A stretch of 64,000 nucleotides of DNA from Selenomonas sp. AB3002 (lineage in GTDB: Bacteria; Bacillota; Negativicutes; Selenomonadales; Selenomonadaceae), in the NCBI RefSeq assembly GCF_000702545.1, contig NZ_JNIO01000007.1, forward strand, positions 124,001 to 188,000, written 5' to 3'. The first letter of the stretch is position 1. Each line of letters opens with the position of its first letter. This document shows, piece by piece, positions 1-64,000 of the stretch. Under the pieces are notes generated by a model, which was not told the origin of the DNA, did not search any database, and saw nothing but the letters and a program-made list of their open reading frames with translations. A program made the position numbers and the translations under genes.

Positions 1-512
1 TATCTGCGGGCACCCAGCTCATGACCGTGGAGCAGATTGATGCCGTCTATGTGACTGTGCAGGTGGAGCAGCAGGATATTGGCAAGGTGCAGATAGGCAA
101 GGCAGCAAAAGTGAAGGTGGACACATATCCTGACAGGGAATTTGCGGGCACAGTGGCAGTCATCAACCCTGTGGCAGGCAGGGAAAGCCGCCTCTTTGCG
201 GTGAAGATCAGAGTGGAGAATCCGGACTTTGCCCTGATGCCCGGCATGTTTGCGGAAATCCTGCTTTCTGAGGAAGAAGCCCGCTCTGTGCTGACGGTGC
301 CCCGCAGCGCCCTCACCTCCCGGAAAGGACAGAACTACATCTTCATCGTGGAGGAGGGCAAAGCCAGGCAGCTTGCCATCGAGCCGGGACAGCTTTTCGA
401 CGAGGAGCTGGAAATAAAGAGCGGCCTGGAAGCAGGCAAAATGGTTATCATCGACAACCTTGACAAGCTCAAGGACGGCGATGCAGTTGCGACTTATGGA
501 GGGGAAAAATGA
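1..512 (+). CDS. RND efflux periplasmic adaptor (MFP/HlyD family), 3' part
   Basis: The reading frame is open to the window edge (first full codon at base 3), so the N-terminus is missing. The visible 170 residues are the beta-barrel and membrane-proximal part of a membrane fusion protein: repeated beta strands, a 'GMFAEI' turn and 'VPRSAL' typical of AcrA/MexA-like adaptors. The protein would link the inner-membrane RND pump to an outer-membrane channel, which fits a diderm cell. Its stop overlaps the next gene's start by 4 bases (ATGA), so the two are translationally coupled. No outer-membrane channel gene is visible here; it may lie upstream. Confidence 0.88.
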   Translation, partial: SAGTQLMTVEQIDAVYVTVQVEQQDIGKVQIGKAAKVKVDTYPDREFAGTVAVINPVAGRESRLFAVKIRVENPDFALMPGMFAEILLSEEEARSVLTVPRSALTSRKGQNYIFIVEEGKARQLAIEPGQLFDEELEIKSGLEAGKMVIIDNLDKLKDGDAVATYGGEK

Positions 513-3500
513 GCCTGCCAGAACTCAGCATCAAGCGGCCTGTGCTGGCCACGGTGATGACGGCAGCCCTGGTTCTGCTGGGAGCGGTAAGCCTGATGAA
601 CCTTGGCATTGCCGAATATCCCAATATGACCTATCCCTATGTCTCCGTACAGATCACCTACGAGGGCGCCAAGCCCGAACAGATAGACAGCCAGATAGTG
701 CGGAAGGTGGAAGAAGCCGTGGGAGAAGCAAGAGGCGTACGGCACATCACTTCCACTTCCACGGAAGGCACGGCGGATATAGGCATAGAATTTGCCATGG
801 AGATAGACGCTGCTGCCGCCACGCAGGAAGTGCGGGATAAGGTCAGCGCCATCCGGGACGATCTGCCCAAGGGCATCAATGAGCCGGTAGTGGCCCGCTA
901 CGACATGAACGCCGACCCGGTGGCAGCCATCGCTATCACCTCGGATAACATGTCACAGCGGGAGCTTTCCATCCTGGTGGAGGACAAGGTCAAACCCGCC
1001 CTCCAGCAGATTGCAGGTGTGGGCAAGCTCTCAGTCTTCGGACAGGAAAAGAGAGAAATCCAGATGCTTATGCGTCCCGAATCCCTCAGAGCCTTTGCCC
1101 TCTCCCCTGCCGAAGTAGCGGACAATGTGGAAAAGGGACTGAAGGAAACTCCCGGCGGCGTGCTCAGAAACTCCATGGGCCGCCTTTCCCTTTCCACCAA
1201 AATACAGGTAGACCGCCCCCAGGATCTGGAAAATCTCATGATTGCCCAGCGGGGCGGCCAGCCCGTGTATTTCCGCCAGATTGGACAGACCCGTGACACC
1301 ATCCAGGACAGCACTTCCGTGGCCCGCTATGACGGCATCCGTGGCATTGGCATCGAAGTGGGCAAGCAGTCCGGGGGCAATGCAGTGAAGGTGGCTGCTG
1401 ATGTCAAGGCAGAACTCCTTAAGCTGCAGAAGGAACTGCCGGACACGGTGCAGGTCCACTTAGTTCGTGACGATGCCCAGCGCATCACGGACTCCATGCA
1501 CGGGGTGTATGAGGACCTTATCCTGGGCGGCATCTTCGCCGTGCTGGTAGTGTTCCTGTTCCTTGGGGATATCCGCAGCACCCTGATCAGCGCCGTGACT
1601 ATTCCTACTTCCCTTATTGCCACCTTCTTCGCCATGAGTGTGGCGGGCTTCACCATCAACACCATGTCCATGCTGGGATTAAGCCTGGCTATTGGCCTCC
1701 TTATTGATGATGCTATCGTGGTGGTGGAGAACATCATCAGGCACAGAGAAAAAGGGGAGAATCCCCAGGAAGCAGCTGCTCTGGGCACCAAGGAAATCGT
1801 ACTGGCAGTCATGGCTACTTCCTTTTCCGTGCTGGCAGTATTCCTGCCCATGGGCTTCATGACCGGCTTTATAGCCTCCTTCTTCAAGGAATTTGGCTTG
1901 ACCATCAGCTTTGCAGTACTGATTTCCCTCTTTATCTCCTTCACCCTGACCCCCATGCTGGCGTCCAAATTCCTGCGGCCGGAAGTTCAGGGCACGGGCT
2001 TCATTGCCGCCAGACAGCAGGCCTTCAGCCGCTGGTTTGACGGACTGGCCCTGCGTTACGGTGAACTGCTGAGCACCATACTCGCCAAACATCGCAAGCA
2101 GACAGCCCTCATAGCCCTGCTCCTCTTCCTGGCCAGCCTGAGCCTCTTGAACCTGATTGGCATGGATATGCTGCCCTACAGCGATAAGGGGCAGTTCACG
2201 GTGAAATACGAACTGCAGGACGGTGTTTCCCTTTCCCAGAAGGAAGCCTCCACCCAGCGGATAGCAGAAATCATCCGGCAGCACGAAGGAGTGGAGCATG
2301 TCTATGCCACCAGCAGCACCACGGAAGCAGAATCCATGTTCGTGAAACTCGTCCCCAAGGACGAACGCGAAAGCCAGACGGAAATCATAGAAAAAATCCG
2401 GCAGGAACTGAACGCCCTGCCGGGGGTGAAAATCTATGTGGAAGGCCTGTCAGATATGGGCGAGCGCCCCATTGCCGTAAGCCTCACGGGCACAGATATG
2501 GCAAAACTGGGAGAAGCCTCGGATATAGTGGTGAAGGCTCTGGAGGAAATGCCCGGGGCCATCGATGTCACCAGCTCATACCGCCCCGGTTCTCCCCGTC
2601 TGTCTGTAATCACCAAGGAAGCCAGGGCACATGACCTGGGCGTGACTAACGAAGTGATCGGCAACACGGTTTCCACCCTGATTGAGGGCAAGAAAACCGG
2701 CAAGTTCAGCGACACGGACGAGCAGGTGGATGTGCGTCTGCGCCTTACGGAAAGCGCCCGGGAAAAGCCCAGCCAGTTGTCCTTCATACAGGTGCCCACA
2801 GGCAAAACAGACAGCGCAGGCCTTTCCCGGCTGGTGCCCCTGTCCTCCGTGGCAGACTGGAAATATGAGACCAGCCCCGCCTCCTTGCGGCGCTATGACA
2901 GGCAGATGGAAGTCCGCGTCTCCGCCAACGTCAGCGGCATTTCCCTGGGAGAATTTGAGGAACAGTGGGCTGAGAAGCTGGAAACTTTGGAACTGCCCGC
3001 AGGAGTCAGCACCGGCAGTGCCGGCGAGGCCACGGAAATGGACGAGACCATGGGCAGCATCATCCAGACCCTGGTGCTGGCGGTGGCCTTTATCTTCATG
3101 ATACTTTCCGCCCAGTTCGAGTCCTTCCTGGAGCCGCTGGCCATCATGGCCGCCCTGCCCCTGGCCTTTATCGGGGCTCTCCTGGGACTGCTGCTTTTCG
3201 GCAGCGGTTTCTCCATGATTTCCGGCATCGGCCTGCTGCTCTTGATGGGACTGGTTACCAAAAATGCAATCCTGCTGGTGGACTATGCCAAGGTCAGGAT
3301 GGCTGAAGGACACTCTGTCAATGAAGCCCTGGTCATGGCAGGCAAGGCCCGTTTCCGCCCCATTCTCATGACCACCATCGCCATGATGATGGGCATGGTG
3401 CCCCTGGCTCTGGCCCTGGGGCCGGGGGCGGAAGCCAGAGCCCCCATGGCCCACGCCATACTGGGAGGGCTGGTGACCTCTACCATACTTACGCTGGTTG

Positions 3501-3541
3501 TAATACCCTGTCTGTATAGTCTATTGCATAGGAGAAATTAA
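509..3541 (+). CDS. RND multidrug efflux transporter (HAE1/AcrB family)
   Basis: This is a 1010-residue proton-driven RND pump. 'RPVLATVMTAALVLLG' near the N-terminus is TM1, and two large periplasmic loops alternate with two blocks of membrane helices. The proton-relay pair is present as Asp400-Asp401 in 'LIDDAIVVVEN' (TM4). The length is close to AcrB (about 1050). It overlaps the adaptor gene by 4 bases and is followed after 1 base by a TetR gene, so adaptor, pump and regulator form one operon. The substrate cannot be read from sequence; drugs, bile salts or fatty acids are all possible. Confidence 0.95.
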   Translation: MSLPELSIKRPVLATVMTAALVLLGAVSLMNLGIAEYPNMTYPYVSVQITYEGAKPEQIDSQIVRKVEEAVGEARGVRHITSTSTEGTADIGIEFAMEIDAAAATQEVRDKVSAIRDDLPKGINEPVVARYDMNADPVAAIAITSDNMSQRELSILVEDKVKPALQQIAGVGKLSVFGQEKREIQMLMRPESLRAFALSPAEVADNVEKGLKETPGGVLRNSMGRLSLSTKIQVDRPQDLENLMIAQRGGQPVYFRQIGQTRDTIQDSTSVARYDGIRGIGIEVGKQSGGNAVKVAADVKAELLKLQKELPDTVQVHLVRDDAQRITDSMHGVYEDLILGGIFAVLVVFLFLGDIRSTLISAVTIPTSLIATFFAMSVAGFTINTMSMLGLSLAIGLLIDDAIVVVENIIRHREKGENPQEAAALGTKEIVLAVMATSFSVLAVFLPMGFMTGFIASFFKEFGLTISFAVLISLFISFTLTPMLASKFLRPEVQGTGFIAARQQAFSRWFDGLALRYGELLSTILAKHRKQTALIALLLFLASLSLLNLIGMDMLPYSDKGQFTVKYELQDGVSLSQKEASTQRIAEIIRQHEGVEHVYATSSTTEAESMFVKLVPKDERESQTEIIEKIRQELNALPGVKIYVEGLSDMGERPIAVSLTGTDMAKLGEASDIVVKALEEMPGAIDVTSSYRPGSPRLSVITKEARAHDLGVTNEVIGNTVSTLIEGKKTGKFSDTDEQVDVRLRLTESAREKPSQLSFIQVPTGKTDSAGLSRLVPLSSVADWKYETSPASLRRYDRQMEVRVSANVSGISLGEFEEQWAEKLETLELPAGVSTGSAGEATEMDETMGSIIQTLVLAVAFIFMILSAQFESFLEPLAIMAALPLAFIGALLGLLLFGSGFSMISGIGLLLLMGLVTKNAILLVDYAKVRMAEGHSVNEALVMAGKARFRPILMTTIAMMMGMVPLALALGPGAEARAPMAHAILGGLVTSTILTLVVIPCLYSLLHRRN

Positions 3542-3542
3542 C

Positions 3543-4097
3543 ATGGCTTACGATAGAGATGAACTCTTAGCGAAAATGGCTGACGCCCTGGCTGACAACC
3601 CCGGCTGCACCATGAAAGAACTGGCGGAAACCGTAGGCATCAGCAAGGCCAGCCTGCACCGCATCTACACCAATAAGGAAAACATCTGCCAACAGTTTGG
3701 CGGGAAGGAGCAGGAAATCCTCAGGGATATCAAAGCCATCATCAACGAAAAAAAATCCCCCTGGCTGGAGGATCTGCAGGCAATCATTGATATCCTGGCT
3801 GACAATGCCCCCTTCGTGCGCTGCATGGGCAGGGAACCCCTCCCCGGCCAGGTCAGCGAAGCAGAATGGGAGGAATTCGACAAAGATCTATCCGGATTCT
3901 TCCGCCGTGGCAAGGAGGAAGGCATCCTCAAAGGGGACTTCTCCTCTACGGAAATGAACGACATATTCTTTGGCCTCATCACAGGCCTTATCGAATCCAT
4001 GTCCATGAGGCAGAGCAATCCCAGAGCGGTAAAGCGCATTGCCTACGACGCGCTATTAGGCGGCATCTACAGGCCGCTGGACATAAGCCCCAATTAA
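3543..4097 (+). CDS. TetR/AcrR family transcriptional regulator
   Basis: This 184-residue protein has an N-terminal helix-turn-helix at about residues 21-50 ('TMKELAETVGISKASLHRIY') followed by an all-helical ligand-binding domain. It starts 1 base after the pump stop codon, so it is co-transcribed with the efflux genes and probably represses its own operon. The family normally acts as a dimer released from DNA by a small ligand. The operator should lie upstream of the operon, outside this window. A strong hairpin terminator follows directly. Confidence 0.88.
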   Translation: MAYDRDELLAKMADALADNPGCTMKELAETVGISKASLHRIYTNKENICQQFGGKEQEILRDIKAIINEKKSPWLEDLQAIIDILADNAPFVRCMGREPLPGQVSEAEWEEFDKDLSGFFRRGKEEGILKGDFSSTEMNDIFFGLITGLIESMSMRQSNPRAVKRIAYDALLGGIYRPLDISPN

Positions 4098-4100
4098 AAA

Positions 4101-4137
4101 ATCGGCTTGAGCTTTTGCCGCTCAAGCCGATTTTTTT
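4101..4137. terminator. Bidirectional rho-independent terminator
   Basis: An 11-bp perfect stem (ATCGGCTTGAG with its complement) is flanked by an A-run on the left and seven T on the right. It serves the rightward efflux operon and the convergent leftward CYTH gene, whose stop codon touches the T-run. Confidence 0.9.
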
Positions 4138-4597
4138 ACCAATTCTTGTAGGGATTCTTCGCCAGATTGCAGTTGAAATACCGCGCGTCCGTGGAAACTT
4201 CCTCACGCAGCCACTCCGGCTTCTCAAAAGACTCCTCTTCTGCCCCCAGCTCAATCTCCGCCACCGTCAGGCCTTCATTATCCCCGTGGAACACATCAAT
4301 CTCCCACTGTCTGCCGTTGCCAGCGGGCAGGAGGTACCTGTGCTTCTCTATGATTGGTCCCTGGCAGAGCTTCAGCATGGCCTCCGCATCGGAGAGAGGC
4401 ACCTCGTACTCATACTCCATACGGGTGACGCCGTTCACATTGCTCTTGACGGTTAGATAACCATGGCCACTGCGAATCCGAATCCGCACCGCTGCCGTCT
4501 CATTAGCCGAAAGATACCCCTGGGCGATATAATCCCCCTGCCCCTCCGGCTGCCATCCCTCTTCCACCAGAAACTTGCGCTCTATTTCCTTTGCCAT
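4136..4597 (-). CDS. CYTH domain protein (triphosphate tunnel metalloenzyme family)
   Basis: This 153-residue protein begins with 'AKEIERKFLV', the ExExK signature of CYTH proteins. Charged residues alternate on predicted beta strands, as in the eight-stranded tunnel fold ('AVRIRIRSGHGYLTVKS', 'EYEYEVPLSDAEAM'). Family members are class IV adenylate cyclases, inorganic triphosphatases or thiamine triphosphatases. Single-domain bacterial proteins of this size are mostly inorganic triphosphatases, but activity cannot be decided from sequence. It is a single gene, convergent with the efflux operon. Confidence 0.85.
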   Translation of the reverse strand: MAKEIERKFLVEEGWQPEGQGDYIAQGYLSANETAAVRIRIRSGHGYLTVKSNVNGVTRMEYEYEVPLSDAEAMLKLCQGPIIEKHRYLLPAGNGRQWEIDVFHGDNEGLTVAEIELGAEEESFEKPEWLREEVSTDARYFNCNLAKNPYKNW

Positions 4598-4618
4598 TTG
4601 TCTACCTGCCTTTGAAAA

Positions 4619-4647
4619 TTGACATTTTTCACTAAAAAAGTTATAAT
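4619..4647 (+). promoter_or_regulatory. Consensus sigma-70 promoter of antisense RNA
   Basis: TTGACA (4619-4624) and TATAAT (4642-4647) are separated by exactly 17 bp, a perfect consensus promoter. It points at the 3' end of a tiny convergent ORF and no ORF of its own follows, so it most likely drives a short non-coding RNA starting near 4654. Confidence 0.8.
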
Positions 4648-4653
4648 TGACTT

Positions 4654-4740
4654 ACCAAAAGAGCACCGCCTAGCGGTTCGCCCTTAGTGGAGAATAAAAA
4701 ACCCGCCAAGAGTTGGTGGCTAGTGGCGGGGTTAGTCTTT
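4654..4740 (+). ncRNA. Candidate antitoxin RNA convergent to small hydrophobic peptide
   Basis: This region downstream of the consensus promoter has no reading frame. It starts with a block that can fold (ACCGC-CTA-GCGGT) and runs into the hairpin at 4700-4733, inside which it overlaps the 3' end of the peptide gene on the other strand. The 5' block GAGCACCGCCTAGCGG recurs with few changes at the 5' end of the opposing peptide mRNA and in the two similar loci near 45.8 and 47.3 kb. The RNA ends are inferred from promoter and hairpin positions. Confidence 0.55.
4696..4733 (-). terminator. Terminator of small peptide mRNA
   Basis: An 8-bp GC-rich stem (acccgcca with tggcgggg) with an internal hairpin is followed on the minus strand by six T. 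It begins directly after the stop codon of the small peptide at 4732-4809. Confidence 0.75.
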
Positions 4741-4809
4741 AACGATGGTGAATATTAGTGTGAGTATTGCTATGATTAGTGACAGGATCTCATACAGCGT
4801 CATATTCAT
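4732..4809 (-). CDS. Small hydrophobic peptide, type I toxin-like (25 aa)
   Basis: The peptide reads MNMTLYEILSLIIAILTLIF followed by TIVKD: one membrane helix with charged ends, in the style of the putative holin-like/TxpA-type toxins of Firmicutes ('TxYExLSLxI'). An alternative start is the ATG at 4803. A strong promoter lies upstream (4864-4892). The leader contains a hairpin (CGCCCT with AGGGCG) just before a GAGAG Shine-Dalgarno, and a terminator follows the stop at once. The convergent antisense promoter suggests RNA-mediated control. Function is inferred from architecture only. Confidence 0.6.
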   Translation of the reverse strand: MNMTLYEILSLIIAILTLIFTIVKD

Positions 4810-4863
4810 GCTCTCACGCCCTTTCTTCAGGGCGAAGACAACTCCGCTTAACGGTGCTCTCTA

Positions 4864-4892
4864 AGTATAACATCTAAAAACGCCTATCACAA
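4864..4892 (-). promoter_or_regulatory. Promoter of small peptide mRNA
   Basis: On the minus strand TTGTGA (4887-4892) and TATACT (4864-4869) are 17 bp apart. The -35 element lies inside the terminator hairpin of the gene to the right. Confidence 0.65.
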
Positions 4893-4904
4893 GATAGGCG
4901 TTTT
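4876..4904. terminator. Bidirectional terminator
   Basis: An 8-bp stem (CGCCTATC with GATAGGCG) around ACAA is flanked by an A-run and a T-run. It ends the leftward two-gene unit 5463-6083/4913-5461. Confidence 0.75.
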
Positions 4905-4912
4905 CTTATTTC

Positions 4913-5461
4913 TCAGCTCTTCTTTTCCTTATACCTTATGCTCTCGATGCTCTTTTCCGCCATCTCCTTGCCCTGCTTGCTGCCCTCATGGTAGAAGTAA
5001 GTGAAAACGTAAAGATTGGGGTCGGTATCTATGGTCACTGCCTCTATCTCGAAGGGCTCTCCCTCCTTCGTGCCGGTGATGGTGTATTTCTCCATGGGAA
5101 TGTCGTTGACCGTTATTTCCTCCTTGCTGGTGAGCTCAGGGGATTTGATGCGGTATCTCTGGAGAGTGGTTTCCAGCCTGTTCTCCAGCATATCTTCCTT
5201 CCGCGCGGACTTCCTTTCACTGGTAGTATGGGCATCCACGAACAGGCTGTCGCACTTCAGCTGATGGACAGCCCAGCCCTGGTCGTGCTCCTCCAGCCAC
5301 TCCATCTTCTCCGGCAGGTCCACCCAGATTTCCCTTTCCTCCGTGGCGGCAAAGATAGTGGAGTTCCAAAAACATGACAGATTTTCAAAATACGCCTGGC
5401 CCATCAAGGCAAAAAACAGGGCAATAATTCCATATAAAAATAAATATACTCTTCTGCTCAT
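4913..5461 (-). CDS. Membrane-anchored protein of unknown function
   Basis: This 182-residue protein has one N-terminal hydrophobic segment (about residues 5-22, an uncleaved signal or anchor) followed by a hydrophilic domain of mixed strands and helices ending in a Lys-rich tail. I do not recognise a family. It starts 1 base downstream of a similarly built gene and is surely co-transcribed with it. The shared plan (anchor plus domain containing an 'IEAVTID' or 'LALNIVG' strand) suggests distant paralogues exposed on the outer face of the inner membrane, but this is inference. Confidence 0.72.
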   Translation of the reverse strand: MSRRVYLFLYGIIALFFALMGQAYFENLSCFWNSTIFAATEEREIWVDLPEKMEWLEEHDQGWAVHQLKCDSLFVDAHTTSERKSARKEDMLENRLETTLQRYRIKSPELTSKEEITVNDIPMEKYTITGTKEGEPFEIEAVTIDTDPNLYVFTYFYHEGSKQGKEMAEKSIESIRYKEKKS

Positions 5462-5462
5462 G

Positions 5463-6083
5463 TCAACCTCTCTCTATGGTATAAAATCCCAGGGAATCCA
5501 GGCATTTTTCCTTCAGATCCCGGCTCTCTTCATCCTCATCATCCCACAGCAGGCAGACGAAGAAAACGTCCCCGTCGCCCCCCACTATGTTAAGGGCCAG
5601 CATCTGGGCCGACAGCTGGCCGCCGTCTTTCCTGTCTACCTTTTCCTGTACCGAGTAGAAAGGCACCTCATGGAGCTCTAATTTCTCCTCCTTCTCCACC
5701 ACAGGATTGGCGTCATCAAGCCCAAAGGCAGCATTCAGTCCCTCAGGGGTGAAGAAATGTCCCACCGTATCCTCCTCGCCACGTGGGTCATTCTTCTCCC
5801 CATGTATCACATAGGCAATCAGCTTGGACCCCTTGGCCTGGTAAAGGTCCGCCTGGCGGAAGACCGTATCCCTGGCATTAAGGGAACGGTCACTTGCCTT
5901 GGCGGGAATATCCATGTAAAACTCCTTCTCCCCGCCATCCATGCTGATTTCCAGGGGGTACCAAAGGGTGGAAAAATCATCATGCTCCAACTCATTATTC
6001 CCATGCAGGGATAGATTGCCATGATTGAACAAAAAAGCCGCCACCATCATCAGGGCGCCCATAAGCCACATGAGAGACTTCAT
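5463..6083 (-). CDS. Membrane-anchored protein of unknown function, first of a pair
   Basis: This 206-residue protein has an N-terminal membrane segment (about residues 4-19, LMWLMGALMMVAAFLF) and a soluble acidic domain. 'ALNIVGGDGDVFFVCLLWDD' near residue 165 resembles the core strand of a small alpha/beta domain. It precedes the 182-residue gene by 1 base, so both form one unit. I recognise no family. The 220 bp upstream hold no other gene. Confidence 0.72.
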   Translation of the reverse strand: MKSLMWLMGALMMVAAFLFNHGNLSLHGNNELEHDDFSTLWYPLEISMDGGEKEFYMDIPAKASDRSLNARDTVFRQADLYQAKGSKLIAYVIHGEKNDPRGEEDTVGHFFTPEGLNAAFGLDDANPVVEKEEKLELHEVPFYSVQEKVDRKDGGQLSAQMLALNIVGGDGDVFFVCLLWDDEDEESRDLKEKCLDSLGFYTIERG

Positions 6084-6260
6084 CTCACCCGCCCCCTCTC
6101 ATCAAATGCCAGCCGCTTTGCTTCCCAATAAATCCTGTAGTACATCATATTCTGCTCCTTTGCTGTGTCATCTGGTAAAACTGAAAACAAAAATAAAGAT
6201 AAAGAAAATCATTGCCATCTGGCAGCAAGGGCATTATATCATCTGGTTATTAAAGGCGCA

Positions 6261-6292
6261 TTAAAACCCCCGGCAAAATATCTGCAGGGGGC
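6261..6292 (-). terminator. Terminator of htpX
   Basis: Five C at 6267-6271 pair with five G at 6287-6291, with GCA/TGC below them. TTTT follows on the minus strand, just downstream of the htpX stop. The stem is imperfect. Confidence 0.55.
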
Positions 6293-6303
6293 TGAAAAAC
6301 ATA

Positions 6304-7173
6304 TTAAAGACGCATCAGTGCAGCCTGCTGCCTGAGCCTTGCGATTCTCTCCTGTGTATCAGGATGAGTGGAGAAGAGGCCCTGGAGCATCTTGCCTGCG
6401 CCCTTCAGGGGGTTGATGATGAACATGTGGGCCGTAGCCTGGGTGGCCTGAGGCATAGCTGCGGCATGAGTAGCATAGTACTCAATCTTCTCCAGGCCAT
6501 TGGCCAGATAGTTCGGATTGCCGCAAATCTCTGCGCCGGTCTTGTCCGCATCATACTCCCGGGAGCGGGAAATAGCCATCTGGATAAGGCTGGCGGCAAT
6601 GGGAGCCAGGATAATAGTGGCAATCATGCCGATGAAGCCGCCCCCATTATCCTCATCATCGCTGTTGCTGCTGCCGAAAATAGCCGCCCACTGGAGCATA
6701 TTGGCCACATAAGTGATGACCGAAGCCATGGTAGCCGCAATGGTGGAAATCAGGATATCCCTGTGCTTCACATGAGCCAGCTCATGTCCGATAACGCCGG
6801 AAAGCTCCTCGTAATTCAAAGTACGCATGATGCCGGTAGTAACCGCCACCACTGCGTTATCCGGGTTGCGCCCCGTAGCAAAAGCATTGGGCACATCGCT
6901 ATTGATAATAGCCACCCGGGGCATAGGAAGCTCAGCATTAGCCGCCAGCTTCTCCACCAGCCCATAAAGCTCAGGAGCCTGCTCCCTCTCAATAGGCTCT
7001 GCCCCATAAGATTTCAAAACCATAGTATCGCAGAACCAGTAAGTACCAAAATTGAACACCAGGGCCAAGATAAGAGCAATAGTCATGCCCCCCTTGCCAC
7101 CAACAGCCCCGCCAATAGCCATCATCAAAGCCATCAAAAGAGCCATCAAAGCCGCCGTCTTAATGGTATTCAT
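6304..7173 (-). CDS. htpX: HtpX family membrane zinc metalloprotease
   Basis: This 289-residue M48 protease has two N-terminal membrane segments, the zinc motif His130-Glu131-x-x-His134 in 'GVIGHELAHVKHRD', and two further hydrophobic stretches. HtpX is an inner-membrane quality-control protease that degrades misfolded membrane proteins. The ATG at 7173 is chosen because TAGGAGGGATTGTA directly precedes it; a longer frame reaching 7215 has no ribosome site. It stands alone with its own terminator. Confidence 0.93.
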   Translation of the reverse strand: MNTIKTAALMALLMALMMAIGGAVGGKGGMTIALILALVFNFGTYWFCDTMVLKSYGAEPIEREQAPELYGLVEKLAANAELPMPRVAIINSDVPNAFATGRNPDNAVVAVTTGIMRTLNYEELSGVIGHELAHVKHRDILISTIAATMASVITYVANMLQWAAIFGSSNSDDEDNGGGFIGMIATIILAPIAASLIQMAISRSREYDADKTGAEICGNPNYLANGLEKIEYYATHAAAMPQATQATAHMFIINPLKGAGKMLQGLFSTHPDTQERIARLRQQAALMRL

Positions 7174-7219
7174 TACAATCCCTCCTAAATCAAAATCATC
7201 CCAAAGAACACTCAACGAT

Positions 7220-7357
7220 TCAAACCAATCGAACCCCGAACCCCCGAACCCCAGGGCCCATGGATGGGCCCCGCGGACGCGGAAATCATAGGATGTGATT
7301 TCAGTCCGCTGTCTCTTTTGGTTCGTTTTCTCTGCGTCAGAGAAAATGAACAGACGG
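7220..7357 (-). repeat. Dispersed palindromic repeat, family A
   Basis: This copy contains the family landmarks read leftward: an AGAGAAAA-type arm, the GAAATCACATCC/GGATGTGATTTC block, CCGCGTCCGCGGGGCCCATC and the palindrome GGGCCCATCCATGGGCCC. It lies just 3' of terC in the sense orientation of that gene. Other copies are at 18350, 29497, 35021 and 60695. Confidence 0.85.
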
Positions 7358-7433
7358 AATGAAATTAAAAGTCAAAAAGTCAATTACCTAACTCAATTTT
7401 ACTTAAAGACAAAAAGAAAGTCAACTACTTGCC

Positions 7434-8138
7434 TCAACTTTCCTTAGCAGCCTCCCCTTTGCTCCTGTGATTGAGCCAGTACCCCAATCCCAGCACCAGC
7501 ACCACAAACCCAACTTCCATAAAGAGACTATAAGGCTCAAGCCCTGCTCCCAGCCCCTTATCAGCCACCATGAGCTTGGCAGCCGTAAAGCCCAGCAGCG
7601 CCGCGCCGGCATATACCAGCGCCGGAATCTTCTTCATCAGCAGCAGGAAGAACTGTGCCCCAAAGAGCACAATGGGAATGGAAATCAAGAGACCAACGAT
7701 AATCAGGCTCCACTTGCCCTCCGGCACCGTATTGGCCACGCCGGCCAGTGACAGCACATTGTCGATGCTCATGACGAAATCCGCAATGAGAATCGTCCTG
7801 ATAGCCCCCCAGAAAGAAGCAGGAGCCTCAGACTTCTCCTCCCCCTTGTGATCAACCAAGAGCTTCACCGCGATGTAAAGCAGCAAAGCACCGCCCACGA
7901 ACTCCAGATAAGGCAGTGCCAGAAGCCCCGTAGCAAACAGCGTGCAGACAATGCGGATACCCACCGCACCCATGCCACCAACCAGGATAGCCTTGCCACG
8001 ATTATGCTCCGGCAAGTTCTTGCAAGCCAGAGCAATGAGGATGGCATTGTCACCAGAAAGAATCAAATCCAGCAGGATAATACCAGACAAAGCCGCAAAC
8101 CACTCCGGGGAAAACATCCCAGCAAATAAACTTTCCAT
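7434..8138 (-). CDS. TerC family integral membrane protein
   Basis: This 234-residue protein has about seven membrane helices and the TerC signatures 'LDLILSGDNAILIALA' and 'IADFVMSIDNVLSLAG', whose acidic residues in the membrane are thought to bind metal. Relatives (Alx/MntP-associated and YkoY-type proteins) export or handle Mn2+. The ATG at 8138 follows TTTAGGAGGAGTGG; an upstream extension to 8255 would be translated from the riboswitch and is rejected. The gene sits behind a yybP-ykoY Mn2+ riboswitch with an intrinsic terminator, so expression should rise with manganese. Confidence 0.93.
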   Translation of the reverse strand: MESLFAGMFSPEWFAALSGIILLDLILSGDNAILIALACKNLPEHNRGKAILVGGMGAVGIRIVCTLFATGLLALPYLEFVGGALLLYIAVKLLVDHKGEEKSEAPASFWGAIRTILIADFVMSIDNVLSLAGVANTVPEGKWSLIIVGLLISIPIVLFGAQFFLLLMKKIPALVYAGAALLGFTAAKLMVADKGLGAGLEPYSLFMEVGFVVLVLGLGYWLNHRSKGEAAKES

Positions 8139-8177
8139 CAAACCACTCCTCCTAAATATTCTCCAAAATACTAGAAA

Positions 8178-8300
8178 AGACCTTGTTCCAAGGCGAAAAC
8201 GCCCCGGAACAAGGTCTTGCTTGCTAATAATAGCCTGCCCTACCGGAAGAATCATCTTCGTATTGACGATAAAAGCAGTTCAGCTACTCCCCTTGTGGGA
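8178..8300 (-). ncRNA. yybP-ykoY manganese riboswitch with terminator expression platform
   Basis: Read on the minus strand, the leader contains the class hallmarks: AAGGGGAGTAGCTG (8300-8284 side), CGTCAATACG, CCGGT...GGCAGG and AGCAAGACC (8221-8213). The 3' aptamer strand overlaps a 12-bp stem AGACCTTGTTCC/GGAACAAGGTCT (8178-8217) followed by TTTT, so aptamer closure and terminator formation exclude each other. This is the known arrangement for Mn2+-induced readthrough. The downstream gene is terC, a common partner of this class. Confidence 0.9.
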
Positions 8301-8310
8301 TTACAAGAAC

Positions 8311-8339
8311 AATATAGCACAAAATACACTGCCTGGCAA
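8311..8339 (-). promoter_or_regulatory. Promoter of the terC riboswitch transcript
   Basis: TTGCCA (8334-8339) and TATATT (8311-8316) are 17 bp apart on the minus strand. Transcription would start about 5 bases before the aptamer. Confidence 0.75.
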
Positions 8340-8352
8340 GAAAAATACTCTA

Positions 8353-8736
8353 TCAAGCCTGGTAAATATTTATATGCCCATCGGAGTTGGCCCACTTGAT
8401 CTGCTTGCCAACTGCGTTGTGGAGAACCATGCCCCTGTCATCTCCGGCATTGCCCCAGAGATGATCATTGCCAGTATCTCCGTAGAGTACATCGTTGCCA
8501 TGCAGGCTTGCATCGAGGTCAGAGGCATCTCCCGTAATCAGATCATCGCCAGCTCCTGCCAGGATAGTATCATTTCCCTCGCATCCCACAAGGATATCAG
8601 CGCAATCATTACTACTAGAGCCGTTATCATCACTGCCAATAATGTAATCATTGCCTGCATTGCCATAGAGACTGTCTGCTGCGTTCGTGCCCTGCAGGAT
8701 TTGATTATTACTGCTTACAACCCAGTCTTTTTTCAT
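8353..8736 (-). CDS. Small RTX-type calcium-binding repeat protein
   Basis: This 127-residue protein is made largely of RTX nonapeptide-like repeats: 'GNAGNDYIIG', 'GCEGNDTILAGAGDD', 'GNDVLYGDTGNDHLWGNAGDD'. These form calcium-binding beta-rolls in proteins secreted by type I systems. The C-terminus is short and no ABC exporter is nearby. It is preceded by GGAGGGG. It may be a whole mini-protein, or the repeat remnant of a larger RTX protein. Secretion is inferred only. Confidence 0.75.
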   Translation of the reverse strand: MKKDWVVSSNNQILQGTNAADSLYGNAGNDYIIGSDDNGSSSNDCADILVGCEGNDTILAGAGDDLITGDASDLDASLHGNDVLYGDTGNDHLWGNAGDDRGMVLHNAVGKQIKWANSDGHINIYQA

Positions 8737-9031
8737 CTTGCCATCCCCTCCATAAGATAAATCCTGGGAGCAGTCGCCTATCCACAGGAAAAACTAACTC
8801 CCAAACATCTTTAATATTAAGCTACTCATTCATCATAATACTTACTTTAGGATTCTTTTCTGTGCTCATTTTCCTTCAACCGACCTTTCTGTGCATAATC
8901 TCATAACACCATAGCACAAATGCCCCCCACGAAAAGACATCGAAGATATTTCCCCACGAAAAAGCCCTAGGCAAACTCCAGCTGCCTAGGGCTTTCCATA
9001 TCCGTTTTTTATGCCTATTTTACCTCAATCC
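8737..9031. other. Intergenic region with duplicated upstream segment
   Basis: No gene is seen. Bases 8877-8935 resemble bases 14100-14155 (both contain TCTGTGCA, A-GCACAAAT and GAAAAGACAT at matching spacing). In both places the segment lies between the terminator of a fic gene and the start of the next leftward gene, so it may hold a related promoter. The rest is AT-rich without recognisable signals. Confidence 0.5.
8961..8995. terminator. Terminator of fic (9032-10084)
   Basis: A 13-bp stem (AAAGCCCTAGGCA with its complement) is flanked by A and T. It resembles the terminator at 14187-14220 behind the other fic gene. Confidence 0.8.
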
Positions 9032-10084
9032 TCAACTCTTCGCATAGCAAGTGCTTCTCCCCGCCCCCATTCGCACGATAAAGCCTTCTTCCGTAAGTCT
9101 CTTTAATGAGGCCTCTATAGAAGCTCTGCCTATGCTGGGGCAGCTTATGAATACATCTTGTTTAGTGAACTTTCCTAATTTCTGCGAAGCATATTTTTTT
9201 ACTATATCATAAGCGGTACTCTTACTGCCTGCTAACTCTGCTATAGTTATCCTGCGTTCAAAATCGCGATAGCAAGCCAGCATCACACCAAGCATATACT
9301 TAATGAAGGGCACAGGGTCATGCTGTTCTTCCAGCCAGCCTTGGTCAGAAATTCGCAGATCCTCATAATAGCTTTCCTTGGTATCAGCAATAGCTTTCTC
9401 TATGCTTATATACTTCCCAACCATATAGCCACTGCGATAAAGAAGCAACAGGGTCAGCAGACGGCTCATGCGTCCGTTGCCATCATTGAAAGGGTGTATG
9501 CAAAGGAAATCAAGTATAAAGCAAGGAATGAGTATCAGCGGCGATACTGCTTCCCTTGCCAAAGCCTCATTGAAACTACGGCAGGCCTCTTCCACAGCCG
9601 CCGGAGTCTCATATGGTTCCAGTGGTCTGAAAAGCACTATTTTTTCCCCATCAGGCAGAATCATATCAATCTCATTGGGCGTATTCTTGAAAGTTCCCCC
9701 ATAAGATATATCAGTCAATTTCAGCAAATCTCGATGGAGCTGAAGTATATGATTGGCTGTGAGCGGTATATGCTCATAACTCTCATGAATAACATTCAGC
9801 ACATTGCGATAACCAAGGATTTCCTTCTCATCTCTGTTGCGAGGAATAGTCTTATCGGCCACTAGCTGCTTCAGCCTGGCCTCTGTAGTGACAATCCCCT
9901 CAAGGTAGTTCGAAGCCTCTGTGCTCTGAATCCTGGCAATCTCCACCAGCCTCTTGAGTTCCACAGGCTTCTGGCGTATATAAAGCTCATGCCGTCCCTT
10001 GTACTCCTGAATCTTAGCTATATAGGACACAATTTGGCTATCCCAAGAAGCCTCTTTCAATTTTCCATAATCAAAACGACGCAT
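9032..10084 (-). CDS. Fic family protein with class II inhibitory motif and C-terminal winged helix
   Basis: This 350-residue protein has the Fic catalytic motif HPFNDGNGR from His197. Its N-terminal helical part holds the self-inhibitory motif Ser58-x-x-x-Glu62-Gly63 ('SNYLEG'), which marks a class II Fic. The last 90 residues look like a winged helix ('ASIEASLKRLTEEGFIVRMG'). Fic enzymes transfer AMP or other nucleotide parts onto protein hydroxyls, and the Glu blocks ATP until released. The target is unknown. The gene stands alone with its own terminator. Confidence 0.92.
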   Translation of the reverse strand: MRRFDYGKLKEASWDSQIVSYIAKIQEYKGRHELYIRQKPVELKRLVEIARIQSTEASNYLEGIVTTEARLKQLVADKTIPRNRDEKEILGYRNVLNVIHESYEHIPLTANHILQLHRDLLKLTDISYGGTFKNTPNEIDMILPDGEKIVLFRPLEPYETPAAVEEACRSFNEALAREAVSPLILIPCFILDFLCIHPFNDGNGRMSRLLTLLLLYRSGYMVGKYISIEKAIADTKESYYEDLRISDQGWLEEQHDPVPFIKYMLGVMLACYRDFERRITIAELAGSKSTAYDIVKKYASQKLGKFTKQDVFISCPSIGRASIEASLKRLTEEGFIVRMGAGRSTCYAKS

Positions 10085-10191
10085 ATTTTCTCCTAATATA
10101 ATACTTTTATCCCAATATTACTATAAATTTAGGAGAAAAGCAACAGAAAAAGAACATACAAGTAATGTATGCCCATTATCAAACACAAAAA

Positions 10192-10213
10192 GCGGCTTGC
10201 CACAACAAGCCGC
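10192..10213 (-). terminator. Leftward terminator of an unassigned transcript
   Basis: A perfect 8-bp stem (GCGGCTTG with CAAGCCGC) is followed by TTTTT on the minus strand. No leftward gene lies upstream of it for about 4 kb except the region 10216-10411, so it could end a small RNA. Confidence 0.6.
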
Positions 10214-10215
10214 CC

Positions 10216-10411
10216 CGTGTCTGGCTCCCTTCGCGTGTTTAGAAGCACGCTATGCAAGCCATGGTCTTCCTTCGCAATATCGAAACATCCCTTGCGGCAA
10301 ACCTGCTTTTATGGTTGCTCGTCCAGCTTCTCGGCAGGTAAAAACTGAGAAAAAACAGCCATACCTGACAGCCTTCAGCAAGCTGGGCAGGGAGAAAAGC
10401 CGCCTTGGGGC
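10216..10411 (-). other. Intergenic region, possible small RNA
   Basis: No coding region is supported. Leftward, the sequence can form short hairpins (GCGTG...CACGC at 10233-10252) and ends at a strong terminator, so a small RNA is possible. A rightward open frame (10197-10472) has no Shine-Dalgarno and biased composition and is not accepted. I do not recognise the sequence as SRP, 6S or tmRNA. Confidence 0.35.
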
Positions 10412-10486
10412 GCAATGTCATTTAGTTAAGCATCATTGCCCCAAATGCCTGCCCCTTGAGGGGAAGGCTTAACTTAATGACATTGC
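10412..10486. repeat. MITE-like element with 20-bp inverted ends
   Basis: GCAATGTCATTTAGTTAAGC at 10412-10431 is matched by its reverse complement at 10467-10486 with one mismatch, enclosing 35 bp rich in runs of C and G. The right end abuts the point where homology to a Fic protein begins. This suggests the element inserted into, or replaced, the 5' part of that gene. Confidence 0.6.
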
Positions 10487-11157
10487 CGCCATGGGGGCAT
10501 CTATCACAAAATCCAGATAGAGCTCACATACAACTCCAACCACATGGAAGGCAGTCGCCTCACCGCAGAGGAAACCAGCTACATCTACGAAACCAACACC
10601 ATAGGCCTCTCCGGCGGCACCATGAATGTGAATGACATCGTAGAAACAGCCAATCATTTCCAGTGCATCAACCTCATCATAGACGAAGCCGCCCCCCCTT
10701 GAGCGAAGCTCTCCTCAAAAAACTCCACGCCATCCTGAAAAACGGCACCGCCGATGCCCGCCTTGATTACTTCGCCGTAGGAGAATACCAAAAGTTCCCC
10801 AATGAGGTAGGAGGCAGGGAAACTGCCTCCCCGGAGGAAGTGGCAGACAGGATGAAAAAGCTGCTGGCAGAATACGCCGCTGCTGAAAAGGATCTGGATG
10901 CCCTGCTGGATTTCCATTACCGTTTGGAAAGAATCCATACCTTCCAGGATGGCAACGGCAGGATAGGCAGGCTGATCCTTTTCAAGGAATGCCTGAAAAA
11001 TAACATAGTCCCCTTCATCATCGAAGAGGACTTGAAGATGTTCTATCATCGTGGGCTGAGGGAATGGGAAAAAGAGAAAGTATTCCTGCGTGATACCTGC
11101 CTCACCGCCCAGGACAGGTTCAAGAGGTATTTGGATTATTTTAGGATTGCGTACTGA
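10487..11157 (+). pseudogene. Fic family gene, 5'-truncated and frameshifted
   Basis: Two frames together encode most of a class II Fic protein. The first part (10487-10699) reads 'IQIELTYNSNHMEGSRLT', with the inhibitory Ser-x-x-x-Glu-Gly motif, and hits TGA. The rest (from about 10699) reads 'LSEALLKKLHAIL' through the catalytic 'HTFQDGNGRIGR' to 11157. The break lies in a run of seven C (10692-10698); eight would restore one frame. The N-terminus is missing at the border of the inverted-repeat element. The catalytic His is followed by Thr rather than Pro. Inactivation is likely, unless the C-run is variable. Confidence 0.78.
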
Positions 11158-11220
11158 AATTTACGCATATTCCCCACACAAAATGTACTACAATTTATCG
11201 CCAACAAGCATGAGCCATCA

Positions 11221-12480
11221 CTACATCCCCATTATGTATCTGTATATTCTTGCTTGTGTATCTCGCAAGTATGCCCCTCCCTCGCTTGGTTTAAAAAGAC
11301 ATCTGCCATCAAAGAAATCTACTTCTTCATAAAAGCCACGCTGATTGAGATACACATACCACCTATCATAATCAGCTGACACGATAACAATCATACTATC
11401 ATTTTTGTCATTTATAGCATCTATTGCAGACATTATTTCCTTATGATTTTCGGCTTTAAAAAAATAATCATTTTCATAGAACGGACAAACTGTTTTTACA
11501 GCTTTTTCACTGCCGATATTGGCAATATATATATGTCTTTTCCGTTTGTGAAATGTCATCCAATATTTTCTCAGATATTCTGTCTGCCTGTCAAGCAGCA
11601 TGTAACCGCACTGGAAAGCCTTCATCATGAATATACGATCACACCACGGGGTTTTTAAAAAATAATGCCAGAATATATGATTATATGGTCTTTCTGGTTG
11701 AGCATTAAGCCATATCCCAACATAATGAAATATCATTTTTATTTCTAATGGATCTTTATATGCACCCTTGTAATCCAATTCAGTAAGATGATTATAACAA
11801 TTAGGCAGTATGTGACATTTTCCAGAGAAAAGATAGTTCAATATATCTTGATCATAGTAACGCCACTCAGGATGTTCTCGAAGAATTTTATCTGCCATAT
11901 GCAGTAAATATCCATTACCATGCAGACGTATTTTCTCTAAATTCATCACTAATACACCTGCATTGAAATAATCATCTACATCTATATATTTCCCCACTGT
12001 ATCTTCCAGTATTTTTCTTCCAGTAGTTGTAAGCCAAGCATCTCTTACTGCACAGATACTTGCAATTTCATCTGATATTTCCATAGACTGATTCCATAAT
12101 TCAACAATATCAAGATTAACTATAGTATCTGCATCTAAATATATGATTTTTTTTATGTCATCTGTCAATATTTCAGGTAACATTAATCGATAAAATGTTG
12201 CTGATGTATGTCCACTATTTGCCATATATTCATAACTTGAAACCGAATTTTTTAAGTCAACCTTATGAAAAATTATCATCTGACCATAACTTCTGGTTAA
12301 TTTAATCATTAAATTTCTATTTTCAATCGATAATGAATCATCATATAAAATGTGTACGGTCAAATAGCTATCAGTATTGTTAAATATTGAACACATAGAT
12401 GTCCCCAATATCTTGCTATAAGTCCCATTTTCATCGTGTATGCCATAGCACACGTGTATCATTTGATTTTCATTTTCCAT
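11221..12480 (-). CDS. Glycosyltransferase family 8-like protein
   Basis: This 419-residue protein starts with 'IHVCYGIHDENGTY', has the family 8 pattern 'KIIYLDADTIVNLDI' with the metal-binding DxD, and later 'YFNAGVLVMNL' and 'YDQDILNYLF'. GT8 enzymes add galactose, glucose or related sugars to lipopolysaccharide cores or glycoproteins. The ATG at 12480 is preferred because GAGGAAA precedes it; a TTG at 12510 would overlap the upstream gene. The gene is much richer in A+T than its neighbours, which suggests transfer. It follows the large glycosyltransferase by 19 bases and is co-transcribed with it. Confidence 0.88.
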   Translation of the reverse strand: MENENQMIHVCYGIHDENGTYSKILGTSMCSIFNNTDSYLTVHILYDDSLSIENRNLMIKLTRSYGQMIIFHKVDLKNSVSSYEYMANSGHTSATFYRLMLPEILTDDIKKIIYLDADTIVNLDIVELWNQSMEISDEIASICAVRDAWLTTTGRKILEDTVGKYIDVDDYFNAGVLVMNLEKIRLHGNGYLLHMADKILREHPEWRYYDQDILNYLFSGKCHILPNCYNHLTELDYKGAYKDPLEIKMIFHYVGIWLNAQPERPYNHIFWHYFLKTPWCDRIFMMKAFQCGYMLLDRQTEYLRKYWMTFHKRKRHIYIANIGSEKAVKTVCPFYENDYFFKAENHKEIMSAIDAINDKNDSMIVIVSADYDRWYVYLNQRGFYEEVDFFDGRCLFKPSEGGAYLRDTQARIYRYIMGM

Positions 12481-12499
12481 ACCACTAATTTCCTCTTCA

Positions 12500-14092
12500 T
12501 CAAGTTTCAAACAACTTTTCAGTTAATTCTTTTAACTTTTTCTCAAATCTGCATAATTTAAATGTTTCCTCATAAAGACAGCGTCCTGATTTTTTTATCA
12601 AACAATACTTATCATTATCCTCTAAAATCATTTGCATTTCATTGGCCAGTTCATGCTGGTTTTCTTTAGAAAAAATCAGCCCTGATTTTTCATTCTCTAT
12701 GAAGGAAGCCACCCCTGTACTATCCGACACAATGCAAGGCACCTCCATCATCATTGCTTCCACAGCAACAATCGAAAGAGTCTCCTCCCTAGACGGCACC
12801 ACAAGTGCATCAATATTACCATACATCTCAAGTATTTTCTCATGAGGTTGGAAAGGCATGAGCTCTACCTCAGGATACCTAGCTGCCAGAGACCTAACCT
12901 CATCCTCATATCCTGGTTCCGTGCTTTGCCCACTTTCTCCCACCAAATAAAATCGACATTTCTTCCTGTTCTCTTCCTTCATCAACCCTATTGCTTTCAG
13001 AAAGATGTCCTGACCTTTTCTCTTTTCTACAGTGCCAGTCATCATAAAGACAAAAGCATCTCCTGGCTTTTTTTCCCTCGCTCTGCCCGTGAAAGAATCT
13101 GCCACCCCTAAAGTCAGTATGCCCTCCACGGGAAAGTAAGGAGCTAGATCTGCAAAATCACGCCTTGCCACCTCGCTGACAGCCAAAGCATGCACTCTTT
13201 CGTGTTTTAAATCTGAAATATTTTCCGCTTTAATACCGCACCATTCCAGAATGCTTTTGCTCTCATGGAGCCACCATATAACATGAGGCCCCGTCAATTC
13301 TTTTCTAAAGCACCCTACCATCACAGCAGTATTGACAAATATCAAATCATATTCTCTATACCAGGGCTGATCTTCCAGAGGAATCCCATGAACCTTAGGA
13401 TCAATAGTGACAGGAATTCCCAGCTTTTCAAATTCCTTCTCCATCGGTCCAGGTAGTATCGAATAAACTTCTACCTCATATCCAGCCTCTTTCAGTATCT
13501 TTGCCACACTCAAAAGGGCCAAGGGCGCACCATTCCTAGCCATCACATGAGATAAAAGAGCAATACTTTTTTTTCTTTCATGCGAAAAAAACAGCCCCTT
13601 CACAGTCCTTAATTTATAATTTTCAGGACTATAAATATTGCCATTTTCGTCTATATCTATTATACAAAGAGGATTGGCCACATAGCGATTGCTGCCATCT
13701 GAGCCTTCGATCTCCAAAGCAGCAGTGTAATTTCCAAAACATTTTTCCACTATCAGCTGCATGCTTTGCTCACCCAGTCCCTGCAGGTACTCTCCCACCC
13801 GCAGCAGTGCCAGATACCTGCAGGCATAGCGCACACGCTTCACGCAATCCCCATAGGCCATCAGACTTTTATCTTTTGCATAACTAGAAGCAATATACAT
13901 CAGCACTACCCATCCTGCTAGAATTTCTCGCTGCAACTCCGCACGGAGGGATGAATTCTCTTCACAGTAAAGGTAGAATGCCTCCACGCCACGCCTTCTA
14001 TACCACCCAAGCCACCGGCGCAGCTCTCCGGCTTCAACATCACCCACATAAGCACAAGCTCCCAACTCGTGGGCAAAAGAATAATCCATCAA
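12500..14092 (-). CDS. Two-part glycosyltransferase: GT92-like N-terminus plus GT4 domain
   Basis: This 530-residue protein has a short N-terminal part (residues 1-125) with 'WYRRRGVEAFYLYCEENSS', the opening of GT92/DUF23-like enzymes but lacking their DxD core. A GT-B fold follows: 'ALLSHVMARNGAPLALLSVA' at about residue 180, 'WLHES', and a GT4 C-domain with 'GTVEKRKGQDIFLKAI' and 'PSREETLSIVAVEAMMMEVP'. The C-terminal half is AT-rich while the N-terminal part is GC-rich, so the gene may be a fusion. It forms a unit with the GT8 gene. The acceptor (surface polysaccharide or flagellin) is unknown. Confidence 0.85.
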   Translation of the reverse strand: MMDYSFAHELGACAYVGDVEAGELRRWLGWYRRRGVEAFYLYCEENSSLRAELQREILAGWVVLMYIASSYAKDKSLMAYGDCVKRVRYACRYLALLRVGEYLQGLGEQSMQLIVEKCFGNYTAALEIEGSDGSNRYVANPLCIIDIDENGNIYSPENYKLRTVKGLFFSHERKKSIALLSHVMARNGAPLALLSVAKILKEAGYEVEVYSILPGPMEKEFEKLGIPVTIDPKVHGIPLEDQPWYREYDLIFVNTAVMVGCFRKELTGPHVIWWLHESKSILEWCGIKAENISDLKHERVHALAVSEVARRDFADLAPYFPVEGILTLGVADSFTGRAREKKPGDAFVFMMTGTVEKRKGQDIFLKAIGLMKEENRKKCRFYLVGESGQSTEPGYEDEVRSLAARYPEVELMPFQPHEKILEMYGNIDALVVPSREETLSIVAVEAMMMEVPCIVSDSTGVASFIENEKSGLIFSKENQHELANEMQMILEDNDKYCLIKKSGRCLYEETFKLCRFEKKLKELTEKLFET

Positions 14093-14186
14093 TCATCTAC
14101 CTGCCTCTCTGTGCACAACTCCCTACTATCATGGCACAAATCCACGCCCTCAGAAAAGACATGGCATATACAATTTACTTCGTCAA

Positions 14187-14220
14187 AACGCCCAAGGCAC
14201 ATACATCTGCCTGGGGCGTT
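14187..14220. terminator. Terminator of the gyrB-fic unit
   Basis: The stem AACGCCC..GGCA pairs with TGCC..GGCGTT. AAAA on the left and TTT on the right make it usable on both strands. It follows the fic stop directly. Confidence 0.8.
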
Positions 14221-14222
14221 TT

Positions 14223-14756
14223 TCATGTCTCATAGAAATAAGACTGCTCTATTCCCTTGAAAATGGCCTCTCTGTCATCCACCCTCTCCGTGAGGCTGGG
14301 GCGCAGGAGCTCCCGCAGCTCCAAGGCATTTACGGGGCTTCTTTCCATGGCCTGCAGGTAGAGCACCTTGTCCACCTTGGCCCACTCCACTACCCGGCCC
14401 AGATTTTTTCTCAGCATCATATCCAGCCAAATCCTCGTGGCCCGGCCATTGCCTTCCATAAAGGTGTGGCACACATTCATCTCCACATACTTGTGGATGA
14501 TTTCCTCATAGGTGCCCTCGGGCATCTTTTCCACAGCAGCCAAAGCCTCTTTCAGATAAAGGCTGTTTGCGAAGCGGAAATTTCCCTTGGAAATATTCAG
14601 CTGCCTTATCTCTCCGGCAAAGTCATACAGTCCCTCGAACAAGGCCCTGTGTATCTGCTGCAGCCCTCTGGTGGTGCCCACCTCGCAGCCATGCACTCTG
14701 CCGCTCTCATAAAGCTCCCTGGCCTTTGCCGGGGAGCTTTTATCTATTTCCTGCAT
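14223..14756 (-). CDS. fic: Class III Fic protein, coupled to gyrB
   Basis: This 177-residue single-domain Fic protein has '[20 protein letters not shown]', the catalytic motif HTFMEGNGR from His97 (Thr replaces the usual Pro), and a C-terminal helix ending 'QSYFYET'. That helix carries the class III inhibitory Ser172-x-x-x-Glu176. The closest described architecture is Neisseria meningitidis Fic. The ATG at 14756 lies 1 base after the gyrB stop and no other start fits, so the two genes are translationally coupled. Fic enzymes of several classes AMPylate GyrB, which makes the linkage meaningful; the target here is inferred. Confidence 0.93.
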
Positions 14757-14757
14757 A

Positions 14758-16821
<2,064 letters not shown>

Positions 16822-16846
16822 CTATCATGCAAAAATCTATATAAAT

Positions 16847-17074
16847 CTATATAAAAGTATTGAGTGAAGATCTTTTTTTCAAAGTCAGCGCTGAAATAGC
16901 GGATAAATATACCGCCTTGTCCGTGAGCACAGCGGACTTGGCGCTGTCCTCGCCGTCTTCCAGGCAGAAAACGATTTTCCTGCCCGACAGTCCATTTTCC
17001 AAAAGGGCGTAATCAAAGATTGCGATGATATCTTTGGTTCGTACAGAGTGGCCTGAGCCTAAGTGCAGGAACAT
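16847..17074 (-). CDS. remB: RemB/YaaB-like DUF370 protein
   Basis: This 75-residue protein, 'MFLHLGSGHSVRTKDIIAIF', matches the DUF370 family of small DNA-binding regulators (RemA/RemB, biofilm matrix control in Bacillus). The position between recF/dciA and gyrB is the conserved position of yaaB/remB. It lies 9 bases after dciA and 34 before gyrB. Whether it acts in matrix control here is unknown. Confidence 0.88.
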   Translation of the reverse strand: MFLHLGSGHSVRTKDIIAIFDYALLENGLSGRKIVFCLEDGEDSAKSAVLTDKAVYLSAISALTLKKRSSLNTFI

Positions 17075-17083
17075 GATGATACC

Positions 17084-18091
17084 TCAATTTCTGTTGATGA
17101 AGGCATTCTGAGCCTTTTTCCCTTCTTTTCCCAGCTTGATCTTGCTATACCGCTTGGGCATCACGTAATCCTTGGGCCTGTTCAGGCTGAAGCGCAGGGC
17201 GTACATGGCACGCTCCACATTGTCCTCGGTCAATTGCTCCGGTGGCAATACCTTGAACAGCATCACCAGCTGCATGGCCTTGAGGCTCTTGCGGTCTTCC
17301 ACATCAACTTCTGCTGCCAGCTGCTGCACCATCATGGCCCTCTGCTCAGAAACTTCCTTGGGAGTGACCTCAGGCACGAACTCAGCCACCTCCTTGGTCC
17401 TGGCCCAGGGCATATCCCTGAGTACCTGCCTGATGGCCTCACGGCGCTTCTCAGCCCGCCTGCTGCGGCAGGCAGGACAGACGGTCTCTTCGCCCTTCCG
17501 CGGCTCTGTCAGAGAGCCGCAGTCAGCGCAGGGAAGCCAGCCATGATTTGCCTGCACTTTGCGCAGCTGCAGGTTCTTGCGGTAGATTCTCCCCAAGAGA
17601 TTCCCCAGCTCACTGTCCTCAGAGGAAGTCTCAAGGTCCTTTGCCCCCTGCTCCTCCTCACGGGAAAGCAAGGTTTTCTCCCGCTCCTTGCGGAAATCCG
17701 GAATCTTTTCTTCCTCCTGCCTGAGCCAGGCCCTGAAAGACAGCACATCCCCCGCCTCAGGCTTTTCCCAGCGGGGAGTGGCCCGCACCTCCCTGATGAC
17801 CTCACAGCCGGCAAAACGGTTCATCTTGTCCACAATCTGAGGCATCAGCAGCCGCATCTCGTTATTCCAGGCAGGGCTTGAGCAGTAGTAAAGCAAGGTT
17901 TTCTTCCGAATCCCCATAAGCTCCACATTGCGGGAAATAGTATCCCCCACAATATCCCGCCAATAAGCCAAAACCCACCGCCTGCGGTACTCCATCTCAA
18001 ACTCCGGTCCTTTGCCCCTAACCCAGCGGGGAATAACCTTATCAGCCTTCTCCAGCCAGGGGGTACGACGCGTGTCATGTTTCTTCTGCAC
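17084..18091 (-). CDS. DciA-like (DUF721) protein with zinc-ribbon extension
   Basis: The first 120 residues are a DUF721/DciA domain ('YWRDIVGDTISRNVELMGIRK', 'LYYCSSPAWNNEMRLLMPQI'), the family that loads the replicative helicase in bacteria lacking DnaC/DnaI. The protein is 335 residues, two to three times the usual size. The C-terminal half is charged and helical and includes a four-Cys zinc ribbon 'CADCGSLTEP...CPACRSRR' near residue 195-225. It lies between recF and remB, as dciA often does. The role of the added half is unknown; DNA or primase binding is possible. Confidence 0.82.
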   Translation of the reverse strand: MQKKHDTRRTPWLEKADKVIPRWVRGKGPEFEMEYRRRWVLAYWRDIVGDTISRNVELMGIRKKTLLYYCSSPAWNNEMRLLMPQIVDKMNRFAGCEVIREVRATPRWEKPEAGDVLSFRAWLRQEEEKIPDFRKEREKTLLSREEEQGAKDLETSSEDSELGNLLGRIYRKNLQLRKVQANHGWLPCADCGSLTEPRKGEETVCPACRSRRAEKRREAIRQVLRDMPWARTKEVAEFVPEVTPKEVSEQRAMMVQQLAAEVDVEDRKSLKAMQLVMLFKVLPPEQLTEDNVERAMYALRFSLNRPKDYVMPKRYSKIKLGKEGKKAQNAFINRN

Positions 18092-18138
18092 CTTTCGTTC
18101 CCCCTTACATTCAGAAAACGAACTGAAAAGCAGTCTTT

Positions 18139-18301
18139 ACCTCCACCGCTTGCGGGGGGCGCGTAAGCGCGGGAGCCCGGTGGGCTCCCTGGGGGTGGCA
18201 ACCGAAGGATGACGGAAAGGGGAGATAAGAGAAGTTGCGCTTTTCGCCCCTTCCACCACCTTCGGTGGTCCCCCTTCCCCGTTTCACGGGGCAGGTAAAA
18301 C
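18139..18301. repeat. Dispersed palindromic repeat, family B (with internal insertion)
   Basis: It starts CCTCCACCGCTTGCGGGGG, continues GGTGGCAACCGAAGG and GACGGAAAGGGG, and closes with CCCCTTCCACCACC and the CCGTTTCACGGGGCAGG end. Compared with other copies it carries about 30 extra bases near 18157-18187 and a worn right end. It separates dciA from recF. Confidence 0.8.
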
Positions 18302-18349
18302 CTCTCATTGCATTATCGCCCAATAAAATCAATACCAACCTAAAGCCAA

Positions 18350-18495
18350 TCAAACCAATCGAACCATAGGGCCCATGGATGGGCCCCGCGGACGCGGAAA
18401 TCATAGGATGTGATTTCAGTCCGCGTAAACATGCCACCGGCATGTTTACCTTTGGTTCGTTTCTTTGCGCCAAAGAAATGAACAGACGGCATTAA
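18350..18495 (-). repeat. Dispersed palindromic repeat, family A
   Basis: Landmarks match the copy at 7220, including the outer CAAACCAATCGAAC on the left. A 24-bp palindromic insert (GTAAACATGCC and its complement) lies at about 18425-18449. It is placed just 3' of recF in recF's sense orientation. Confidence 0.85.
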
Positions 18496-18514
18496 ATAGT
18501 TAAGTAAAACCTAC

Positions 18515-19645
18515 TCACAGAGGGCAAACATTCCCTTGGCGAACTGAGAAGAACGCACCTATCTTTTTCTCCGGAAAATAAGCCCTATCAGTAGCCGTAA
18601 TGATCGTCTGTATCCTCTCCCGCTGCAAAAACAGCAAAAGTTCCTTCCTGCGTGAAGGATCCAGCTCACTCATCACATCATCCAGCAGCAGCACAGGATA
18701 TGCCCCTGTCTCCCCCCGGATGAATTCCAGTTCCGACAGCTTCAAAGCCAGCGCACCAGTCCTCTGCTGCCCCTGTGACCCATAGGTGCGCAGGTCAACG
18801 CCGTTGACAGCCAGCTTCAAGTCATCCCGGTGCGGTCCCACGCTGGTGACACCGCGAATGATATCCAGCTCATGACGCTTGTTCAGCATTTCATTATACC
18901 ACGGAACAAGCCCCTCTGTCACCTTTCCAGCCGTGAGAGACGGCCCGCCCTCACCAGATGGTGCGTGAAGGTCGTAGCTCACCTCAAGGCTCTCCAGAGC
19001 CCCTGAGATGCGCCTTTGCATGAGACGGGAGAGCATGGCCAGGCGGTTCACAGCTTCCATGCGCTTGGCGGTGATCTTGGCGGCGCTTTCGGCCAGCTGC
19101 ACATCCCAGAGCTCCAGCATATCCCTGCCCGCCTGGCCCTCACGGATTTTCTTCAAGAGGTTGTTCCGCTGGGTGATAAGGCGTCCGTATTTGTTCATCT
19201 CCCGGTAATAGGCAGGACTGGTCTGGCTTATTTCCGTATCAAGAAAGGCACGCCTGAGCTGTGGCGCGCCCTTTACCAGATATAAGTCCTCGGGAGAGAA
19301 AAGCACCGTGGTAAGGCTCCCCACCAAAGTCTTGGGAGTGACCACATGGCTGTTCAGCATCATCTGGCGGCGCTTCATACGGCTGAACCTCAGCTCGATG
19401 GTATTGCCCACCCCCAGACGGGAGAACCCCAGCCGCACCGCCCCCTGCTGGCTGTCCCAGCGGATGAGCTCCGCATCCCTGCCGGTGCGGTGTGACTTGG
19501 CCAGGGAAGCATAGTAAACCGCCTCCAGGATATTTGTCTTCCCCTGGGCATTCTGACCGATAAAGACCGTAATGCCCTCAGGGAACTTGAAGTCCAGGGA
19601 CTCATAATTCCTGAACTGCCTCAGCTGCAAGGATTCCACCAGCAT
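18515..19645 (-). CDS. recF: DNA replication and repair protein RecF
   Basis: This 376-residue SMC-like ATPase has the Walker A motif 'GQNAQGKTNILEAVYYASL', the ABC signature region 'YGSQGQQRTGALALKLSELE' and Walker B 'PVLLLDDVMSELD'. RecF binds gapped DNA with RecO/RecR to load RecA. The ATG at 19645 gives the standard start 'MLVESLQLRQFRNY'; a start at 19681 would add residues not seen in the family. It lies 48 bases after yaaA, in the conserved dnaA-dnaN-yaaA-recF order. Confidence 0.95.
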   Translation of the reverse strand: MLVESLQLRQFRNYESLDFKFPEGITVFIGQNAQGKTNILEAVYYASLAKSHRTGRDAELIRWDSQQGAVRLGFSRLGVGNTIELRFSRMKRRQMMLNSHVVTPKTLVGSLTTVLFSPEDLYLVKGAPQLRRAFLDTEISQTSPAYYREMNKYGRLITQRNNLLKKIREGQAGRDMLELWDVQLAESAAKITAKRMEAVNRLAMLSRLMQRRISGALESLEVSYDLHAPSGEGGPSLTAGKVTEGLVPWYNEMLNKRHELDIIRGVTSVGPHRDDLKLAVNGVDLRTYGSQGQQRTGALALKLSELEFIRGETGAYPVLLLDDVMSELDPSRRKELLLFLQRERIQTIITATDRAYFPEKKIGAFFSVRQGNVCPL

Positions 19646-19693
19646 ATAAAAACCGCCTTTCTGCATAAATATGCAAGGCACTGATAATGCCTG

Positions 19694-19909
19694 TTAACCC
19701 CTGCACACTCTCCATGTACCCATGTCCTTGATTTCGATTACGTCCCCAGCCTTCAGCTTCCGCCTCCGGGCAGACTCCTTCTCCCCGTTCCGATAAACCA
19801 GCCCCTCAGCCAGCAGACCCTTGAGTTCGCCCCCAGAGGACAGAACCCCAGCCCACTTCAAGAACTGGTCCAGCTGAATCTCCTCAGTTTCGATAGTAAT
19901 ATCTTGCAT
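19694..19909 (-). CDS. yaaA: S4-domain RNA-binding protein YaaA
   Basis: This 71-residue protein is an S4 RNA-binding domain ('IQLDQFLKWAGVLSSGGELK', 'GDVIEIKDMGTWRV'). AAGGAGATAATCTT precedes the ATG at 19909; the longer frame to 20107 runs into a dispersed repeat and is not used. The position between dnaN and recF is that of yaaA in Firmicutes. Its function is not settled; a ribosome-assembly role has been proposed for relatives. Confidence 0.9.
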   Translation of the reverse strand: MQDITIETEEIQLDQFLKWAGVLSSGGELKGLLAEGLVYRNGEKESARRRKLKAGDVIEIKDMGTWRVCRG

Positions 19910-19983
19910 AAGATTATCTCCTTGTAGAATTGCCATAACGATTATAACTGCCCTTAGTATGACAAGCGAAATTAGTAGACAAT

Positions 19984-20118
19984 ACCTGCCCCGTTTACGG
20001 GGAAGGTGGCAGCCGAAGGCTGACGGAAGGGGGGCTAGAGGTCGATAAGTTTGCCCTCGAAATCGCCCCTTCCACCGCCTAACGGCGGTCCCCCTCCCCC
20101 GTTTCACGGTGGAGGTAA
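19984..20118. repeat. Dispersed palindromic repeat, family B
   Basis: It runs ACCTGCCCCGTTTACGGGGA, GGTGGCAGCCGAAGGCTGAC, GGAAGGGGGG, then CGCCCCTTCCACCGCC and CCCGTTTCACGGTGGAGGT. Inverted ends and an internal hairpin are present. It lies between dnaN and yaaA. Confidence 0.8.
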
Positions 20119-20128
20119 TTTCAACTCG

Positions 20129-21241
20129 TTACCTTGCCGTCCTCACAGGAGTGACAACATAAACGAAATCCTCCACCCCATCTTCAATGATCCGTGCAGC
20201 CGTCAGCGGCTGATTCATGCAGAAGGTGATGGTCTTGCTGTCGATATTCTTAAGTGCATCCACGATGTACTGTGAATTGAAGGCAATGGAGATATTGGGC
20301 CCGTCAATCTGAGCTGCCACATCCTCATTGGCCTGGCCGACCTCCTGGTTCACAGAGGAAATCAGCACCTTGTCATTTTCGAAGTCCAGCAAAATGATAT
20401 TGTACTCGGAAGAACGGGCAATGAGGGAAACCCTGTCCACAGCAGCCCGGAAGTCAGCTGTGTCCAGATGGACCTTCGTCTCGAATTCAGCGGGAATGAC
20501 CCGGTTGAAGTCAGGGAAAGCACCTTCCAGCAGGCGGGTGGTCATGAACACGTTCTCGAATTCAAAGCTCATGGAGTTGTAAGAGCAGGTGACCTTCACA
20601 TCAATGGGCACTTCGCTGGTCAGATTGTGGTAAACATCCTGCAGGAACCTGCCGGGAACAATCATATTGATGGAAGTAGTAGGATCATCAAGATGCATGG
20701 TGTTCACAGCCAGGCGATGGCTGTTGGTGGCAGCCCAGATGACCTTGTCCTGACGTACCTGAACAGAAACGCCTGTGAAAAGCGGGCGGTTCGGGTCTGT
20801 TGCGCAGGCGAAAACCGTCTTCTTGATTGCTTCCCGGAGGACATTGTCCTTGACGGAAAAGCTGAGATTTCCTTCGAAATGCTTGACCGTAGGATATGAT
20901 CTGGCATCCATGGAGAGCAGGCGGAAGTCGGCCTGAGCAGAGGTTATGTGAGCTACTTTCTTGGTTGTATCATAATCAATGGTGACTTCTTCACCGGGTA
21001 GTTTCGTGACTACCTCCTGGAAATACCTGCCAGTGATGGCGATCTCACCAGGTTTTTCTATCTCAGCATGGAACTTGGAGATAAGGCCTGTCTCATTGTT
21101 GTTGCCATGGACTTCTGCCGTGTCCCCTTCAGCTTTCAGATAAAGAGCTGACAAAAGGGGAGTCTGTGGCTTGGAAGCAATGGCTTTGGAGGCAAAACGG
21201 AGGGAGCTTAAGAGTTCGTTCTTGGCACAGGTGATTTTCAT
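20129..21241 (-). CDS. dnaN: DNA polymerase III beta subunit (sliding clamp)
   Basis: This 370-residue protein has the three repeated clamp domains of DnaN. It begins 'MKITCAKNELLSSLRFASKA' and has typical elements such as 'ITGRYFQEVVTKLPG', 'RPLFTGVSVQV' and the C-terminal 'VTPVRTAR'. The clamp ring tethers the polymerase to DNA and binds RegA/Hda-like and repair partners. It follows dnaA with 315 bp of origin DNA between them. Confidence 0.97.
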   Translation of the reverse strand: MKITCAKNELLSSLRFASKAIASKPQTPLLSALYLKAEGDTAEVHGNNNETGLISKFHAEIEKPGEIAITGRYFQEVVTKLPGEEVTIDYDTTKKVAHITSAQADFRLLSMDARSYPTVKHFEGNLSFSVKDNVLREAIKKTVFACATDPNRPLFTGVSVQVRQDKVIWAATNSHRLAVNTMHLDDPTTSINMIVPGRFLQDVYHNLTSEVPIDVKVTCSYNSMSFEFENVFMTTRLLEGAFPDFNRVIPAEFETKVHLDTADFRAAVDRVSLIARSSEYNIILLDFENDKVLISSVNQEVGQANEDVAAQIDGPNISIAFNSQYIVDALKNIDSKTITFCMNQPLTAARIIEDGVEDFVYVVTPVRTAR

Positions 21242-21280
21242 GGGCGTTCCTTTCTCTTTTGAAAATGGTTCATGAAATGA

Positions 21281-21311
21281 GAAAAGGGGCCTGACCTTGC
21301 AAGGGGCCCCC
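21281..21311 (-). terminator. Likely dnaA terminator
   Basis: GGCCCC pairs with GGGGCC across a 13-base loop and is followed by TTTTC on the minus strand, upstream of dnaN. It would end or attenuate dnaA transcripts after the origin segment. Confidence 0.5.
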
Positions 21312-21319
21312 GTGGTTTA

Positions 21320-21545
21320 GTTAATACTTATAGATTTATATTTTAAATAGCCGTCGTAGTAGTAGGGCCTGTGGATAGGTGGATAAGTGGCAGGAGCCCT
21401 ATAGCTTATGCACATTTCCACTGTTGATAAAGCTGTGGGAGTTTTGTTCCAGGTTATCCACATACTCACAGGGAAAAGAGGAAAAGGCAGTTATCCACAA
21501 TTTGCTCACAGAAATATACAGAGATAATCAACGGAGTTATCAACA
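21320..21545. other. oriC unwinding segment between dnaA and dnaN
   Basis: DnaA boxes lie at 21370-21378 (TGTGGATAG), 21422-21430 (TGTTGATAA), 21454-21462 and 21491-21499 (both TTATCCACA) and 21537-21545 (TTATCAACA). Next to the first box are GGCC and the DnaA-trio TAGTAGTAG (21357-21365), followed outward by an AT-only stretch at 21320-21350. This order (boxes, GC cluster, trios, AT-rich DNA) is that of the Bacillus subtilis unwinding site and marks where the strands should open. Confidence 0.88.
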
Positions 21546-21556
21546 GGTGCTGGCTC

Positions 21557-23065
21557 CTACTTCTGTATCTCCTCGATAAGCTCAGTGATAGTGTTGGCCA
21601 GCTTCACCTCAGTCTCCTTGTCCTTGGAGATCTTGTCACAGGCGTGGAGAACAGTGGTGTGGTCGCGGCCGCCGAAGAAGTTGCCGATCTGGGGGAGGCT
21701 GGTTTCCGTCAGCTCACGGCAGAGGTACATGGCAATCTGGCGGGGGAAGGCGATATTGCGGCTGCGCTTCTTGGAGTGCAGGTCTTCCACAGTTACTTTG
21801 AAATAGCTGGCTACGATGCTCTCGATGATCTCCATGGTGATTTCCTTGGAGGCACCCTGGGGGAAGACATCCTTGAGGGCGGCGGCCACCACCTCAGTGG
21901 TGATGGGAATCTTATTGAGAGAAGCGTAAGCCACCACCCGGGTGAGAGCGCCTTCCAGCTCTCTGATGTTGCTGTCAATGCGGCTGGCGATGTAGACCAT
22001 GACGTCATTGGGCACATCGAAGTGGTCGATGATGGCTTTGTTCTTGAGGATGGCGATGCGGGTTTCCAGGTCAGGTGCCTGGATATCCGTGATGAGGCCC
22101 CATTCAAAGCGGCTGCGCAGCCTGTCTTCCAGTTTCTGCACCTCTTTGGGAGGACGGTCGGAGCTCAGGATGATCTGCTTCTGGGCATCGTGGAGGGTGT
22201 TGAAGGTATGGAAGAACTCCTCCTGGGTACTTGTCTTGCCACTGATGAACTGGATATCGTCAACCAGCAGTACATCAATATTGCGGTACTTCTGGCGGAA
22301 AGCCTCAGCCTGGCCCTTCTGGATGCTCTGGATGATCTCGTTGGTGAACTGCTCGGAGGAGACGTAAAGCACCCTCATATTGGGATGGCTTTTCAGCACG
22401 CTATTGCCGATGGCGTGCATCAGATGGGTCTTGCCCAAACCAACGCCGCCGTACATGAAGAAGGGGTTGTAGACCTTGCCGGGATTCTCCGCTACTGCCA
22501 GGGCTGCCGCATGGGCAAAGCGGTTGGAGCCGCCGGTGACGAAGGTATCAAAGGTGTATTTCGGATTCAAAGAGGAAGAATCTCCCGGGGCAATCAGGTG
22601 CATATCTGCATCAGAGGCAGAAGCAATCTTTGCTTCTGCAGCAGGGACAGGCATTTCCACAGGTGAAGGGGCAGCAGTGCCGGGGAGTTTCACCCTTACC
22701 GGCTCGGCATAGCCCAGGGTCTGCTGCTCCGGGGTGTCCTTGGGACGGAGAGTCTCCCGCTGCTCTCTTACTTTCGGCAATTCTTCCTGGGCTTCCCGGA
22801 GCCATTCTTCCTTGGGAATGGTCTCAATCTTGATGCGGCGGGGGGAACCCAGGACATCTTTCACCACGTCCTCCAGCATGCTGCGGTATTTTTCATTTAC
22901 CCAGTCCCTGGTGAAGTCCGTGCGTGCCCCGATGACCAGCGTCTCCTCGTCCATGGAGAGCACCGTAAGGGGTGAGAGCCACTGCTTGCAGATGGTCATG
23001 GAGAAATACTCCGGTGCCTTGGCAAAGATATGCTCCCAGAGGGCCTTGAGTTCCGTCTTGTCCAT
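21557..23065 (-). CDS. dnaA: Chromosomal replication initiator DnaA
   Basis: This 502-residue AAA+ initiator has domain I at residues 1-90, a variable Pro/Ala linker, and the ATPase core from '[20 protein letters not shown]' with Walker A '[16 protein letters not shown]' and Walker B 'LLVDDIQFI'. The C-terminal DNA-binding domain has the signature '[15 protein letters not shown]'. The linker is somewhat longer than in Bacillus (446 residues in total). It sits between two DnaA-box groups, so it is probably autoregulated. Confidence 0.97.
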
Positions 23066-23104
23066 TCTGATGGTTTCCTTTCAATAATAAAAGCAAGATT
23101 CATG

Positions 23105-23304
23105 TTATCCACATGGTTATCAACAGCTGTGGATAACTTTCTGCACAGGCTGGAAAGCCCAGCAGCCACAAAGACCCGCAAGCTATCGCCTACGGGACTG
23201 TCCACAAAATATCAACAGTTATTTTATCAGAAAGACATAGAGTTATCAACAGGCAATCCACTAAAATCTGTGGATAATTCACAAAGAGAAGGCGGTTATC
23301 CACA
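23105..23304. other. oriC DnaA-box cluster upstream of dnaA
   Basis: Boxes are seen at 23105-23113 (TTATCCACA), 23117-23125 (TTATCAACA), 23128-23136 (TGTGGATAA), 23243-23251 (TTATCAACA), 23269-23277 (TGTGGATAA) and 23296-23304 (TTATCCACA). The region 23066-23538 holds no gene. With the dnaA-dnaN segment it makes a two-part origin, and the dnaA promoter should lie within it. Confidence 0.88.
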
Positions 23305-23421
23305 AAGTTTTACACTTTTCCACAATATATAGTGCTCTTATCCTTCAGAGCATATTTTAGGAAGATAAAATAATTCTCTTGGAATATGTTATAAATCATG
23401 CTTGACAAATGCAGGAAAGGC

Positions 23422-23451
23422 TTGACAGTAGGCAGCTCACTAATTTATAAT
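23422..23451 (+). promoter_or_regulatory. Promoter of rpmH operon
   Basis: TTGACA (23422-23427) and TATAAT (23446-23451) are 18 bp apart, about 80 bp before rpmH. Confidence 0.75.
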
Positions 23452-23538
23452 GTGCATTGAACTGTGATTTTGAATAGACTTAGCATACGTTCACTATGTA
23501 TAGATGCACGTAAAATCCCGTGAAGGAGGTGTTTTGCA

Positions 23539-23673
23539 TTGAAGATGACATTCCAGCCGAACAACCATTGGCGCAAGAAGACTCATGGCTTCCGTGAGCG
23601 CATGAAGACCAAGGGCGGCCGTCTCGTTCTGAAGAGAAGACGCCAGCGCGGCAGAAAGAAGCTTTCCGCTTAA
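23539..23673 (+). CDS. rpmH: 50S ribosomal protein L34
   Basis: This 44-residue basic protein reads '[18 protein letters not shown]' and ends 'GRKKLSA', typical of L34. The start is the TTG at 23539, 8 bases after AAGGAGGT; the ATG at 23545 would be too far away and would drop two residues. It is the first gene rightward of the origin, followed by a terminator-like hairpin and rnpA, the standard order. Confidence 0.96.
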
Positions 23674-23686
23674 GCAACGCAAAGTC

Positions 23687-23710
23687 GAGGCCACTTCGTG
23701 GCCTCTTTTT
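23687..23710 (+). terminator. Terminator/attenuator after rpmH
   Basis: An 8-bp stem (GAGGCCAC with GTGGCCTC) on a TTC loop is followed by TTTTT. Partial readthrough would feed rnpA. Confidence 0.8.
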
Positions 23711-23761
23711 CTGATTAACGGGGGATTTTCCCCATTTCTATATATAAGGGAGACCTGGATT

Positions 23762-24112
23762 TTGAAACTGACACTGAAAAGAGGGCGCATGCTGAAGCGC
23801 AGGAGTGAGTTCCAGCGGGTCTACCACAAGGGCAAGAGCTACGCCGGACGCTACCTGATTCTCTATGTGTTCAATAACTATCATGGGGAGAAGGACCATC
23901 TGGGATTTGCCGCTGGCAAGAAGTTGGGCTGCGCCGCGGTGAGAAACCGTGTGAAGCGGCTTTTGCGTGAGGCTGTGCGGCTGGAGCAGGAGAAGATACC
24001 CCAGGGAGTGACTCTCCTGCTGGTAGGGCGGGCTGCCACAGTCAAGGCCAAGAGCCACCAGGTAAGACAGGAGCTGGTAAAGCTGCTGAAAAAGGCAAAA
24101 CTCACGGAGTAA
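23762..24112 (+). CDS. rnpA: Ribonuclease P protein component
   Basis: This 116-residue basic protein has the RNase P motif '[18 protein letters not shown]' and the start region '[20 protein letters not shown]'. It assists the RNA subunit in cutting tRNA 5' leaders. Translation starts at the TTG at 23762 behind AAGGGAG. yidD follows after 4 bases. Confidence 0.95.
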
Positions 24113-24116
24113 AAGT

Positions 24117-24326
24117 ATGAAGACTGTGCTCTTGCTGTTGGTGAAGTTCTACAGGAATTTCATTTCGCCCATGTTTCCTCCTTCCTGCCGGTATGTACCT
24201 ACCTGCTCGGAGTACGCCCTGACTGCCCTTGAGAAATACGGTGCATTGAAGGGCGGCTGGCTGGCGGTGAAACGCATCTGCCGCTGCCATCCCTGGCATG
24301 AGGGCGGCTACGACCCGGTGCCATAA
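24117..24326 (+). CDS. yidD: Membrane protein insertion efficiency factor YidD
   Basis: This 69-residue protein has the family pattern '[20 protein letters not shown]' and '[17 protein letters not shown]' with conserved cysteines. YidD helps YidC-dependent insertion of inner-membrane proteins. It sits between rnpA and yidC as usual. Confidence 0.95.
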
Positions 24327-24327
24327 G

Positions 24328-24350
24328 ACCTCCACCGCTTGCGTGTGAGG
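24328..24350. repeat. Remnant of family B repeat
   Basis: CCTCCACCGCTTGCG followed by TGTGAGG is the left tip of a family B element, left between yidD and yidC. The rest of the element is gone. Confidence 0.6.
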
Positions 24351-24400
24351 CATTTACTAACAGTTCCTTAACTATCGAATGAGAATGGACGTGATTTTGT

Positions 24401-25096
24401 TTGGAATTTTTCTCGAATCTCTTAAGTCCCATTGAGAGCCTGCTGCAGTTTGTGCTGGGAGGGCTCTATAACGTCAACAGCCTCTTTGGCCTGGTGAGCT
24501 ACGGCTATGCCATCATCCTTTTGACCATTATCGTGAAATTCCTGCTCTACCCCCTGACGGTGAAGCAGGTGAAGTCCATGAAAGCCATGCAGGAGCTTTC
24601 TCCGAAGCTGAAGAAGCTGCAGGAGAAGTACAAGGACAATCCCCAGGTCATGCAGCAGAAAGTGGCTGCCTTGTATAAGGACGCCGGGGTGAACCCTTTG
24701 GCTGGCTGCCTGCCCCTGCTTGTGCAGATGCCCATTCTCATGGGTATGTACTACTCACTTTACAATCTGGAATATCCTTCTGCAGATGCAGCCCAGTTCC
24801 TCTGGCTGCCCTCCTTGTCCGAGGCTGACCCGTATTATATCCTGCCCATCCTGAACGTGCTGACTACTTTCTATCAGACTCGTCAGACCTCTGATACCAG
24901 CAACCCCCAGATGCGTATCATGATGCTGGTGATGCCTCTCTTCATCGGTTTCATCAGCCTAAACTTCCCCTCCGGCCTGGTGCTTTACTGGGTAGTAATG
25001 AACCTCTGCCAGATCCTTCAGCAGTGGTGGATCTATCGTGAGGGCGGCCCCGCTGAGAAGGCCAAGGCTGCTGTGCGCTCGAAGGAGGAAGCCTGA
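24401..25096 (+). CDS. yidC: YidC/Oxa1 family membrane protein insertase
   Basis: This 231-residue protein has five or six hydrophobic segments and the coiled cytoplasmic hairpin 'MQELSPKLKKLQEKYKDNPQ'. Later it has 'NPLAGCLPLLVQMPILMGMY', the core of the Oxa1 fold. It lacks the large periplasmic domain of proteobacterial YidC. The start is the TTG at 24401; an in-frame stop lies just upstream. No strong Shine-Dalgarno is seen. It overlaps jag by one base. Confidence 0.94.
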   Translation: MEFFSNLLSPIESLLQFVLGGLYNVNSLFGLVSYGYAIILLTIIVKFLLYPLTVKQVKSMKAMQELSPKLKKLQEKYKDNPQVMQQKVAALYKDAGVNPLAGCLPLLVQMPILMGMYYSLYNLEYPSADAAQFLWLPSLSEADPYYILPILNVLTTFYQTRQTSDTSNPQMRIMMLVMPLFIGFISLNFPSGLVLYWVVMNLCQILQQWWIYREGGPAEKAKAAVRSKEEA

Positions 25097-25863
25097 TGGG
25101 AGCATTTGATTTTATTAAAAGTCTCTTTGGCAGCAAGGAAAAGACGGAAGCACCCCAGATGGAAAATACTTCTGTCGCCGCTGCTCCCGCTCCTGAGGAG
25201 GTAAAGGAAGAGCCTGCACCTAAAGTAGAGGAGCAGGCAGCTCCTGTGCTTTCCCAGCCTATTTCCACCGGGGGCGGCTACGGCAAGCCCTTTGCTGAGG
25301 TGGTGAGGGAGGCAGAGGAACAGGAGTTCCATGAAGATGATGAATACGCCTCCGGCGTGGATATAAGCAAGGAGCCCAGTGAGGAAGTGACCCTCCAGCG
25401 GGGAGAGAAGTTCCTGCAGGAGCTCTTTGAGTCCATGCACATAGACGTGCAGATTCTCCGCCGGGAAGATGAGGACGGTACCGTCTACGAGCTGGCAGGA
25501 GAGCGTTTGGGCATTCTCATTGGCAAGCATGGACAGACTTTGGATGCCATCCAGTACTTGGCTAATCTGGCTGCCAACAAGGACCACACTGACGGTCATG
25601 CCCGCATTATCCTGGATATTGAGGGCTACCGCTCCCGTCGTGAGGAAACCCTCATGCGCCTGGCCGGCCATCTGGCCGAGAAAGCCTGCCGCATCGGTCA
25701 GGAAGTGCACCTGGAGCCCATGAACCGCCACGAGCGCAAGATCATTCACACGGCCCTGCAGGACAACCGCAAGGTGTCCACCTACAGTGCCGGCGAGGAG
25801 CCCCGCCGCTACGTGGTCATCGTGCCCCGCAGGCGCAAGCGCAAGTTTGAACGCGAATATTGA
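25096..25863 (+). CDS. jag: Jag/KhpB RNA-binding protein
   Basis: This 255-residue protein has a short start 'MGAFDFIKSLFGSKEKTE', a long acidic Pro/Glu-rich linker (residues 15-90), a Jag-N-like segment, a KH domain with 'LGILIGKHGQTLDAIQYLAN', and an R3H domain with 'EPMNRHERKIIHTALQ'. KhpB proteins bind RNA, often with KhpA, and influence cell division and envelope synthesis. It overlaps the yidC stop (TGATG). Confidence 0.93.
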   Translation: MGAFDFIKSLFGSKEKTEAPQMENTSVAAAPAPEEVKEEPAPKVEEQAAPVLSQPISTGGGYGKPFAEVVREAEEQEFHEDDEYASGVDISKEPSEEVTLQRGEKFLQELFESMHIDVQILRREDEDGTVYELAGERLGILIGKHGQTLDAIQYLANLAANKDHTDGHARIILDIEGYRSRREETLMRLAGHLAEKACRIGQEVHLEPMNRHERKIIHTALQDNRKVSTYSAGEEPRRYVVIVPRRRKRKFEREY

Positions 25864-25872
25864 GCATAAGAA

Positions 25873-25905
25873 AAGCAAGGAGACGTCAAAGCTCCTTGCT
25901 TTTTT
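25873..25905. terminator. Bidirectional terminator between jag and mnmE
   Basis: A 10-bp stem (AAGCAAGGAG with CTCCTTGCTT) is flanked by A-rich DNA and six T. It is shared by the convergent genes. Confidence 0.88.
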
Positions 25906-25910
25906 GTTGC

Positions 25911-27293
25911 CTATTTGCCGATACAGAACCGCTTGAACACCTCGTCAACGATATCGTCTCCCAGGGCTTCGCCGGTGAGTTCTCCCAGGGCTTCCCAGGC
26001 GGAGCGCAGGTCGATGGAGATGAAGTCCAGGCCCATATCACTATCGATGGTGCTGATGGCTTCCTGCAGGTGGTGGCGGGCTTTTTTGAGGATCTCTGCT
26101 TCCTCCTCGTCCCGCAGGAAGGCAGCCTGGGGGTCGGCGCCATGCTTGAAGACAAAGGCGTGGACGGACCGGGAAAGGTCTGCAAGGCCGTCTTTGTCTC
26201 CTTTGGTGCTGATGGAGATAATGGGCAGTTCTGGCAGGCGCTTTTGCAGTTCTTCAGCGCTCAGTTTCTCTGGCAGATCATTCTTGGTCAGCAGGGCGAT
26301 GGCCTGCTGGTCCTGCAGCAGGGAGAGGATTTCCTCATCTTCATTATCCAGAGGGCGGGAGGAGTCAAAGAGGGCCAGCACCAGCTGGGCCTTTTCTATA
26401 TATTCCTTGGATTTTTCCACTCCCAGCTGTTCTACCGTGTCGGAAGTCTCTCTGATGCCAGCCGTGTCGATGATGCGCAGGGGCACTCCCTCAAGGTCGG
26501 CATATTCCTCGATGGCATCCCGGGTAGTGCCGGGAATGTCCGTGACAATGGCCCGCTCCTCCCGCAGCAGGGCGTTCAGGAGGCTGCTCTTGCCCACGTT
26601 GGGCTTGCCGATGATGGCGGTCATCAGCCCTTCCCGCAGGATGCGCCCTGTGCTGGCAGTGGAGATAAGACCGCTGAATTTGGCAGACAGGCCTTCGATT
26701 TTTCCCCGCATTTTTTCCAGCTCTGCTTCCTCCACTCCCTCCTCCGGGAAGTCGATGAGGGCTTCCAGATGGGCGATGAAGCCCAGGATTTCCCTGCGCC
26801 AGCCCTGGAGCTCGCTGGAGAAGCTGCCGGTGAGGTGGCCTGTGGCCTGCCTGAGGGCCATGTCTGTCTTGGCATTGATGACATCCATGACTGCCTGTGC
26901 TTCACTGAGGTCAAGGCGCCCGTTGAGGAAAGCACGCTTGGTGAATTCCCCCGGCTCGGCAGGCCGCGCCCCGGCCTCGAATACAGCTCTTAGCACAGAG
27001 CGCAGAGCCATGGGGCCGCCGTGGCACTGCAGCTCGACCACATCTTCGCAGGTGTAGCTTTTAGGCGCGCGCATGATGAGGGCAATGGCCTCGTCAATCA
27101 GGCTGCCGTCCCGGGCGATGATTTTCCCGTAGGCGGCGGTATAGGCGGCCATGGCAGTGGGCTTTTTGCCTGAGGGCGACACAAAGACCTTGTCTGCTAT
27201 CTCCAGGGCCTTTTTCCCGCTGAGGCGGATAATGCCGATGCCGCCTGCCCCGGGGGCAGTGGCAATGGCGGCAATGGTATCTTCTTTATACAT
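25911..27293 (-). CDS. mnmE: tRNA modification GTPase MnmE
   Basis: This 460-residue protein has an N-terminal tetrahydrofolate-binding domain ('MYKEDTIAAIATAPGAGGIG'), helical domain, and inserted G domain with 'GKPNVGKSSLLNAL', 'DIPGTTRD' and 'DTAG'. The C-terminal Cys-Ile-Gly-Lys motif is present. With MnmG it makes the wobble uridine modification cmnm5U. Usually it follows jag on the same strand; here it is inverted and convergent, and mnmG lies 20 kb away. A 12-bp inverted repeat overlaps its promoter. Confidence 0.96.
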   Translation of the reverse strand: MYKEDTIAAIATAPGAGGIGIIRLSGKKALEIADKVFVSPSGKKPTAMAAYTAAYGKIIARDGSLIDEAIALIMRAPKSYTCEDVVELQCHGGPMALRSVLRAVFEAGARPAEPGEFTKRAFLNGRLDLSEAQAVMDVINAKTDMALRQATGHLTGSFSSELQGWRREILGFIAHLEALIDFPEEGVEEAELEKMRGKIEGLSAKFSGLISTASTGRILREGLMTAIIGKPNVGKSSLLNALLREERAIVTDIPGTTRDAIEEYADLEGVPLRIIDTAGIRETSDTVEQLGVEKSKEYIEKAQLVLALFDSSRPLDNEDEEILSLLQDQQAIALLTKNDLPEKLSAEELQKRLPELPIISISTKGDKDGLADLSRSVHAFVFKHGADPQAAFLRDEEEAEILKKARHHLQEAISTIDSDMGLDFISIDLRSAWEALGELTGEALGDDIVDEVFKRFCIGK

Positions 27294-27302
27294 AAGTCAT
27301 TC

Positions 27303-27349
27303 CTCCAAAGTCTATGAGATTAGTATAGTAGACTTTGGAGTTTTTTCAA
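27303..27349 (-). promoter_or_regulatory. mnmE promoter within a 12-bp inverted repeat
   Basis: On the minus strand TTGAAA (27344-27349) and TATACT (27322-27327) are 16 bp apart. CTCCAAAGTCTA (27303-27314) and its exact complement (27329-27340) flank the -10 element; the left copy contains the Shine-Dalgarno of mnmE. Read rightward the same repeat plus TTTTTT is a perfect terminator that would block antisense transcription. Operator or terminator cannot be decided. Confidence 0.6.
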
Positions 27350-27459
27350 ATAGGGCAAAAAAATTTCTCCGTGCTGGCAATTTTTCCCTCCCAGCCTCCA
27401 TTTATATAGGTGAGGGGCAAGAAAAAAGCCTTGCAGAGAGAAAGAGAGGAGAATGAATC

Positions 27460-27681
27460 ATGGCAGTAAAGAACGGAGAAATCAGCAAGCTTATCCTGAA
27501 GGTGGAGAATGGCTACGGCAAGAACGGCCAGACCAATTTTGCCCAGCGCACCTTCCAGCACATCAGCCCGGCCCTTTCCGACGATGATGCCTACGCCATC
27601 GGTGAGGCCCTGGCAGGACTCCAGTCCCATACCCTGGGAACTGTGTCCCGCACGGACAGCGCCAGCCTCATCGCAGGCTGA
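27460..27681 (+). CDS. DUF1659 family protein
   Basis: This 73-residue protein ('ISKLILKVENGYGKNGQTNF', 'AYAIGEALAGLQSHTLGTV') fits DUF1659. The family is found beside DUF2922 proteins in many Firmicutes. GAGAGGAG lies upstream of the ATG. The function is unknown. It forms a unit with the DUF2922 gene 100 bp downstream. Confidence 0.85.
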   Translation: MAVKNGEISKLILKVENGYGKNGQTNFAQRTFQHISPALSDDDAYAIGEALAGLQSHTLGTVSRTDSASLIAG

Positions 27682-27781
27682 GCAGCAAAAGCCGGTATAC
27701 CAGACTCACACCACACTACATAGTAAATCCACAGCAAGAATCACAGCAAAGATTTATCAGTGAAGGAAGGAGAAATGCACC

Positions 27782-27991
27782 ATGAAGACGCTGAAAATGG
27801 TATTCACCCTGGAAGCAGGTGGCAACATCACCTATAGCCTGAACGACCCCAAGGAGGGGCTGACCAGGAAGGAAGTCACGGATGTCATGCAGACAATGCT
27901 TGACAAGAAAGCTGTAGAGTCCGCCGGCGAAATCGCCACCGCCATCAAGGACGCCTACATCTACGATGCCAGCCGTTTGGAGCTGGAGTGA
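27782..27991 (+). CDS. DUF2922 family protein
   Basis: This 69-residue protein ('KTLKMVFTLEAGGNITYSL', 'DAYIYDASRLELE') fits DUF2922. The DUF1659-DUF2922 pair is conserved, and both look like short beta-strand-rich proteins. AAGGAAGGAG precedes the start region. Function is unknown; no phage genes are nearby. Confidence 0.85.
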   Translation: MKTLKMVFTLEAGGNITYSLNDPKEGLTRKEVTDVMQTMLDKKAVESAGEIATAIKDAYIYDASRLELE

Positions 27992-28024
27992 GATAACAGC
28001 ATAGGCAAGGAAAGGCCCCTCGTG

Positions 28025-28054
28025 AGCGTCAGACTGAATGGTCTGGCGCTTTTT
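28025..28054 (+). terminator. Terminator after DUF2922 gene
   Basis: AGCGTCAGAC pairs with GTCTGGCGCT (one G-T pair) and is followed by five T. Confidence 0.75.
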
Positions 28055-28128
28055 CTCTTTAATGTACAAAGTTACACGATTATGCTATACTATCCACGTT
28101 AATCATTAGTGTGAAGGGAGTTTTATTT

Positions 28129-29496
28129 TTGGATAGAGGATTTTCCACCCGGCTGGGGTTCATCCTGGTTTCGGCAGGATGTGCCATCGGTCTGGGTAAT
28201 GTTTGGAGGTTCCCGTTTATCACGGGCATGTACGGCGGGGCCTCTTTTGTGCTGATATATCTGGTGTTCCTGGCGCTTTTGGGACTGCCCATCATGGTGG
28301 CGGAGTTTGCTGTGGGGCGGTCCAGCCTGCATTCAGCGGCTCTGTCCTTTGACGCTCTGGAGCCCAAGGGGACCAAGTGGCACTGGTATAAATACGGGGC
28401 CATTGCCGGCAATATGCTGCTGATGATGTTTTATACCACCGTGGCGGGGTGGATGTTCTACTACGTTTACAAGATGGGTTCCGGGGACCTGGCTGGTCTT
28501 GATGCCGATGGCATTGGGGGCGCCTTTGGGGCGCTGCTCTCTGACCCGCTCACTATGACGGCCTGGATGGCGCTGGTGGTCATTCTGGGGGGCGGTGTCT
28601 GCTACCTGGGAGTCAAGGCTGGCGTGGAGCGCATCACCAAGACCATGATGATGTTCCTGCTGGTGCTGATGGTGGTACTGGCGGTGAATTCCATGCTGCT
28701 GCCCGGGGGCGGAGAAGGCCTGCGCTATTACCTCTATCCTGATTTCAACCGCCTGCTGGAGCATGGACTCTCTGAGGTGATCTTTGCCGCCATGGGGCAG
28801 GCTTTCTTCACCCTGTCTATCGGCATCGGCGCCCTGGCCATCTTCGGCAGCTATATAGGCAAGAAAAAGCGCCTGACTGGGGAGGCGGCCTGGGTTATCG
28901 GGCTGGATACGGCTGTGGCTCTCATGGCTGGTCTCATCATCTTTCCTGCCTGCGCTGCCTACGGGGTGAGCCCGGCAGCAGGGCCTAACCTGCTGTTCAT
29001 TACGCTTCCTCAGGTGTTCAATAATATGCCTTTGGGGCAGCTCTGGGGGACTTTGTTCTTCCTGTTCATGAGCTTTGCGGCTCTGTCTACGGTTATTGCG
29101 GTGTTTGAGAATCTCATCTGCTGCTTCCTGGAACTCTTGCGGAAGGACCGCAAGATCATCATCCGCTGGGGCATGCTGGTGGTATTCCTGCTGTCCCTGC
29201 CCTGCGCTCTTGGCTTCAATGTGCTGTCGGATTTCCAGCCCCTGGGTCCGGGGACCTGCGTGCTGGATTTGGAGGATTTTTTGGTCAGCAACAATGTGCT
29301 GCCTTTGGGGTCGCTGGTTTACCTGCTGTTCTGCGTCAGCAGGTATGGCTGGGGCTGGGATAATTTCATTAAGGAGGCCGATACGGGCCACGGGATGAAG
29401 TTTCCGGCGTGGACCAGGGCTTATCTGAATTATGTGCTGCCGGCATTAGTGCTGATTATATTTATTAATGGCTATTACGCGCTTTTCTTTAAGTAA
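28129..29496 (+). CDS. Sodium-dependent amino acid transporter (SNF/NSS family)
   Basis: This 455-residue protein has about eleven membrane helices. The sodium and substrate site of the LeuT fold is visible in 'FILVSAGCAIGLGNVWRFPF'. Family members import neutral amino acids with Na+; the substrate is not predictable. The TTG at 28129 is chosen because AAGGGAG lies 8 bases upstream; a GTG at 28111 has none. A possible promoter (TGTACA-17-TATACT) ends at 28091. A family A repeat follows directly. Confidence 0.92.
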   Translation: MDRGFSTRLGFILVSAGCAIGLGNVWRFPFITGMYGGASFVLIYLVFLALLGLPIMVAEFAVGRSSLHSAALSFDALEPKGTKWHWYKYGAIAGNMLLMMFYTTVAGWMFYYVYKMGSGDLAGLDADGIGGAFGALLSDPLTMTAWMALVVILGGGVCYLGVKAGVERITKTMMMFLLVLMVVLAVNSMLLPGGGEGLRYYLYPDFNRLLEHGLSEVIFAAMGQAFFTLSIGIGALAIFGSYIGKKKRLTGEAAWVIGLDTAVALMAGLIIFPACAAYGVSPAAGPNLLFITLPQVFNNMPLGQLWGTLFFLFMSFAALSTVIAVFENLICCFLELLRKDRKIIIRWGMLVVFLLSLPCALGFNVLSDFQPLGPGTCVLDLEDFLVSNNVLPLGSLVYLLFCVSRYGWGWDNFIKEADTGHGMKFPAWTRAYLNYVLPALVLIIFINGYYALFFK

Positions 29497-29620
29497 AGTT
29501 TCGGCTGTTCATTTTCTTTGGCGCAAAGAAAACGAACCAAAAGAAAACGCGGACTGAAATCACATCGTGTGATTTCCGCGTCCGCGGGGCCCATCCATGG
29601 GCCCTGGGGGTTCGGGATGT
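29497..29620 (+). repeat. Dispersed palindromic repeat, family A
   Basis: It contains GTTTCGGCTGTTC, the arm pair TTTTCTTTG/CAAAGAAAA, the GAAATCACATCG/CGATGTGATTTC-like pair, and GGGCCCATCCATGGGCCC. It starts within a few bases of the symporter stop and reads in the same direction. Confidence 0.88.
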
Positions 29621-29677
29621 AGCGTAGTTTTAGGTTTGAGGCTTTTGTTGATGTGTTTACTGCTGGGAGAGGACTTG

Positions 29678-29728
29678 CCTCCACCGCTTGCGGGGGAGGT
29701 GGCAGCCGAAGGCTGACGGAAGGGGGGA
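29678..29728 (+). repeat. Half copy of family B repeat
   Basis: It has only the left half (CCTCCACCGCTTGCGGGGG, GGTGGCAGCCGAAGGCTGAC, GGAAGGGGGG). The final GGAAGGGGGG lies 8 bases before the ATG of the next gene and appears to serve as its ribosome-binding site. Confidence 0.75.
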
Positions 29729-29734
29729 ACACCG

Positions 29735-30505
29735 ATGCGTTTGGAAGAAATCATCAACCAACATCGTGAAGCGCTGAATGACACCGATATGCTTATCTAC
29801 AAGTACATAGTCCAGCACCGGGCTGATGTTCGTCATATCTCCATACATGAGCTGGCGAAGCATTGTGCTGTTTCTTCTACCACTATTGTCCGCTTTGCTC
29901 AGAAGCTGGGCTTTGATGGGTTTGGTGACCTGAAGGCCGTGCTGAAGATGGAGGAAGGGGCCAAGTCCTATTATAGCGAAGATGTGCTGGAGGATTTGCG
30001 GTCCTTCTATGCCCAGACTACGGAGCGGGTGCTGAAGAGGAATTTTGACAGTGCCAGCCGGCTGGTGCATGAGGCTGACCGGGTCTTTATCTTTGCTTCG
30101 GGTTATGTCCAGAGCAATGTGGCCCAGGAGCTGAAAAGGCTGTTCTTCTATGACAATGTGTTGATTTATGAGATCAGCGGCACTGAGGAGTTCGCCTCCA
30201 TTTCCCAGAGCCTGACGGCAGATGACCTCTTCATTTTCGTGTCCCTGTCCGGGGAGACGCCTACGGTGGTGGACTTTGCCCGAAGATTAAGGCTCCTTGA
30301 TGTGCCCTTTATCTCCATCACCAAGCTCCACGACAATACCCTGGCCAGTTTGTCCACAGTGAACCTGTATGTGTCACCGGCCAGGTTCCAGCTCTACGAT
30401 GAGGATGATGAGAGGACGGCATTTCAGTCCATGCTGCCTTATTTCATGCTGGTGGAAGTTTGGTATGTGAAGTATCGTATGTATTTGCAGGGGAAGGGTG
30501 AATAA
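29735..30505 (+). CDS. RpiR/MurR family transcriptional regulator with SIS domain
   Basis: This 256-residue protein has an N-terminal helix-turn-helix ('SIHELAKHCAVSSTTIVRFAQ', residues about 36-57) and a C-terminal sugar-isomerase (SIS) domain with 'IFVSLSGETPTVVDFARRLR'. Such regulators bind phosphosugars. The alpha-glucoside PTS operon starts 700 bp downstream behind a toxin-antitoxin pair, and it is the likely target. Its Shine-Dalgarno comes from a truncated dispersed repeat. Confidence 0.9.
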   Translation: MRLEEIINQHREALNDTDMLIYKYIVQHRADVRHISIHELAKHCAVSSTTIVRFAQKLGFDGFGDLKAVLKMEEGAKSYYSEDVLEDLRSFYAQTTERVLKRNFDSASRLVHEADRVFIFASGYVQSNVAQELKRLFFYDNVLIYEISGTEEFASISQSLTADDLFIFVSLSGETPTVVDFARRLRLLDVPFISITKLHDNTLASLSTVNLYVSPARFQLYDEDDERTAFQSMLPYFMLVEVWYVKYRMYLQGKGE

Positions 30506-30507
30506 TC

Positions 30508-30660
30508 ATGGAAAAAAACAGTGAGCAAAGCAATAAGGAAAATAAGACCACAGTGACTACCAGCAAGAACAATCCGCAAATCAAAGAGAAATTGCAGAAA
30601 ATCTCCAAGATGCTTATAGAAAAGAACGAAGTTGCCTATAGAAAGCTGGCCAACCAATGA
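30508..30660 (+). CDS. Antitoxin of Doc-type toxin-antitoxin pair (50 aa)
   Basis: This 50-residue protein is Lys/Asn/Gln-rich at the start and ends in a helix 'KISKMLIEKNEVAYRKLAN'. It starts 2 bases after the rpiR stop, with GGGAAGGG before it, and its stop overlaps the doc start (ATGA). Size, position and the C-terminal helix fit the short antitoxins paired with Doc in Firmicutes, where such a helix blocks the Doc active site. It has no visible DNA-binding domain. Confidence 0.75.
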   Translation: MEKNSEQSNKENKTTVTTSKNNPQIKEKLQKISKMLIEKNEVAYRKLANQ

Positions 30661-31049
30661 TGCACGAAATTGCCCAAATTATCATAGATGATGTGCTGGC
30701 TTTCCATGAAGATATGGAAAATAGTGACATACCTACGGAAAGAGGCTTGCGCGACTATGGTCTGTTGGCATCTGCCGTGAATGCTCCTTTTCAGACTTTT
30801 ATGGGAGAAGATTTATTTCCTGATATGCTGACCAAGGCGGCACATTTATGTTATGGCATTGCCAATAATCATCCTTTTGTAGATGGGAATAAACGGGCGG
30901 CTGTTCATACGATGTTAGCATACTTGATGTTGAACGATGTGACGATAAACTATCAACAGGAAGATTTATACAATATGGGCATGGCCGTTGCTATGAGCAA
31001 AATGACCTGTGAGGATATTGTAAATTGGCTCCGGGAGAGAATTGAGTAA
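30657..31049 (+). CDS. doc: Doc family toxin (death on curing)
   Basis: This 130-residue protein has the Doc variant of the Fic motif, 'HPFVDGNKR' at residues 72-80. Lys replaces the second Gly, which in Doc turns AMP transfer into phosphorylation. Phage P1 Doc phosphorylates EF-Tu and stops translation; the same target is likely here. It is coupled to the 50-residue antitoxin by a 4-base overlap. A strong terminator follows at 31111. Confidence 0.9.
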   Translation: MMHEIAQIIIDDVLAFHEDMENSDIPTERGLRDYGLLASAVNAPFQTFMGEDLFPDMLTKAAHLCYGIANNHPFVDGNKRAAVHTMLAYLMLNDVTINYQQEDLYNMGMAVAMSKMTCEDIVNWLRERIE

Positions 31050-31110
31050 TAAGGGCATGTAACAAGTTACGCCCAATGTAACAAAATACAACCGTTGGCA
31101 GAAATGCCGA

Positions 31111-31146
31111 AAGCCCGCGAAACTATTGCCTTCGCGGGCTTTTTTG
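31111..31146 (+). terminator. Terminator after doc
   Basis: AAGCCCGCGAA pairs with TTCGCGGGCTT and is followed by six T. It separates the toxin pair from the PTS operon. Confidence 0.9.
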
Positions 31147-31204
31147 TTGTATCCTTGAACCATCAAAAGAAATGGATTAGGGTCTTATTTAGGGGGTAAT
31201 TTTC

Positions 31205-33319
31205 ATGACCATCAGCAAAGACCGCCTCATGCAGGGCATGCAGCGGTTTGGCGGCGCTATGTATACGCCGGTTATCTTGTTTGCTTTCTTCGGCCTTGCG
31301 GTGGCTATCTCCATCGTCTGCAAGAACGAAGGGCTCCTGGGCAGCCTGGCTGCCAAGGGCACTATGTGGTATGACTTCTGGTATGTGGTGGAGCAGGGGG
31401 CCTGGACGGTGTTCAGCCAGATGCCCATTCTCTTTGCCATCGCCGTGCCTATCGGCTTTGCCAAGAAGGAACAGGCCCGCTGCGCCATGGAGTCCTTCGT
31501 CATCTATATGATCTTCAACTACTTCATTTCCGGGTTCCTCACCCTGCACGGCGCTTATTTCGGCGTTGATTACAGTGTGGACGCTGGGGCAGGTACGGGC
31601 CTGGCTATGATTGCCGGCATCAAGACCTTGGACATGGGCATGCTGGGGGCCATCTTCATCGCCTGCACCACGGCCTGGCTCCACAATCGCTTCTATGACA
31701 CCAATATCCCCGACTGGATGGGGATTTTCAAGGGCCCTGCTTTCGTAGTGGCTGTGGGCTTTGCCCTGATGATTCCCGTGGCTTTCCTCTTCTGCATGGT
31801 CTGGCCGGCTATCCAGCACGCTATCATGCAGTTCCAGGATTTCCTCAAGACCAGCGGTCTGGTAGGCGTCTGGGCTTACACCTTCTCCGAGAGAATCCTT
31901 CTCCCGGCTGGTCTCCATCATTTCATCTATCTGCCTTTCATCTTTGGTCCTGCTGTCTGCGATGGCGGCATTCAGGCTTACTGGCTGCAGCACCTCAATG
32001 ACTTTGCGGTAAGCGGCCAGAGTCTGGCTGAAATGTTCCCCGAGGGCGGTTTTGCCCTCCACGGCAATTCCAAGATTTTCGGCCTGCCCGGTGCGGCACT
32101 GGCTATCTATATGTGCGCCAAGCCTGAGAAAAAGAAAAAGACGGCAGCGCTCCTCATTCCTGCAACTCTCACCGCCATGCTCTGCGGTATCACGGAACCT
32201 CTTGAGTTCACCTTCCTGTTTGTAGCACCTCTCCTCTATGCCGTACATGCTGTACTGGCTGCCTGCCTTGCTTCTGCCCTTTATGCAGCAGGACTGGCTG
32301 GCAACTTCGGCGGCGGCCTTATCGATGCTTTCGTGCAGAACTGGATTCCTCTCTTCCAGTATCATTCCGGCACCTACATTCTTCAGATTCTCATCGGCCT
32401 TGCTTTCACGGCCATCTACTTCGTGGTTTTCCGCACTCTGATTTTGAAATTCGACTATGCTACTCCTGGCCGCACGGCTGACGATGTGGAGGACAAGCTC
32501 TTCTCCAAGGCTGAGTATCAGGCCAAGAAGGAAATGGAAGAAATGGGTCTGGCTGACAATGCTCTGGCCATCAAGGCCAAGGTCTTCCTGGACTGCCTGG
32601 GCGGCCCAGAGAACATCAAGGAAGTCACCAACTGCGCTACCCGCCTGCGTGTGACGGTAGCAGATCCTGACAAGGTTGCTCCCGTGGGCAAGTTCACCAA
32701 GGCTGGCGCTTTCGGCCTGGTGAAGAACGGCCGCGCCCTGCAGGTAATCGTGGGCCTGTCCGTGCCCCAGGTACGCAGCTACTTCGATGCCCTGCTGAAG
32801 GGTGAAACGATTGAGGGGGCAGCTCCCGTTGCTGCCAAGTCCGAAGAAAATATGGACAGCAGCCTGGCCATGAAGCTCCATGCCTGCGTCACCGGACGCC
32901 TCATGGATATGACGGAAGTTCCTGACGATATGTTCTCCCAGAAGATGATGGGTGACGGCATTGCCATCGAGCCCATTGGGGATACGGTAGTGGCTCCCGC
33001 TGACGCCGAGGTCACCATGATCATGGAGGAAAGCCTCCACGCCATCGGCCTGCGCATGAAGAACGGCGCCGAGATTCTCATTCACATCGGCATCGACACC
33101 GTGAAGCTGAACGGCGAAGGCTTCCAGGCTCTGGTCAAGGCTGGTGACAAGGTAGCCGAAGGCACCCCGCTCATCAAGTTCGATAAAGAGGTCATCAAGG
33201 CCGCAGGCTACGGCACCACGGTTATCATGGCCGTGACCAACAGCGCCGACTACCCCCAGATGCAGAAGCATGAAGATGCAGAGGTAGTGGTCAGCGAGAC
33301 ACCGGTACTTGTTTTTTAA
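31205..33319 (+). CDS. PTS alpha-glucoside-type EIICBA transporter
   Basis: This 704-residue protein has an EIIC domain with about ten membrane segments (residues 1-430), an EIIB domain with the phospho-cysteine in 'TNCATRLRV' (Cys477), and a glucose-type EIIA domain with the phospho-histidine in 'EILIHIGIDTVKL' (His627). The glucosidase directly downstream and the similarity of 'RFGGAMYTPVILFAFFGLAV' to maltose/alpha-glucoside permeases suggest uptake of maltose, isomaltose or sucrose isomers. It is followed by the glucosidase after 15 bases, an operon. Confidence 0.92.
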   Translation: MTISKDRLMQGMQRFGGAMYTPVILFAFFGLAVAISIVCKNEGLLGSLAAKGTMWYDFWYVVEQGAWTVFSQMPILFAIAVPIGFAKKEQARCAMESFVIYMIFNYFISGFLTLHGAYFGVDYSVDAGAGTGLAMIAGIKTLDMGMLGAIFIACTTAWLHNRFYDTNIPDWMGIFKGPAFVVAVGFALMIPVAFLFCMVWPAIQHAIMQFQDFLKTSGLVGVWAYTFSERILLPAGLHHFIYLPFIFGPAVCDGGIQAYWLQHLNDFAVSGQSLAEMFPEGGFALHGNSKIFGLPGAALAIYMCAKPEKKKKTAALLIPATLTAMLCGITEPLEFTFLFVAPLLYAVHAVLAACLASALYAAGLAGNFGGGLIDAFVQNWIPLFQYHSGTYILQILIGLAFTAIYFVVFRTLILKFDYATPGRTADDVEDKLFSKAEYQAKKEMEEMGLADNALAIKAKVFLDCLGGPENIKEVTNCATRLRVTVADPDKVAPVGKFTKAGAFGLVKNGRALQVIVGLSVPQVRSYFDALLKGETIEGAAPVAAKSEENMDSSLAMKLHACVTGRLMDMTEVPDDMFSQKMMGDGIAIEPIGDTVVAPADAEVTMIMEESLHAIGLRMKNGAEILIHIGIDTVKLNGEGFQALVKAGDKVAEGTPLIKFDKEVIKAAGYGTTVIMAVTNSADYPQMQKHEDAEVVVSETPVLVF

Positions 33320-33334
33320 AAACGGAGAAAATCA

Positions 33335-35020
33335 ATGGATAAGATAAAATGGTGGCAGAAGACCAATGTCTATCAGGTCTACCCCAAGAGCTTCCTGGAC
33401 ACCACAGGCAGCGGCACCGGGGACCTCAATGGCGTCACCGAAAAACTGGACTATCTGAAGACTTTGGGTACGGGGGCTATCTGGCTCACCCCCGTTTACC
33501 CTTCCCCCATGGTGGACAATGGCTATGACATAGCCGACTTCACGGGCATTGATTCCAGCTACGGCACCATGGCGGATATGGAAAGACTGATTGAGGAAGC
33601 TGACCGCCGGGGCATCAAAATCGTCATGGATCTTGTTTACAACCATTCCTCCGACCAGCACCCCTGGTTTATTGATTCCGCTTCTTCTTGTGACAGCGAG
33701 CATAGCGACTGGTATATCTGGCGGGATGCCAGGCCTGATGGCAGCGCTCCCACCAACTGGCGCTCCATCTTCGGCGGCAGTGCCTGGAAGTGGTGCGAGG
33801 CAAGGCAGCAGTATTATCTGCACACCTTTGCCGAGGCCCAGCCGGATCTGAACTGGGAAAATCCGAAAGTCCGTCAGGCCCTCTATGATGCGGCCAACTT
33901 CTGGCTGGACAAGGGAGTGGGAGGCTTCCGCATTGATGCCATTGTCTACATCAAGAAGCCGAAAGAATTTGTGGATGGTGAGCCGGACAGCGAGGACGGC
34001 CTGGTGAACATCCACTCCATGATTGCAAATACCCCGGGAATCCTTGATTTTCTCCATGAGTTCAAGGAGAAGGTCTTCAAGGGCCACGATATCTTCACGG
34101 TGGCAGAGGCCAACGGCGTAGAGCCGAATGACCTGCCCCATTGGGTGGGGGAGAAGGGCGCCTTTGATATGCTCTTTGAGTTCTCCCACATGAACCTGGA
34201 GTTCCCCAAGGGGGAGCTTTGGGGACAGGCCACGGGCTACACCCCGGCGGTGATTCCCGGCCTGAAGAAAGTTTTGACGGCAAGCCAGCAAGCCACGGCG
34301 GAAAATGGCTGGTACCCCATTTTCTTTGAAAACCACGACCAGATGAGGTGCACGAGGCACTATTTCCCCGATAGTGCCCCCAAGGACCTCACCGCCAAGG
34401 CTATGGCTTCCATACTGCTGACCCTCCGGGGCACCCCCTTCATCTACGAAGGGCAGGAACTGGGCCTTTCCAATGTGGCCTGGGACAGCATTGAGGATTA
34501 CAATGACATTTCTTCCAAAGGCCAGTATGCGCTGGCTTTGGAGGAGGGGAAGACCCCTGAGGAGGCCCTGGAGATTGTGCACCGCTACAGCAGGGATAAT
34601 GCCCGCACGCCTATGCAGTGGACGAAGGGGAAGAACGCAGGTTTTTCCGTGGGCACGCCCTGGCTGCCTGTGCATGAGGAGTTTGCTTCTGAGTGCGTGG
34701 AGACGGAGGCCAAAGAGGAAGACTCTGTGCTGAGCTATTACCGCAGGCTGGCAGATATGAGGCAGCATGGGGAGGCGGCTGGAGTACTTATTCAGGGGGA
34801 TTATGAGGAACTGCTGAAGGATAATTCCTCCTTGATGGCGTTCAAGCGCAGCTTTGGGTGCCGGGAGGTTTATACGGTGGTTAATTTCACTGGTGAGGAG
34901 CAGAAATACGAGTTGCCGGAATTGGAAACGGCTTCGTTGGAAGTGGCTTCTTTGGAGGAAAGTTCCAAAGGTCTCTTGAGGCCATTTGAGGCTCAGATTT
35001 ACATTCGGGAGACTTGTTAA
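33335..35020 (+). CDS. Alpha-glucosidase, GH13 (oligo-1,6-glucosidase/trehalose-6-phosphate hydrolase type)
   Basis: This 561-residue GH13 enzyme starts 'WWQKTNVYQVYPKSFLD'. Conserved regions are visible: 'DLVYNHSSDQH', the nucleophile in 'GFRIDAIV', the acid/base Glu in 'FTVAEAN' and the third acid in 'FFENHDQ'. It would split the (phosphorylated) alpha-glucoside brought in by the PTS. TreC, MalL and related enzymes cannot be told apart safely. It is cytoplasmic, without a signal peptide. A family A repeat follows its stop. Confidence 0.93.
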   Translation: MDKIKWWQKTNVYQVYPKSFLDTTGSGTGDLNGVTEKLDYLKTLGTGAIWLTPVYPSPMVDNGYDIADFTGIDSSYGTMADMERLIEEADRRGIKIVMDLVYNHSSDQHPWFIDSASSCDSEHSDWYIWRDARPDGSAPTNWRSIFGGSAWKWCEARQQYYLHTFAEAQPDLNWENPKVRQALYDAANFWLDKGVGGFRIDAIVYIKKPKEFVDGEPDSEDGLVNIHSMIANTPGILDFLHEFKEKVFKGHDIFTVAEANGVEPNDLPHWVGEKGAFDMLFEFSHMNLEFPKGELWGQATGYTPAVIPGLKKVLTASQQATAENGWYPIFFENHDQMRCTRHYFPDSAPKDLTAKAMASILLTLRGTPFIYEGQELGLSNVAWDSIEDYNDISSKGQYALALEEGKTPEEALEIVHRYSRDNARTPMQWTKGKNAGFSVGTPWLPVHEEFASECVETEAKEEDSVLSYYRRLADMRQHGEAAGVLIQGDYEELLKDNSSLMAFKRSFGCREVYTVVNFTGEEQKYELPELETASLEVASLEESSKGLLRPFEAQIYIRETC

Positions 35021-35140
35021 GTTGCCCAGTTACTTTCTTTGGCGCAAAGAAAGTAACCAAAGAAACAGCGGACTGAAATCACATCCTATGATTTCCGCGT
35101 CCGCGGGGCCCATCCATGGGCCCTGGGGTTCGGGGGGAGC
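35021..35140 (+). repeat. Dispersed palindromic repeat, family A
   Basis: TTACTTTCTTTGGCGCAAAG leads, then ACTGAAATCACATCCTATG, CCGCGTCCGCGGGGCCCATC and CATGGGCCC. It begins right after the glucosidase stop, sense orientation. Confidence 0.88.
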
Positions 35141-35225
35141 GGCCTCGTTGCCTTGCGGCAACATCGGGGTGACGGAGTGAAGGTTGAGTAGAAATTTTGT
35201 TACTGTATGAAACAGGTGATACACA

Positions 35226-35999
35226 ATGAAGATAGGCGCAAGTGATTATGACGGTACTTTGTTCCGTCAGAGGACCATATCCTCTGAGGATGTGGAAGGT
35301 GTCCGGGCCTGGCGGAGGGCGGGGCATAAGTTTGGGGTGGTCAGCGGGCGTGATTATGGCATGCTGATGCCTCAGCTGGAGCATTATGGCATCGAGTCTG
35401 ATTATGCTGTCTGCAACAACGGTGGCATCATCTTCAAGGCCGATGGCACTCCCCTCTGGCAGGGCAGCATTCCTCTTTCCGTGCTGGCCCAGATTGTCAA
35501 GGAGCCCAGCGTGGACAAGTCCTTTCACTACGCCTTCTCCGCCGTGGACAGGACTTTCCTCTACCATGAGGGTGAGGGGTCATGGATTATGCGGGAGGCG
35601 CTGGAATGGGACTTCCCCATTGAGAAGATTACCGAGGAGGATATCCTGAACCTTCCCCGCATCCATCAGTTCTGCCTGGGCTACCCTGAGGCAGGCATGG
35701 CAGACGAAACCGCTGCCATCATCAATGCCAAATACGGCGAGTTTGTCCATGCCTATCCAAATGGCTGCAGCGTGGACATCACCCCTGCCGGGGTCAGCAA
35801 GAGCCAGGGCATAGATACCCTGCTGGAACTCATGGGCTGGCAGCAGGCAGAGGTCTTCGCCATCGGCGACGAGACCAACGACCTGCCCATGCTGGAAGCC
35901 TTCGACGGCTTCACCGTGGACACCGCCCGTGAGGCCATCAAGGAAAAAGCCCGTGCCGTCTACGGTGGCGTGGGGGATATGCTGGTGGATAATATTTAA
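35226..35999 (+). CDS. HAD-superfamily hydrolase, Cof/YidA type
   Basis: This 257-residue protein has HAD motif I 'ASDYDGTL', a C2-type cap, and motifs III/IV 'KSQGIDTLLELM' and 'AIGDETNDLPMLEAF'. Cof-type enzymes dephosphorylate sugar phosphates or cofactors. Its place behind the alpha-glucoside genes suggests a role in relieving sugar-phosphate stress, an inference. A terminator follows. Confidence 0.9.
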   Translation: MKIGASDYDGTLFRQRTISSEDVEGVRAWRRAGHKFGVVSGRDYGMLMPQLEHYGIESDYAVCNNGGIIFKADGTPLWQGSIPLSVLAQIVKEPSVDKSFHYAFSAVDRTFLYHEGEGSWIMREALEWDFPIEKITEEDILNLPRIHQFCLGYPEAGMADETAAIINAKYGEFVHAYPNGCSVDITPAGVSKSQGIDTLLELMGWQQAEVFAIGDETNDLPMLEAFDGFTVDTAREAIKEKARAVYGGVGDMLVDNI

Positions 36000-36006
36000 G
36001 CACATA

Positions 36007-36035
36007 AAAATGCAGGCTGCCTTGAGCCTGCATTT
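36007..36035. terminator. Bidirectional terminator
   Basis: AAATGCAGGCT pairs with AGCCTGCATTT and is flanked by A and T runs. It is shared by the HAD gene and the convergent signalling operon. Confidence 0.88.
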
Positions 36036-36047
36036 TTTTGTAGAAAG

Positions 36048-38909
36048 TCACTCTGGTTCCACGCCGAATCTTGCCTTGGCTTCTTCGATGAGTTTGGCGT
36101 AAAGTTCCATGGTGGGGCCATGGTTTTCTTTGATGTAGTCCAGGAAGGCCTGCTTTTCCTCCTCCGGGCCGTCCTGGATGGCATGGCCGGCCATTTCCAG
36201 GGCTTTGGCGGATTCGGAGAGTTTGACGCCGCCGATGGACAGGGAGGTGGATTTCAGGGCGTGGACGTGGGTGGTGTAGTCGGGGATGTTTTCTTCGTCG
36301 AAGTCCTTTTGCAGCTGATCCCGCACCAGCTGGTAGCGGGACACGTAGACCTGCAGGAATTTGAGTTGCATGGCCTCCATGCCGCCGCAGTATTTCATGG
36401 CGGTGGGCAGGTCTATCTGCTCGTCTTCCGGGTCGTAGCCGGCAGGGCTTTCGCCAGGTGTTTCGGCAGGTACTTCGGCAGCAGGGGCTGGGCCTGTTTC
36501 GGCACTGGTTTCAGCCGGAGCTGCTGTGCTGTCAGGGGCAGGGGCGACGGCAGCAGCGTGGTCTGTATTTGCGCTGCTGACTGTGCTGCTTACTGCACTG
36601 CTGACTGTGCTTTCCGCACTGCCGGGGCTTTCTGCCGGGGGCGTGACGGAGGGAGCGGCAGTGTCATCTGCCAGATGGCTTTCTCCGTGGGGTTCGTAGT
36701 AGTCGCTGTACTCAGCGTAGCTTTCTTCCTCGGAGAAGTCCAGTTCTTCCTTGGTGACGGGCAGTACCTTGTCTGCCGGCAGGAATTTCTGCACCACAGA
36801 TTCCAGGGTCTTGCCGTCTACGGGCTTGGAGATGTAGTCATCGAAGCCGTTAGCCAGGAACATTTCCCTGACGCCGGAGACGGCGTTGGCGGTGAGGGCT
36901 ACGAAGGGGGTCTTCTTGCACTTGCTGCCCTTGAGCTCTTTGGCCCGCTTCAGAGTTTCGATGCCGTCCATTTCCGGCATCATGTGGTCCAGGAAGACGA
37001 TGTCGTAGTGGGTGTCCTTGATGGCTTCCAGACATTCCATGCCGCTGAAGCAGGTGTCGATCTGCATCTGGGTCTTTTCCAGGAGGCTCTGCACCACGAT
37101 AAGGTTCATTTCCGTATCGTCTACCACGAGAATCCTGGCTTCGGGGGCGGTGAAGCTCTCCTGATAGGCTTCCTGCTGTTCCAGGAAGTCCTCGATGCGC
37201 TTCTTGAAGTCACCCATGGGCTCGTAGTGCTCTACCCGCTGGGGCAGGCGCACGGTGAAGGTGGAGCCTTGCCCGTAGGTGCTCTCTACGGAAATGGTGC
37301 CCTTCATCATCTGCACCAGGGAGGTGGTGATGGCAAGGCCCAGGCCTGTGCCTTCGATATTGCGGTTCTTCTTCATGTCCAGGCGCTGGAATTTGGAGAA
37401 GAGCTTTTTCTTGTCCTCTTCCTTGATGCCCAGGCCAGTGTCCTGGCAGATGAATTCAAGCTCCAGGGATTCGTCGGAAATGCCGTTGTCACCCACCTGC
37501 ACGGTGAAGGTGACGGAGCCTTTCGGCGTATACTTCACGGCGTTGTTGAGGATGTTCACCAGTATCTGGCGGAGGCGCACTTCGTCTCCGTGGAGGGAGT
37601 CGGGGATGGTGGGGCTCACGTTGATGTTGAACTCCAATCCCTTCTGCCCCGCCTTGTAGCTCACCATGTTGTAGATGTCGTTGAGGACTGAGCTCAGGCT
37701 GTAGCTCACGGGGATGATTTCCATCTTGCCGGACTCGATCTTGGAGAAGTCAAGGATGTCGTTGATGATGGCCAGCAGGGTTTCGCCTGCACTCTTCACG
37801 TTGTAGGCGTACTCCTTCATGGTGCCCTTGGCCTCGCGCATGATCATCTCGTTCATGCCCAGGATGGCATTGAGGGGCGTCCTGATCTCGTGGCTCATAT
37901 TGGCCAGGAAGTCGCTCTTGGCCTGATTGGCTCTGAGGGCATCGTCACGGGCTTCGCGCAACTCCTTGCTTTCCTCGGCATAGGCCTGGTTGGCGAAGGA
38001 GTAAAGGGTGAAGACGCAGAACAGCACCACCATGAGTCCGAAGACCCAGAGGATGATCAGGTGGATGTTCCTGATGCCGCCCACTACGGATTCCCACTCC
38101 ATGTAGCCGATGGCGATGAAGTTGGTATCCGGTACCCGGGAGGCAAAGAGCACATATTCGCCGTCTATGGTGGGGGTGTAGATGGCGGTGCTGTCAGTAT
38201 TGTCCAGATTTTTCAGAAGTTCCTCTATGCCCAGGGGGCTGCCTGTGCTTTCCACGTAGAAGCGGTTGCCAGGGCCGTAGTCCTGGAAGCGCACTACCAC
38301 CTTCTGCTTGTCCAGGTCGTACAGCAGGATATCCATGGACTGTTGCTTGTCGGAGAACTGGAAGAAGGAGGAGGGATTGCTCAGTTCCTTTTCCGTGTGA
38401 AGCCGGTAGAGTACGTAGCGGATATTGGCCCCTTCGTAGACGGGGACCATGGTGATGAGGCCGATATGGTCGTAATACTCCAGGGAGCCGTAGCCCTGCA
38501 CGGCCTTCACTCGCTGGAACTGGGAGCCTTCGGGCAGGGGATTGCCGCTGATGGTGTTGCCGTTGATATCCACCAGTCCTGCTGTGCCCATGTTGCCGCC
38601 CAGTACTTTGGCTACGTCCTGGGGGGGCATCTGGCCCAGTGTGATCAGGCGGGCTTCATCTTCCATCTGCTTGATGTCGCCCTTGAAAAGGCTGTCGTAG
38701 ACGGTGGAAATGAGGTGGCCCTGATGCTCGCCGAACCTGGCTACTTCGTGGTTCAGGGAATCGTTGATCTTGGTGTGCAGCAGGGTGCAGATTGCGATGA
38801 GCACCAACAGGAAGGCCAGGAACTGGGCCACGATGCGCAGGACGAAGGAGGCGGTCTTCTGCTGCGAAGTTTCGATGATCTTGTTGTTATCTTGATTCAA
38901 TGATCTCAA
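36048..38909 (-). CDS. Hybrid sensor histidine kinase with receiver and HPt domains
   Basis: This 953-residue protein has TM1 at about residues 24-44, an extracytoplasmic sensor of about 230 residues (Cache-like), and TM2 at about 282-304. HisKA follows with His340 in 'LANMSHEIRTPLNAILGM', then HATPase, with N box 'QILVNILNNAVKYTP' and G boxes 'DTGLGI' and 'GTGLGLAI'. The receiver has its phospho-Asp at 641 in 'VFLDHMMPEMDG'. An Ala/Ser/Pro linker (about 745-820) leads to an HPt with His883 in 'HALKS'. It is last in a five-gene leftward operon and overlaps the BMP gene by 23 bases. The external HPt partner may be the response regulator at 41375. Confidence 0.95.
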   Translation of the reverse strand: MRSLNQDNNKIIETSQQKTASFVLRIVAQFLAFLLVLIAICTLLHTKINDSLNHEVARFGEHQGHLISTVYDSLFKGDIKQMEDEARLITLGQMPPQDVAKVLGGNMGTAGLVDINGNTISGNPLPEGSQFQRVKAVQGYGSLEYYDHIGLITMVPVYEGANIRYVLYRLHTEKELSNPSSFFQFSDKQQSMDILLYDLDKQKVVVRFQDYGPGNRFYVESTGSPLGIEELLKNLDNTDSTAIYTPTIDGEYVLFASRVPDTNFIAIGYMEWESVVGGIRNIHLIILWVFGLMVVLFCVFTLYSFANQAYAEESKELREARDDALRANQAKSDFLANMSHEIRTPLNAILGMNEMIMREAKGTMKEYAYNVKSAGETLLAIINDILDFSKIESGKMEIIPVSYSLSSVLNDIYNMVSYKAGQKGLEFNINVSPTIPDSLHGDEVRLRQILVNILNNAVKYTPKGSVTFTVQVGDNGISDESLELEFICQDTGLGIKEEDKKKLFSKFQRLDMKKNRNIEGTGLGLAITTSLVQMMKGTISVESTYGQGSTFTVRLPQRVEHYEPMGDFKKRIEDFLEQQEAYQESFTAPEARILVVDDTEMNLIVVQSLLEKTQMQIDTCFSGMECLEAIKDTHYDIVFLDHMMPEMDGIETLKRAKELKGSKCKKTPFVALTANAVSGVREMFLANGFDDYISKPVDGKTLESVVQKFLPADKVLPVTKEELDFSEEESYAEYSDYYEPHGESHLADDTAAPSVTPPAESPGSAESTVSSAVSSTVSSANTDHAAAVAPAPDSTAAPAETSAETGPAPAAEVPAETPGESPAGYDPEDEQIDLPTAMKYCGGMEAMQLKFLQVYVSRYQLVRDQLQKDFDEENIPDYTTHVHALKSTSLSIGGVKLSESAKALEMAGHAIQDGPEEEKQAFLDYIKENHGPTMELYAKLIEEAKARFGVEPE

Positions 38910-39993
38910 CTCCCTTCACCAGCCAGTCCATCTGCCTCAGGAGATAGCTGTTGATAGCTTCTCCTTCCCTGCATTTTGCATTGCCGTATTGATCTATGAT
39001 ATTGCCTGAGAAAACCGGATAGCCGTCGTAGATTCTCTGCCTTGTCCTGATGGTCATGGCTTCTTCCTTGGGGGTGAGATTCCTGGCCAGCCGCAGTTTC
39101 ACCACTCCGTCCAGCATGCCCTGCCAATAGATATGGCTGCCCTCTTTCTGGAGGTTTTCCTGCAGCAGCCGGGTGAAGACCTGCTGCCAGTCCGTCTCGA
39201 CGGCGGCCAGGCAGTGTTCGGTCAGATGGCTTTCATTGGGGTGGAAGTCGATGTAGTCAAGGCCCTGGGCCTGGGCTTCATCGCCTGCGACGTGGGTGGC
39301 CTGGAAGTAGGTCATGACATCTGCTCCCGAGAGCTTCAGCTGGTAGACGGCTTCTTTTTCCCGCTGGGGGTTCATCCATTGCTGGGTCCAGCGCACCATC
39401 ACCCGGGCATCGGGGCGCACGCTCTGCACCCCCAGGGCAAAGGCATTGATATCCCGGCGCGTCTCGGGAGCCGGGAAGGGGGCCACATAGCCCACGATGC
39501 CGCTTTTTGTATGCAGGCCTGCCAGCACTCCTGCCATATAGCGCACTTCATAGTAGCGTACTGAGTAGCTGATCATATTGTAGGAAACCGCTTCGCCTAC
39601 AGAGTTGGCATAGAAGGTCACCTTGGGGTAAGCGGTGGCCAGGGGTTCCAGATTGTTCTGGTAGGTGGGGTTGGCCAGGAAGATGTACTTCACTCCCCGG
39701 TGCACCAGCTTGTCAACTACCTGAGAAAGGTTTTCAGGACTGATGTTGTCCTCGATGTAGACATCGTAGTCCAGCTTGTCGCAGGCGGACTGAAGGCCCT
39801 GGGCAATGTCTGCCGGCCAGCCCGGAGTTTCCTTGGTGGAGGCCAGTATAAGCGCGGCACTCTCCTTGTCATCCCTGGTTTCGTGGCCGAAATACTGGAC
39901 GGACAGGAAAATACAGATACAGACGGCCACAGCCTGCAGGATGCTCAGGATGCGGAAGCGGCGGGAAAGAAGATTATGGCTGCTGTTTTTCAT
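38887..39993 (-). CDS. BMP/PnrA-type periplasmic binding protein
   Basis: This 368-residue protein has an N-terminal membrane segment (residues 13-33) without a lipobox and a Bmp-type binding fold ('YIFLANPTYQNNLEPLA', 'AGVLAGLHTKSGIVGYVAPF'). PnrA relatives bind nucleosides for ABC import, but no ABC genes are present. The protein overlaps the kinase gene by 23 bases and the EIIC gene by 4, so it probably presents a ligand to the kinase. The uncleaved N-terminus suggests it is anchored in the inner membrane. Confidence 0.88.
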   Translation of the reverse strand: MKNSSHNLLSRRFRILSILQAVAVCICIFLSVQYFGHETRDDKESAALILASTKETPGWPADIAQGLQSACDKLDYDVYIEDNISPENLSQVVDKLVHRGVKYIFLANPTYQNNLEPLATAYPKVTFYANSVGEAVSYNMISYSVRYYEVRYMAGVLAGLHTKSGIVGYVAPFPAPETRRDINAFALGVQSVRPDARVMVRWTQQWMNPQREKEAVYQLKLSGADVMTYFQATHVAGDEAQAQGLDYIDFHPNESHLTEHCLAAVETDWQQVFTRLLQENLQKEGSHIYWQGMLDGVVKLRLARNLTPKEEAMTIRTRQRIYDGYPVFSGNIIDQYGNAKCREGEAINSYLLRQMDWLVKGVEIIESR

Positions 39994-41348
39994 ATCTCCC
40001 GCACCTCCTTGGGTGTGAGATCTCTGGTTTCTGTATCTTCACCATTTATGTCTTCCTCATGCTCCATCAGGTTGAAGATGATGACAAAGGGGGTGTAGAT
40101 GACGATATCCACACTGAGCCACACCAGCTGCAGCACCGCTCCCATGATATCTCCTGTGGCAATGACGCCGTCCAAAAGCACCGGGGCAAGGGAGCCGATG
40201 GAATGTTTGAACACCGGCACGATGCCTGAGCTGATGGCCAGATACCCGATGAGCACGTTGACCATGGGCGCCAGCACGTAGGGTATCAGGAAGAGGGGAT
40301 TGAGGACGATGGGCAGGGCGAAGAGGAAGGGCTCATTGATGGAGAGCACCAGGCTGGGCATACTGTAGGCAGAGATGCTGCGGAGCCTGTCCTTGGAGGA
40401 AAATACCCAGATGGAGATGGCCAGCCCCAAAAGGGACACGGACACCGCATCGAAGAACTCGCTGGTGAAGATGAACTTCGTCCCTTCCAGCTCGTTGGAA
40501 ATCTGGGCAGGCACATAGAAGGCCTCTGTCCAGGCAAAGGTCAGGCTGTTGCCGTTGAGCCCCAGCCACCAGAATATCCGCCGGAAGAATTCGTAGACCA
40601 TGGCGGAGAAGGGATGCTGGGCTATACTCTGGGAAAAGAGGGCGGCGAAGAGGCCGGGCATAGTGCCTATGACCTCCTCGAACAGCACCCAGCACAGCAC
40701 TACGGAAATGGAGACCAGGAAGGTGAAGGTCAGGGAAATGAGATGCCGCATGGAGTAAGAAAGCTGGGGAGAAAGCCCCATAGCCAGCGGCGTGCGCATC
40801 AGGGACACCTTGGAAAACTTCTTGAAAGCCTGCACCGTGGCAGTGGAGATGATCAGGGACAGCAGGAAGCCCCTGCCCTGGAAGTACATGGAGATGTTCT
40901 CCATGCCCTCATTGAACACTGCCAGCATGAAGACATAGCCCGAGATGGTGCAGAGACAGGCTAGTATCCTGTCCACTTCCCAGAGCTTGGCCAGCCTGTC
41001 CGTGAAGATCAGGGAGAAGATCATGTAGTAGAGGAAATTGGTGATGTTGAGATAAGCCGTGCAGGTAAGCATGATGTGGAAGAATTCAGAATCACGGTAG
41101 GTCTGGTCCCGGAGACCTCCGGAAAGGAAGGTGCCCAGTCCCAGCCCGTTCTCATCCATGACCGGCCCCAGGGGATTCAGTACCAGGTTGCCCACCATGT
41201 TGATGAGGGCCAGGATCATGATGAAGGGCATCATGATGCAGAAGGCTTCCCGCAGGGCCTGGAGATAGGGAATGGCCAGGAGGCGGCGGGTCAGGGGAAA
41301 GAGATAGGCCGCAAAGATGCCCTTTTGTAGTTTTTTTGACTTGTCCAT
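39990..41348 (-). CDS. Orphan PTS EIIC-like membrane protein (cellobiose/lactose type)
   Basis: This 452-residue protein has about ten membrane segments and the EIIC features 'PFIMILALINMVGNLVLNP', 'GLNGNSLTFAW' and 'INEPFLFALPIVLNP'. The acidic C-terminal tail ends 'TPKEVREI'. No EIIA or EIIB gene lies in the operon; all partners are signalling proteins. This suggests an EIIC used as a sugar sensor rather than a transporter, or one that borrows EIIA/B from elsewhere. It starts 26 bases after the response regulator and overlaps the BMP gene by ATGA. Confidence 0.88.
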   Translation of the reverse strand: MDKSKKLQKGIFAAYLFPLTRRLLAIPYLQALREAFCIMMPFIMILALINMVGNLVLNPLGPVMDENGLGLGTFLSGGLRDQTYRDSEFFHIMLTCTAYLNITNFLYYMIFSLIFTDRLAKLWEVDRILACLCTISGYVFMLAVFNEGMENISMYFQGRGFLLSLIISTATVQAFKKFSKVSLMRTPLAMGLSPQLSYSMRHLISLTFTFLVSISVVLCWVLFEEVIGTMPGLFAALFSQSIAQHPFSAMVYEFFRRIFWWLGLNGNSLTFAWTEAFYVPAQISNELEGTKFIFTSEFFDAVSVSLLGLAISIWVFSSKDRLRSISAYSMPSLVLSINEPFLFALPIVLNPLFLIPYVLAPMVNVLIGYLAISSGIVPVFKHSIGSLAPVLLDGVIATGDIMGAVLQLVWLSVDIVIYTPFVIIFNLMEHEEDINGEDTETRDLTPKEVREI

Positions 41349-41374
41349 GGGGCCTCCTTTCCGGCCTGCTTATC

Positions 41375-41815
41375 CTACAGTCCCAAATTATCAAGTGCTT
41401 TGAAGATGTCCTGTATCTCAGGGTCGTCAATGTCCGGAGCGATGTGTTTTTCTACCCTTGAAATCAGTTCCTCAGGGGTGAAGGGCTTCTTCACATAGTC
41501 CTTCACTTTAAGTTGGGCCGCCCGGACGATGGTGTTCTTGTCAGCCGCCGCCGTGAGGAAGATGACACTGATGTTTTTCCAGTTGGGGCGCTGGCGGATC
41601 AGGCTGAGGGTCTGGATGCCGTCCATGCCCGGCATGGCGATGTCCAGAAGGATAAGGTCGACTTTCCCCTGACGCTCCTGCAATATCTTCAGACAGGCTT
41701 GACCGGAATCCGCGGTGAGGTATTCTGCCTGTATCTTCATTTCCAATATGGTCTGGGCCATGGTGAGATTCATGAAATCATCATCTACAATCAGGATGAC
41801 TGGTTTGTAAGCCAT
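41375..41815 (-). CDS. Single-domain response regulator (CheY-like)
   Basis: This 146-residue receiver has the acidic pocket 'DDD' at residues 11-13, the phospho-Asp58 in 'LILLDIAMPG' and Lys in 'YVKKPF'. A short C-terminal tail replaces any output domain. In the operon it could receive phosphate from the HPt of the hybrid kinase and act by protein contact on the EAL-domain protein encoded just upstream. Confidence 0.92.
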   Translation of the reverse strand: MAYKPVILIVDDDFMNLTMAQTILEMKIQAEYLTADSGQACLKILQERQGKVDLILLDIAMPGMDGIQTLSLIRQRPNWKNISVIFLTAAADKNTIVRAAQLKVKDYVKKPFTPEELISRVEKHIAPDIDDPEIQDIFKALDNLGL

Positions 41816-41851
41816 GTGAAATACCCCCTTGGTAAGATGAAAGGCGAAATC

Positions 41852-44728
41852 TTATTCGCCGTTGCGCTCCTTCAAAAGCTCGATGAACTTGGCTTTGGGT
41901 ACCGGACGGGAATTCAGGAAACCCTGGCCCGTATGGCAGCCCATGGAGAGAAGCATCTGCTCCTGCTCCACCGTTTCTATGCCGCCCACCATCACATTGA
42001 GGCCCAGCTTTTGTCCCAGGACTATCATGCTGGACAGTACCTCCTTCATGCCGTCAGAGTTCTGGGCTGCGTAGAGGATGGAGGCGGAAATCTTGATGCC
42101 GTCCAGGGGAAGATAGTCAAGGAGAGTGAGGGAGGCTGCGCCTCCTCCGAAGTTGTCCAGGATTATCCCGTAACCGGCTTTGTGCAAAGAATCCATGAGG
42201 AACACGGCGTGGTCCCGGTAGGATTTCTGGTTGAAATTGGCAAACATGCTCTCGGGTATTTCCAGCTGGATGGTGCCCGGGGGCAGCTGGTACTTTTCAA
42301 TCAGGTCTTTCATGCGCCTGAGATAGCCATCTTCAGTGATGTGGAGCCGTGACTGGTTCACGCTGATGGGCAGGAGCTCCTGTCCGTTGGTGAGCCTGTG
42401 TTTCTGCACCATCATCACCTGCTTCAGGACGAAGTGGTCCAGGGGGATGATGAAGCCGTTCATCTCCAGGGAGGGCATGAATTTCTCCGGGGACAGGAAC
42501 CCCATTTCCTTGCTCTGCCAGCGGATAAGGCTTTCGGCGCCCACAATGCGGCGGGTCATGATGTCATACTGGGCCTGATACCAGACGGCGAACTCTCCGT
42601 CGGCAAGGGCCTGGCCCATGCTGCTTTCGATGTGCTGTTCCAGATGGAGGTACTTGTCCATCTTCTCGTCGTAGAGTTTCACGATGTCCATGGTGCCCAT
42701 GATTTTCCGGCAGGCCATGTCGGCCTTTTCCTCGGACATGAGCAGCATGGTATCGGACTTCATCTCGCAGAGACCCACCTTGATGTGCAGTGAAATCCGG
42801 GCAGAATCGTGCTCTATGTAGCCGTAGTGGTTCACGGCCTCAGCGGCGTTGCTGACCATTTCTTCCATGGTAGCGGCCTGGCAGACAGCCACCAGCTGCA
42901 GGGTGTTGATGCCGGCTGCTGTCTGCAGCACCCAGTCCTCCTCCTGCAGGTGCATGGCGGTTTCACGCAGGCGTTTGTCCAGGGAATGGCGGCTGTAGAG
43001 CTCCAGCATGGAGTCACGGCTGCTCAGGTCAAAGACGGCCACATAAATGTGGCTGTCCGGCTCCTGTCTGGTGGCTTCCTCCCAGATGCCCTTGATTTCC
43101 TGCTCCAGCCAGAGCATATTGGGCAGCTGGTAGCGGTTGTCCATATAGGCCATCTGCTGGATAGCCATCATATGGCGCCGCCTCATGTAGTAGCGGTAGT
43201 ACATGACGCCGATGATGAGGCCCATGATGACGAAGAGGCCCACGGTGGTCAGCAGGGGATAGTGGTAAATCATCCAGCGGGGAGAGAAGCTGTAGGCTAT
43301 CTCCGTGCCCTCCTGCAGGACCACATTCTGGGTGAAATTGGGGGGCAGGTGGGTGATTTCCTTGTCCAGGATGCGCCAGAGCCGGGGGTCAGCCTGAGTG
43401 CTGACACCCAGGCTGATATTTTCACGATAGAAGCTTTCGGTGAGAGCTTCCAGATTGTAGGTGAAAGAACCCTCCATAAGATAGGGGACTACCGACCGGG
43501 GGGCATAAGTCACATCGGCCCGGCCGTTGCTGACAGCCCGGAAACATTCTTCCATGGAGTGGCAGTAGATGATCTGGTTGGGACTGTAGTTTTCCTTGAC
43601 GGAAATCTGGGTGGGGAAAATCTCCTCAATGACTGCCACCTTGGGATTCTGGGGCAGGGGGAAGCCCTTGCGGATGATGGGGGTGTAGTCAATGGTGCGG
43701 AAAGACTGGGTGGGTGAAAGACCCAGCTCCTTCAGCCAGGAAAAATCGCAGGGCACGTCGGCTACGAAATCCACAGTACCTCTGGCAACGAGCCGCTTGA
43801 GGTTTTCCAGGGAGTCCCCTTCCACGATCTCAATCTCGATATCCAGGTCTTTTTCCAGCTGCTCCAGCAGGACGGCTGTGACGCCCTGCCATTCCCCGCT
43901 TTCCTCGTCCTTGTAGAGGAAGGGCTTGTGGGGCATATAGACTGCTGCCCGGAAATGCTTTTTCTGCTGCAGGAAGGCCCTTTCGTCTGGCTCCAGCACC
44001 AGGGGCAGGCCCTGGCTGCGGTCGTACTTGTCACGGAGCCGGTTGCGGATATTGGGCTGGTTCATCAGCAGCTGATCCATGGCATCGTTCACTTTGTTGT
44101 AGAGATCAGGACGGTCTGTGCGGATCAGCAGGCGGTAGCTCACTCTGTCAAAGAGGGCTACTACCCGGCCCTCATCGGGGGTCCTCAGCATGGGCGCCAC
44201 ATAACCGTCCAGCTGGCGGGCGGTGTAATGTATCTTCAGGTCTGCATAATCATGGAAGGTCACCAGCTCATAAGTGAAGGCATTCTCCAGAGCCACGGCG
44301 GGCAGGTTGGGGATGGGATAGCCGTAGTCCAATACGCCGATTCTCAGATGGCGGGAGGCCAGGTTCTCATGGAGCACAAGTTCCATGGGGAAGCGGGCCA
44401 CCACATGGTCTGTTCTTTTGGCAAAGGGCACGGTGGAGTAATCACCGGGCATGCCCGGGAGAATATCTATTTCGTTTTTCGACAGCTTGTCCACCGCTTC
44501 CCACCAGTTCACACAAGGAATGTAGACCATATTCCAGTTGCCGAAGCCAGCTAGGAACTCCATGTACTCGAAGCCTGAGCCAATCAGGTGGCCGGGGCTG
44601 TCCTCCTCCAGGAAGCCCGTCCCCGGCACATAGCCTACCCTCAGGTTCTCTGTGGCCTCAGCCTTGGGGATAAGGCAGAGAAAAAAGGCCAGCAGCAGGG
44701 CAAAGACAGCCCGCAAGTTTCTTCCCAT
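41852..44728 (-). CDS. Substrate-binding sensor with degenerate GGDEF and EAL domains
   Basis: This 958-residue protein has a signal segment and two tandem SBP_bac_3 domains (about residues 28-240 and 245-480; 'LRVGYVPGTGFLEE', 'FRAAVYMPHKPFLYKDEE'). A membrane helix lies near 490-510, followed by a GGDEF-fold region lacking the GGDEF motif, and then an EAL domain. Key EAL positions differ: 'ESLIRW' for EALLRW, 'LDNFGGG' for DDFGTG and 'IKIS' for LKID. Phosphodiesterase activity is therefore doubtful, and c-di-GMP or protein binding more likely. The ATG at 44728 follows GGGAGGGATTC. It is the first gene of the signalling operon. Confidence 0.92.
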   Translation of the reverse strand: MGRNLRAVFALLLAFFLCLIPKAEATENLRVGYVPGTGFLEEDSPGHLIGSGFEYMEFLAGFGNWNMVYIPCVNWWEAVDKLSKNEIDILPGMPGDYSTVPFAKRTDHVVARFPMELVLHENLASRHLRIGVLDYGYPIPNLPAVALENAFTYELVTFHDYADLKIHYTARQLDGYVAPMLRTPDEGRVVALFDRVSYRLLIRTDRPDLYNKVNDAMDQLLMNQPNIRNRLRDKYDRSQGLPLVLEPDERAFLQQKKHFRAAVYMPHKPFLYKDEESGEWQGVTAVLLEQLEKDLDIEIEIVEGDSLENLKRLVARGTVDFVADVPCDFSWLKELGLSPTQSFRTIDYTPIIRKGFPLPQNPKVAVIEEIFPTQISVKENYSPNQIIYCHSMEECFRAVSNGRADVTYAPRSVVPYLMEGSFTYNLEALTESFYRENISLGVSTQADPRLWRILDKEITHLPPNFTQNVVLQEGTEIAYSFSPRWMIYHYPLLTTVGLFVIMGLIIGVMYYRYYMRRRHMMAIQQMAYMDNRYQLPNMLWLEQEIKGIWEEATRQEPDSHIYVAVFDLSSRDSMLELYSRHSLDKRLRETAMHLQEEDWVLQTAAGINTLQLVAVCQAATMEEMVSNAAEAVNHYGYIEHDSARISLHIKVGLCEMKSDTMLLMSEEKADMACRKIMGTMDIVKLYDEKMDKYLHLEQHIESSMGQALADGEFAVWYQAQYDIMTRRIVGAESLIRWQSKEMGFLSPEKFMPSLEMNGFIIPLDHFVLKQVMMVQKHRLTNGQELLPISVNQSRLHITEDGYLRRMKDLIEKYQLPPGTIQLEIPESMFANFNQKSYRDHAVFLMDSLHKAGYGIILDNFGGGAASLTLLDYLPLDGIKISASILYAAQNSDGMKEVLSSMIVLGQKLGLNVMVGGIETVEQEQMLLSMGCHTGQGFLNSRPVPKAKFIELLKERNGE

Positions 44729-44813
44729 CTGAATCCCTCCCTGCAAGGATTTATTTGCAAGCGAAAAATTGCCAGTAAAAACCGAATTATTTGCCTTATT
44801 CTTCTAGCCTCGG

Positions 44814-44967
44814 GGTGGATAATCCTGCCTGTGGATAAAATCTTGAAAAAAAACACAGGGTTATCCACAAAACTGTGGATAACCCTGTGCATAGTGTGTA
44901 TAACCTGTGTATAAGCTGTGGAGTATGTGGATAAAATTGTGGAAAAGTGGAAGGATTTGTGGAAAAC
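44814..44967. promoter_or_regulatory. Dense DnaA-box cluster away from oriC
   Basis: Perfect boxes lie at 44830-44838 (TGTGGATAA), 44861-44869 (TTATCCACA), 44874-44882 (TGTGGATAA) and 44926-44934 (TGTGGATAA). One-mismatch boxes lie at 44814-44822, 44895-44903, 44906-44914, 44939-44947 and 44959-44967. The density exceeds that at oriC. The 44861-44882 pair is a palindrome. There is no clear DnaA-trio or AT-only stretch beside it. It occupies the 275-bp gap before the signalling operon and after the carbonic anhydrase gene start side, about 21 kb from oriC. Confidence 0.82.
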
Positions 44968-45003
44968 ATGTCGAAAACCCTAAATGATTTTTTCAGGTGA
45001 TTT

Positions 45004-45561
45004 TCAGATAATCTTTTCCCCGTGGTACTTTTCCCCCCCGATTTCCGGGTAGACACCGTACTCTATGGCCCATTCGCACTTGTACTTGATGGCCTGGGCG
45101 TGGATGGTTTCGATCCTGTCCTGGGTGCGGACTACCTTGCCCGGCACGCCCACCACCAGGGAGTTGGGGGGGATGATGTCGTTTTCCTTGACTACCGCCC
45201 CTGCAGCGATAATTGAGCCGCGGCCGATATGTGCTCCCGTAAGCACCGTGGCGCTCATGCCGATGAGCACATGGTCCTCGATGACGCAGCCGTGAATGTT
45301 GGCCCCGTGGCCCACCGTCACATAATCCCCGATGATGCAGGGCTTGTCATCAGCCACGTGCAGGCAGGTGAGGTCCTGCACATTGCTGCACTCACCGATT
45401 TCTATATAACAGACATCTCCCCGGGCCACCACCCCGGGCCAGAGGGAGGAGTATTTGCCTACACGGACATCACCGGAGAGGAAGACCTGGGGTGCGACGA
45501 AACATTCTTCGTGAAGCTGAGGGCGCTTGCCCTTGAATACATTGTCTTTCAGAGTGAACAT
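45004..45561 (-). CDS. Gamma-carbonic anhydrase family hexapeptide-repeat protein
   Basis: This 185-residue protein is a left-handed beta-helix of hexapeptide repeats ('VRVGKYSSLWPGVVARGDV', 'VTVGHGANIHGCVIEDHVLI'). His residues at the zinc positions of the gamma-class ('HVADD', 'VGHGANIHGC') are kept. Relatives (YrdA, PaaY, Cam-like) bind zinc; not all have anhydrase activity. It is a single gene. Confidence 0.9.
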   Translation of the reverse strand: MFTLKDNVFKGKRPQLHEECFVAPQVFLSGDVRVGKYSSLWPGVVARGDVCYIEIGECSNVQDLTCLHVADDKPCIIGDYVTVGHGANIHGCVIEDHVLIGMSATVLTGAHIGRGSIIAAGAVVKENDIIPPNSLVVGVPGKVVRTQDRIETIHAQAIKYKCEWAIEYGVYPEIGGEKYHGEKII

Positions 45562-45584
45562 AAAAGACCTCCTCTTTGTAATTG

Positions 45585-45612
45585 TTGACAGGAATATGCT
45601 TTATGCTATACT
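45585..45612 (+). promoter_or_regulatory. Promoter of small peptide mRNA
   Basis: TTGACA (45585-45590) and TATACT (45607-45612) are 16 bp apart, about 55 bases before the peptide ORF. Confidence 0.75.
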
Positions 45613-45667
45613 AAGGAAGGTGCTGTTTAGCGGTCAATATTTGCCCTCGGAACCGAGGTGCTCGCCT

Positions 45668-45730
45668 ATGAATGAGCTTATCCTAGTCTTGATTCTCATC
45701 CTGCTCATCATCGTAGAGATAAAAAAATAA
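45668..45730 (+). CDS. Small hydrophobic peptide, type I toxin-like (20 aa)
   Basis: The peptide reads MNELILVLILILLIIVEIKK, a single Leu/Ile-rich membrane helix with two C-terminal lysines. It nearly matches the peptide at 47140. The mRNA leader begins with GGTGCTGTTTAGCGGT, and the Shine-Dalgarno GAGG is buried in a perfect hairpin CCTCGGAACCGAGG. The stop codon enters a terminator hairpin shared with a convergent RNA. These are hallmarks of antisense-controlled toxins; toxicity itself is inferred. Confidence 0.6.
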   Translation: MNELILVLILILLIIVEIKK

Positions 45731-45813
45731 ACCGCTCCCAGTTTGCCGACCGAGCGGTTTATTAATGAAGAATTAATTACCTGTGAGGGCGACCGCTGGG
45801 CGGCACCTTCTCT
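45721..45813 (-). ncRNA. Candidate antitoxin RNA
   Basis: A minus-strand TATAAT at 45820-45825 (weak -35) points at the peptide gene. The RNA would start GAAGGTGCCGCCCAGCGGTC, almost the same as the 5' end of the opposing mRNA. It would end at the hairpin 45728-45761 (TAAACCGCTC with GAGCGGTTTA) followed by seven T on the minus strand. It overlaps the last codons of the peptide. Confidence 0.55.
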
Positions 45814-45824
45814 ATGTTCATTAT

Positions 45825-45863
45825 AACGCAATTGCCTAAATTTTTCCATAGGCAATTGCGTTT
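45825..45863. terminator. Terminator, stronger rightward
   Basis: A 14-bp stem (AACGCAATTGCCTA with its complement) is followed by TTTATTTT on the plus strand. It would end read-through transcripts of the small peptide and may also serve ddh. Confidence 0.75.
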
Positions 45864-45870
45864 ATTTTAT

Positions 45871-46869
45871 TTACAGCAGGTGCGCTCTCAGTTCCTCGCC
45901 ACTCTGCTGGCAGAGGAGGGCAGGGGCGATGTCAAGCACTGTGCGGCAGCCGGTTTCGCCTTTTTGAGCCAGGCGGTAGCAGGCGCGGGCGTAGGCTATG
46001 AGGACTGAGGTGGTGAACTCGGGGTTGGAGTCCAGCTGCAGGCGCAGTTCCATGATGTGGTTGTTCTCCTTCTCATGGCCCGTGGCACCAGTGCGGATGA
46101 CGAAGCCGCCGTGGGGGAGGCCCTTGTGGTTGGCGCTCAGTTCCTCCTGGCTGATGAAGTGCACGGTGGTGTCGTACTCGTCGAAGTAGTTGGGCATGGT
46201 CTTGATTTCTTTCTCAATCCTTGCCTTCTCCGTGTCGTTATCGAACTCGGGCTTCACTACCACATAGCACTCGCGGGTGTGCTTCTCACGGGTGGTGAGC
46301 TCGGGGTTCTTGCCGCTGCGGACAGCCTCCAGGGCGCTCTCCACAGGCACGGTGTACTGGCGGGCATCGGCTACGCCCTCTACCCGGCGGATGGCATCGC
46401 TGTGTCCCTGGGAAACGCCGCGTCCCCAGAAGGTGTAATCCTTGCCCTGAGGCAGGATGGCGTTGCCGTAGACACGTGCCAGGGAGAAGAGGCCCGGATC
46501 CCAGCCCACGGAGATGATGCCCAGATGGCCGCTCTCCTTGCCTGCCTTGTCCACGTTCTCAAAATGCTCGGGAATGCGGGCATGGGTGTCGAAGCTGTCG
46601 ATGACGTTGAAGTATTTGATGAACTCCGGGGTCTGCTTGGGCAGGTCCGTGGCGCTGCCGCCGCAGATGATGAGGACGTCAATCTTGTCCTGCCAGTCCT
46701 GGGCGTCCTTCACGTTCACTACAGGCACGCCGGCGGTGGCGATTTTCACGCTCTCAGGGTCACGACGGGTAAAGACAGCCACCAGTTCCAAATCGATGTT
46801 TGCCTCCACCGCGCACTCCACGCCGCGGCCCAGGTTGCCATAGCCCAGGATACCGATACGTATGCTCAT
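45871..46869 (-). CDS. ddh: meso-Diaminopimelate D-dehydrogenase
   Basis: This 332-residue NADPH-dependent enzyme has the Rossmann start 'IRIGILGYGNLGRGVECAV', followed by 'CGGSATDLPKQTPEF' and 'SVGWDPGLFSL', all typical of Ddh. It makes meso-diaminopimelate from tetrahydrodipicolinate in one step, for lysine and peptidoglycan. The ATG at 46869 has GGAAAGGGG upstream; the frame extends to 46896 without a better signal. It lies between two small toxin-like loci. Confidence 0.95.
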   Translation of the reverse strand: MSIRIGILGYGNLGRGVECAVEANIDLELVAVFTRRDPESVKIATAGVPVVNVKDAQDWQDKIDVLIICGGSATDLPKQTPEFIKYFNVIDSFDTHARIPEHFENVDKAGKESGHLGIISVGWDPGLFSLARVYGNAILPQGKDYTFWGRGVSQGHSDAIRRVEGVADARQYTVPVESALEAVRSGKNPELTTREKHTRECYVVVKPEFDNDTEKARIEKEIKTMPNYFDEYDTTVHFISQEELSANHKGLPHGGFVIRTGATGHEKENNHIMELRLQLDSNPEFTTSVLIAYARACYRLAQKGETGCRTVLDIAPALLCQQSGEELRAHLL

Positions 46870-46995
46870 AGATGTATTCCCCTTTCCAAGGTACATAGTT
46901 TACATATTTACGCTTAATAATATATCACGGATGGACTTTTGGGAAAAGGGCAGGAGGGCATTTTCCACAAGAAAAGCGCCACCCGCAAATATCAT

Positions 46996-47024
46996 TTGCT
47001 ATGGGAAGGCGCTTGCGTTATAAT
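46996..47024 (+). promoter_or_regulatory. Promoter of small peptide mRNA
   Basis: TTGCTA (46996-47001) and TATAAT (47019-47024) are 17 bp apart, giving a leader of about 110 bases before the peptide ORF. Confidence 0.7.
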
Positions 47025-47139
47025 CTCTTTTAGGTGTTATCCGATGACAGGCGGCGTCCTTGCGGAAAGGCGAAATACTGAATCTGGCCGGCACAAAGTG
47101 CGTGGTCGATTGGTCAGCTGGGAAGCGGGGTGAGCGGAG

Positions 47140-47202
47140 ATGGAGCAGCTTATCATAGTTTTAATATTACTCTGGCTGATTCGCATTGAAGCAAAAAAAT
47201 AA
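47140..47202 (+). CDS. Small hydrophobic peptide, type I toxin-like (20 aa)
   Basis: The peptide reads MEQLIIVLILLWLIRIEAKK. Length, position of acidic residues and the final two lysines match the peptide at 45668. GGAG precedes the ATG. The leader starts AGGTGTTATCCGATGACAGG, the counterpart of the opposing RNA's GGGTGCCACCCGACAACGG. The stop codon lies at the edge of a bidirectional terminator. Function is inferred from these shared features. Confidence 0.58.
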   Translation: MEQLIIVLILLWLIRIEAKK

Positions 47203-47287
47203 CCGCCCAGGCTCGAAACTGGCGGTTATTTTTCATGATATAACCAACTAAGCGAGGGCCAACCGTTGTCGGGTGGCACCCTTTATG
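47193..47287 (-). ncRNA. Candidate antitoxin RNA
   Basis: A good minus-strand promoter (47294-47321) gives an RNA starting near 47287. It ends after the hairpin 47201-47227 (AACCGCC with GGCGGTT), followed by seven T on the minus strand, and overlaps the peptide's last codons. No reading frame is present. Confidence 0.58.
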
Positions 47288-47293
47288 TCTACA

Positions 47294-47321
47294 AGTATAG
47301 CAAATTTTTCAAAAAAGTCAA
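47294..47321 (-). promoter_or_regulatory. Promoter of antisense RNA
   Basis: TTGACT (47316-47321) and TATACT (47294-47299) are 16 bp apart on the minus strand, pointing away from mnmG. Confidence 0.72.
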
Positions 47322-47346
47322 CCATAGAGCAACAAAGGAGTACCTT

Positions 47347-49233
47347 ATGTTTGTAGCCGGAAAATATGATGTGATTGTCATCGGAGCGGGACATGCAGGA
47401 GTGGAGGCGGCTCTGGCCGCTGCCCGTCTGGGCTGTCATACCCTCATGGCCACCCTGTCCATGGACAATATCGCCCTGATGCCCTGCAACCCCTCAATAG
47501 GCGGCCCTGCCAAGGGACATCTGGTACGGGAGTTGGATGCCCTGGGGGGCGAGATGGGCCTCAATGCCGATATTACTGCCATTCAGATACGCATGCTGAA
47601 CACGGGCAAGGGCCCTGCCGTCCATGCCCTGCGCGCCCAGGCGGACAAGAAGTATTACCAGTTCCACATGAAGGAAACCTGTGAGAATACGGAAAATCTG
47701 GAAGTCAAACAGCTGCTCATCACGGAGCTGCTGACGGAGGAGGAAACGAAAGCAGACGGTAGTAAGCGTCGCCGTGCCGTGGCGGTGCGCTCGGAAACGG
47801 GAGAGGTCTACGAGGCCAAAGCCATCGTGCTGGCCTCCGGCACCTATCTGAAAGGCCGCATCATCGTGGGAGAGCATACTTACGATGGCGGCCCCTCCGG
47901 CCAGCGGGCTGCCATGGAGCTGTCTGCCTCTTTGGAAGAAGCAGGCCTTTCCCTCATGCGCTTCAAGACCGGCACCCCTGCCCGGGTGGACGGGCGCACT
48001 TTGGATTTTGAGAAGATGCAGCTGCAGCCCGGGGACGAGGAGGCGCGGAACTTCTCTTTCATGTCCGACATTGAGACCCGGGACCAGCTGCCCTGCTATC
48101 TCACCTATACTAATGAAGAAACACACAAAATCCTGCGTGACAATATGCACCGGGCTCCTATGGCCAACGGCATTATCGAAGGGGTGGGCCCCCGCTACTG
48201 CCCTGCCATCGAGACGAAGCTCCTGCGCTTCCCGGACAAGGACAGGCATCAGCTCTTTTTGGAGCCGGAGGGACGCCACACCCAGGAATACTACGTGCAG
48301 GGCATGAGCACTTCCATGCCCATGGATGTGCAGCTGGCCTTCCTCAAAACCATTCCAGGCCTGGAGCATGCTAAGGTCATGCGGGCAGGCTACGCCATTG
48401 AGTATGACTGCCTTGATCCCCTGCAGCTGAAGCCCACCCTTGAGACCAAGCCCGTGAAGGCACTTTTCTCCGCCGGTCAGTCCAACGGAACCTCCGGCTA
48501 CGAGGAGGCCGCTGCCCAGGGCCTGATGGCAGGCATCAATGCCGCCTTGCAGGTAAAGGGAGAAAAGCCCCTGGTGCTGAAGCGTTCGGAGGCCTATATT
48601 GGCGTGCTGATTGACGATTTGGTGACGAAGGGGACCACCGAGCCATACCGCATGATGACCAGCCGGGCAGAGTACCGCCTCCTGCTCCGCCAGGACAACG
48701 CCGACCACAGGCTCACTCCCAAGGGGCGGGCCATCGGCCTGGTGACTGATGAGCGTTGGCAGCGGTATGAGAATAAGTACAAGCATATCGAGGAAGCCAT
48801 GGCTATCCTGGATAAAGCCATCCTCACTCCCAGCGTGGAGACCAACACCAAGCTCAGCGAACTCAGCCTGCCGGAAATCAACGCTACTCTAACGGCCCAC
48901 GAATACATGCGGCGGCCTGAGGTCAGCTATGAGGACATGCGCAGCCTGCTGCCAGAGCTGCCGGAACTCAGAAAAGAGGAGTACCAGCAGGTGGAAATCT
49001 CCATCCGCTACGAAGGCTACATCAGGAAGCAGCAGGAGCAGGTAGACCACATGGAGAAGCTGGAGAACCAGCTGATACCCGAAGATATCGTCTATGAAAA
49101 TCTCGAAAGCCTCCGCTCCGAGGCCAGGGAGAAACTGGCCAAGATACGTCCCCTGTCCCTGGGACAGGCCTCCAGGATCAGTGGCGTCAGCCCTGCAGAT
49201 ATCTCAGTGCTGGCTATATATTTGAAGAAGTGA
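47347..49233 (+). CDS. mnmG: tRNA uridine modification enzyme MnmG
   Basis: This 628-residue FAD enzyme has the dinucleotide motif '[19 protein letters not shown]', then '[20 protein letters not shown]', '[11 protein letters not shown]' and the C-terminal helical MnmE-binding region. Together with MnmE it modifies U34 of several tRNAs. The ATG at 47347 follows AAAGGAGTACC; a longer frame to 47266 overlaps the antisense promoter region and is not used. It is separated from mnmE by 20 kb, unlike the usual neighbourhood. Confidence 0.96.
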
Positions 49234-49235
49234 TG

Positions 49236-49262
49236 AACCGGGCATTTTGCCCGGTTTTTTCT
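49236..49262 (+). terminator. Terminator of mnmG
   Basis: AACCGGGCA pairs with TGCCCGGTT on a TTT loop and is followed by six T. Confidence 0.9.
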
Positions 49263-49341
49263 ATGGACATCTGCGCTGAAAGTGATATACTAATTACAGA
49301 ACGAATGTACTAAAATTACGAAGCACTAAGGAGGTCAGAGA

Positions 49342-49983
49342 ATGAACAAGGAAATGCAGGAAGAAAATGAACTTATCAGGCGAGCTGCCTCCGCCAAGGA
49401 CCAGCTGGCCCTCAGCAAGCTCCTCATCAAGTACCATCCGCTGCTCATGGCTGCTGCCCATGACTGGCACTATCGGGAGCTGGGGGAAGAAGCCCAGGAA
49501 ATCTCCCAGCTTTACTTCATGGACGCCGTGAATACCTTTGATGATACCCGCGGGGTGCCCTTTGCCGCTTTCGTCAAAGCCAAGGTTTACGGCGGGCTGA
49601 ACACTTTCCTCAAGGCGGAGAAGCGCCGCCGGGAGCGGGAAATCCGTCCTGACTCCATGGGGGAGCAGGAAGGTGAGGAGGCTCCTGAAACCACTCCCTG
49701 GGACGCGGTCTTCCTGGCCTCTCGGGGCAATACACCCTCCGGCAGTGCGGAGATGAGCGGCCTGGGGGAACATATAGACAGCTACGAGCAGGCAGAGCTG
49801 AGGCAGGAAGTGGAAGAAGCCCTGCGGAATCTCAACCAGCGGGAGCGGGAGGTGGTGCGGGAAATCTACTTCCGGGAATGTCCCGCCTATGCTGCCGCCA
49901 GGAAGCTGCAGCTCTCTCCCAGCCGTATTTCCCGCATCAAGCAGAGCGCCCTGAAGAAGATGAGGACCTTCATGGCAAGATAG
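49342..49983 (+). CDS. RNA polymerase sigma-70 family factor
   Basis: This 213-residue protein has a region 2-like part ('LGEEAQEISQLYFMDAVNTF', 'TRGVPFAAFVKAKVYGGLNT') and a region 4 helix-turn-helix ('RECPAYAAARKLQLSPSRIS') joined by an acidic linker. It resembles Firmicute alternative sigma factors of the SigH/ComX/SigI size class, but I cannot assign it to one. No anti-sigma gene is beside it. AAGGAGGTCAG precedes the start. It is a single gene with its own terminator. Confidence 0.87.
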   Translation: MNKEMQEENELIRRAASAKDQLALSKLLIKYHPLLMAAAHDWHYRELGEEAQEISQLYFMDAVNTFDDTRGVPFAAFVKAKVYGGLNTFLKAEKRRREREIRPDSMGEQEGEEAPETTPWDAVFLASRGNTPSGSAEMSGLGEHIDSYEQAELRQEVEEALRNLNQREREVVREIYFRECPAYAAARKLQLSPSRISRIKQSALKKMRTFMAR

Positions 49984-49986
49984 AGA

Positions 49987-50019
49987 AAAGCCGGAGGATT
50001 GGGAGTCCTCCGGCTTTTA
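49987..50019 (+). terminator. Terminator of sigma factor gene
   Basis: AAAGCCGGAGGA pairs with TCCTCCGGCTTT across a short loop. Confidence 0.85.
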
Positions 50020-50087
50020 GAGAGAATTAGAGAATAGAGAATTAGGGATCTTAGGGAATCTATGTGCAATCCATAAAGGGGATTGAA

Positions 50088-50381
50088 TCAGGTGTTGTTC
50101 GCAATCACAGCCCCTGCTATGGCGCCCACGGCCACGCCGACGATGGCGGCAGTGTTCACATCACCCTGGGAGTGAGTGTTCCTGTTTTTGTGCTCATCGC
50201 GCTCCCGGTCATGTCTGTGGTTGTCATGCTTGTGGGAAAGTTCCTGGTAATGGGGAGCCTTGATGGTGTGGGATGCTGCCTCGGCAGATCCGGCTGAAAG
50301 GCCGGCCACGCTGAAGGTCATCAGACCAGTCAGGGCACAGGCTGTAATCTTGAGTTTCTGTGCGTTGAACATCTTCTTCAT
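50088..50381 (-). CDS. Secreted His-rich small protein with glycine-zipper tail
   Basis: This 97-residue protein has a signal peptide (residues 1-35, ending 'SAEAAS'), a middle segment with eight His among charged residues ('HKHDNHRHDRERDEHKNR'), and a C-terminal glycine-zipper helix 'AAIVGVAVGAIAGAVIANN'. It is likely a periplasmic or envelope protein; the His segment could bind metal ions. I recognise no family. GGAGATG precedes the start region. Confidence 0.75.
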   Translation of the reverse strand: MKKMFNAQKLKITACALTGLMTFSVAGLSAGSAEAASHTIKAPHYQELSHKHDNHRHDRERDEHKNRNTHSQGDVNTAAIVGVAVGAIAGAVIANNT

Positions 50382-50468
50382 CTCCTTTGCTTGATTACAT
50401 GGTTTATTATAGCAACGATTTATTAGAAGGTCTTTTGAGGGAGATTAGATTTCCGTTAAAGTTAGCTG

Positions 50469-50500
50469 AAAAAAAGAAGGACGCCGCCGGGCGTCCTTCT
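50469..50500 (-). terminator. Terminator of the 90-residue protein gene
   Basis: AGAAGGACGCC pairs with GGCGTCCTTCT and is followed by T-rich DNA on the minus strand. Confidence 0.85.
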
Positions 50501-50518
50501 CTATGTATGGATGATTGC

Positions 50519-50791
50519 TTACACCAGCGTGAATGCTTCGATGGTGCCGTAGGTGATGAGGTCCTTGATGCTGCTGGGGTCACCCTCCATGATGGCGGCG
50601 TTGACCTTGGCCAGGTTCTCCTCAGCAATCTGGATACGGCCTTCCTTCAGCTCCTCCTCAACTTTGGCAGCAAGTTCCTTGCGGGCCTTCTTGGTCTCGC
50701 CGTAGAAAGTGCTGTTGTAGAAGACGTTCATGCTGGTCTGGCTTTTTTCCTCATCGCAGTTGAAAAAAACATATACTTTCTTTTCCTTCAT
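50519..50791 (-). CDS. Conserved small protein of unknown function
   Basis: This 90-residue protein starts with a beta strand ('EKKVYVFFNCDEEKSQTSMN') followed by a long charged helix ('TKKARKELAAKVEEELKEGR'). The ATG at 50791 follows AAGGGGGATTA; the extension to 50836 has no ribosome site. I do not recognise the family. It stands alone with its own terminator, next to the flagellin gene. Confidence 0.75.
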   Translation of the reverse strand: MKEKKVYVFFNCDEEKSQTSMNVFYNSTFYGETKKARKELAAKVEEELKEGRIQIAEENLAKVNAAIMEGDPSSIKDLITYGTIEAFTLV

Positions 50792-50924
50792 GTCGTAATA
50801 ATCCCCCTTGAAGCAAAAAATATAAAAACTACGCATTATTATAGCATAATTTCGCGTAAATGTTTAATAATTTAATTTTACATAATATTAGCGTGTCTTT
50901 CTGTGTATTTTTTATATCGGGTAT

Positions 50925-50951
50925 TAAGGAAAGCACAGCTTATTTCGATAA
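50925..50951 (+). promoter_or_regulatory. Sigma-28 (FliA/SigD) type promoter of flagellin gene
   Basis: TAAG (50925-50928), a 15-base spacer, and TTCGATAA (50944-50951) fit the sigma-28 consensus TAAA-N15-GCCGATAA. It lies 40 bases before the flagellin start. Confidence 0.75.
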
Positions 50952-50992
50952 AAAGAGTAGGATAGTTTGACACACTAAGGACGGTGAATACA

Positions 50993-52939
50993 ATGGCAAT
51001 GGTAGTCAAGAACAATATGTCGGCGGTGAATACCCTGAACGTCCTTGACAAGAACTCAGACGCCCTGGCCAAAAGCCTGGCGAAGGTATCCTCAGGCATG
51101 AAAATCAACGGGGCGGCAGACGACGCCTCCGGGTATGCCATCTCAGAGCGCATGAGGGTGCAGGTGCGGAGCCTTGAGCAGGATGTGCAGAACGCCCAGA
51201 ATGCCAACAGCCTGCTGAGGGTGGCTGAGGGGGCGGTATCCTCTACGGTAGAGATTTTGAAGACCTTGAAGGAAAAGGCCATCAATGCTGCCAACGATAC
51301 CAACACGGATCTGGATCGCCAGACCATCCAGAAGGAAGTGGAGCAGTCCATCGACCAGATCAACGACAATGCCCTTGTGACCTACAACGGCAAGTATATG
51401 CTGGATGGCATGTCCACCATAGGCGGGGTTGGGTCGGCTTTGGAATCGGTGAAGGGTTTCATGGGAGCTCTGAATATGACCAGCAGCAGTGGCATGGCTG
51501 CGCTGGATGAAGCCGTAGCTGCTGCCAGCGGTGGGGTATTTGCCAATGCCCAAGCTCTTATTGACAGCTACATTAGCGACATGAGTTCAAACTCAGGTAC
51601 CAGCGCTGATCAGCAGAAGGCCTTCCTGAAGGAATACTGCGGCATTGATCTGGATAATGAAGACACAGGCGCCATCACAGGCAAGGATGCTGGCGGGGAC
51701 ACGGTTAAGACGGCAGCATCCGTGGTACCGGAGACTATACCAGCTAGCAGTTGGACTATGCCTACCAGCGGCAGCAGTACTTTCAAAGGGTTGACTATCA
51801 ACTGGAATACCAGCAGTCTGCAAGCGTTGACGGCTACTACTGGCACATATGGCACCATAGGCACTACAGTGGCTGATCAGGAAAAGGTTATTTCGGCTCT
51901 TAACAGTGAGTGGATGACAAGCTGCTTGAATTTGATTGCGGATTCATTTGATATGAGCTTTGAAGACAGCGGTGCCACCGTAAAGACAATAAATCTTAAT
52001 TTCATAAATGATGGCAGTGGTCCTAAAAAGGATGCTCTGGCGTGGGTAACTAATGGTAGCGTCGGGGGGGTCACTCGTTCGTTAGATTTGACTTTCAATA
52101 TGTATTACTACAGCAATTTGTCATCGACTGATAACAGTGGTTCAGATACTGTTACTCATCAGACTGAGTTGGATCGCACATTGGCGCATGAGCTTACTCA
52201 TGCTGTCATGGGAGCTAACATCAATAATTTCAGCAATCTGCCCGCCTATATAAAGGAGGGTGCTGCAGAACTGGTACACGGCATTGACGACCAGCGGGCT
52301 GCCAGTATCAAGCAGATGGCTGATACCAGCAATGCAGCTGCGATACGGAGTGCCCTTGAGACAGGGGATTCCACTGCCGGCAATGTTTCTATTGGCACGG
52401 CAGGAGGCGAGTCTGCTTATGCTCTGGGCTTTGTGCTCCTGCGCTATATGGCTCATCAGAGCACTATGGGCAGCGGTTCCACTTCTGGTTCTGGCGGTGA
52501 CACCTATACCTTCAATTACAGGCTCACGGACAAGGCCTTCAACTTCCAGGTGGGTACCAAGGCCAACCAGACTATCCGGGTGGGCTTTGCAGACATGCGG
52601 GCCAAGTCCCTGAAGCTGGAGAATGCCAAGCAAGAGCGGGTCAGCGTTGCTACCCGGGAAAAGGCTGTGGCTTCCCTGGCTACTTTCGACTATGCTTTGG
52701 CCAAGGCCCTCGATATGCAGACCACTATCGGTTCCATCCAGATGCGCCTGGAGCATACCATCAACAACCTGACGGTCTCCAGCGAGAACGTCCAGAGCTC
52801 CGAGTCCACTATCCGTGACGCGGACATGGCCAAGGAAATGACGGGGTACACGAAGAACAACGTGCTCATGCAGGCTGCTCAAAGCATGCTGGCCCAGGCC
52901 AACCAGTCCAGCAGCAGTGTGCTGTCCCTTTTGCAGTAA
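50993..52939 (+). CDS. Flagellin with inserted zinc metallopeptidase domain (flagellinolysin)
   Basis: This 648-residue protein has conserved flagellin ends: D0/D1 N-terminus ('VVKNNMSAVNTLNVLDKN', residues 1-160) and C-terminus ('TIRDADMAKEMTGYTKNNVL', about 545-648). Between them, the variable region contains a gluzincin peptidase with His399-Glu400-x-x-His403 in 'LAHELTHAVMGAN' and a third zinc ligand candidate, Glu422 or Glu426, in 'IKEGAAELVHG'. This layout is that of flagellinolysins, which turn the filament into a protease. The middle is more AT-rich than the ends, suggesting domain insertion. The ATG at 50993 follows AAGGACGGTG. Confidence 0.93.
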   Translation: MAMVVKNNMSAVNTLNVLDKNSDALAKSLAKVSSGMKINGAADDASGYAISERMRVQVRSLEQDVQNAQNANSLLRVAEGAVSSTVEILKTLKEKAINAANDTNTDLDRQTIQKEVEQSIDQINDNALVTYNGKYMLDGMSTIGGVGSALESVKGFMGALNMTSSSGMAALDEAVAAASGGVFANAQALIDSYISDMSSNSGTSADQQKAFLKEYCGIDLDNEDTGAITGKDAGGDTVKTAASVVPETIPASSWTMPTSGSSTFKGLTINWNTSSLQALTATTGTYGTIGTTVADQEKVISALNSEWMTSCLNLIADSFDMSFEDSGATVKTINLNFINDGSGPKKDALAWVTNGSVGGVTRSLDLTFNMYYYSNLSSTDNSGSDTVTHQTELDRTLAHELTHAVMGANINNFSNLPAYIKEGAAELVHGIDDQRAASIKQMADTSNAAAIRSALETGDSTAGNVSIGTAGGESAYALGFVLLRYMAHQSTMGSGSTSGSGGDTYTFNYRLTDKAFNFQVGTKANQTIRVGFADMRAKSLKLENAKQERVSVATREKAVASLATFDYALAKALDMQTTIGSIQMRLEHTINNLTVSSENVQSSESTIRDADMAKEMTGYTKNNVLMQAAQSMLAQANQSSSSVLSLLQ

Positions 52940-52950
52940 GATATCCCATA

Positions 52951-52979
52951 GAAAAAAGCACCCAGCCGGGTGCTTTTTT
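52951..52979. terminator. Bidirectional terminator after flagellin gene
   Basis: AAAAAAGCACCC pairs with GGGTGCTTTTTT. It is shared with the convergent permease-kinase genes. Confidence 0.9.
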
Positions 52980-52990
52980 CGTGCCTGGGA

Positions 52991-55477
52991 TTATGCCTCC
53001 ACCACGGCTGCTTCTTTCGGGGTGGTGGTCAGCTTCAGGTTGATGATGAACTCCGTTCCTTCCTCCGGGGCGGTGATGACTTTGATGGTGCCTCCCATGA
53101 GGTCTATGAGGTATTTGGTGATCATCATGCCCTGGGTGCGCTTTTCTTCTTCGGCGAAGATGCTTCTGTTTTCCTTTTCGATGAACATTTCCTTGGCATA
53201 GCTTTCGGACATGCCGATGCCGGTGTCCTGCACCCGCAGCTCATATTCGTTCTCATTTTCGGGGATGTGGGCCTTTTCACGCTCGGCGGGAGAAAGGGTG
53301 CTTTCCTTTTCCATCAGCATGACTACGATGCGGCCCCCGGACGGGGTGAATTTGTAGGAGTTGCTGAGGAGGTTCAGCAGGATTCTGGAGAGACGGTCAC
53401 CATCGCAGAGCACCAGGGGGTGTTCCACCTGGCTGATTTCCAGGGCGAAGGAGATATCCTTTTCTTTCATCTGCTGGGCGAAGGAATCCACAATCCGCTG
53501 CATCAGCTGGCGCAGGTCTGTGGGCTTCAGCCTGAGGTCAAAGGAGTTCTTGTCTATGTAGTCCACCTTTTGCAGGTCATTTACAAAGGCCTTGAGGTAG
53601 TAGCAGACGGACTGGATGCGGGAAAGGCAGTCGCAGAGCTGGCTGGTGACCTGCATATCGCAGTCCCCTTCGGAGAGCCTGAAATCCGCTCCTGCCTGCC
53701 GGGCAGCCCGCACATAGCCGGAAAGGGCTTTCATGGGCAGGCGTATGTCGTGGGATACGTTGGCCAGGAAGTTGCTTTTTACCAGGCTCACCTGACGTTC
53801 CTGCATCATCTTGATATCCATGAGCCGCTCGCGCTGCCTGATGCGGGTGAAGATATTTGACAGCAGGAAGAGGATGGTCATAATGAGCAACATCTGCACT
53901 ATGAGGTCAAAGGTGAGCTTGCTGTGGGCTTCGGCAAGCCTGCCCTCGGCGGCCAGTGCCAGCTGGTCTCCCGTGGACTGTCTGAGCCAGAGCCCCGTGG
54001 AGAAGAAATTGAGAAACATCAGGAGAATGGAGAGGGAGGCGGAGCGTCCGAAGTGGTTGAGGGTGTCCCGCTTGAAGATGTACCAGTAGTAGAGGAAGCC
54101 CAGGGTGCTCCAGACTGCCAGCAGGAGATAGGACTCCGTATTCAGGCTGCTGCCCAGCAAGAGATTGGGCAGGATGGGACAGAAGAAGAAGAACAGGGAA
54201 AAGACCATGCCCCCGATGCCCATCTGCACGCCGCGCTTGTCCCCATTCTTCCTGGCTTCCAGATAGTTGCAGAGGGACACGTAGCCGTAGGCCAGGGAAC
54301 CGCTGATGGTGATGACGTCCACCAGCCAGACAATGGCGGTGCGTCCCAGCAGGGGAATGGGCAGGGACATGGCGATGGTCAGGAACAGGGCATTCCTGGG
54401 CACGCCGTTGAGGTCGGTCTTGGTGAACTGCAGGGGCAGCAGGCCGTCTTTGGCCATGAACTGCAGCAGATAGGCGCAGGTGCGGTATAGCCCCAGGATG
54501 CAGGTGGCGATGCCGGAGAGCACAGCCACCCCCAGCACCCAGATGCCAGCCATGCCGTAGGTGCTGCCGATGCTGTGGAAGACCGGCAGGGAGCTCATGC
54601 CCTGCATGTGGCCCACGTTGTCTATGTAGTCCTTCCAGGAGGTGTACTCCGGGGGGACGCTGAGGATGGCCACGCCTATGAGCAGGGTGTAGGCCAGCAC
54701 GCCGCACACCACCGCTATGACTATCAGCGGGAACAATTTCTGCACGGGGAAGTGGAAGTCATCAATGGCATGGGTGACACATTCATAGCCGAAGAACATC
54801 CAGGGAGCCACCATGAGCATGGAAAAGACCTGCAGCAGTGGATTATTGTCCGGCTGGAAGGGGGGGAAAATTACAACATGGTGGTTAACAATACATAGTG
54901 ATACGAAAAGAAGGATAATGATAGAAATCAGAAGCAGGGCGAAGGCGGTGTAAAGGTGGCGCTTGAGCTTGCCCCCGTAGCAGGTGAATGCTCCGAAGGT
55001 GATGAAGACAATCCAGGTGGTGACTATCTCTCCGAAGTACACATCAAAGCCCGCCACTGTGTAGTGGAAGCCCCACTGCAGGAGACTGCCGAAAAGCAGG
55101 CGACAGAGCAACACCACGGCGGTGGCGTTGGCCCAGATGATGGAGAGATAGGTGATGAGGAGGGTCCAGGCCGCCAGGAAGGCATGGTCATGGCCCAGGA
55201 CGTTCTTGGTATAGGCATAGATGCCCCCGTTGCCCTGATACCTCACCGCCAGTTGGCAGAAATTGTAGCCGATGATCACCATGGAAATGCCGCCGATGAA
55301 GATGGCCAGGGCACTGCCTATGGGGCCGGCGTTGGGCAGGAAAAGGGTGCCCGGCATCACGAAGGAACCCCAGCCCACGGCGCAGCCAAAGGACAGGGCC
55401 CAGACATTGAGGGGATAGAGCAGCCGGTTCTTGACTGCATCGTGCATCCCGGGATTCTTGAATGTAACCATAGCCAT
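52991..55477 (-). CDS. Amino-acid permease (APC) fused to histidine kinase
   Basis: This 828-residue protein starts with a full APC transporter of about 12 helices (residues 18-495; 'VGWGSFVMPGTLFLPNAGPI', 'GNGGIYAYTKNVLG'). One more helix (525-542) is followed by a kinase core: HisKA with His576 in 'LANVSHDIRLPMKAL' and HATPase with 'LLNLLSNSYKFTP' and 'DTGIGM'. The last G box is worn ('RTQGMMI'), so ATP binding may be altered. The fusion resembles CbrA, but with an APC instead of an SLC5-type transporter. It follows its paralogue by 11 bases. Confidence 0.95.
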   Translation of the reverse strand: MAMVTFKNPGMHDAVKNRLLYPLNVWALSFGCAVGWGSFVMPGTLFLPNAGPIGSALAIFIGGISMVIIGYNFCQLAVRYQGNGGIYAYTKNVLGHDHAFLAAWTLLITYLSIIWANATAVVLLCRLLFGSLLQWGFHYTVAGFDVYFGEIVTTWIVFITFGAFTCYGGKLKRHLYTAFALLLISIIILLFVSLCIVNHHVVIFPPFQPDNNPLLQVFSMLMVAPWMFFGYECVTHAIDDFHFPVQKLFPLIVIAVVCGVLAYTLLIGVAILSVPPEYTSWKDYIDNVGHMQGMSSLPVFHSIGSTYGMAGIWVLGVAVLSGIATCILGLYRTCAYLLQFMAKDGLLPLQFTKTDLNGVPRNALFLTIAMSLPIPLLGRTAIVWLVDVITISGSLAYGYVSLCNYLEARKNGDKRGVQMGIGGMVFSLFFFFCPILPNLLLGSSLNTESYLLLAVWSTLGFLYYWYIFKRDTLNHFGRSASLSILLMFLNFFSTGLWLRQSTGDQLALAAEGRLAEAHSKLTFDLIVQMLLIMTILFLLSNIFTRIRQRERLMDIKMMQERQVSLVKSNFLANVSHDIRLPMKALSGYVRAARQAGADFRLSEGDCDMQVTSQLCDCLSRIQSVCYYLKAFVNDLQKVDYIDKNSFDLRLKPTDLRQLMQRIVDSFAQQMKEKDISFALEISQVEHPLVLCDGDRLSRILLNLLSNSYKFTPSGGRIVVMLMEKESTLSPAEREKAHIPENENEYELRVQDTGIGMSESYAKEMFIEKENRSIFAEEEKRTQGMMITKYLIDLMGGTIKVITAPEEGTEFIINLKLTTTPKEAAVVEA

Positions 55478-55488
55478 ACTCCTTTGTC

Positions 55489-57945
55489 CTACTTAGGGGC
55501 CAGGGGCAGGGTCAGGCAGACGATGAACTCTGTGCCGCTGCCCTGTTCTGTAGTCACTTTGAGCTGACCGCCCATGAGATGGATGATGTTTTTGGCGATG
55601 TGGAGGCCGCGGCCCTGCTCCTCAAGCTCCAGGGCGGTTTTCTCGCCCTCGAAGGGGGCGTTGATCCATTCAAGCTCCTGGGGAGAGAGGCCCTTGCCAG
55701 TATCGTGGATGTGGACTTCGTAGTCAGCGTAGGTCTTGAAAGCCAGACGGCCCTGTTCTGTCTTGCGCAGATGGTAGCCCGGGCCGTTTTGGAGGAGGGT
55801 CACCATGACGCCGCCTCCCGGCTCCGTGTATTCATAAGCATTGCTGATGAGGTTCAGCAGCACCCGGGAGAGCCTTTCCTCGTCACATATCACCTGAGGG
55901 TCTGTGACCTTGCTGGTATCCACGCTGAAGTACAGGCGCTTTTCCTGCATCTGCTGGCCGAAAACATGGGACAGCACCTCGAAGGTGTGGCGGATGTCAG
56001 TCTCGTGCTCCTTCATCTTGATCTGGCCTCTTTCCATGCGCTCCATGAGCATCATGTCATTTATCAGGAAAGAGAGGTACTGGTTGAGGCTTACCACTTT
56101 TTCCAGCGAATCCCCCAGAGATTTTGGCACTTTGCGCTCGCAGGGCTGCTCGCAGACATAGCAGAGGGCGGACAGCTCCAGGGCCGTCTGCACATAGCTT
56201 TCCAAAGACTGCATGGGTATGCGCACATCATGGGAAATATTGGCCAGCAGGCTGTTCTTGGCCTTGCTGATGGACCTTTCCCGGAGCATCTGCACATCGG
56301 CGGCGTGCTCCCGGGATTTCAGGGTGGTGAAGATATCGCTCATGAGCACCAGGATGATGACGATGAGCCCCAGCTGCACCAGGGCGTTGAGGGAGAGGAG
56401 GCTGTAGCTGACATCTATGCCTTCCCAGGCCATGATGAGCTCCGCCTCTGTCCTCTGCTTGAGCCACAGGGAGGTGGAGAAGAAGTTGAGGAAGAGGATG
56501 ATGAGGCACATGGAGGTGGAAATGCCAAACCTGTGCTCTGTATCGTGCTTGAAAACATACCAGTAGTAGATGAAGCCAACAAGACTCCAGGCCGACAGCA
56601 GCAGGTAGGATTCCTGCTCCAGGCTGCTGCCCAGGAGCAGGTTGGGCAGGATGGGGCAGATGAAGAAGAACAGGCTCATTACCGCCCCCAGGAGACCAAG
56701 CCCCTGCCGCTGCAGGCTGCCCTCCTCTCTGGCCAGGAAAAAGGCGCAGAGGGAAACATAGCCGTAGGCCAGAGAGGCGCTGATGGTGGTGATGTCCGTC
56801 AGCCAGGCAATAGCCGTGCGTCCCAGGAAAGGCACGGGCAGGGACAGGGCTATGACCAAAAGCAGGGCCTTCTGGGGCAGCCCTTCCGGGCCTGTCTCGG
56901 TGAATCTCTCCGGCAGCATATTCTCAAGGGCCATGGCATGGAAAAGGTAGGCCGTGGCCCGGTAAAAGCCCAGCAGGCTGGTGGAGAGGGCGGCGATGAC
57001 AGCGGCACCCAAAAGCACCAGTCCGCCGCTGCCAAGCACTCCGTGGACGCTTTGGAACACTGGCAGGGAGGCAAGGCCCGTATGGGTGTGCAGCTCGTCG
57101 ATGTATTCAGTCCAGGCATCGTACTGCCCGGGCATATCCAGCACGGCGATGGCCGTCAGCAGGCAGTAGACCAGGGCGCCGGAGATGACGGCCCCCACCA
57201 CGATGGGATAGAGCTTTTGGGGAGAGAAATTGAAATCCTCGCTGGCATGGGTCACGGCTTCAAAGCCAAAGAACATCCAGGGGGCCAGCATCAGCATGGA
57301 AAAGACCTGCATGGGGGGGAAGGAATCCGGCTGGAAGGCCGGGGCAAAGACAGAGTGATGGGAATTGCCCATGATGCCCAGGAAAAGCCCCACCACGGAA
57401 AAGAGCAGGATGATGCCCAGCGCCGTGTGCAGGTGGCGCTTGACTTTGCCCCCGTAGCAGGCCAGCATGCCGTAAGCCACGAGAATCACCCAGGTAATGA
57501 GAATCTCCCCAAAGTACACATCAAAGCCCAGCACCTGATAGTGAAAGCCCCACTGGAGCAAATCCCCAAAGAGATAACGGGCAATTAGCACAAAGGCCGT
57601 GGCATTGGCCCAGATCAGGGACAAGTAGGCAAGGCCTAAAGACCAGGCCGCCAGGAATCCGTGGTCATTGCCCAGCACCTTGCGGGTGAAGGCAAAGATA
57701 CCTCCGTTGTCCGGGAACCGTTCCGCCATGACGCAGAAATTCTTGCCAATCACCAGCATGATGAGCGCCCCCAGCACCATGGCCGTGATGGTGCCGATAG
57801 GCCCCGCATTGGGCAGGAACATAGTCCCCGGCATGATGAAGGCACCCCAGCCGATGATGCCGCCAAAAGACAGCGCCCAGATATTCAAAGGATAGAGAAA
57901 GCCCTTATGCTCTTGTTCCTCTTCGGGAGTTCTTTCAAGTTCCAT
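55489..57945 (-). CDS. Amino-acid permease (APC) fused to histidine kinase, paralogue
   Basis: This 818-residue protein has the same plan as its neighbour: APC transporter (residues 16-495; 'IGWGAFIMPGTMFLPNAGPI'), extra helix (about 520-537) and kinase with His572 in 'LLANISHDVRIPMQS'. The HATPase has 'LLNLISNAYEYTEPGGG' and 'DTGKGLSPQE'. Both proteins retain transporter core motifs, so substrate transport or sensing through the APC part is possible. No response regulator gene adjoins. The divergent neighbour is a CstA transporter, a plausible target. Confidence 0.95.
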   Translation of the reverse strand: MELERTPEEEQEHKGFLYPLNIWALSFGGIIGWGAFIMPGTMFLPNAGPIGTITAMVLGALIMLVIGKNFCVMAERFPDNGGIFAFTRKVLGNDHGFLAAWSLGLAYLSLIWANATAFVLIARYLFGDLLQWGFHYQVLGFDVYFGEILITWVILVAYGMLACYGGKVKRHLHTALGIILLFSVVGLFLGIMGNSHHSVFAPAFQPDSFPPMQVFSMLMLAPWMFFGFEAVTHASEDFNFSPQKLYPIVVGAVISGALVYCLLTAIAVLDMPGQYDAWTEYIDELHTHTGLASLPVFQSVHGVLGSGGLVLLGAAVIAALSTSLLGFYRATAYLFHAMALENMLPERFTETGPEGLPQKALLLVIALSLPVPFLGRTAIAWLTDITTISASLAYGYVSLCAFFLAREEGSLQRQGLGLLGAVMSLFFFICPILPNLLLGSSLEQESYLLLSAWSLVGFIYYWYVFKHDTEHRFGISTSMCLIILFLNFFSTSLWLKQRTEAELIMAWEGIDVSYSLLSLNALVQLGLIVIILVLMSDIFTTLKSREHAADVQMLRERSISKAKNSLLANISHDVRIPMQSLESYVQTALELSALCYVCEQPCERKVPKSLGDSLEKVVSLNQYLSFLINDMMLMERMERGQIKMKEHETDIRHTFEVLSHVFGQQMQEKRLYFSVDTSKVTDPQVICDEERLSRVLLNLISNAYEYTEPGGGVMVTLLQNGPGYHLRKTEQGRLAFKTYADYEVHIHDTGKGLSPQELEWINAPFEGEKTALELEEQGRGLHIAKNIIHLMGGQLKVTTEQGSGTEFIVCLTLPLAPK

Positions 57946-58101
57946 GACAAAGCCCCCTTTGCCTATTAAATGAGGACAGTTTGAGGATGCCCCCTTGAAA
58001 AATCGAATATTTTTTCATTAGTTCTCTTTAGGCGGTGGAAAATCCTGCTTTTGCAGCTGTCCTTCATAATCTTCACAACATTACTTCTTACAGTTTACAC
58101 A

Positions 58102-58130
58102 TTGACATACAGTATACATGAGTCTATAAT
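58102..58130 (+). promoter_or_regulatory. Consensus promoter of cstA-like gene
   Basis: TTGACA (58102-58107) and TATAAT (58125-58130) are exactly 17 bp apart; the ATG is 54 bases downstream. The palindrome GTATAC lies in the spacer. Confidence 0.82.
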
Positions 58131-58183
58131 ACATAAACATATAAATGTCCTTATAGAGAGAACTTGAGAAGGAAGGCTTTATT

Positions 58184-59863
58184 ATGAATGGACTTATGTT
58201 AGTGGGAGGAGCTCTTGTGGTCTTTGTGGCCGCCTATCTGCTTTATGGGCGCTGGCTGGTGAAGACCTGGGGCATTGACCCTGCGGCCAGGACTCCTGCG
58301 GTGGAGCTGGAGGACGGAGGGGATTTTGCCCCGGCTTCACGGTTTACGGTGTTTGCTCATCAGTTTTCTTCCATCACGGGGGCTGGTCCTGTGACGGGCC
58401 CTATCATCGCAGCCATGTTTGGCTGGGCTCCGGCTCTTATATGGCTGCTGGTGGGTGGCGTGTTCTTTGGGGCGGTACAGGATTTCACTGCCTTGTATGC
58501 TTCGGTGAAGAACAAGGGCCAGTCCATGGGGATGATGATTGAAGCGTACGTGGGACGTACGGGCAGGAGGCTTTTCCTCTTGTTCTGCTGGCTGTTCACC
58601 CTGCTGGTGCTGGCAGCTTTTGCAGATATCCTGGCAGGCACTTTTGCCGGCACTTTGAAAGATGGAAGCCTGAATGTGCCGGGAGCGCAGGCAGCTTCCA
58701 TATCCCTCCTTTACATCGTGGTGGCCATGGGCTTTGGCTTCTTCATCAGGAAGGTGAATCCCAGCGGCGTAGTGAAGCTGCTGGTGGCTATCGTTTTGGT
58801 GGCAGCTATGTTTGCTGCTGGTATGGCTTTCCCGCTGTATCTGGATATGCAGACCTGGCGTTATCTCACTTTCGGCTATTGCTTCATCGCTTCCGTCCTG
58901 CCCATGTGGCTGTTGATGGAGCCCCGTGACTATCTGAGCTCTTTCCTGCTGCTGGGGATGGTGGCAGGCGGCGTCATCGGTGTGGTGGCAGCTCAGCCGG
59001 TCATCAATATGCCTGCTTTCGTGGGCTTCACGGTGAACGGCCAGAGCCTGTTCCCCATTCTTTTCATCACCATTGCCTGCGGTGCCGTGTCCGGCTTCCA
59101 CAGCCTGGTAAGCTCCGGTACTTCTTCCAAGGCCATTGCCAATGAGCGTGATATGCTGCCTGTGGGCTACGGTGCCATGCTGGTGGAATCCCTGCTGGGT
59201 GTGGTGGCTCTGGTCATCGCCTGTGCAGCTGCTTCTAACGGCCATCTGCCTCAGGGCACGCCTTTCCAGATTTTCGCCGGTGCCATCGGCGGTTTCTTCC
59301 AGATGTTCGGCCTGCCCGCTGCCGTTTCCGCTTGCGTGATTACCATGTGCGTGTCGGCCCTGGCCATGACTACCATTGATTCTGTGGCCCGCATTGGCCG
59401 CATGAGCTTCCAGGAGCTCTTTGCTGCAGGCCAGGGGGAGGAGGAAAATTCCTTCCAGAAGCTCTGCCAGAACAAGTATTTCTCCACTGTCGTTACTCTG
59501 GTGCTGGGTTTTGCCCTTTGCCAGGCCGGCTACATGAGCATCTGGCCCCTGTTCGGTGCAGCCAACCAGCTGCTCTCCGCTCTGGTGCTGATTTCTCTGG
59601 CCGTGTTCCTGAAGGTCACGGGCCGCAAGGGCTGGATGCTCTACGTGCCTATGGTGTTCATGTTCCTGGTGACCATGAGTGCGCTGGTGCTTTCCGTGGT
59701 GGGCATTGTGACGAAGCTCTCTGCCGGCAATTTTGTCCTCATGGTGGACGGCCTGCAGCTGGTGCTGGCCCTTGCTCTGATGACCCTGGCCCTGCTGGTG
59801 GTGAAGCACTGCGGCAGGGAGCTCATGGGCAAAGAGGAAGTGGAGCTGGCCCACGGGAATTGA
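58184..59863 (+). CDS. CstA family transporter (peptide/pyruvate type)
   Basis: This 559-residue protein has about 16 membrane segments and CstA signatures: 'RFTVFAHQFSSITGAGPVTG', 'FGAVQDFTALYASVKNKGQS' and 'FHSLVSSGTSSKAIANERD'. CstA relatives import peptides or pyruvate and are often induced on carbon starvation through two-component systems (BtsS/BtsR in E. coli). It is transcribed away from two permease-kinase genes that could regulate it. The gene has a consensus promoter and a GC-rich hairpin after the stop. Confidence 0.95.
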   Translation: MNGLMLVGGALVVFVAAYLLYGRWLVKTWGIDPAARTPAVELEDGGDFAPASRFTVFAHQFSSITGAGPVTGPIIAAMFGWAPALIWLLVGGVFFGAVQDFTALYASVKNKGQSMGMMIEAYVGRTGRRLFLLFCWLFTLLVLAAFADILAGTFAGTLKDGSLNVPGAQAASISLLYIVVAMGFGFFIRKVNPSGVVKLLVAIVLVAAMFAAGMAFPLYLDMQTWRYLTFGYCFIASVLPMWLLMEPRDYLSSFLLLGMVAGGVIGVVAAQPVINMPAFVGFTVNGQSLFPILFITIACGAVSGFHSLVSSGTSSKAIANERDMLPVGYGAMLVESLLGVVALVIACAAASNGHLPQGTPFQIFAGAIGGFFQMFGLPAAVSACVITMCVSALAMTTIDSVARIGRMSFQELFAAGQGEEENSFQKLCQNKYFSTVVTLVLGFALCQAGYMSIWPLFGAANQLLSALVLISLAVFLKVTGRKGWMLYVPMVFMFLVTMSALVLSVVGIVTKLSAGNFVLMVDGLQLVLALALMTLALLVVKHCGRELMGKEEVELAHGN

Positions 59864-59904
59864 GATTGGCTCCTGTAAGATAGATAGAATATTATATATG
59901 AAAG

Positions 59905-59933
59905 TTCCCGTCGCTTGTGGTGGGCGGCGGGAA
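59905..59933 (+). terminator. Terminator of cstA-like gene
   Basis: CCCGTCGC pairs with GCGGCGGG (one G-T pair) and is followed by a weak T-rich tract. Confidence 0.6.
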
Positions 59934-60028
59934 ATTTGTTTTATTGCGTATTGCTCTTTATTTTGTATATGGTAGAATTAAATTGTTGTGTTTAAGTTCT
60001 TTAGCGATTGTACGTAGATAGTATGCCT

Positions 60029-60181
60029 TACCTCCACCGCTTGCGGGGGAGGTGGCAGCCCGAAGGGCTGACGGAAGGGGGATGAGGGGTCGAACAAGTC
60101 TGCTTCTAAGATGTTTGTACGACTCCTAGCCCCCCTTCCACCACCTTCGGTGGTCCCCCTCCCCCGCACGCGGTGGAGGTA
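60029..60181. repeat. Dispersed palindromic repeat, family B
   Basis: This is a full copy: CCTCCACCGCTTGCGGGGG, GGTGGCAGCCCGAAGGGCTG, GACGGAAGGGGG, a middle of about 50 bases, then CCCCTTCCACCACCTTCGG and CCCCGCACGCGGTGGAGG. It fills most of the 366-bp gap before rpiB; the remainder shows no signal. Confidence 0.85.
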
Positions 60182-60229
60182 ACATCTGATATATCATTTT
60201 CTACCATATATGAAAGGGGTATAATTTAA

Positions 60230-60673
60230 ATGAAAATCGTTATTGGCAGTGACCATGGTGCTGTGGCTTTGAAGGAAGAGGTCAAGATGGTGCTGAAGGA
60301 ATTCGGTGACATCGAGATCAAGGATGTGGGCACTTTTGGCACTGAGTCTGTGGATTATCCTGATATCGCCGAGAAGGTCTGCGGTGAGATTGTGAGTGGC
60401 AAGGCTGACCGGGGCATCGTGCTCTGCGGCACTGGCATTGGCATTTCCATTGCTGCCAACAAGATCAAGGGCATTCGCTGCGCTCTGTGCACCGATGTGT
60501 ATTCCGCCCGCATGTCCCGGGCTCATAACAATGCCAATGTGCTGGCTATGGGCGGGCGTGTGACTGGTTTTGGCCCTGCCGGGGAGATTGTCCGCGTCTG
60601 GGTGAAAGAGGAGTTCCAGGGCGGTCGTCATGAGCGCCGGGTGAACAAGATAATGGCGTTGGAAGAGAAGTAA
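60230..60673 (+). CDS. rpiB: Ribose-5-phosphate isomerase B
   Basis: This 147-residue protein has 'KIVIGSDHGAVALKEEVK', the active-site Cys in 'GIVLCGTGIGISI' and 'RAHNNANVLAMGGRV', all standard for RpiB. It interconverts ribose 5-phosphate and ribulose 5-phosphate. AAAGGGG precedes the start. The rpiB-glyA neighbourhood is common in Firmicutes. A family A repeat follows its stop. Confidence 0.95.
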   Translation: MKIVIGSDHGAVALKEEVKMVLKEFGDIEIKDVGTFGTESVDYPDIAEKVCGEIVSGKADRGIVLCGTGIGISIAANKIKGIRCALCTDVYSARMSRAHNNANVLAMGGRVTGFGPAGEIVRVWVKEEFQGGRHERRVNKIMALEEK

Positions 60674-60694
60674 GCCTTCTCTTTGCTCTATTTG

Positions 60695-60810
60695 TTAAGT
60701 TTCGGCTGTTCATTTCTTTGACGCAAAGAAACGAACCAAAGAAACAGCGGCCTTGCCTTTCATCCGTGAAAGCCAACGGCCGCGGGACGCCCATCCATGG
60801 GCTGAAGTTT
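60695..60810 (+). repeat. Dispersed palindromic repeat, family A (divergent middle)
   Basis: GTTTCGGCTGTTCATTTCTT and CGCAAAGAAACGAACCAAAG match the other copies, as does CCCATCCATGGGC at the end. The middle hairpin is replaced by an unrelated one (GCGGCCTTG...CAACGGCCGC, with TTTCATCCGTGAAA inside). The change keeps the pairing, which suggests the structure is what matters. Confidence 0.82.
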
Positions 60811-60855
60811 GAGTTGTTTTGGGCTGTTGGATACTAGATATAAGGAGGCCGAGAT

Positions 60856-62103
60856 ATGAGTTTGATGTCCCACTTGAAAGACACCGATTCTGCGCTGGCG
60901 GAGGTTCTGGAGAAGGAACTTAACCGTCAGAGGAACAAGCTGGAGCTGATTGCCTCTGAGAATATTGTTAGCACTGCTGTCATGGAGGCTCAGGGCAGCG
61001 TGCTCACCAATAAGTACGCAGAAGGCTATCCTGGCAAGCGCTACTATGGCGGCTGCGAGTTCGTGGACGAGGTGGAGACCCTGGCCATCGAGCGTGCCAA
61101 GAAGCTCTTTGGGGCAGGGTATGCCAATGTGCAGCCTCATTCCGGGGCCCAGGCCAACATGGCTGTGTTCTTTGCCCTGCTGCAGCCCGGCGATACCGTC
61201 ATGGGCATGAACCTCACGGACGGCGGCCACCTCACTCATGGCAGTCCTGTGAACATGAGCGGCAAGTACTTCAACATCGTGGCCTACGGCGTGGATAAGG
61301 AAACGGAGCGCATTGACTACGATGCCCTGGAGGAGCAGGCGAAGAAAGTGATGCCCAGGCTCATTGTGGCCGGTGCTTCTGCCTATGCCCGCACCCTGGA
61401 TTTCCCCCGTCTTTCCGAGATTGCCCGGAAGGTCGGCGCTTATCTCATGGTGGATATCGCCCATATCGCAGGCCTGGTGGCTGCAGGACTTCACCCCAGC
61501 CCGGTGCCTTATGCTGATGTGGTCACCACCACTACCCACAAGACCCTCCGCGGTCCCCGTGGCGGCATGATCCTCTGCCGTGATGCCGAGTTCGGCAAGC
61601 AGTTCAACAAGGCTGTCTTCCCTGGCATCCAGGGTGGCCCCCTGATGCATGTCATCGCTGCGAAAGCTGCAGCTCTGGGTGAGGCGCTGAAGCCTGAGTT
61701 CAAGGAATATGCTTCCCAGGTGGTGAAGAACGCCGCAGTCCTTGCCCAGACTCTGCAGGACAAGGGCTTCCGCATTGTTTCCGGCGGCACGGACAACCAT
61801 CTGATGCTGGTTGACCTCACCAATAAGAGCATCACTGGCAAGGTGGCTCAGACGGTGCTGGATGAGGTGAATATCACCGCCAACCGCAACACCATTCCCT
61901 TCGAGCCCCTGAGCCCATTCATCACCAGCGGCCTGCGTCTGGGCAGCCCTGCCCTCACCACCCGCGGCTTCAAAGAGGACGATATGAAGGAAGTGGGCGA
62001 AATCATCGCCATGGTTCTCAGCGATGTGGATAATGAGAGCGTGAAGGAGCAGGCCCGCAAACGCGTGGCAGCCCTCTGCCAGAAGTATCCGTTGTATGAG
62101 TGA
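60856..62103 (+). CDS. glyA: Serine hydroxymethyltransferase
   Basis: This 415-residue PLP enzyme has '[19 protein letters not shown]', '[20 protein letters not shown]' and the PLP lysine in '[15 protein letters not shown]'. It converts serine to glycine, charging tetrahydrofolate. AAGGAGG precedes the ATG. No glycine riboswitch is seen upstream, only the family A repeat. Confidence 0.97.
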
Positions 62104-62123
62104 GTAACTGATTAGTAGAACAA

Positions 62124-62249
62124 GCCTCCACCGCTTGCGGGGGAGGGGGACCGTCGAAGACGGTGGAAGGGGGGATTTTGGGCCCTGCTCATCGCCCCTT
62201 CCGTCAGCCTTCGGCTGCCACCTCCCCCGTTTCACGGTGGAGGCTTTTT
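62124..62249. repeat. Dispersed palindromic repeat, family B
   Basis: GCCTCCACCGCTTGCGGGGG at the left end is matched by CCCCCGTTTCACGGTGGAGG at the right, with inner GACGGTGGAAGGGGG and CCCCTTCCGTCAGCC. It lies between glyA and the LacI gene and ends in CTTTTT, so it may double as a terminator. Confidence 0.85.
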
Positions 62250-62252
62250 CAG

Positions 62253-62281
62253 TTGGCAAAATGCTATTCTTTGGTTATAAT
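62253..62281 (+). promoter_or_regulatory. Promoter of LacI-family gene
   Basis: TTGGCA (62253-62258) and TATAAT (62276-62281) are 17 bp apart and 43 bases before the ATG. Confidence 0.75.
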
Positions 62282-62324
62282 TGACTTAAATGATTTACTT
62301 ATAGAGAATTAAGAGGAAATAACC

Positions 62325-63359
62325 ATGGAAGATAAAGTAACAATCACGGATGTGGCGAAGTTGGCTGGGGTCTCCAAGAGCACCGTGTCGCGTTATCTGA
62401 ATAACGGCTATATCAGCGTAGAGAAGCAGGAGCGTGTTCGTGCGGCCATAGCTGAGACCGGTTTCAAGTCCAACTTTTTCGCCAAGCGCCTCAAGACCAA
62501 GGAGAGCAAACTCATTGGCATCGTGCTGCCCCGCATGGACTCCGTGTCCGTGGGCAAGCTCCTGTCCGGCTTTGCCCGCATCTTTGAGCCCCAGGGCTAT
62601 CAGGGACTGCTGCTGGTCAGCAATCTTGATGTGGAGAAGGAGCTGCAGAATATCGAAAGCCTGCAGCAGCAGGGGGTAGACGGCATCATCGTGGACTCCG
62701 TAGGCATCACGGCGCGGCACAGGGAGCTGGCTGAGACCTCCGGCGTGCCTTTGGTCATTACAGGCCAGCAGGAAGCAGGGCTGGAGTGCGTCAAGATTGA
62801 CGACTTCGGGGCCGGCCATATGATGGGGGCCTACCTCAGGAGCCAGGGCCATACACGGGCTGTTTTTGCGGGGGTAACTGAAACCGATACTGCTGTGGGC
62901 ATAGAGCGTCGCAAGGGCTTTGTGGAGGCTTTTACCAAAGGTGAGACAGATGCCACGGTGGATTTCGTGCAGACAGGCTTTGACTTCCTCTCTGCTTACA
63001 ACAAGGCTGCGGATATCCTGGCCTGCCGTCCCACGGTGATAGTGGGGGCCACGGATAATATCAGCCTGGGCATCCTCAGGTACCTTCACGAGCGAGGCAT
63101 CAAGGTGCCCCAGGATGTTTCCGTCACGGGCTTTGGCGGCTATGATGTGGGGGCGGTGGTGTACCCGGCCCTCACCACCATCTTCTTTGACTACGAGCTG
63201 GTGGGCATGAAGGCAGCCAAATTCCTGCTGGACAAGCTGGCGGGCAAAGAGGAACACGAGAATATGGATATGCCCCTGCTGTTTGTAGAGCGAGAGAGTG
63301 TCCGTAACCTTAAGAAGGGGACGAATGGAGAAAACTATGACTTGCGGGCAATGATCTAG
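62325..63359 (+). CDS. LacI family transcriptional regulator
   Basis: This 344-residue protein has an N-terminal helix-turn-helix 'ITDVAKLAGVSKSTVSRYLN' and a periplasmic-binding-like effector domain ('LIGIVLPRMDSVSVGKLLSG', 'VGATDNISLGILRYLHERG'). It resembles regulators of sucrose, trehalose and fructan genes. The sugar genes it controls are not visible here; the PTS IIA gene on the other strand is one possibility. Confidence 0.93.
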   Translation: MEDKVTITDVAKLAGVSKSTVSRYLNNGYISVEKQERVRAAIAETGFKSNFFAKRLKTKESKLIGIVLPRMDSVSVGKLLSGFARIFEPQGYQGLLLVSNLDVEKELQNIESLQQQGVDGIIVDSVGITARHRELAETSGVPLVITGQQEAGLECVKIDDFGAGHMMGAYLRSQGHTRAVFAGVTETDTAVGIERRKGFVEAFTKGETDATVDFVQTGFDFLSAYNKAADILACRPTVIVGATDNISLGILRYLHERGIKVPQDVSVTGFGGYDVGAVVYPALTTIFFDYELVGMKAAKFLLDKLAGKEEHENMDMPLLFVERESVRNLKKGTNGENYDLRAMI

Positions 63360-63409
63360 TATCAGCAGTGCAGACTGAAAAGCCCTCTCCCTAGGGGAAG
63401 GCTAAAAAA

Positions 63410-63432
63410 TCCCCCTCCTTTTAGGAGGGGGA
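63410..63432. terminator. Bidirectional terminator
   Basis: A 9-bp GC-rich stem (TCCCCCTCC with GGAGGGGGA) on a TTTTA loop has A-runs on both sides on the plus strand, giving a T-tract leftward for the PTS IIA gene. Confidence 0.8.
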
Positions 63433-63444
63433 CAAAAAGCGATG

Positions 63445-63807
63445 TTACTTCTTGGTGAAGGTGATGTGTGCGCCTACGGTCACGGTGGGCTGGGAGGGGC
63501 CTTTGACGATGATCTGGCCGGGCATGGAACCTTCGGCGTTGAACACTATAGTGCAGTGGCCTTCTTCCCGGATGTTCTGGTTGGCTACATCTCCCACCTT
63601 CTCTACGGTGTACTTGATGCCGCCCATGAGCAGGTGGTCGCCCTTCTTGATGTCCTCAGCGAGATCACCGTGGGTGTGCTCAATGACCATGTCAGCCAGA
63701 TTGGGACGGATGCCCTCATCCAAAAGGATGGTGCTGTTGTTGTTTTCCAGGAAAGTGCGGGCAAGCTTGCCGATGTTAGTGATGGCCACATCGTACTTAA
63801 TGTCCAT
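63445..63807 (-). CDS. PTS glucitol/sorbitol-type IIA protein, stand-alone
   Basis: This 120-residue protein matches the SrlB/GutA family: 'VIEHTHGDL' holds the phospho-histidine (His46) and 'GHCTIVFNAEGSMPGQIIVK' is a conserved C-terminal block. In complete systems it passes phosphate from HPr to the glucitol IIBC permease. Here no IIB, IIC or dehydrogenase gene adjoins, so it may work with a distant permease or as a regulator. TAGGAGGAGGAAAC precedes the start. Confidence 0.9.
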   Translation of the reverse strand: MDIKYDVAITNIGKLARTFLENNNSTILLDEGIRPNLADMVIEHTHGDLAEDIKKGDHLLMGGIKYTVEKVGDVANQNIREEGHCTIVFNAEGSMPGQIIVKGPSQPTVTVGAHITFTKK

Positions 63808-64000
63808 AATGGCGTTTCCTCCTCCTAAATAATACGCTTCATAACGGATGAAAAGATAGTTAATATTAGTATAACGTACTTTTTATGATATTGCCATAAA
63901 AAAATGGAATAAAATTTGAAAACAAGTATTGACACCTGCACGTCCTTAGGCTATAATACTATTCGTTGACAGCCGAAAGGCAGGAAACACAGGGGTATCG
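63808..64000 (+). promoter_or_regulatory. Intergenic region with rightward consensus promoter
   Basis: TTGACA (63929-63934) and TATAAT (63952-63957) are 17 bp apart and direct transcription out of the window. The leader from about 63964 contains GCCGAAAGGC, a small perfect hairpin; its identity (structured leader or start of an RNA gene) cannot be told from what is visible. Confidence 0.7.

Follow-up and report, generated by a model that had tools for sequence, protein, structure and literature searches.

In a five-gene operon of Selenomonas sp. AB3002, an EIIC protein that lacks a key active-site residue and the partners that power such permeases has probably been turned into part of an environmental sensor. 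Comparison of 48 loci shows that its gene belongs to a conserved core, EIIC-BMP-hybrid kinase, usually with the gene of a lone receiver in front. We favor, with some confidence, a model in which the three core products form a composite membrane receptor made of an anchored BMP-family binding protein, a hybrid kinase with a dCache sensor, and EIIC as a co-sensor or scaffold, whose output would most likely be c-di-GMP.

Organization of the operon and its products

The window, i.e., the whole 64,000-nucleotide stretch of DNA analyzed here, contains the five genes on the minus strand, and our open reading frame listing placed them where the original prediction had them (Table 1). The gaps of 36 and 26 bases and the overlaps of 4 and 23 bases given there were also correct, and we infer that the genes are co-transcribed. 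Domains were called from Pfam and NCBIfam profile matches, which largely confirmed the predicted content: SBP_bac_3 and EAL, a receiver, PTS_EIIC of the lacE/celB type, Bmp, and HisKA-HATPase-REC-HPt. The HPt match scored slightly below the Pfam cutoff, and its HxxLK motif is intact. The reading frame of the SBP-EAL gene spans 41852-44746, with its best start at ATG 44728, after GGGAGG. For the kinase, a second TTG (38900) is a more plausible start than that at 38909, being better spaced from AAGGGAG; with this start, the overlap with the BMP gene shrinks from 23 to 14 bases.

Table 1. Features of the operon and of the region directly upstream (window positions)
Feature	Position	Strand	Description
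Hybrid histidine kinase	36048..38909	-	TM1, dCache sensor, TM2, HisKA, HATPase, REC, long linker, HPt; 953 aa from TTG 38909
BMP/PnrA-family binding protein	38887..39993	-	N-terminal membrane anchor; 368 aa
EIIC, lactose/cellobiose type	39990..41348	-	Without EIIA/EIIB; ChbC His250 replaced by Asn, Glu334 kept
Single-domain response regulator	41375..41815	-	Phosphorylation site intact; short C-terminal tail
SBP-EAL protein	41852..44728	-	Tandem SBP_bac_3-type sensor, TM, degenerate GGDEF, EAL without D2 and E352 equivalents; not constant across loci
Terminator-like hairpin and T tract	44853..44890	-	17 bp; between the operon and gene 45004-45561
Cluster of eight DnaA-box matches	44830..44966		Directly upstream of the operon

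The periplasmic region of the kinase, which the earlier description had left out, was modeled as a dCache domain (AlphaFold2, mean pLDDT of 84.7), and Foldseek matched the model to the dCache domains of histidine kinases and chemoreceptors. A binding-protein gene is thus coupled to that of a membrane hybrid kinase with a periplasmic sensor, and the two genes overlap in nearly all loci. TM2 of the kinase is far better conserved than the dCache domain (mean pairwise identities of 59% and 35%, respectively), which fits a membrane contact; the adjoining, well-conserved catalytic core could explain part of this conservation. A FIST-domain hybrid kinase with an HPt domain is encoded near one module locus (L125:3012-6200).

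The binding protein belongs to the BMP/PnrA family (PF02608, E = 1e-27; 6pi5, E = 1e-36), and its nearest relatives of solved structure, AtzT (6pi5) and 3s99, bind purine bases. The guanine site of AtzT, with its stacking Trp, a Glu, and guanine-reading residues (PMC6834077), was used for comparison. In the alignment, the equivalents of AtzT Glu165 and Trp194 are kept as E177 and W206, and those of Ser97, Asn218, and Asn220 are replaced by Asn, F230, and A232. We therefore do not propose guanine itself as the ligand, as the protein shares the stacking Trp and one Glu with AtzT but not the residues that read guanine. No permease or ATPase gene for BMP-type ABC uptake was found among the open reading frames of the operon. 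A complete glucose-type PTS permease, EIICBA (31205-33319), is encoded on the opposite strand at a distance of about 3 kb, outside the operon.

Directly upstream, two of the eight DnaA boxes make up the arms of the terminator-like hairpin. DnaA boxes also lie upstream of four loci of the same genus (L033-L036; four to seven boxes each), and none were found upstream in the other loci examined. The window also contains the replication-origin region (14758-23324), with the order dnaA, dnaN, recF, gyrB; clusters of DnaA boxes flank dnaA on either side. The cluster next to the operon, about 21 kb from the origin, is a possible site of DnaA titration or a DnaA-controlled promoter.

A conserved EIIC-BMP-kinase core in the Selenomonadaceae

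Searches with EIIC, in relatives first and then in 380 genomes of the class, identified 48 loci with a module-type EIIC, which all fall within the Selenomonadaceae and are spread over many genera, although many of the genomes are closely related and the counts given here are thus not of independent events. One locus was found by a contig scan in a Selenomonas ruminantium MAG, the nearest named relative of the window's genome. Outside the family, a search of 398 genomes of the phylum with the BMP profile gave no module-level score.

The EIIC gene is followed by that of the BMP protein in 43 of the 48 loci; in 42 of these, the kinase gene comes next. This core had been overlooked in the original prediction. 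The exceptions to the EIIC-BMP-kinase order are contig ends (L061 and L151) or an EIIC gene standing apart: among the five loci without BMP after EIIC, L061 reaches the end of its contig, and the other four (in genomes G222, G223, G226, and G237) have an unlinked EIIC, with a module-type BMP-kinase pair kept elsewhere in each genome. The lone receiver precedes EIIC in 36 loci, the 12 without it belonging to genus g12 and to one g28 genome. The gene arrangement is not due to chance, because it recurs in many genera of the family. No metabolic gene is constant in these neighborhoods; the flanking genes vary by genus, and the unit is therefore kept for itself.

The binding protein and the kinase might form a LuxP/LuxQ-like receptor on their own, EIIC being a passenger or a membrane chaperone without a sensory role. 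BMP-hybrid kinase pairs without EIIC indeed exist in the window's own genome (L176) and in relatives (L178, L179, L180, and L181), some of them with two BMP genes. However, the EIIC frame is intact and of single origin, its fold residues are conserved across many genera, and the gene is retained alongside BMP and kinase even when unlinked. A passenger role is distinctly unlikely in our estimation, and we favor EIIC as a part of the receptor.

Loss of the catalytic histidine and of the EIIA and EIIB partners

The EIIC protein scored above the cutoff for PF02378 and matched TIGR00410 with an E value of 5e-38, yet below the curated cutoff of that profile. ChbC was its best match, both by sequence and by fold in a structure model. 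His250 of ChbC lines the phosphorylation site together with Glu334 and is conserved in all of the 20 reference PTS EIICs. Of the 49 module EIICs, 47 carry Asn, Pro, or Phe at this position, that of the window having Asn. Despite this change, the structural Gly, Pro, and Asn positions of the module EIICs are unchanged; Glu334 is kept in 35 of the 49.

EIIA and EIIB genes of the lac/cel type are found in none of the 48 module loci, whereas each is present in 21 of the 23 PTS loci, where they flank the sister EIICs. The earlier statement that the genes needed for uptake are missing is thus borne out for both the BMP and the EIIC proteins. Nine module-bearing genomes contain no PF02255 or PF02302 match at all. 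EI was detected in 12 of the 13 genomes tested, including these nine, and its presence rules out total loss of the PTS in them.

In a tree of 67 EIICs, those of the module form one clade (support of 99) beside a PTS clade, and the sister EIICs of ordinary PTS operons are approximately 34% identical to them. EIIC-EAL fusions and an EIIC-kinase fusion (L149) form a second clade, also with a support of 99. As the module and fusion EIICs form separate clades, EIIC seems to have been recruited into signaling at least twice in the Negativicutes. The EIIC-EAL fusions (L081, L136-L148, L154, and L155) are common and occur in several families of this class, without EIIA or EIIB nearby, and they mostly keep the catalytic His250. 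The EIIC-kinase fusion is a single 1107-aa frame with PTS_EIIC, HisKA, HATPase, REC, and HPt domains (L149:972-4292), present in one MAG only; a search of relatives for a family of such fusions returned this single example, from G049. Being on a single MAG contig, with an EIIC from the other recruitment, it backs the principle but not the present complex.

The original prediction had named two observations that would argue against a signaling role of EIIC and BMP, namely, a neighborhood conserved in no relative and EIIA/EIIB genes consistently attached to this EIIC elsewhere. Neither was made; the conserved neighborhood, the absence of EIIA and EIIB, and the loss of the catalytic His rather argue that both proteins are signaling and not uptake parts. 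EIIC might nonetheless still be a permease, either a facilitator or a PTS subunit that borrows EIIA and EIIB, with the kinase system regulating it or sensing its flux. Its fold model matches ChbC, and with Glu334 retained in most module EIICs, substrate binding or uncoupled transport remains conceivable. EI is present in most of the genomes, the module EIIC might conceivably make use of a foreign EIIB, and the window's genome has EIIA and EIIB genes on other contigs. The near-universal loss of His250, the nine genomes devoid of any lac/cel EIIA or EIIB, and a unit lacking a constant metabolic gene make a permease unlikely.

An SBP-EAL protein probably in decay

The SBP protein is encoded in 24 of the 48 loci, in the operon or divergently, and is thus undetected as a whole in about half of them; its EAL domain is present in 13. 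Of the two substrate-binding domains originally attributed to it, only the second was matched by Pfam (SBP_bac_3), the first resting on a reading of the sequence. The GGDEF and EAL domains are worn, as had been noted. GGDEF gave no Pfam match in the window; the domain is degenerate in all orthologs, none of which retains the motif required for a diguanylate cyclase. In EAL, DDFG has become DNFG and the glutamate of AEG has become Gly, so that the catalytic set lacks D2 and the equivalent of E352, with the other residues (E, N, E, D, K, and Q) kept. The same two residues are missing in L033, L034, L035, and L036. The set is complete in L039-L045, and the domain is gone in L046 and in the g16 loci L037, L038, and L116-L123. 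We predict that EAL is inactive in the window's clade, where it looks like a former phosphodiesterase in decay, the SBP part staying.

In the chain proposed originally, HPt would pass its phosphate to the lone receiver, which would then switch the SBP-EAL phosphodiesterase. The phosphorylation site of the receiver is intact, the genes are adjacent or divergent, and some loci have a complete EAL set, as described above. However, EAL is predicted to be inactive, or is absent, in the other loci listed, the SBP protein is variable, and the receiver is missing from 12 of the 48 loci although EIIC is kept. Such a chain is not supported as the basic route, and we consider it unlikely.

Probable outputs and a proposed composite receptor

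With 7 EAL and 16 GGDEF matches in the window's genome, a c-di-GMP network is likely to be working there. An HD-GYP regulator gene directly follows that of the kinase in L050. In L179 and L180, the gene of an HD-GYP response regulator adjoins the BMP gene, in front of the BMP-kinase pair. These ties to the kinase family, missed in the original prediction, suggest c-di-GMP control as an output and make HD-GYP regulators the obvious candidate targets of these kinases. On the basis of these neighbor genes, c-di-GMP is the most likely output. In L054, a CheB-like gene, recognized from its sequence, comes after the kinase gene.

The sequences themselves establish the domains present, the order of the genes and their conservation, the lost residues, the lack of EIIA and EIIB, and the single origin of EIIC. 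On this basis we propose a composite receptor, with a putative physical complex, ligands, direction of signaling, and output. The anchored BMP protein would bind a small ligand and present it, in the periplasm, to the kinase's dCache domain. EIIC, beside the membrane helices of the kinase, would act as a co-sensor or scaffold for a second, sugar-like ligand or for the state of the membrane. Phosphate would pass from HisKA to REC and HPt. In loci with a lone receiver, HPt would then donate it to that protein; alternatively, further receivers, for example those of HD-GYP regulators, would accept it. The end effect would most likely be on c-di-GMP and, through it, on motility or attachment. The SBP-EAL protein of the window's clade would probably be a noncatalytic accessory. 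More tentatively, the module may represent an undescribed class of receptors in which a BMP-dCache hybrid kinase has a nonphosphorylating PTS EIIC as its obligate subunit in the membrane, which would allow the kinase to combine the BMP ligand with a sugar-like cue.

Relation to known systems

LuxP/LuxQ and TorT/TorS consist of a periplasmic binding protein and a hybrid kinase. They resemble the module in that a binding protein is teamed with a hybrid kinase in the membrane that bears a receiver and phosphorelay parts; the module differs by its membrane-anchored BMP-family protein, its EIIC gene, and its stand-alone receiver. In UhpC/UhpB, a transporter homologue likewise senses for a separate kinase, but UhpC is an MFS protein, whereas the module has an EIIC plus a binding protein. 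In LevQRST of Streptococcus mutans, two binding proteins, a kinase, and a regulator form a single sugar-sensing complex (PMC3043104). Binding proteins thus act with a kinase and a regulator there as well, but none of the four components is EIIC-like and the output is transcriptional (PMC3043104). In CbrA and CrbS, a transporter domain is also coupled to a histidine kinase (PMC13022988, PMC9100948); theirs is fused and of the SLC5 family, whereas the module has a PTS EIIC encoded as a separate protein. According to a review, PTS_EIIC domains occur in c-di-GMP proteins but are rare there (PMC8846402). The use of EIIC in c-di-GMP signaling would be common to both, but there the EIICs are domains within proteins, and the EIIC-EAL fusions found in the Negativicutes belong to a clade separate from the module EIICs. 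Finally, RmcA resembles the SBP-EAL protein by having an SBP_bac_3 sensor on a protein of c-di-GMP turnover, but it is an active phosphodiesterase (PMC8846402), whereas GGDEF and EAL are degenerate in the window's protein.

Binding proteins paired with kinases and transporter-derived sensors are thus already known. In an open-licence collection of papers, we found no published account of the module, of EIIC with kinases, or of BMP proteins with kinases, nor, thus, of the EIIC-BMP-kinase combination. If the model is true, the module would illustrate cleanly, against a well-defined sister group, how a subunit of a PTS permease can give up catalysis and join a kinase receptor, a switch that UhpC and CbrA have shown for other transporter families. 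The sequences reveal the altered active site, the lack of partners, and the joint retention of the genes. The module would also offer a sensor amenable to testing in a family that is common in the rumen and gut but little studied for its signaling.

Another type of transporter-kinase fusion is found in the same 64-kb window, where two tandem proteins (52991-55477 and 55489-57945), encoded beside CstA, combine APC amino-acid permeases with histidine-kinase ATPase domains.
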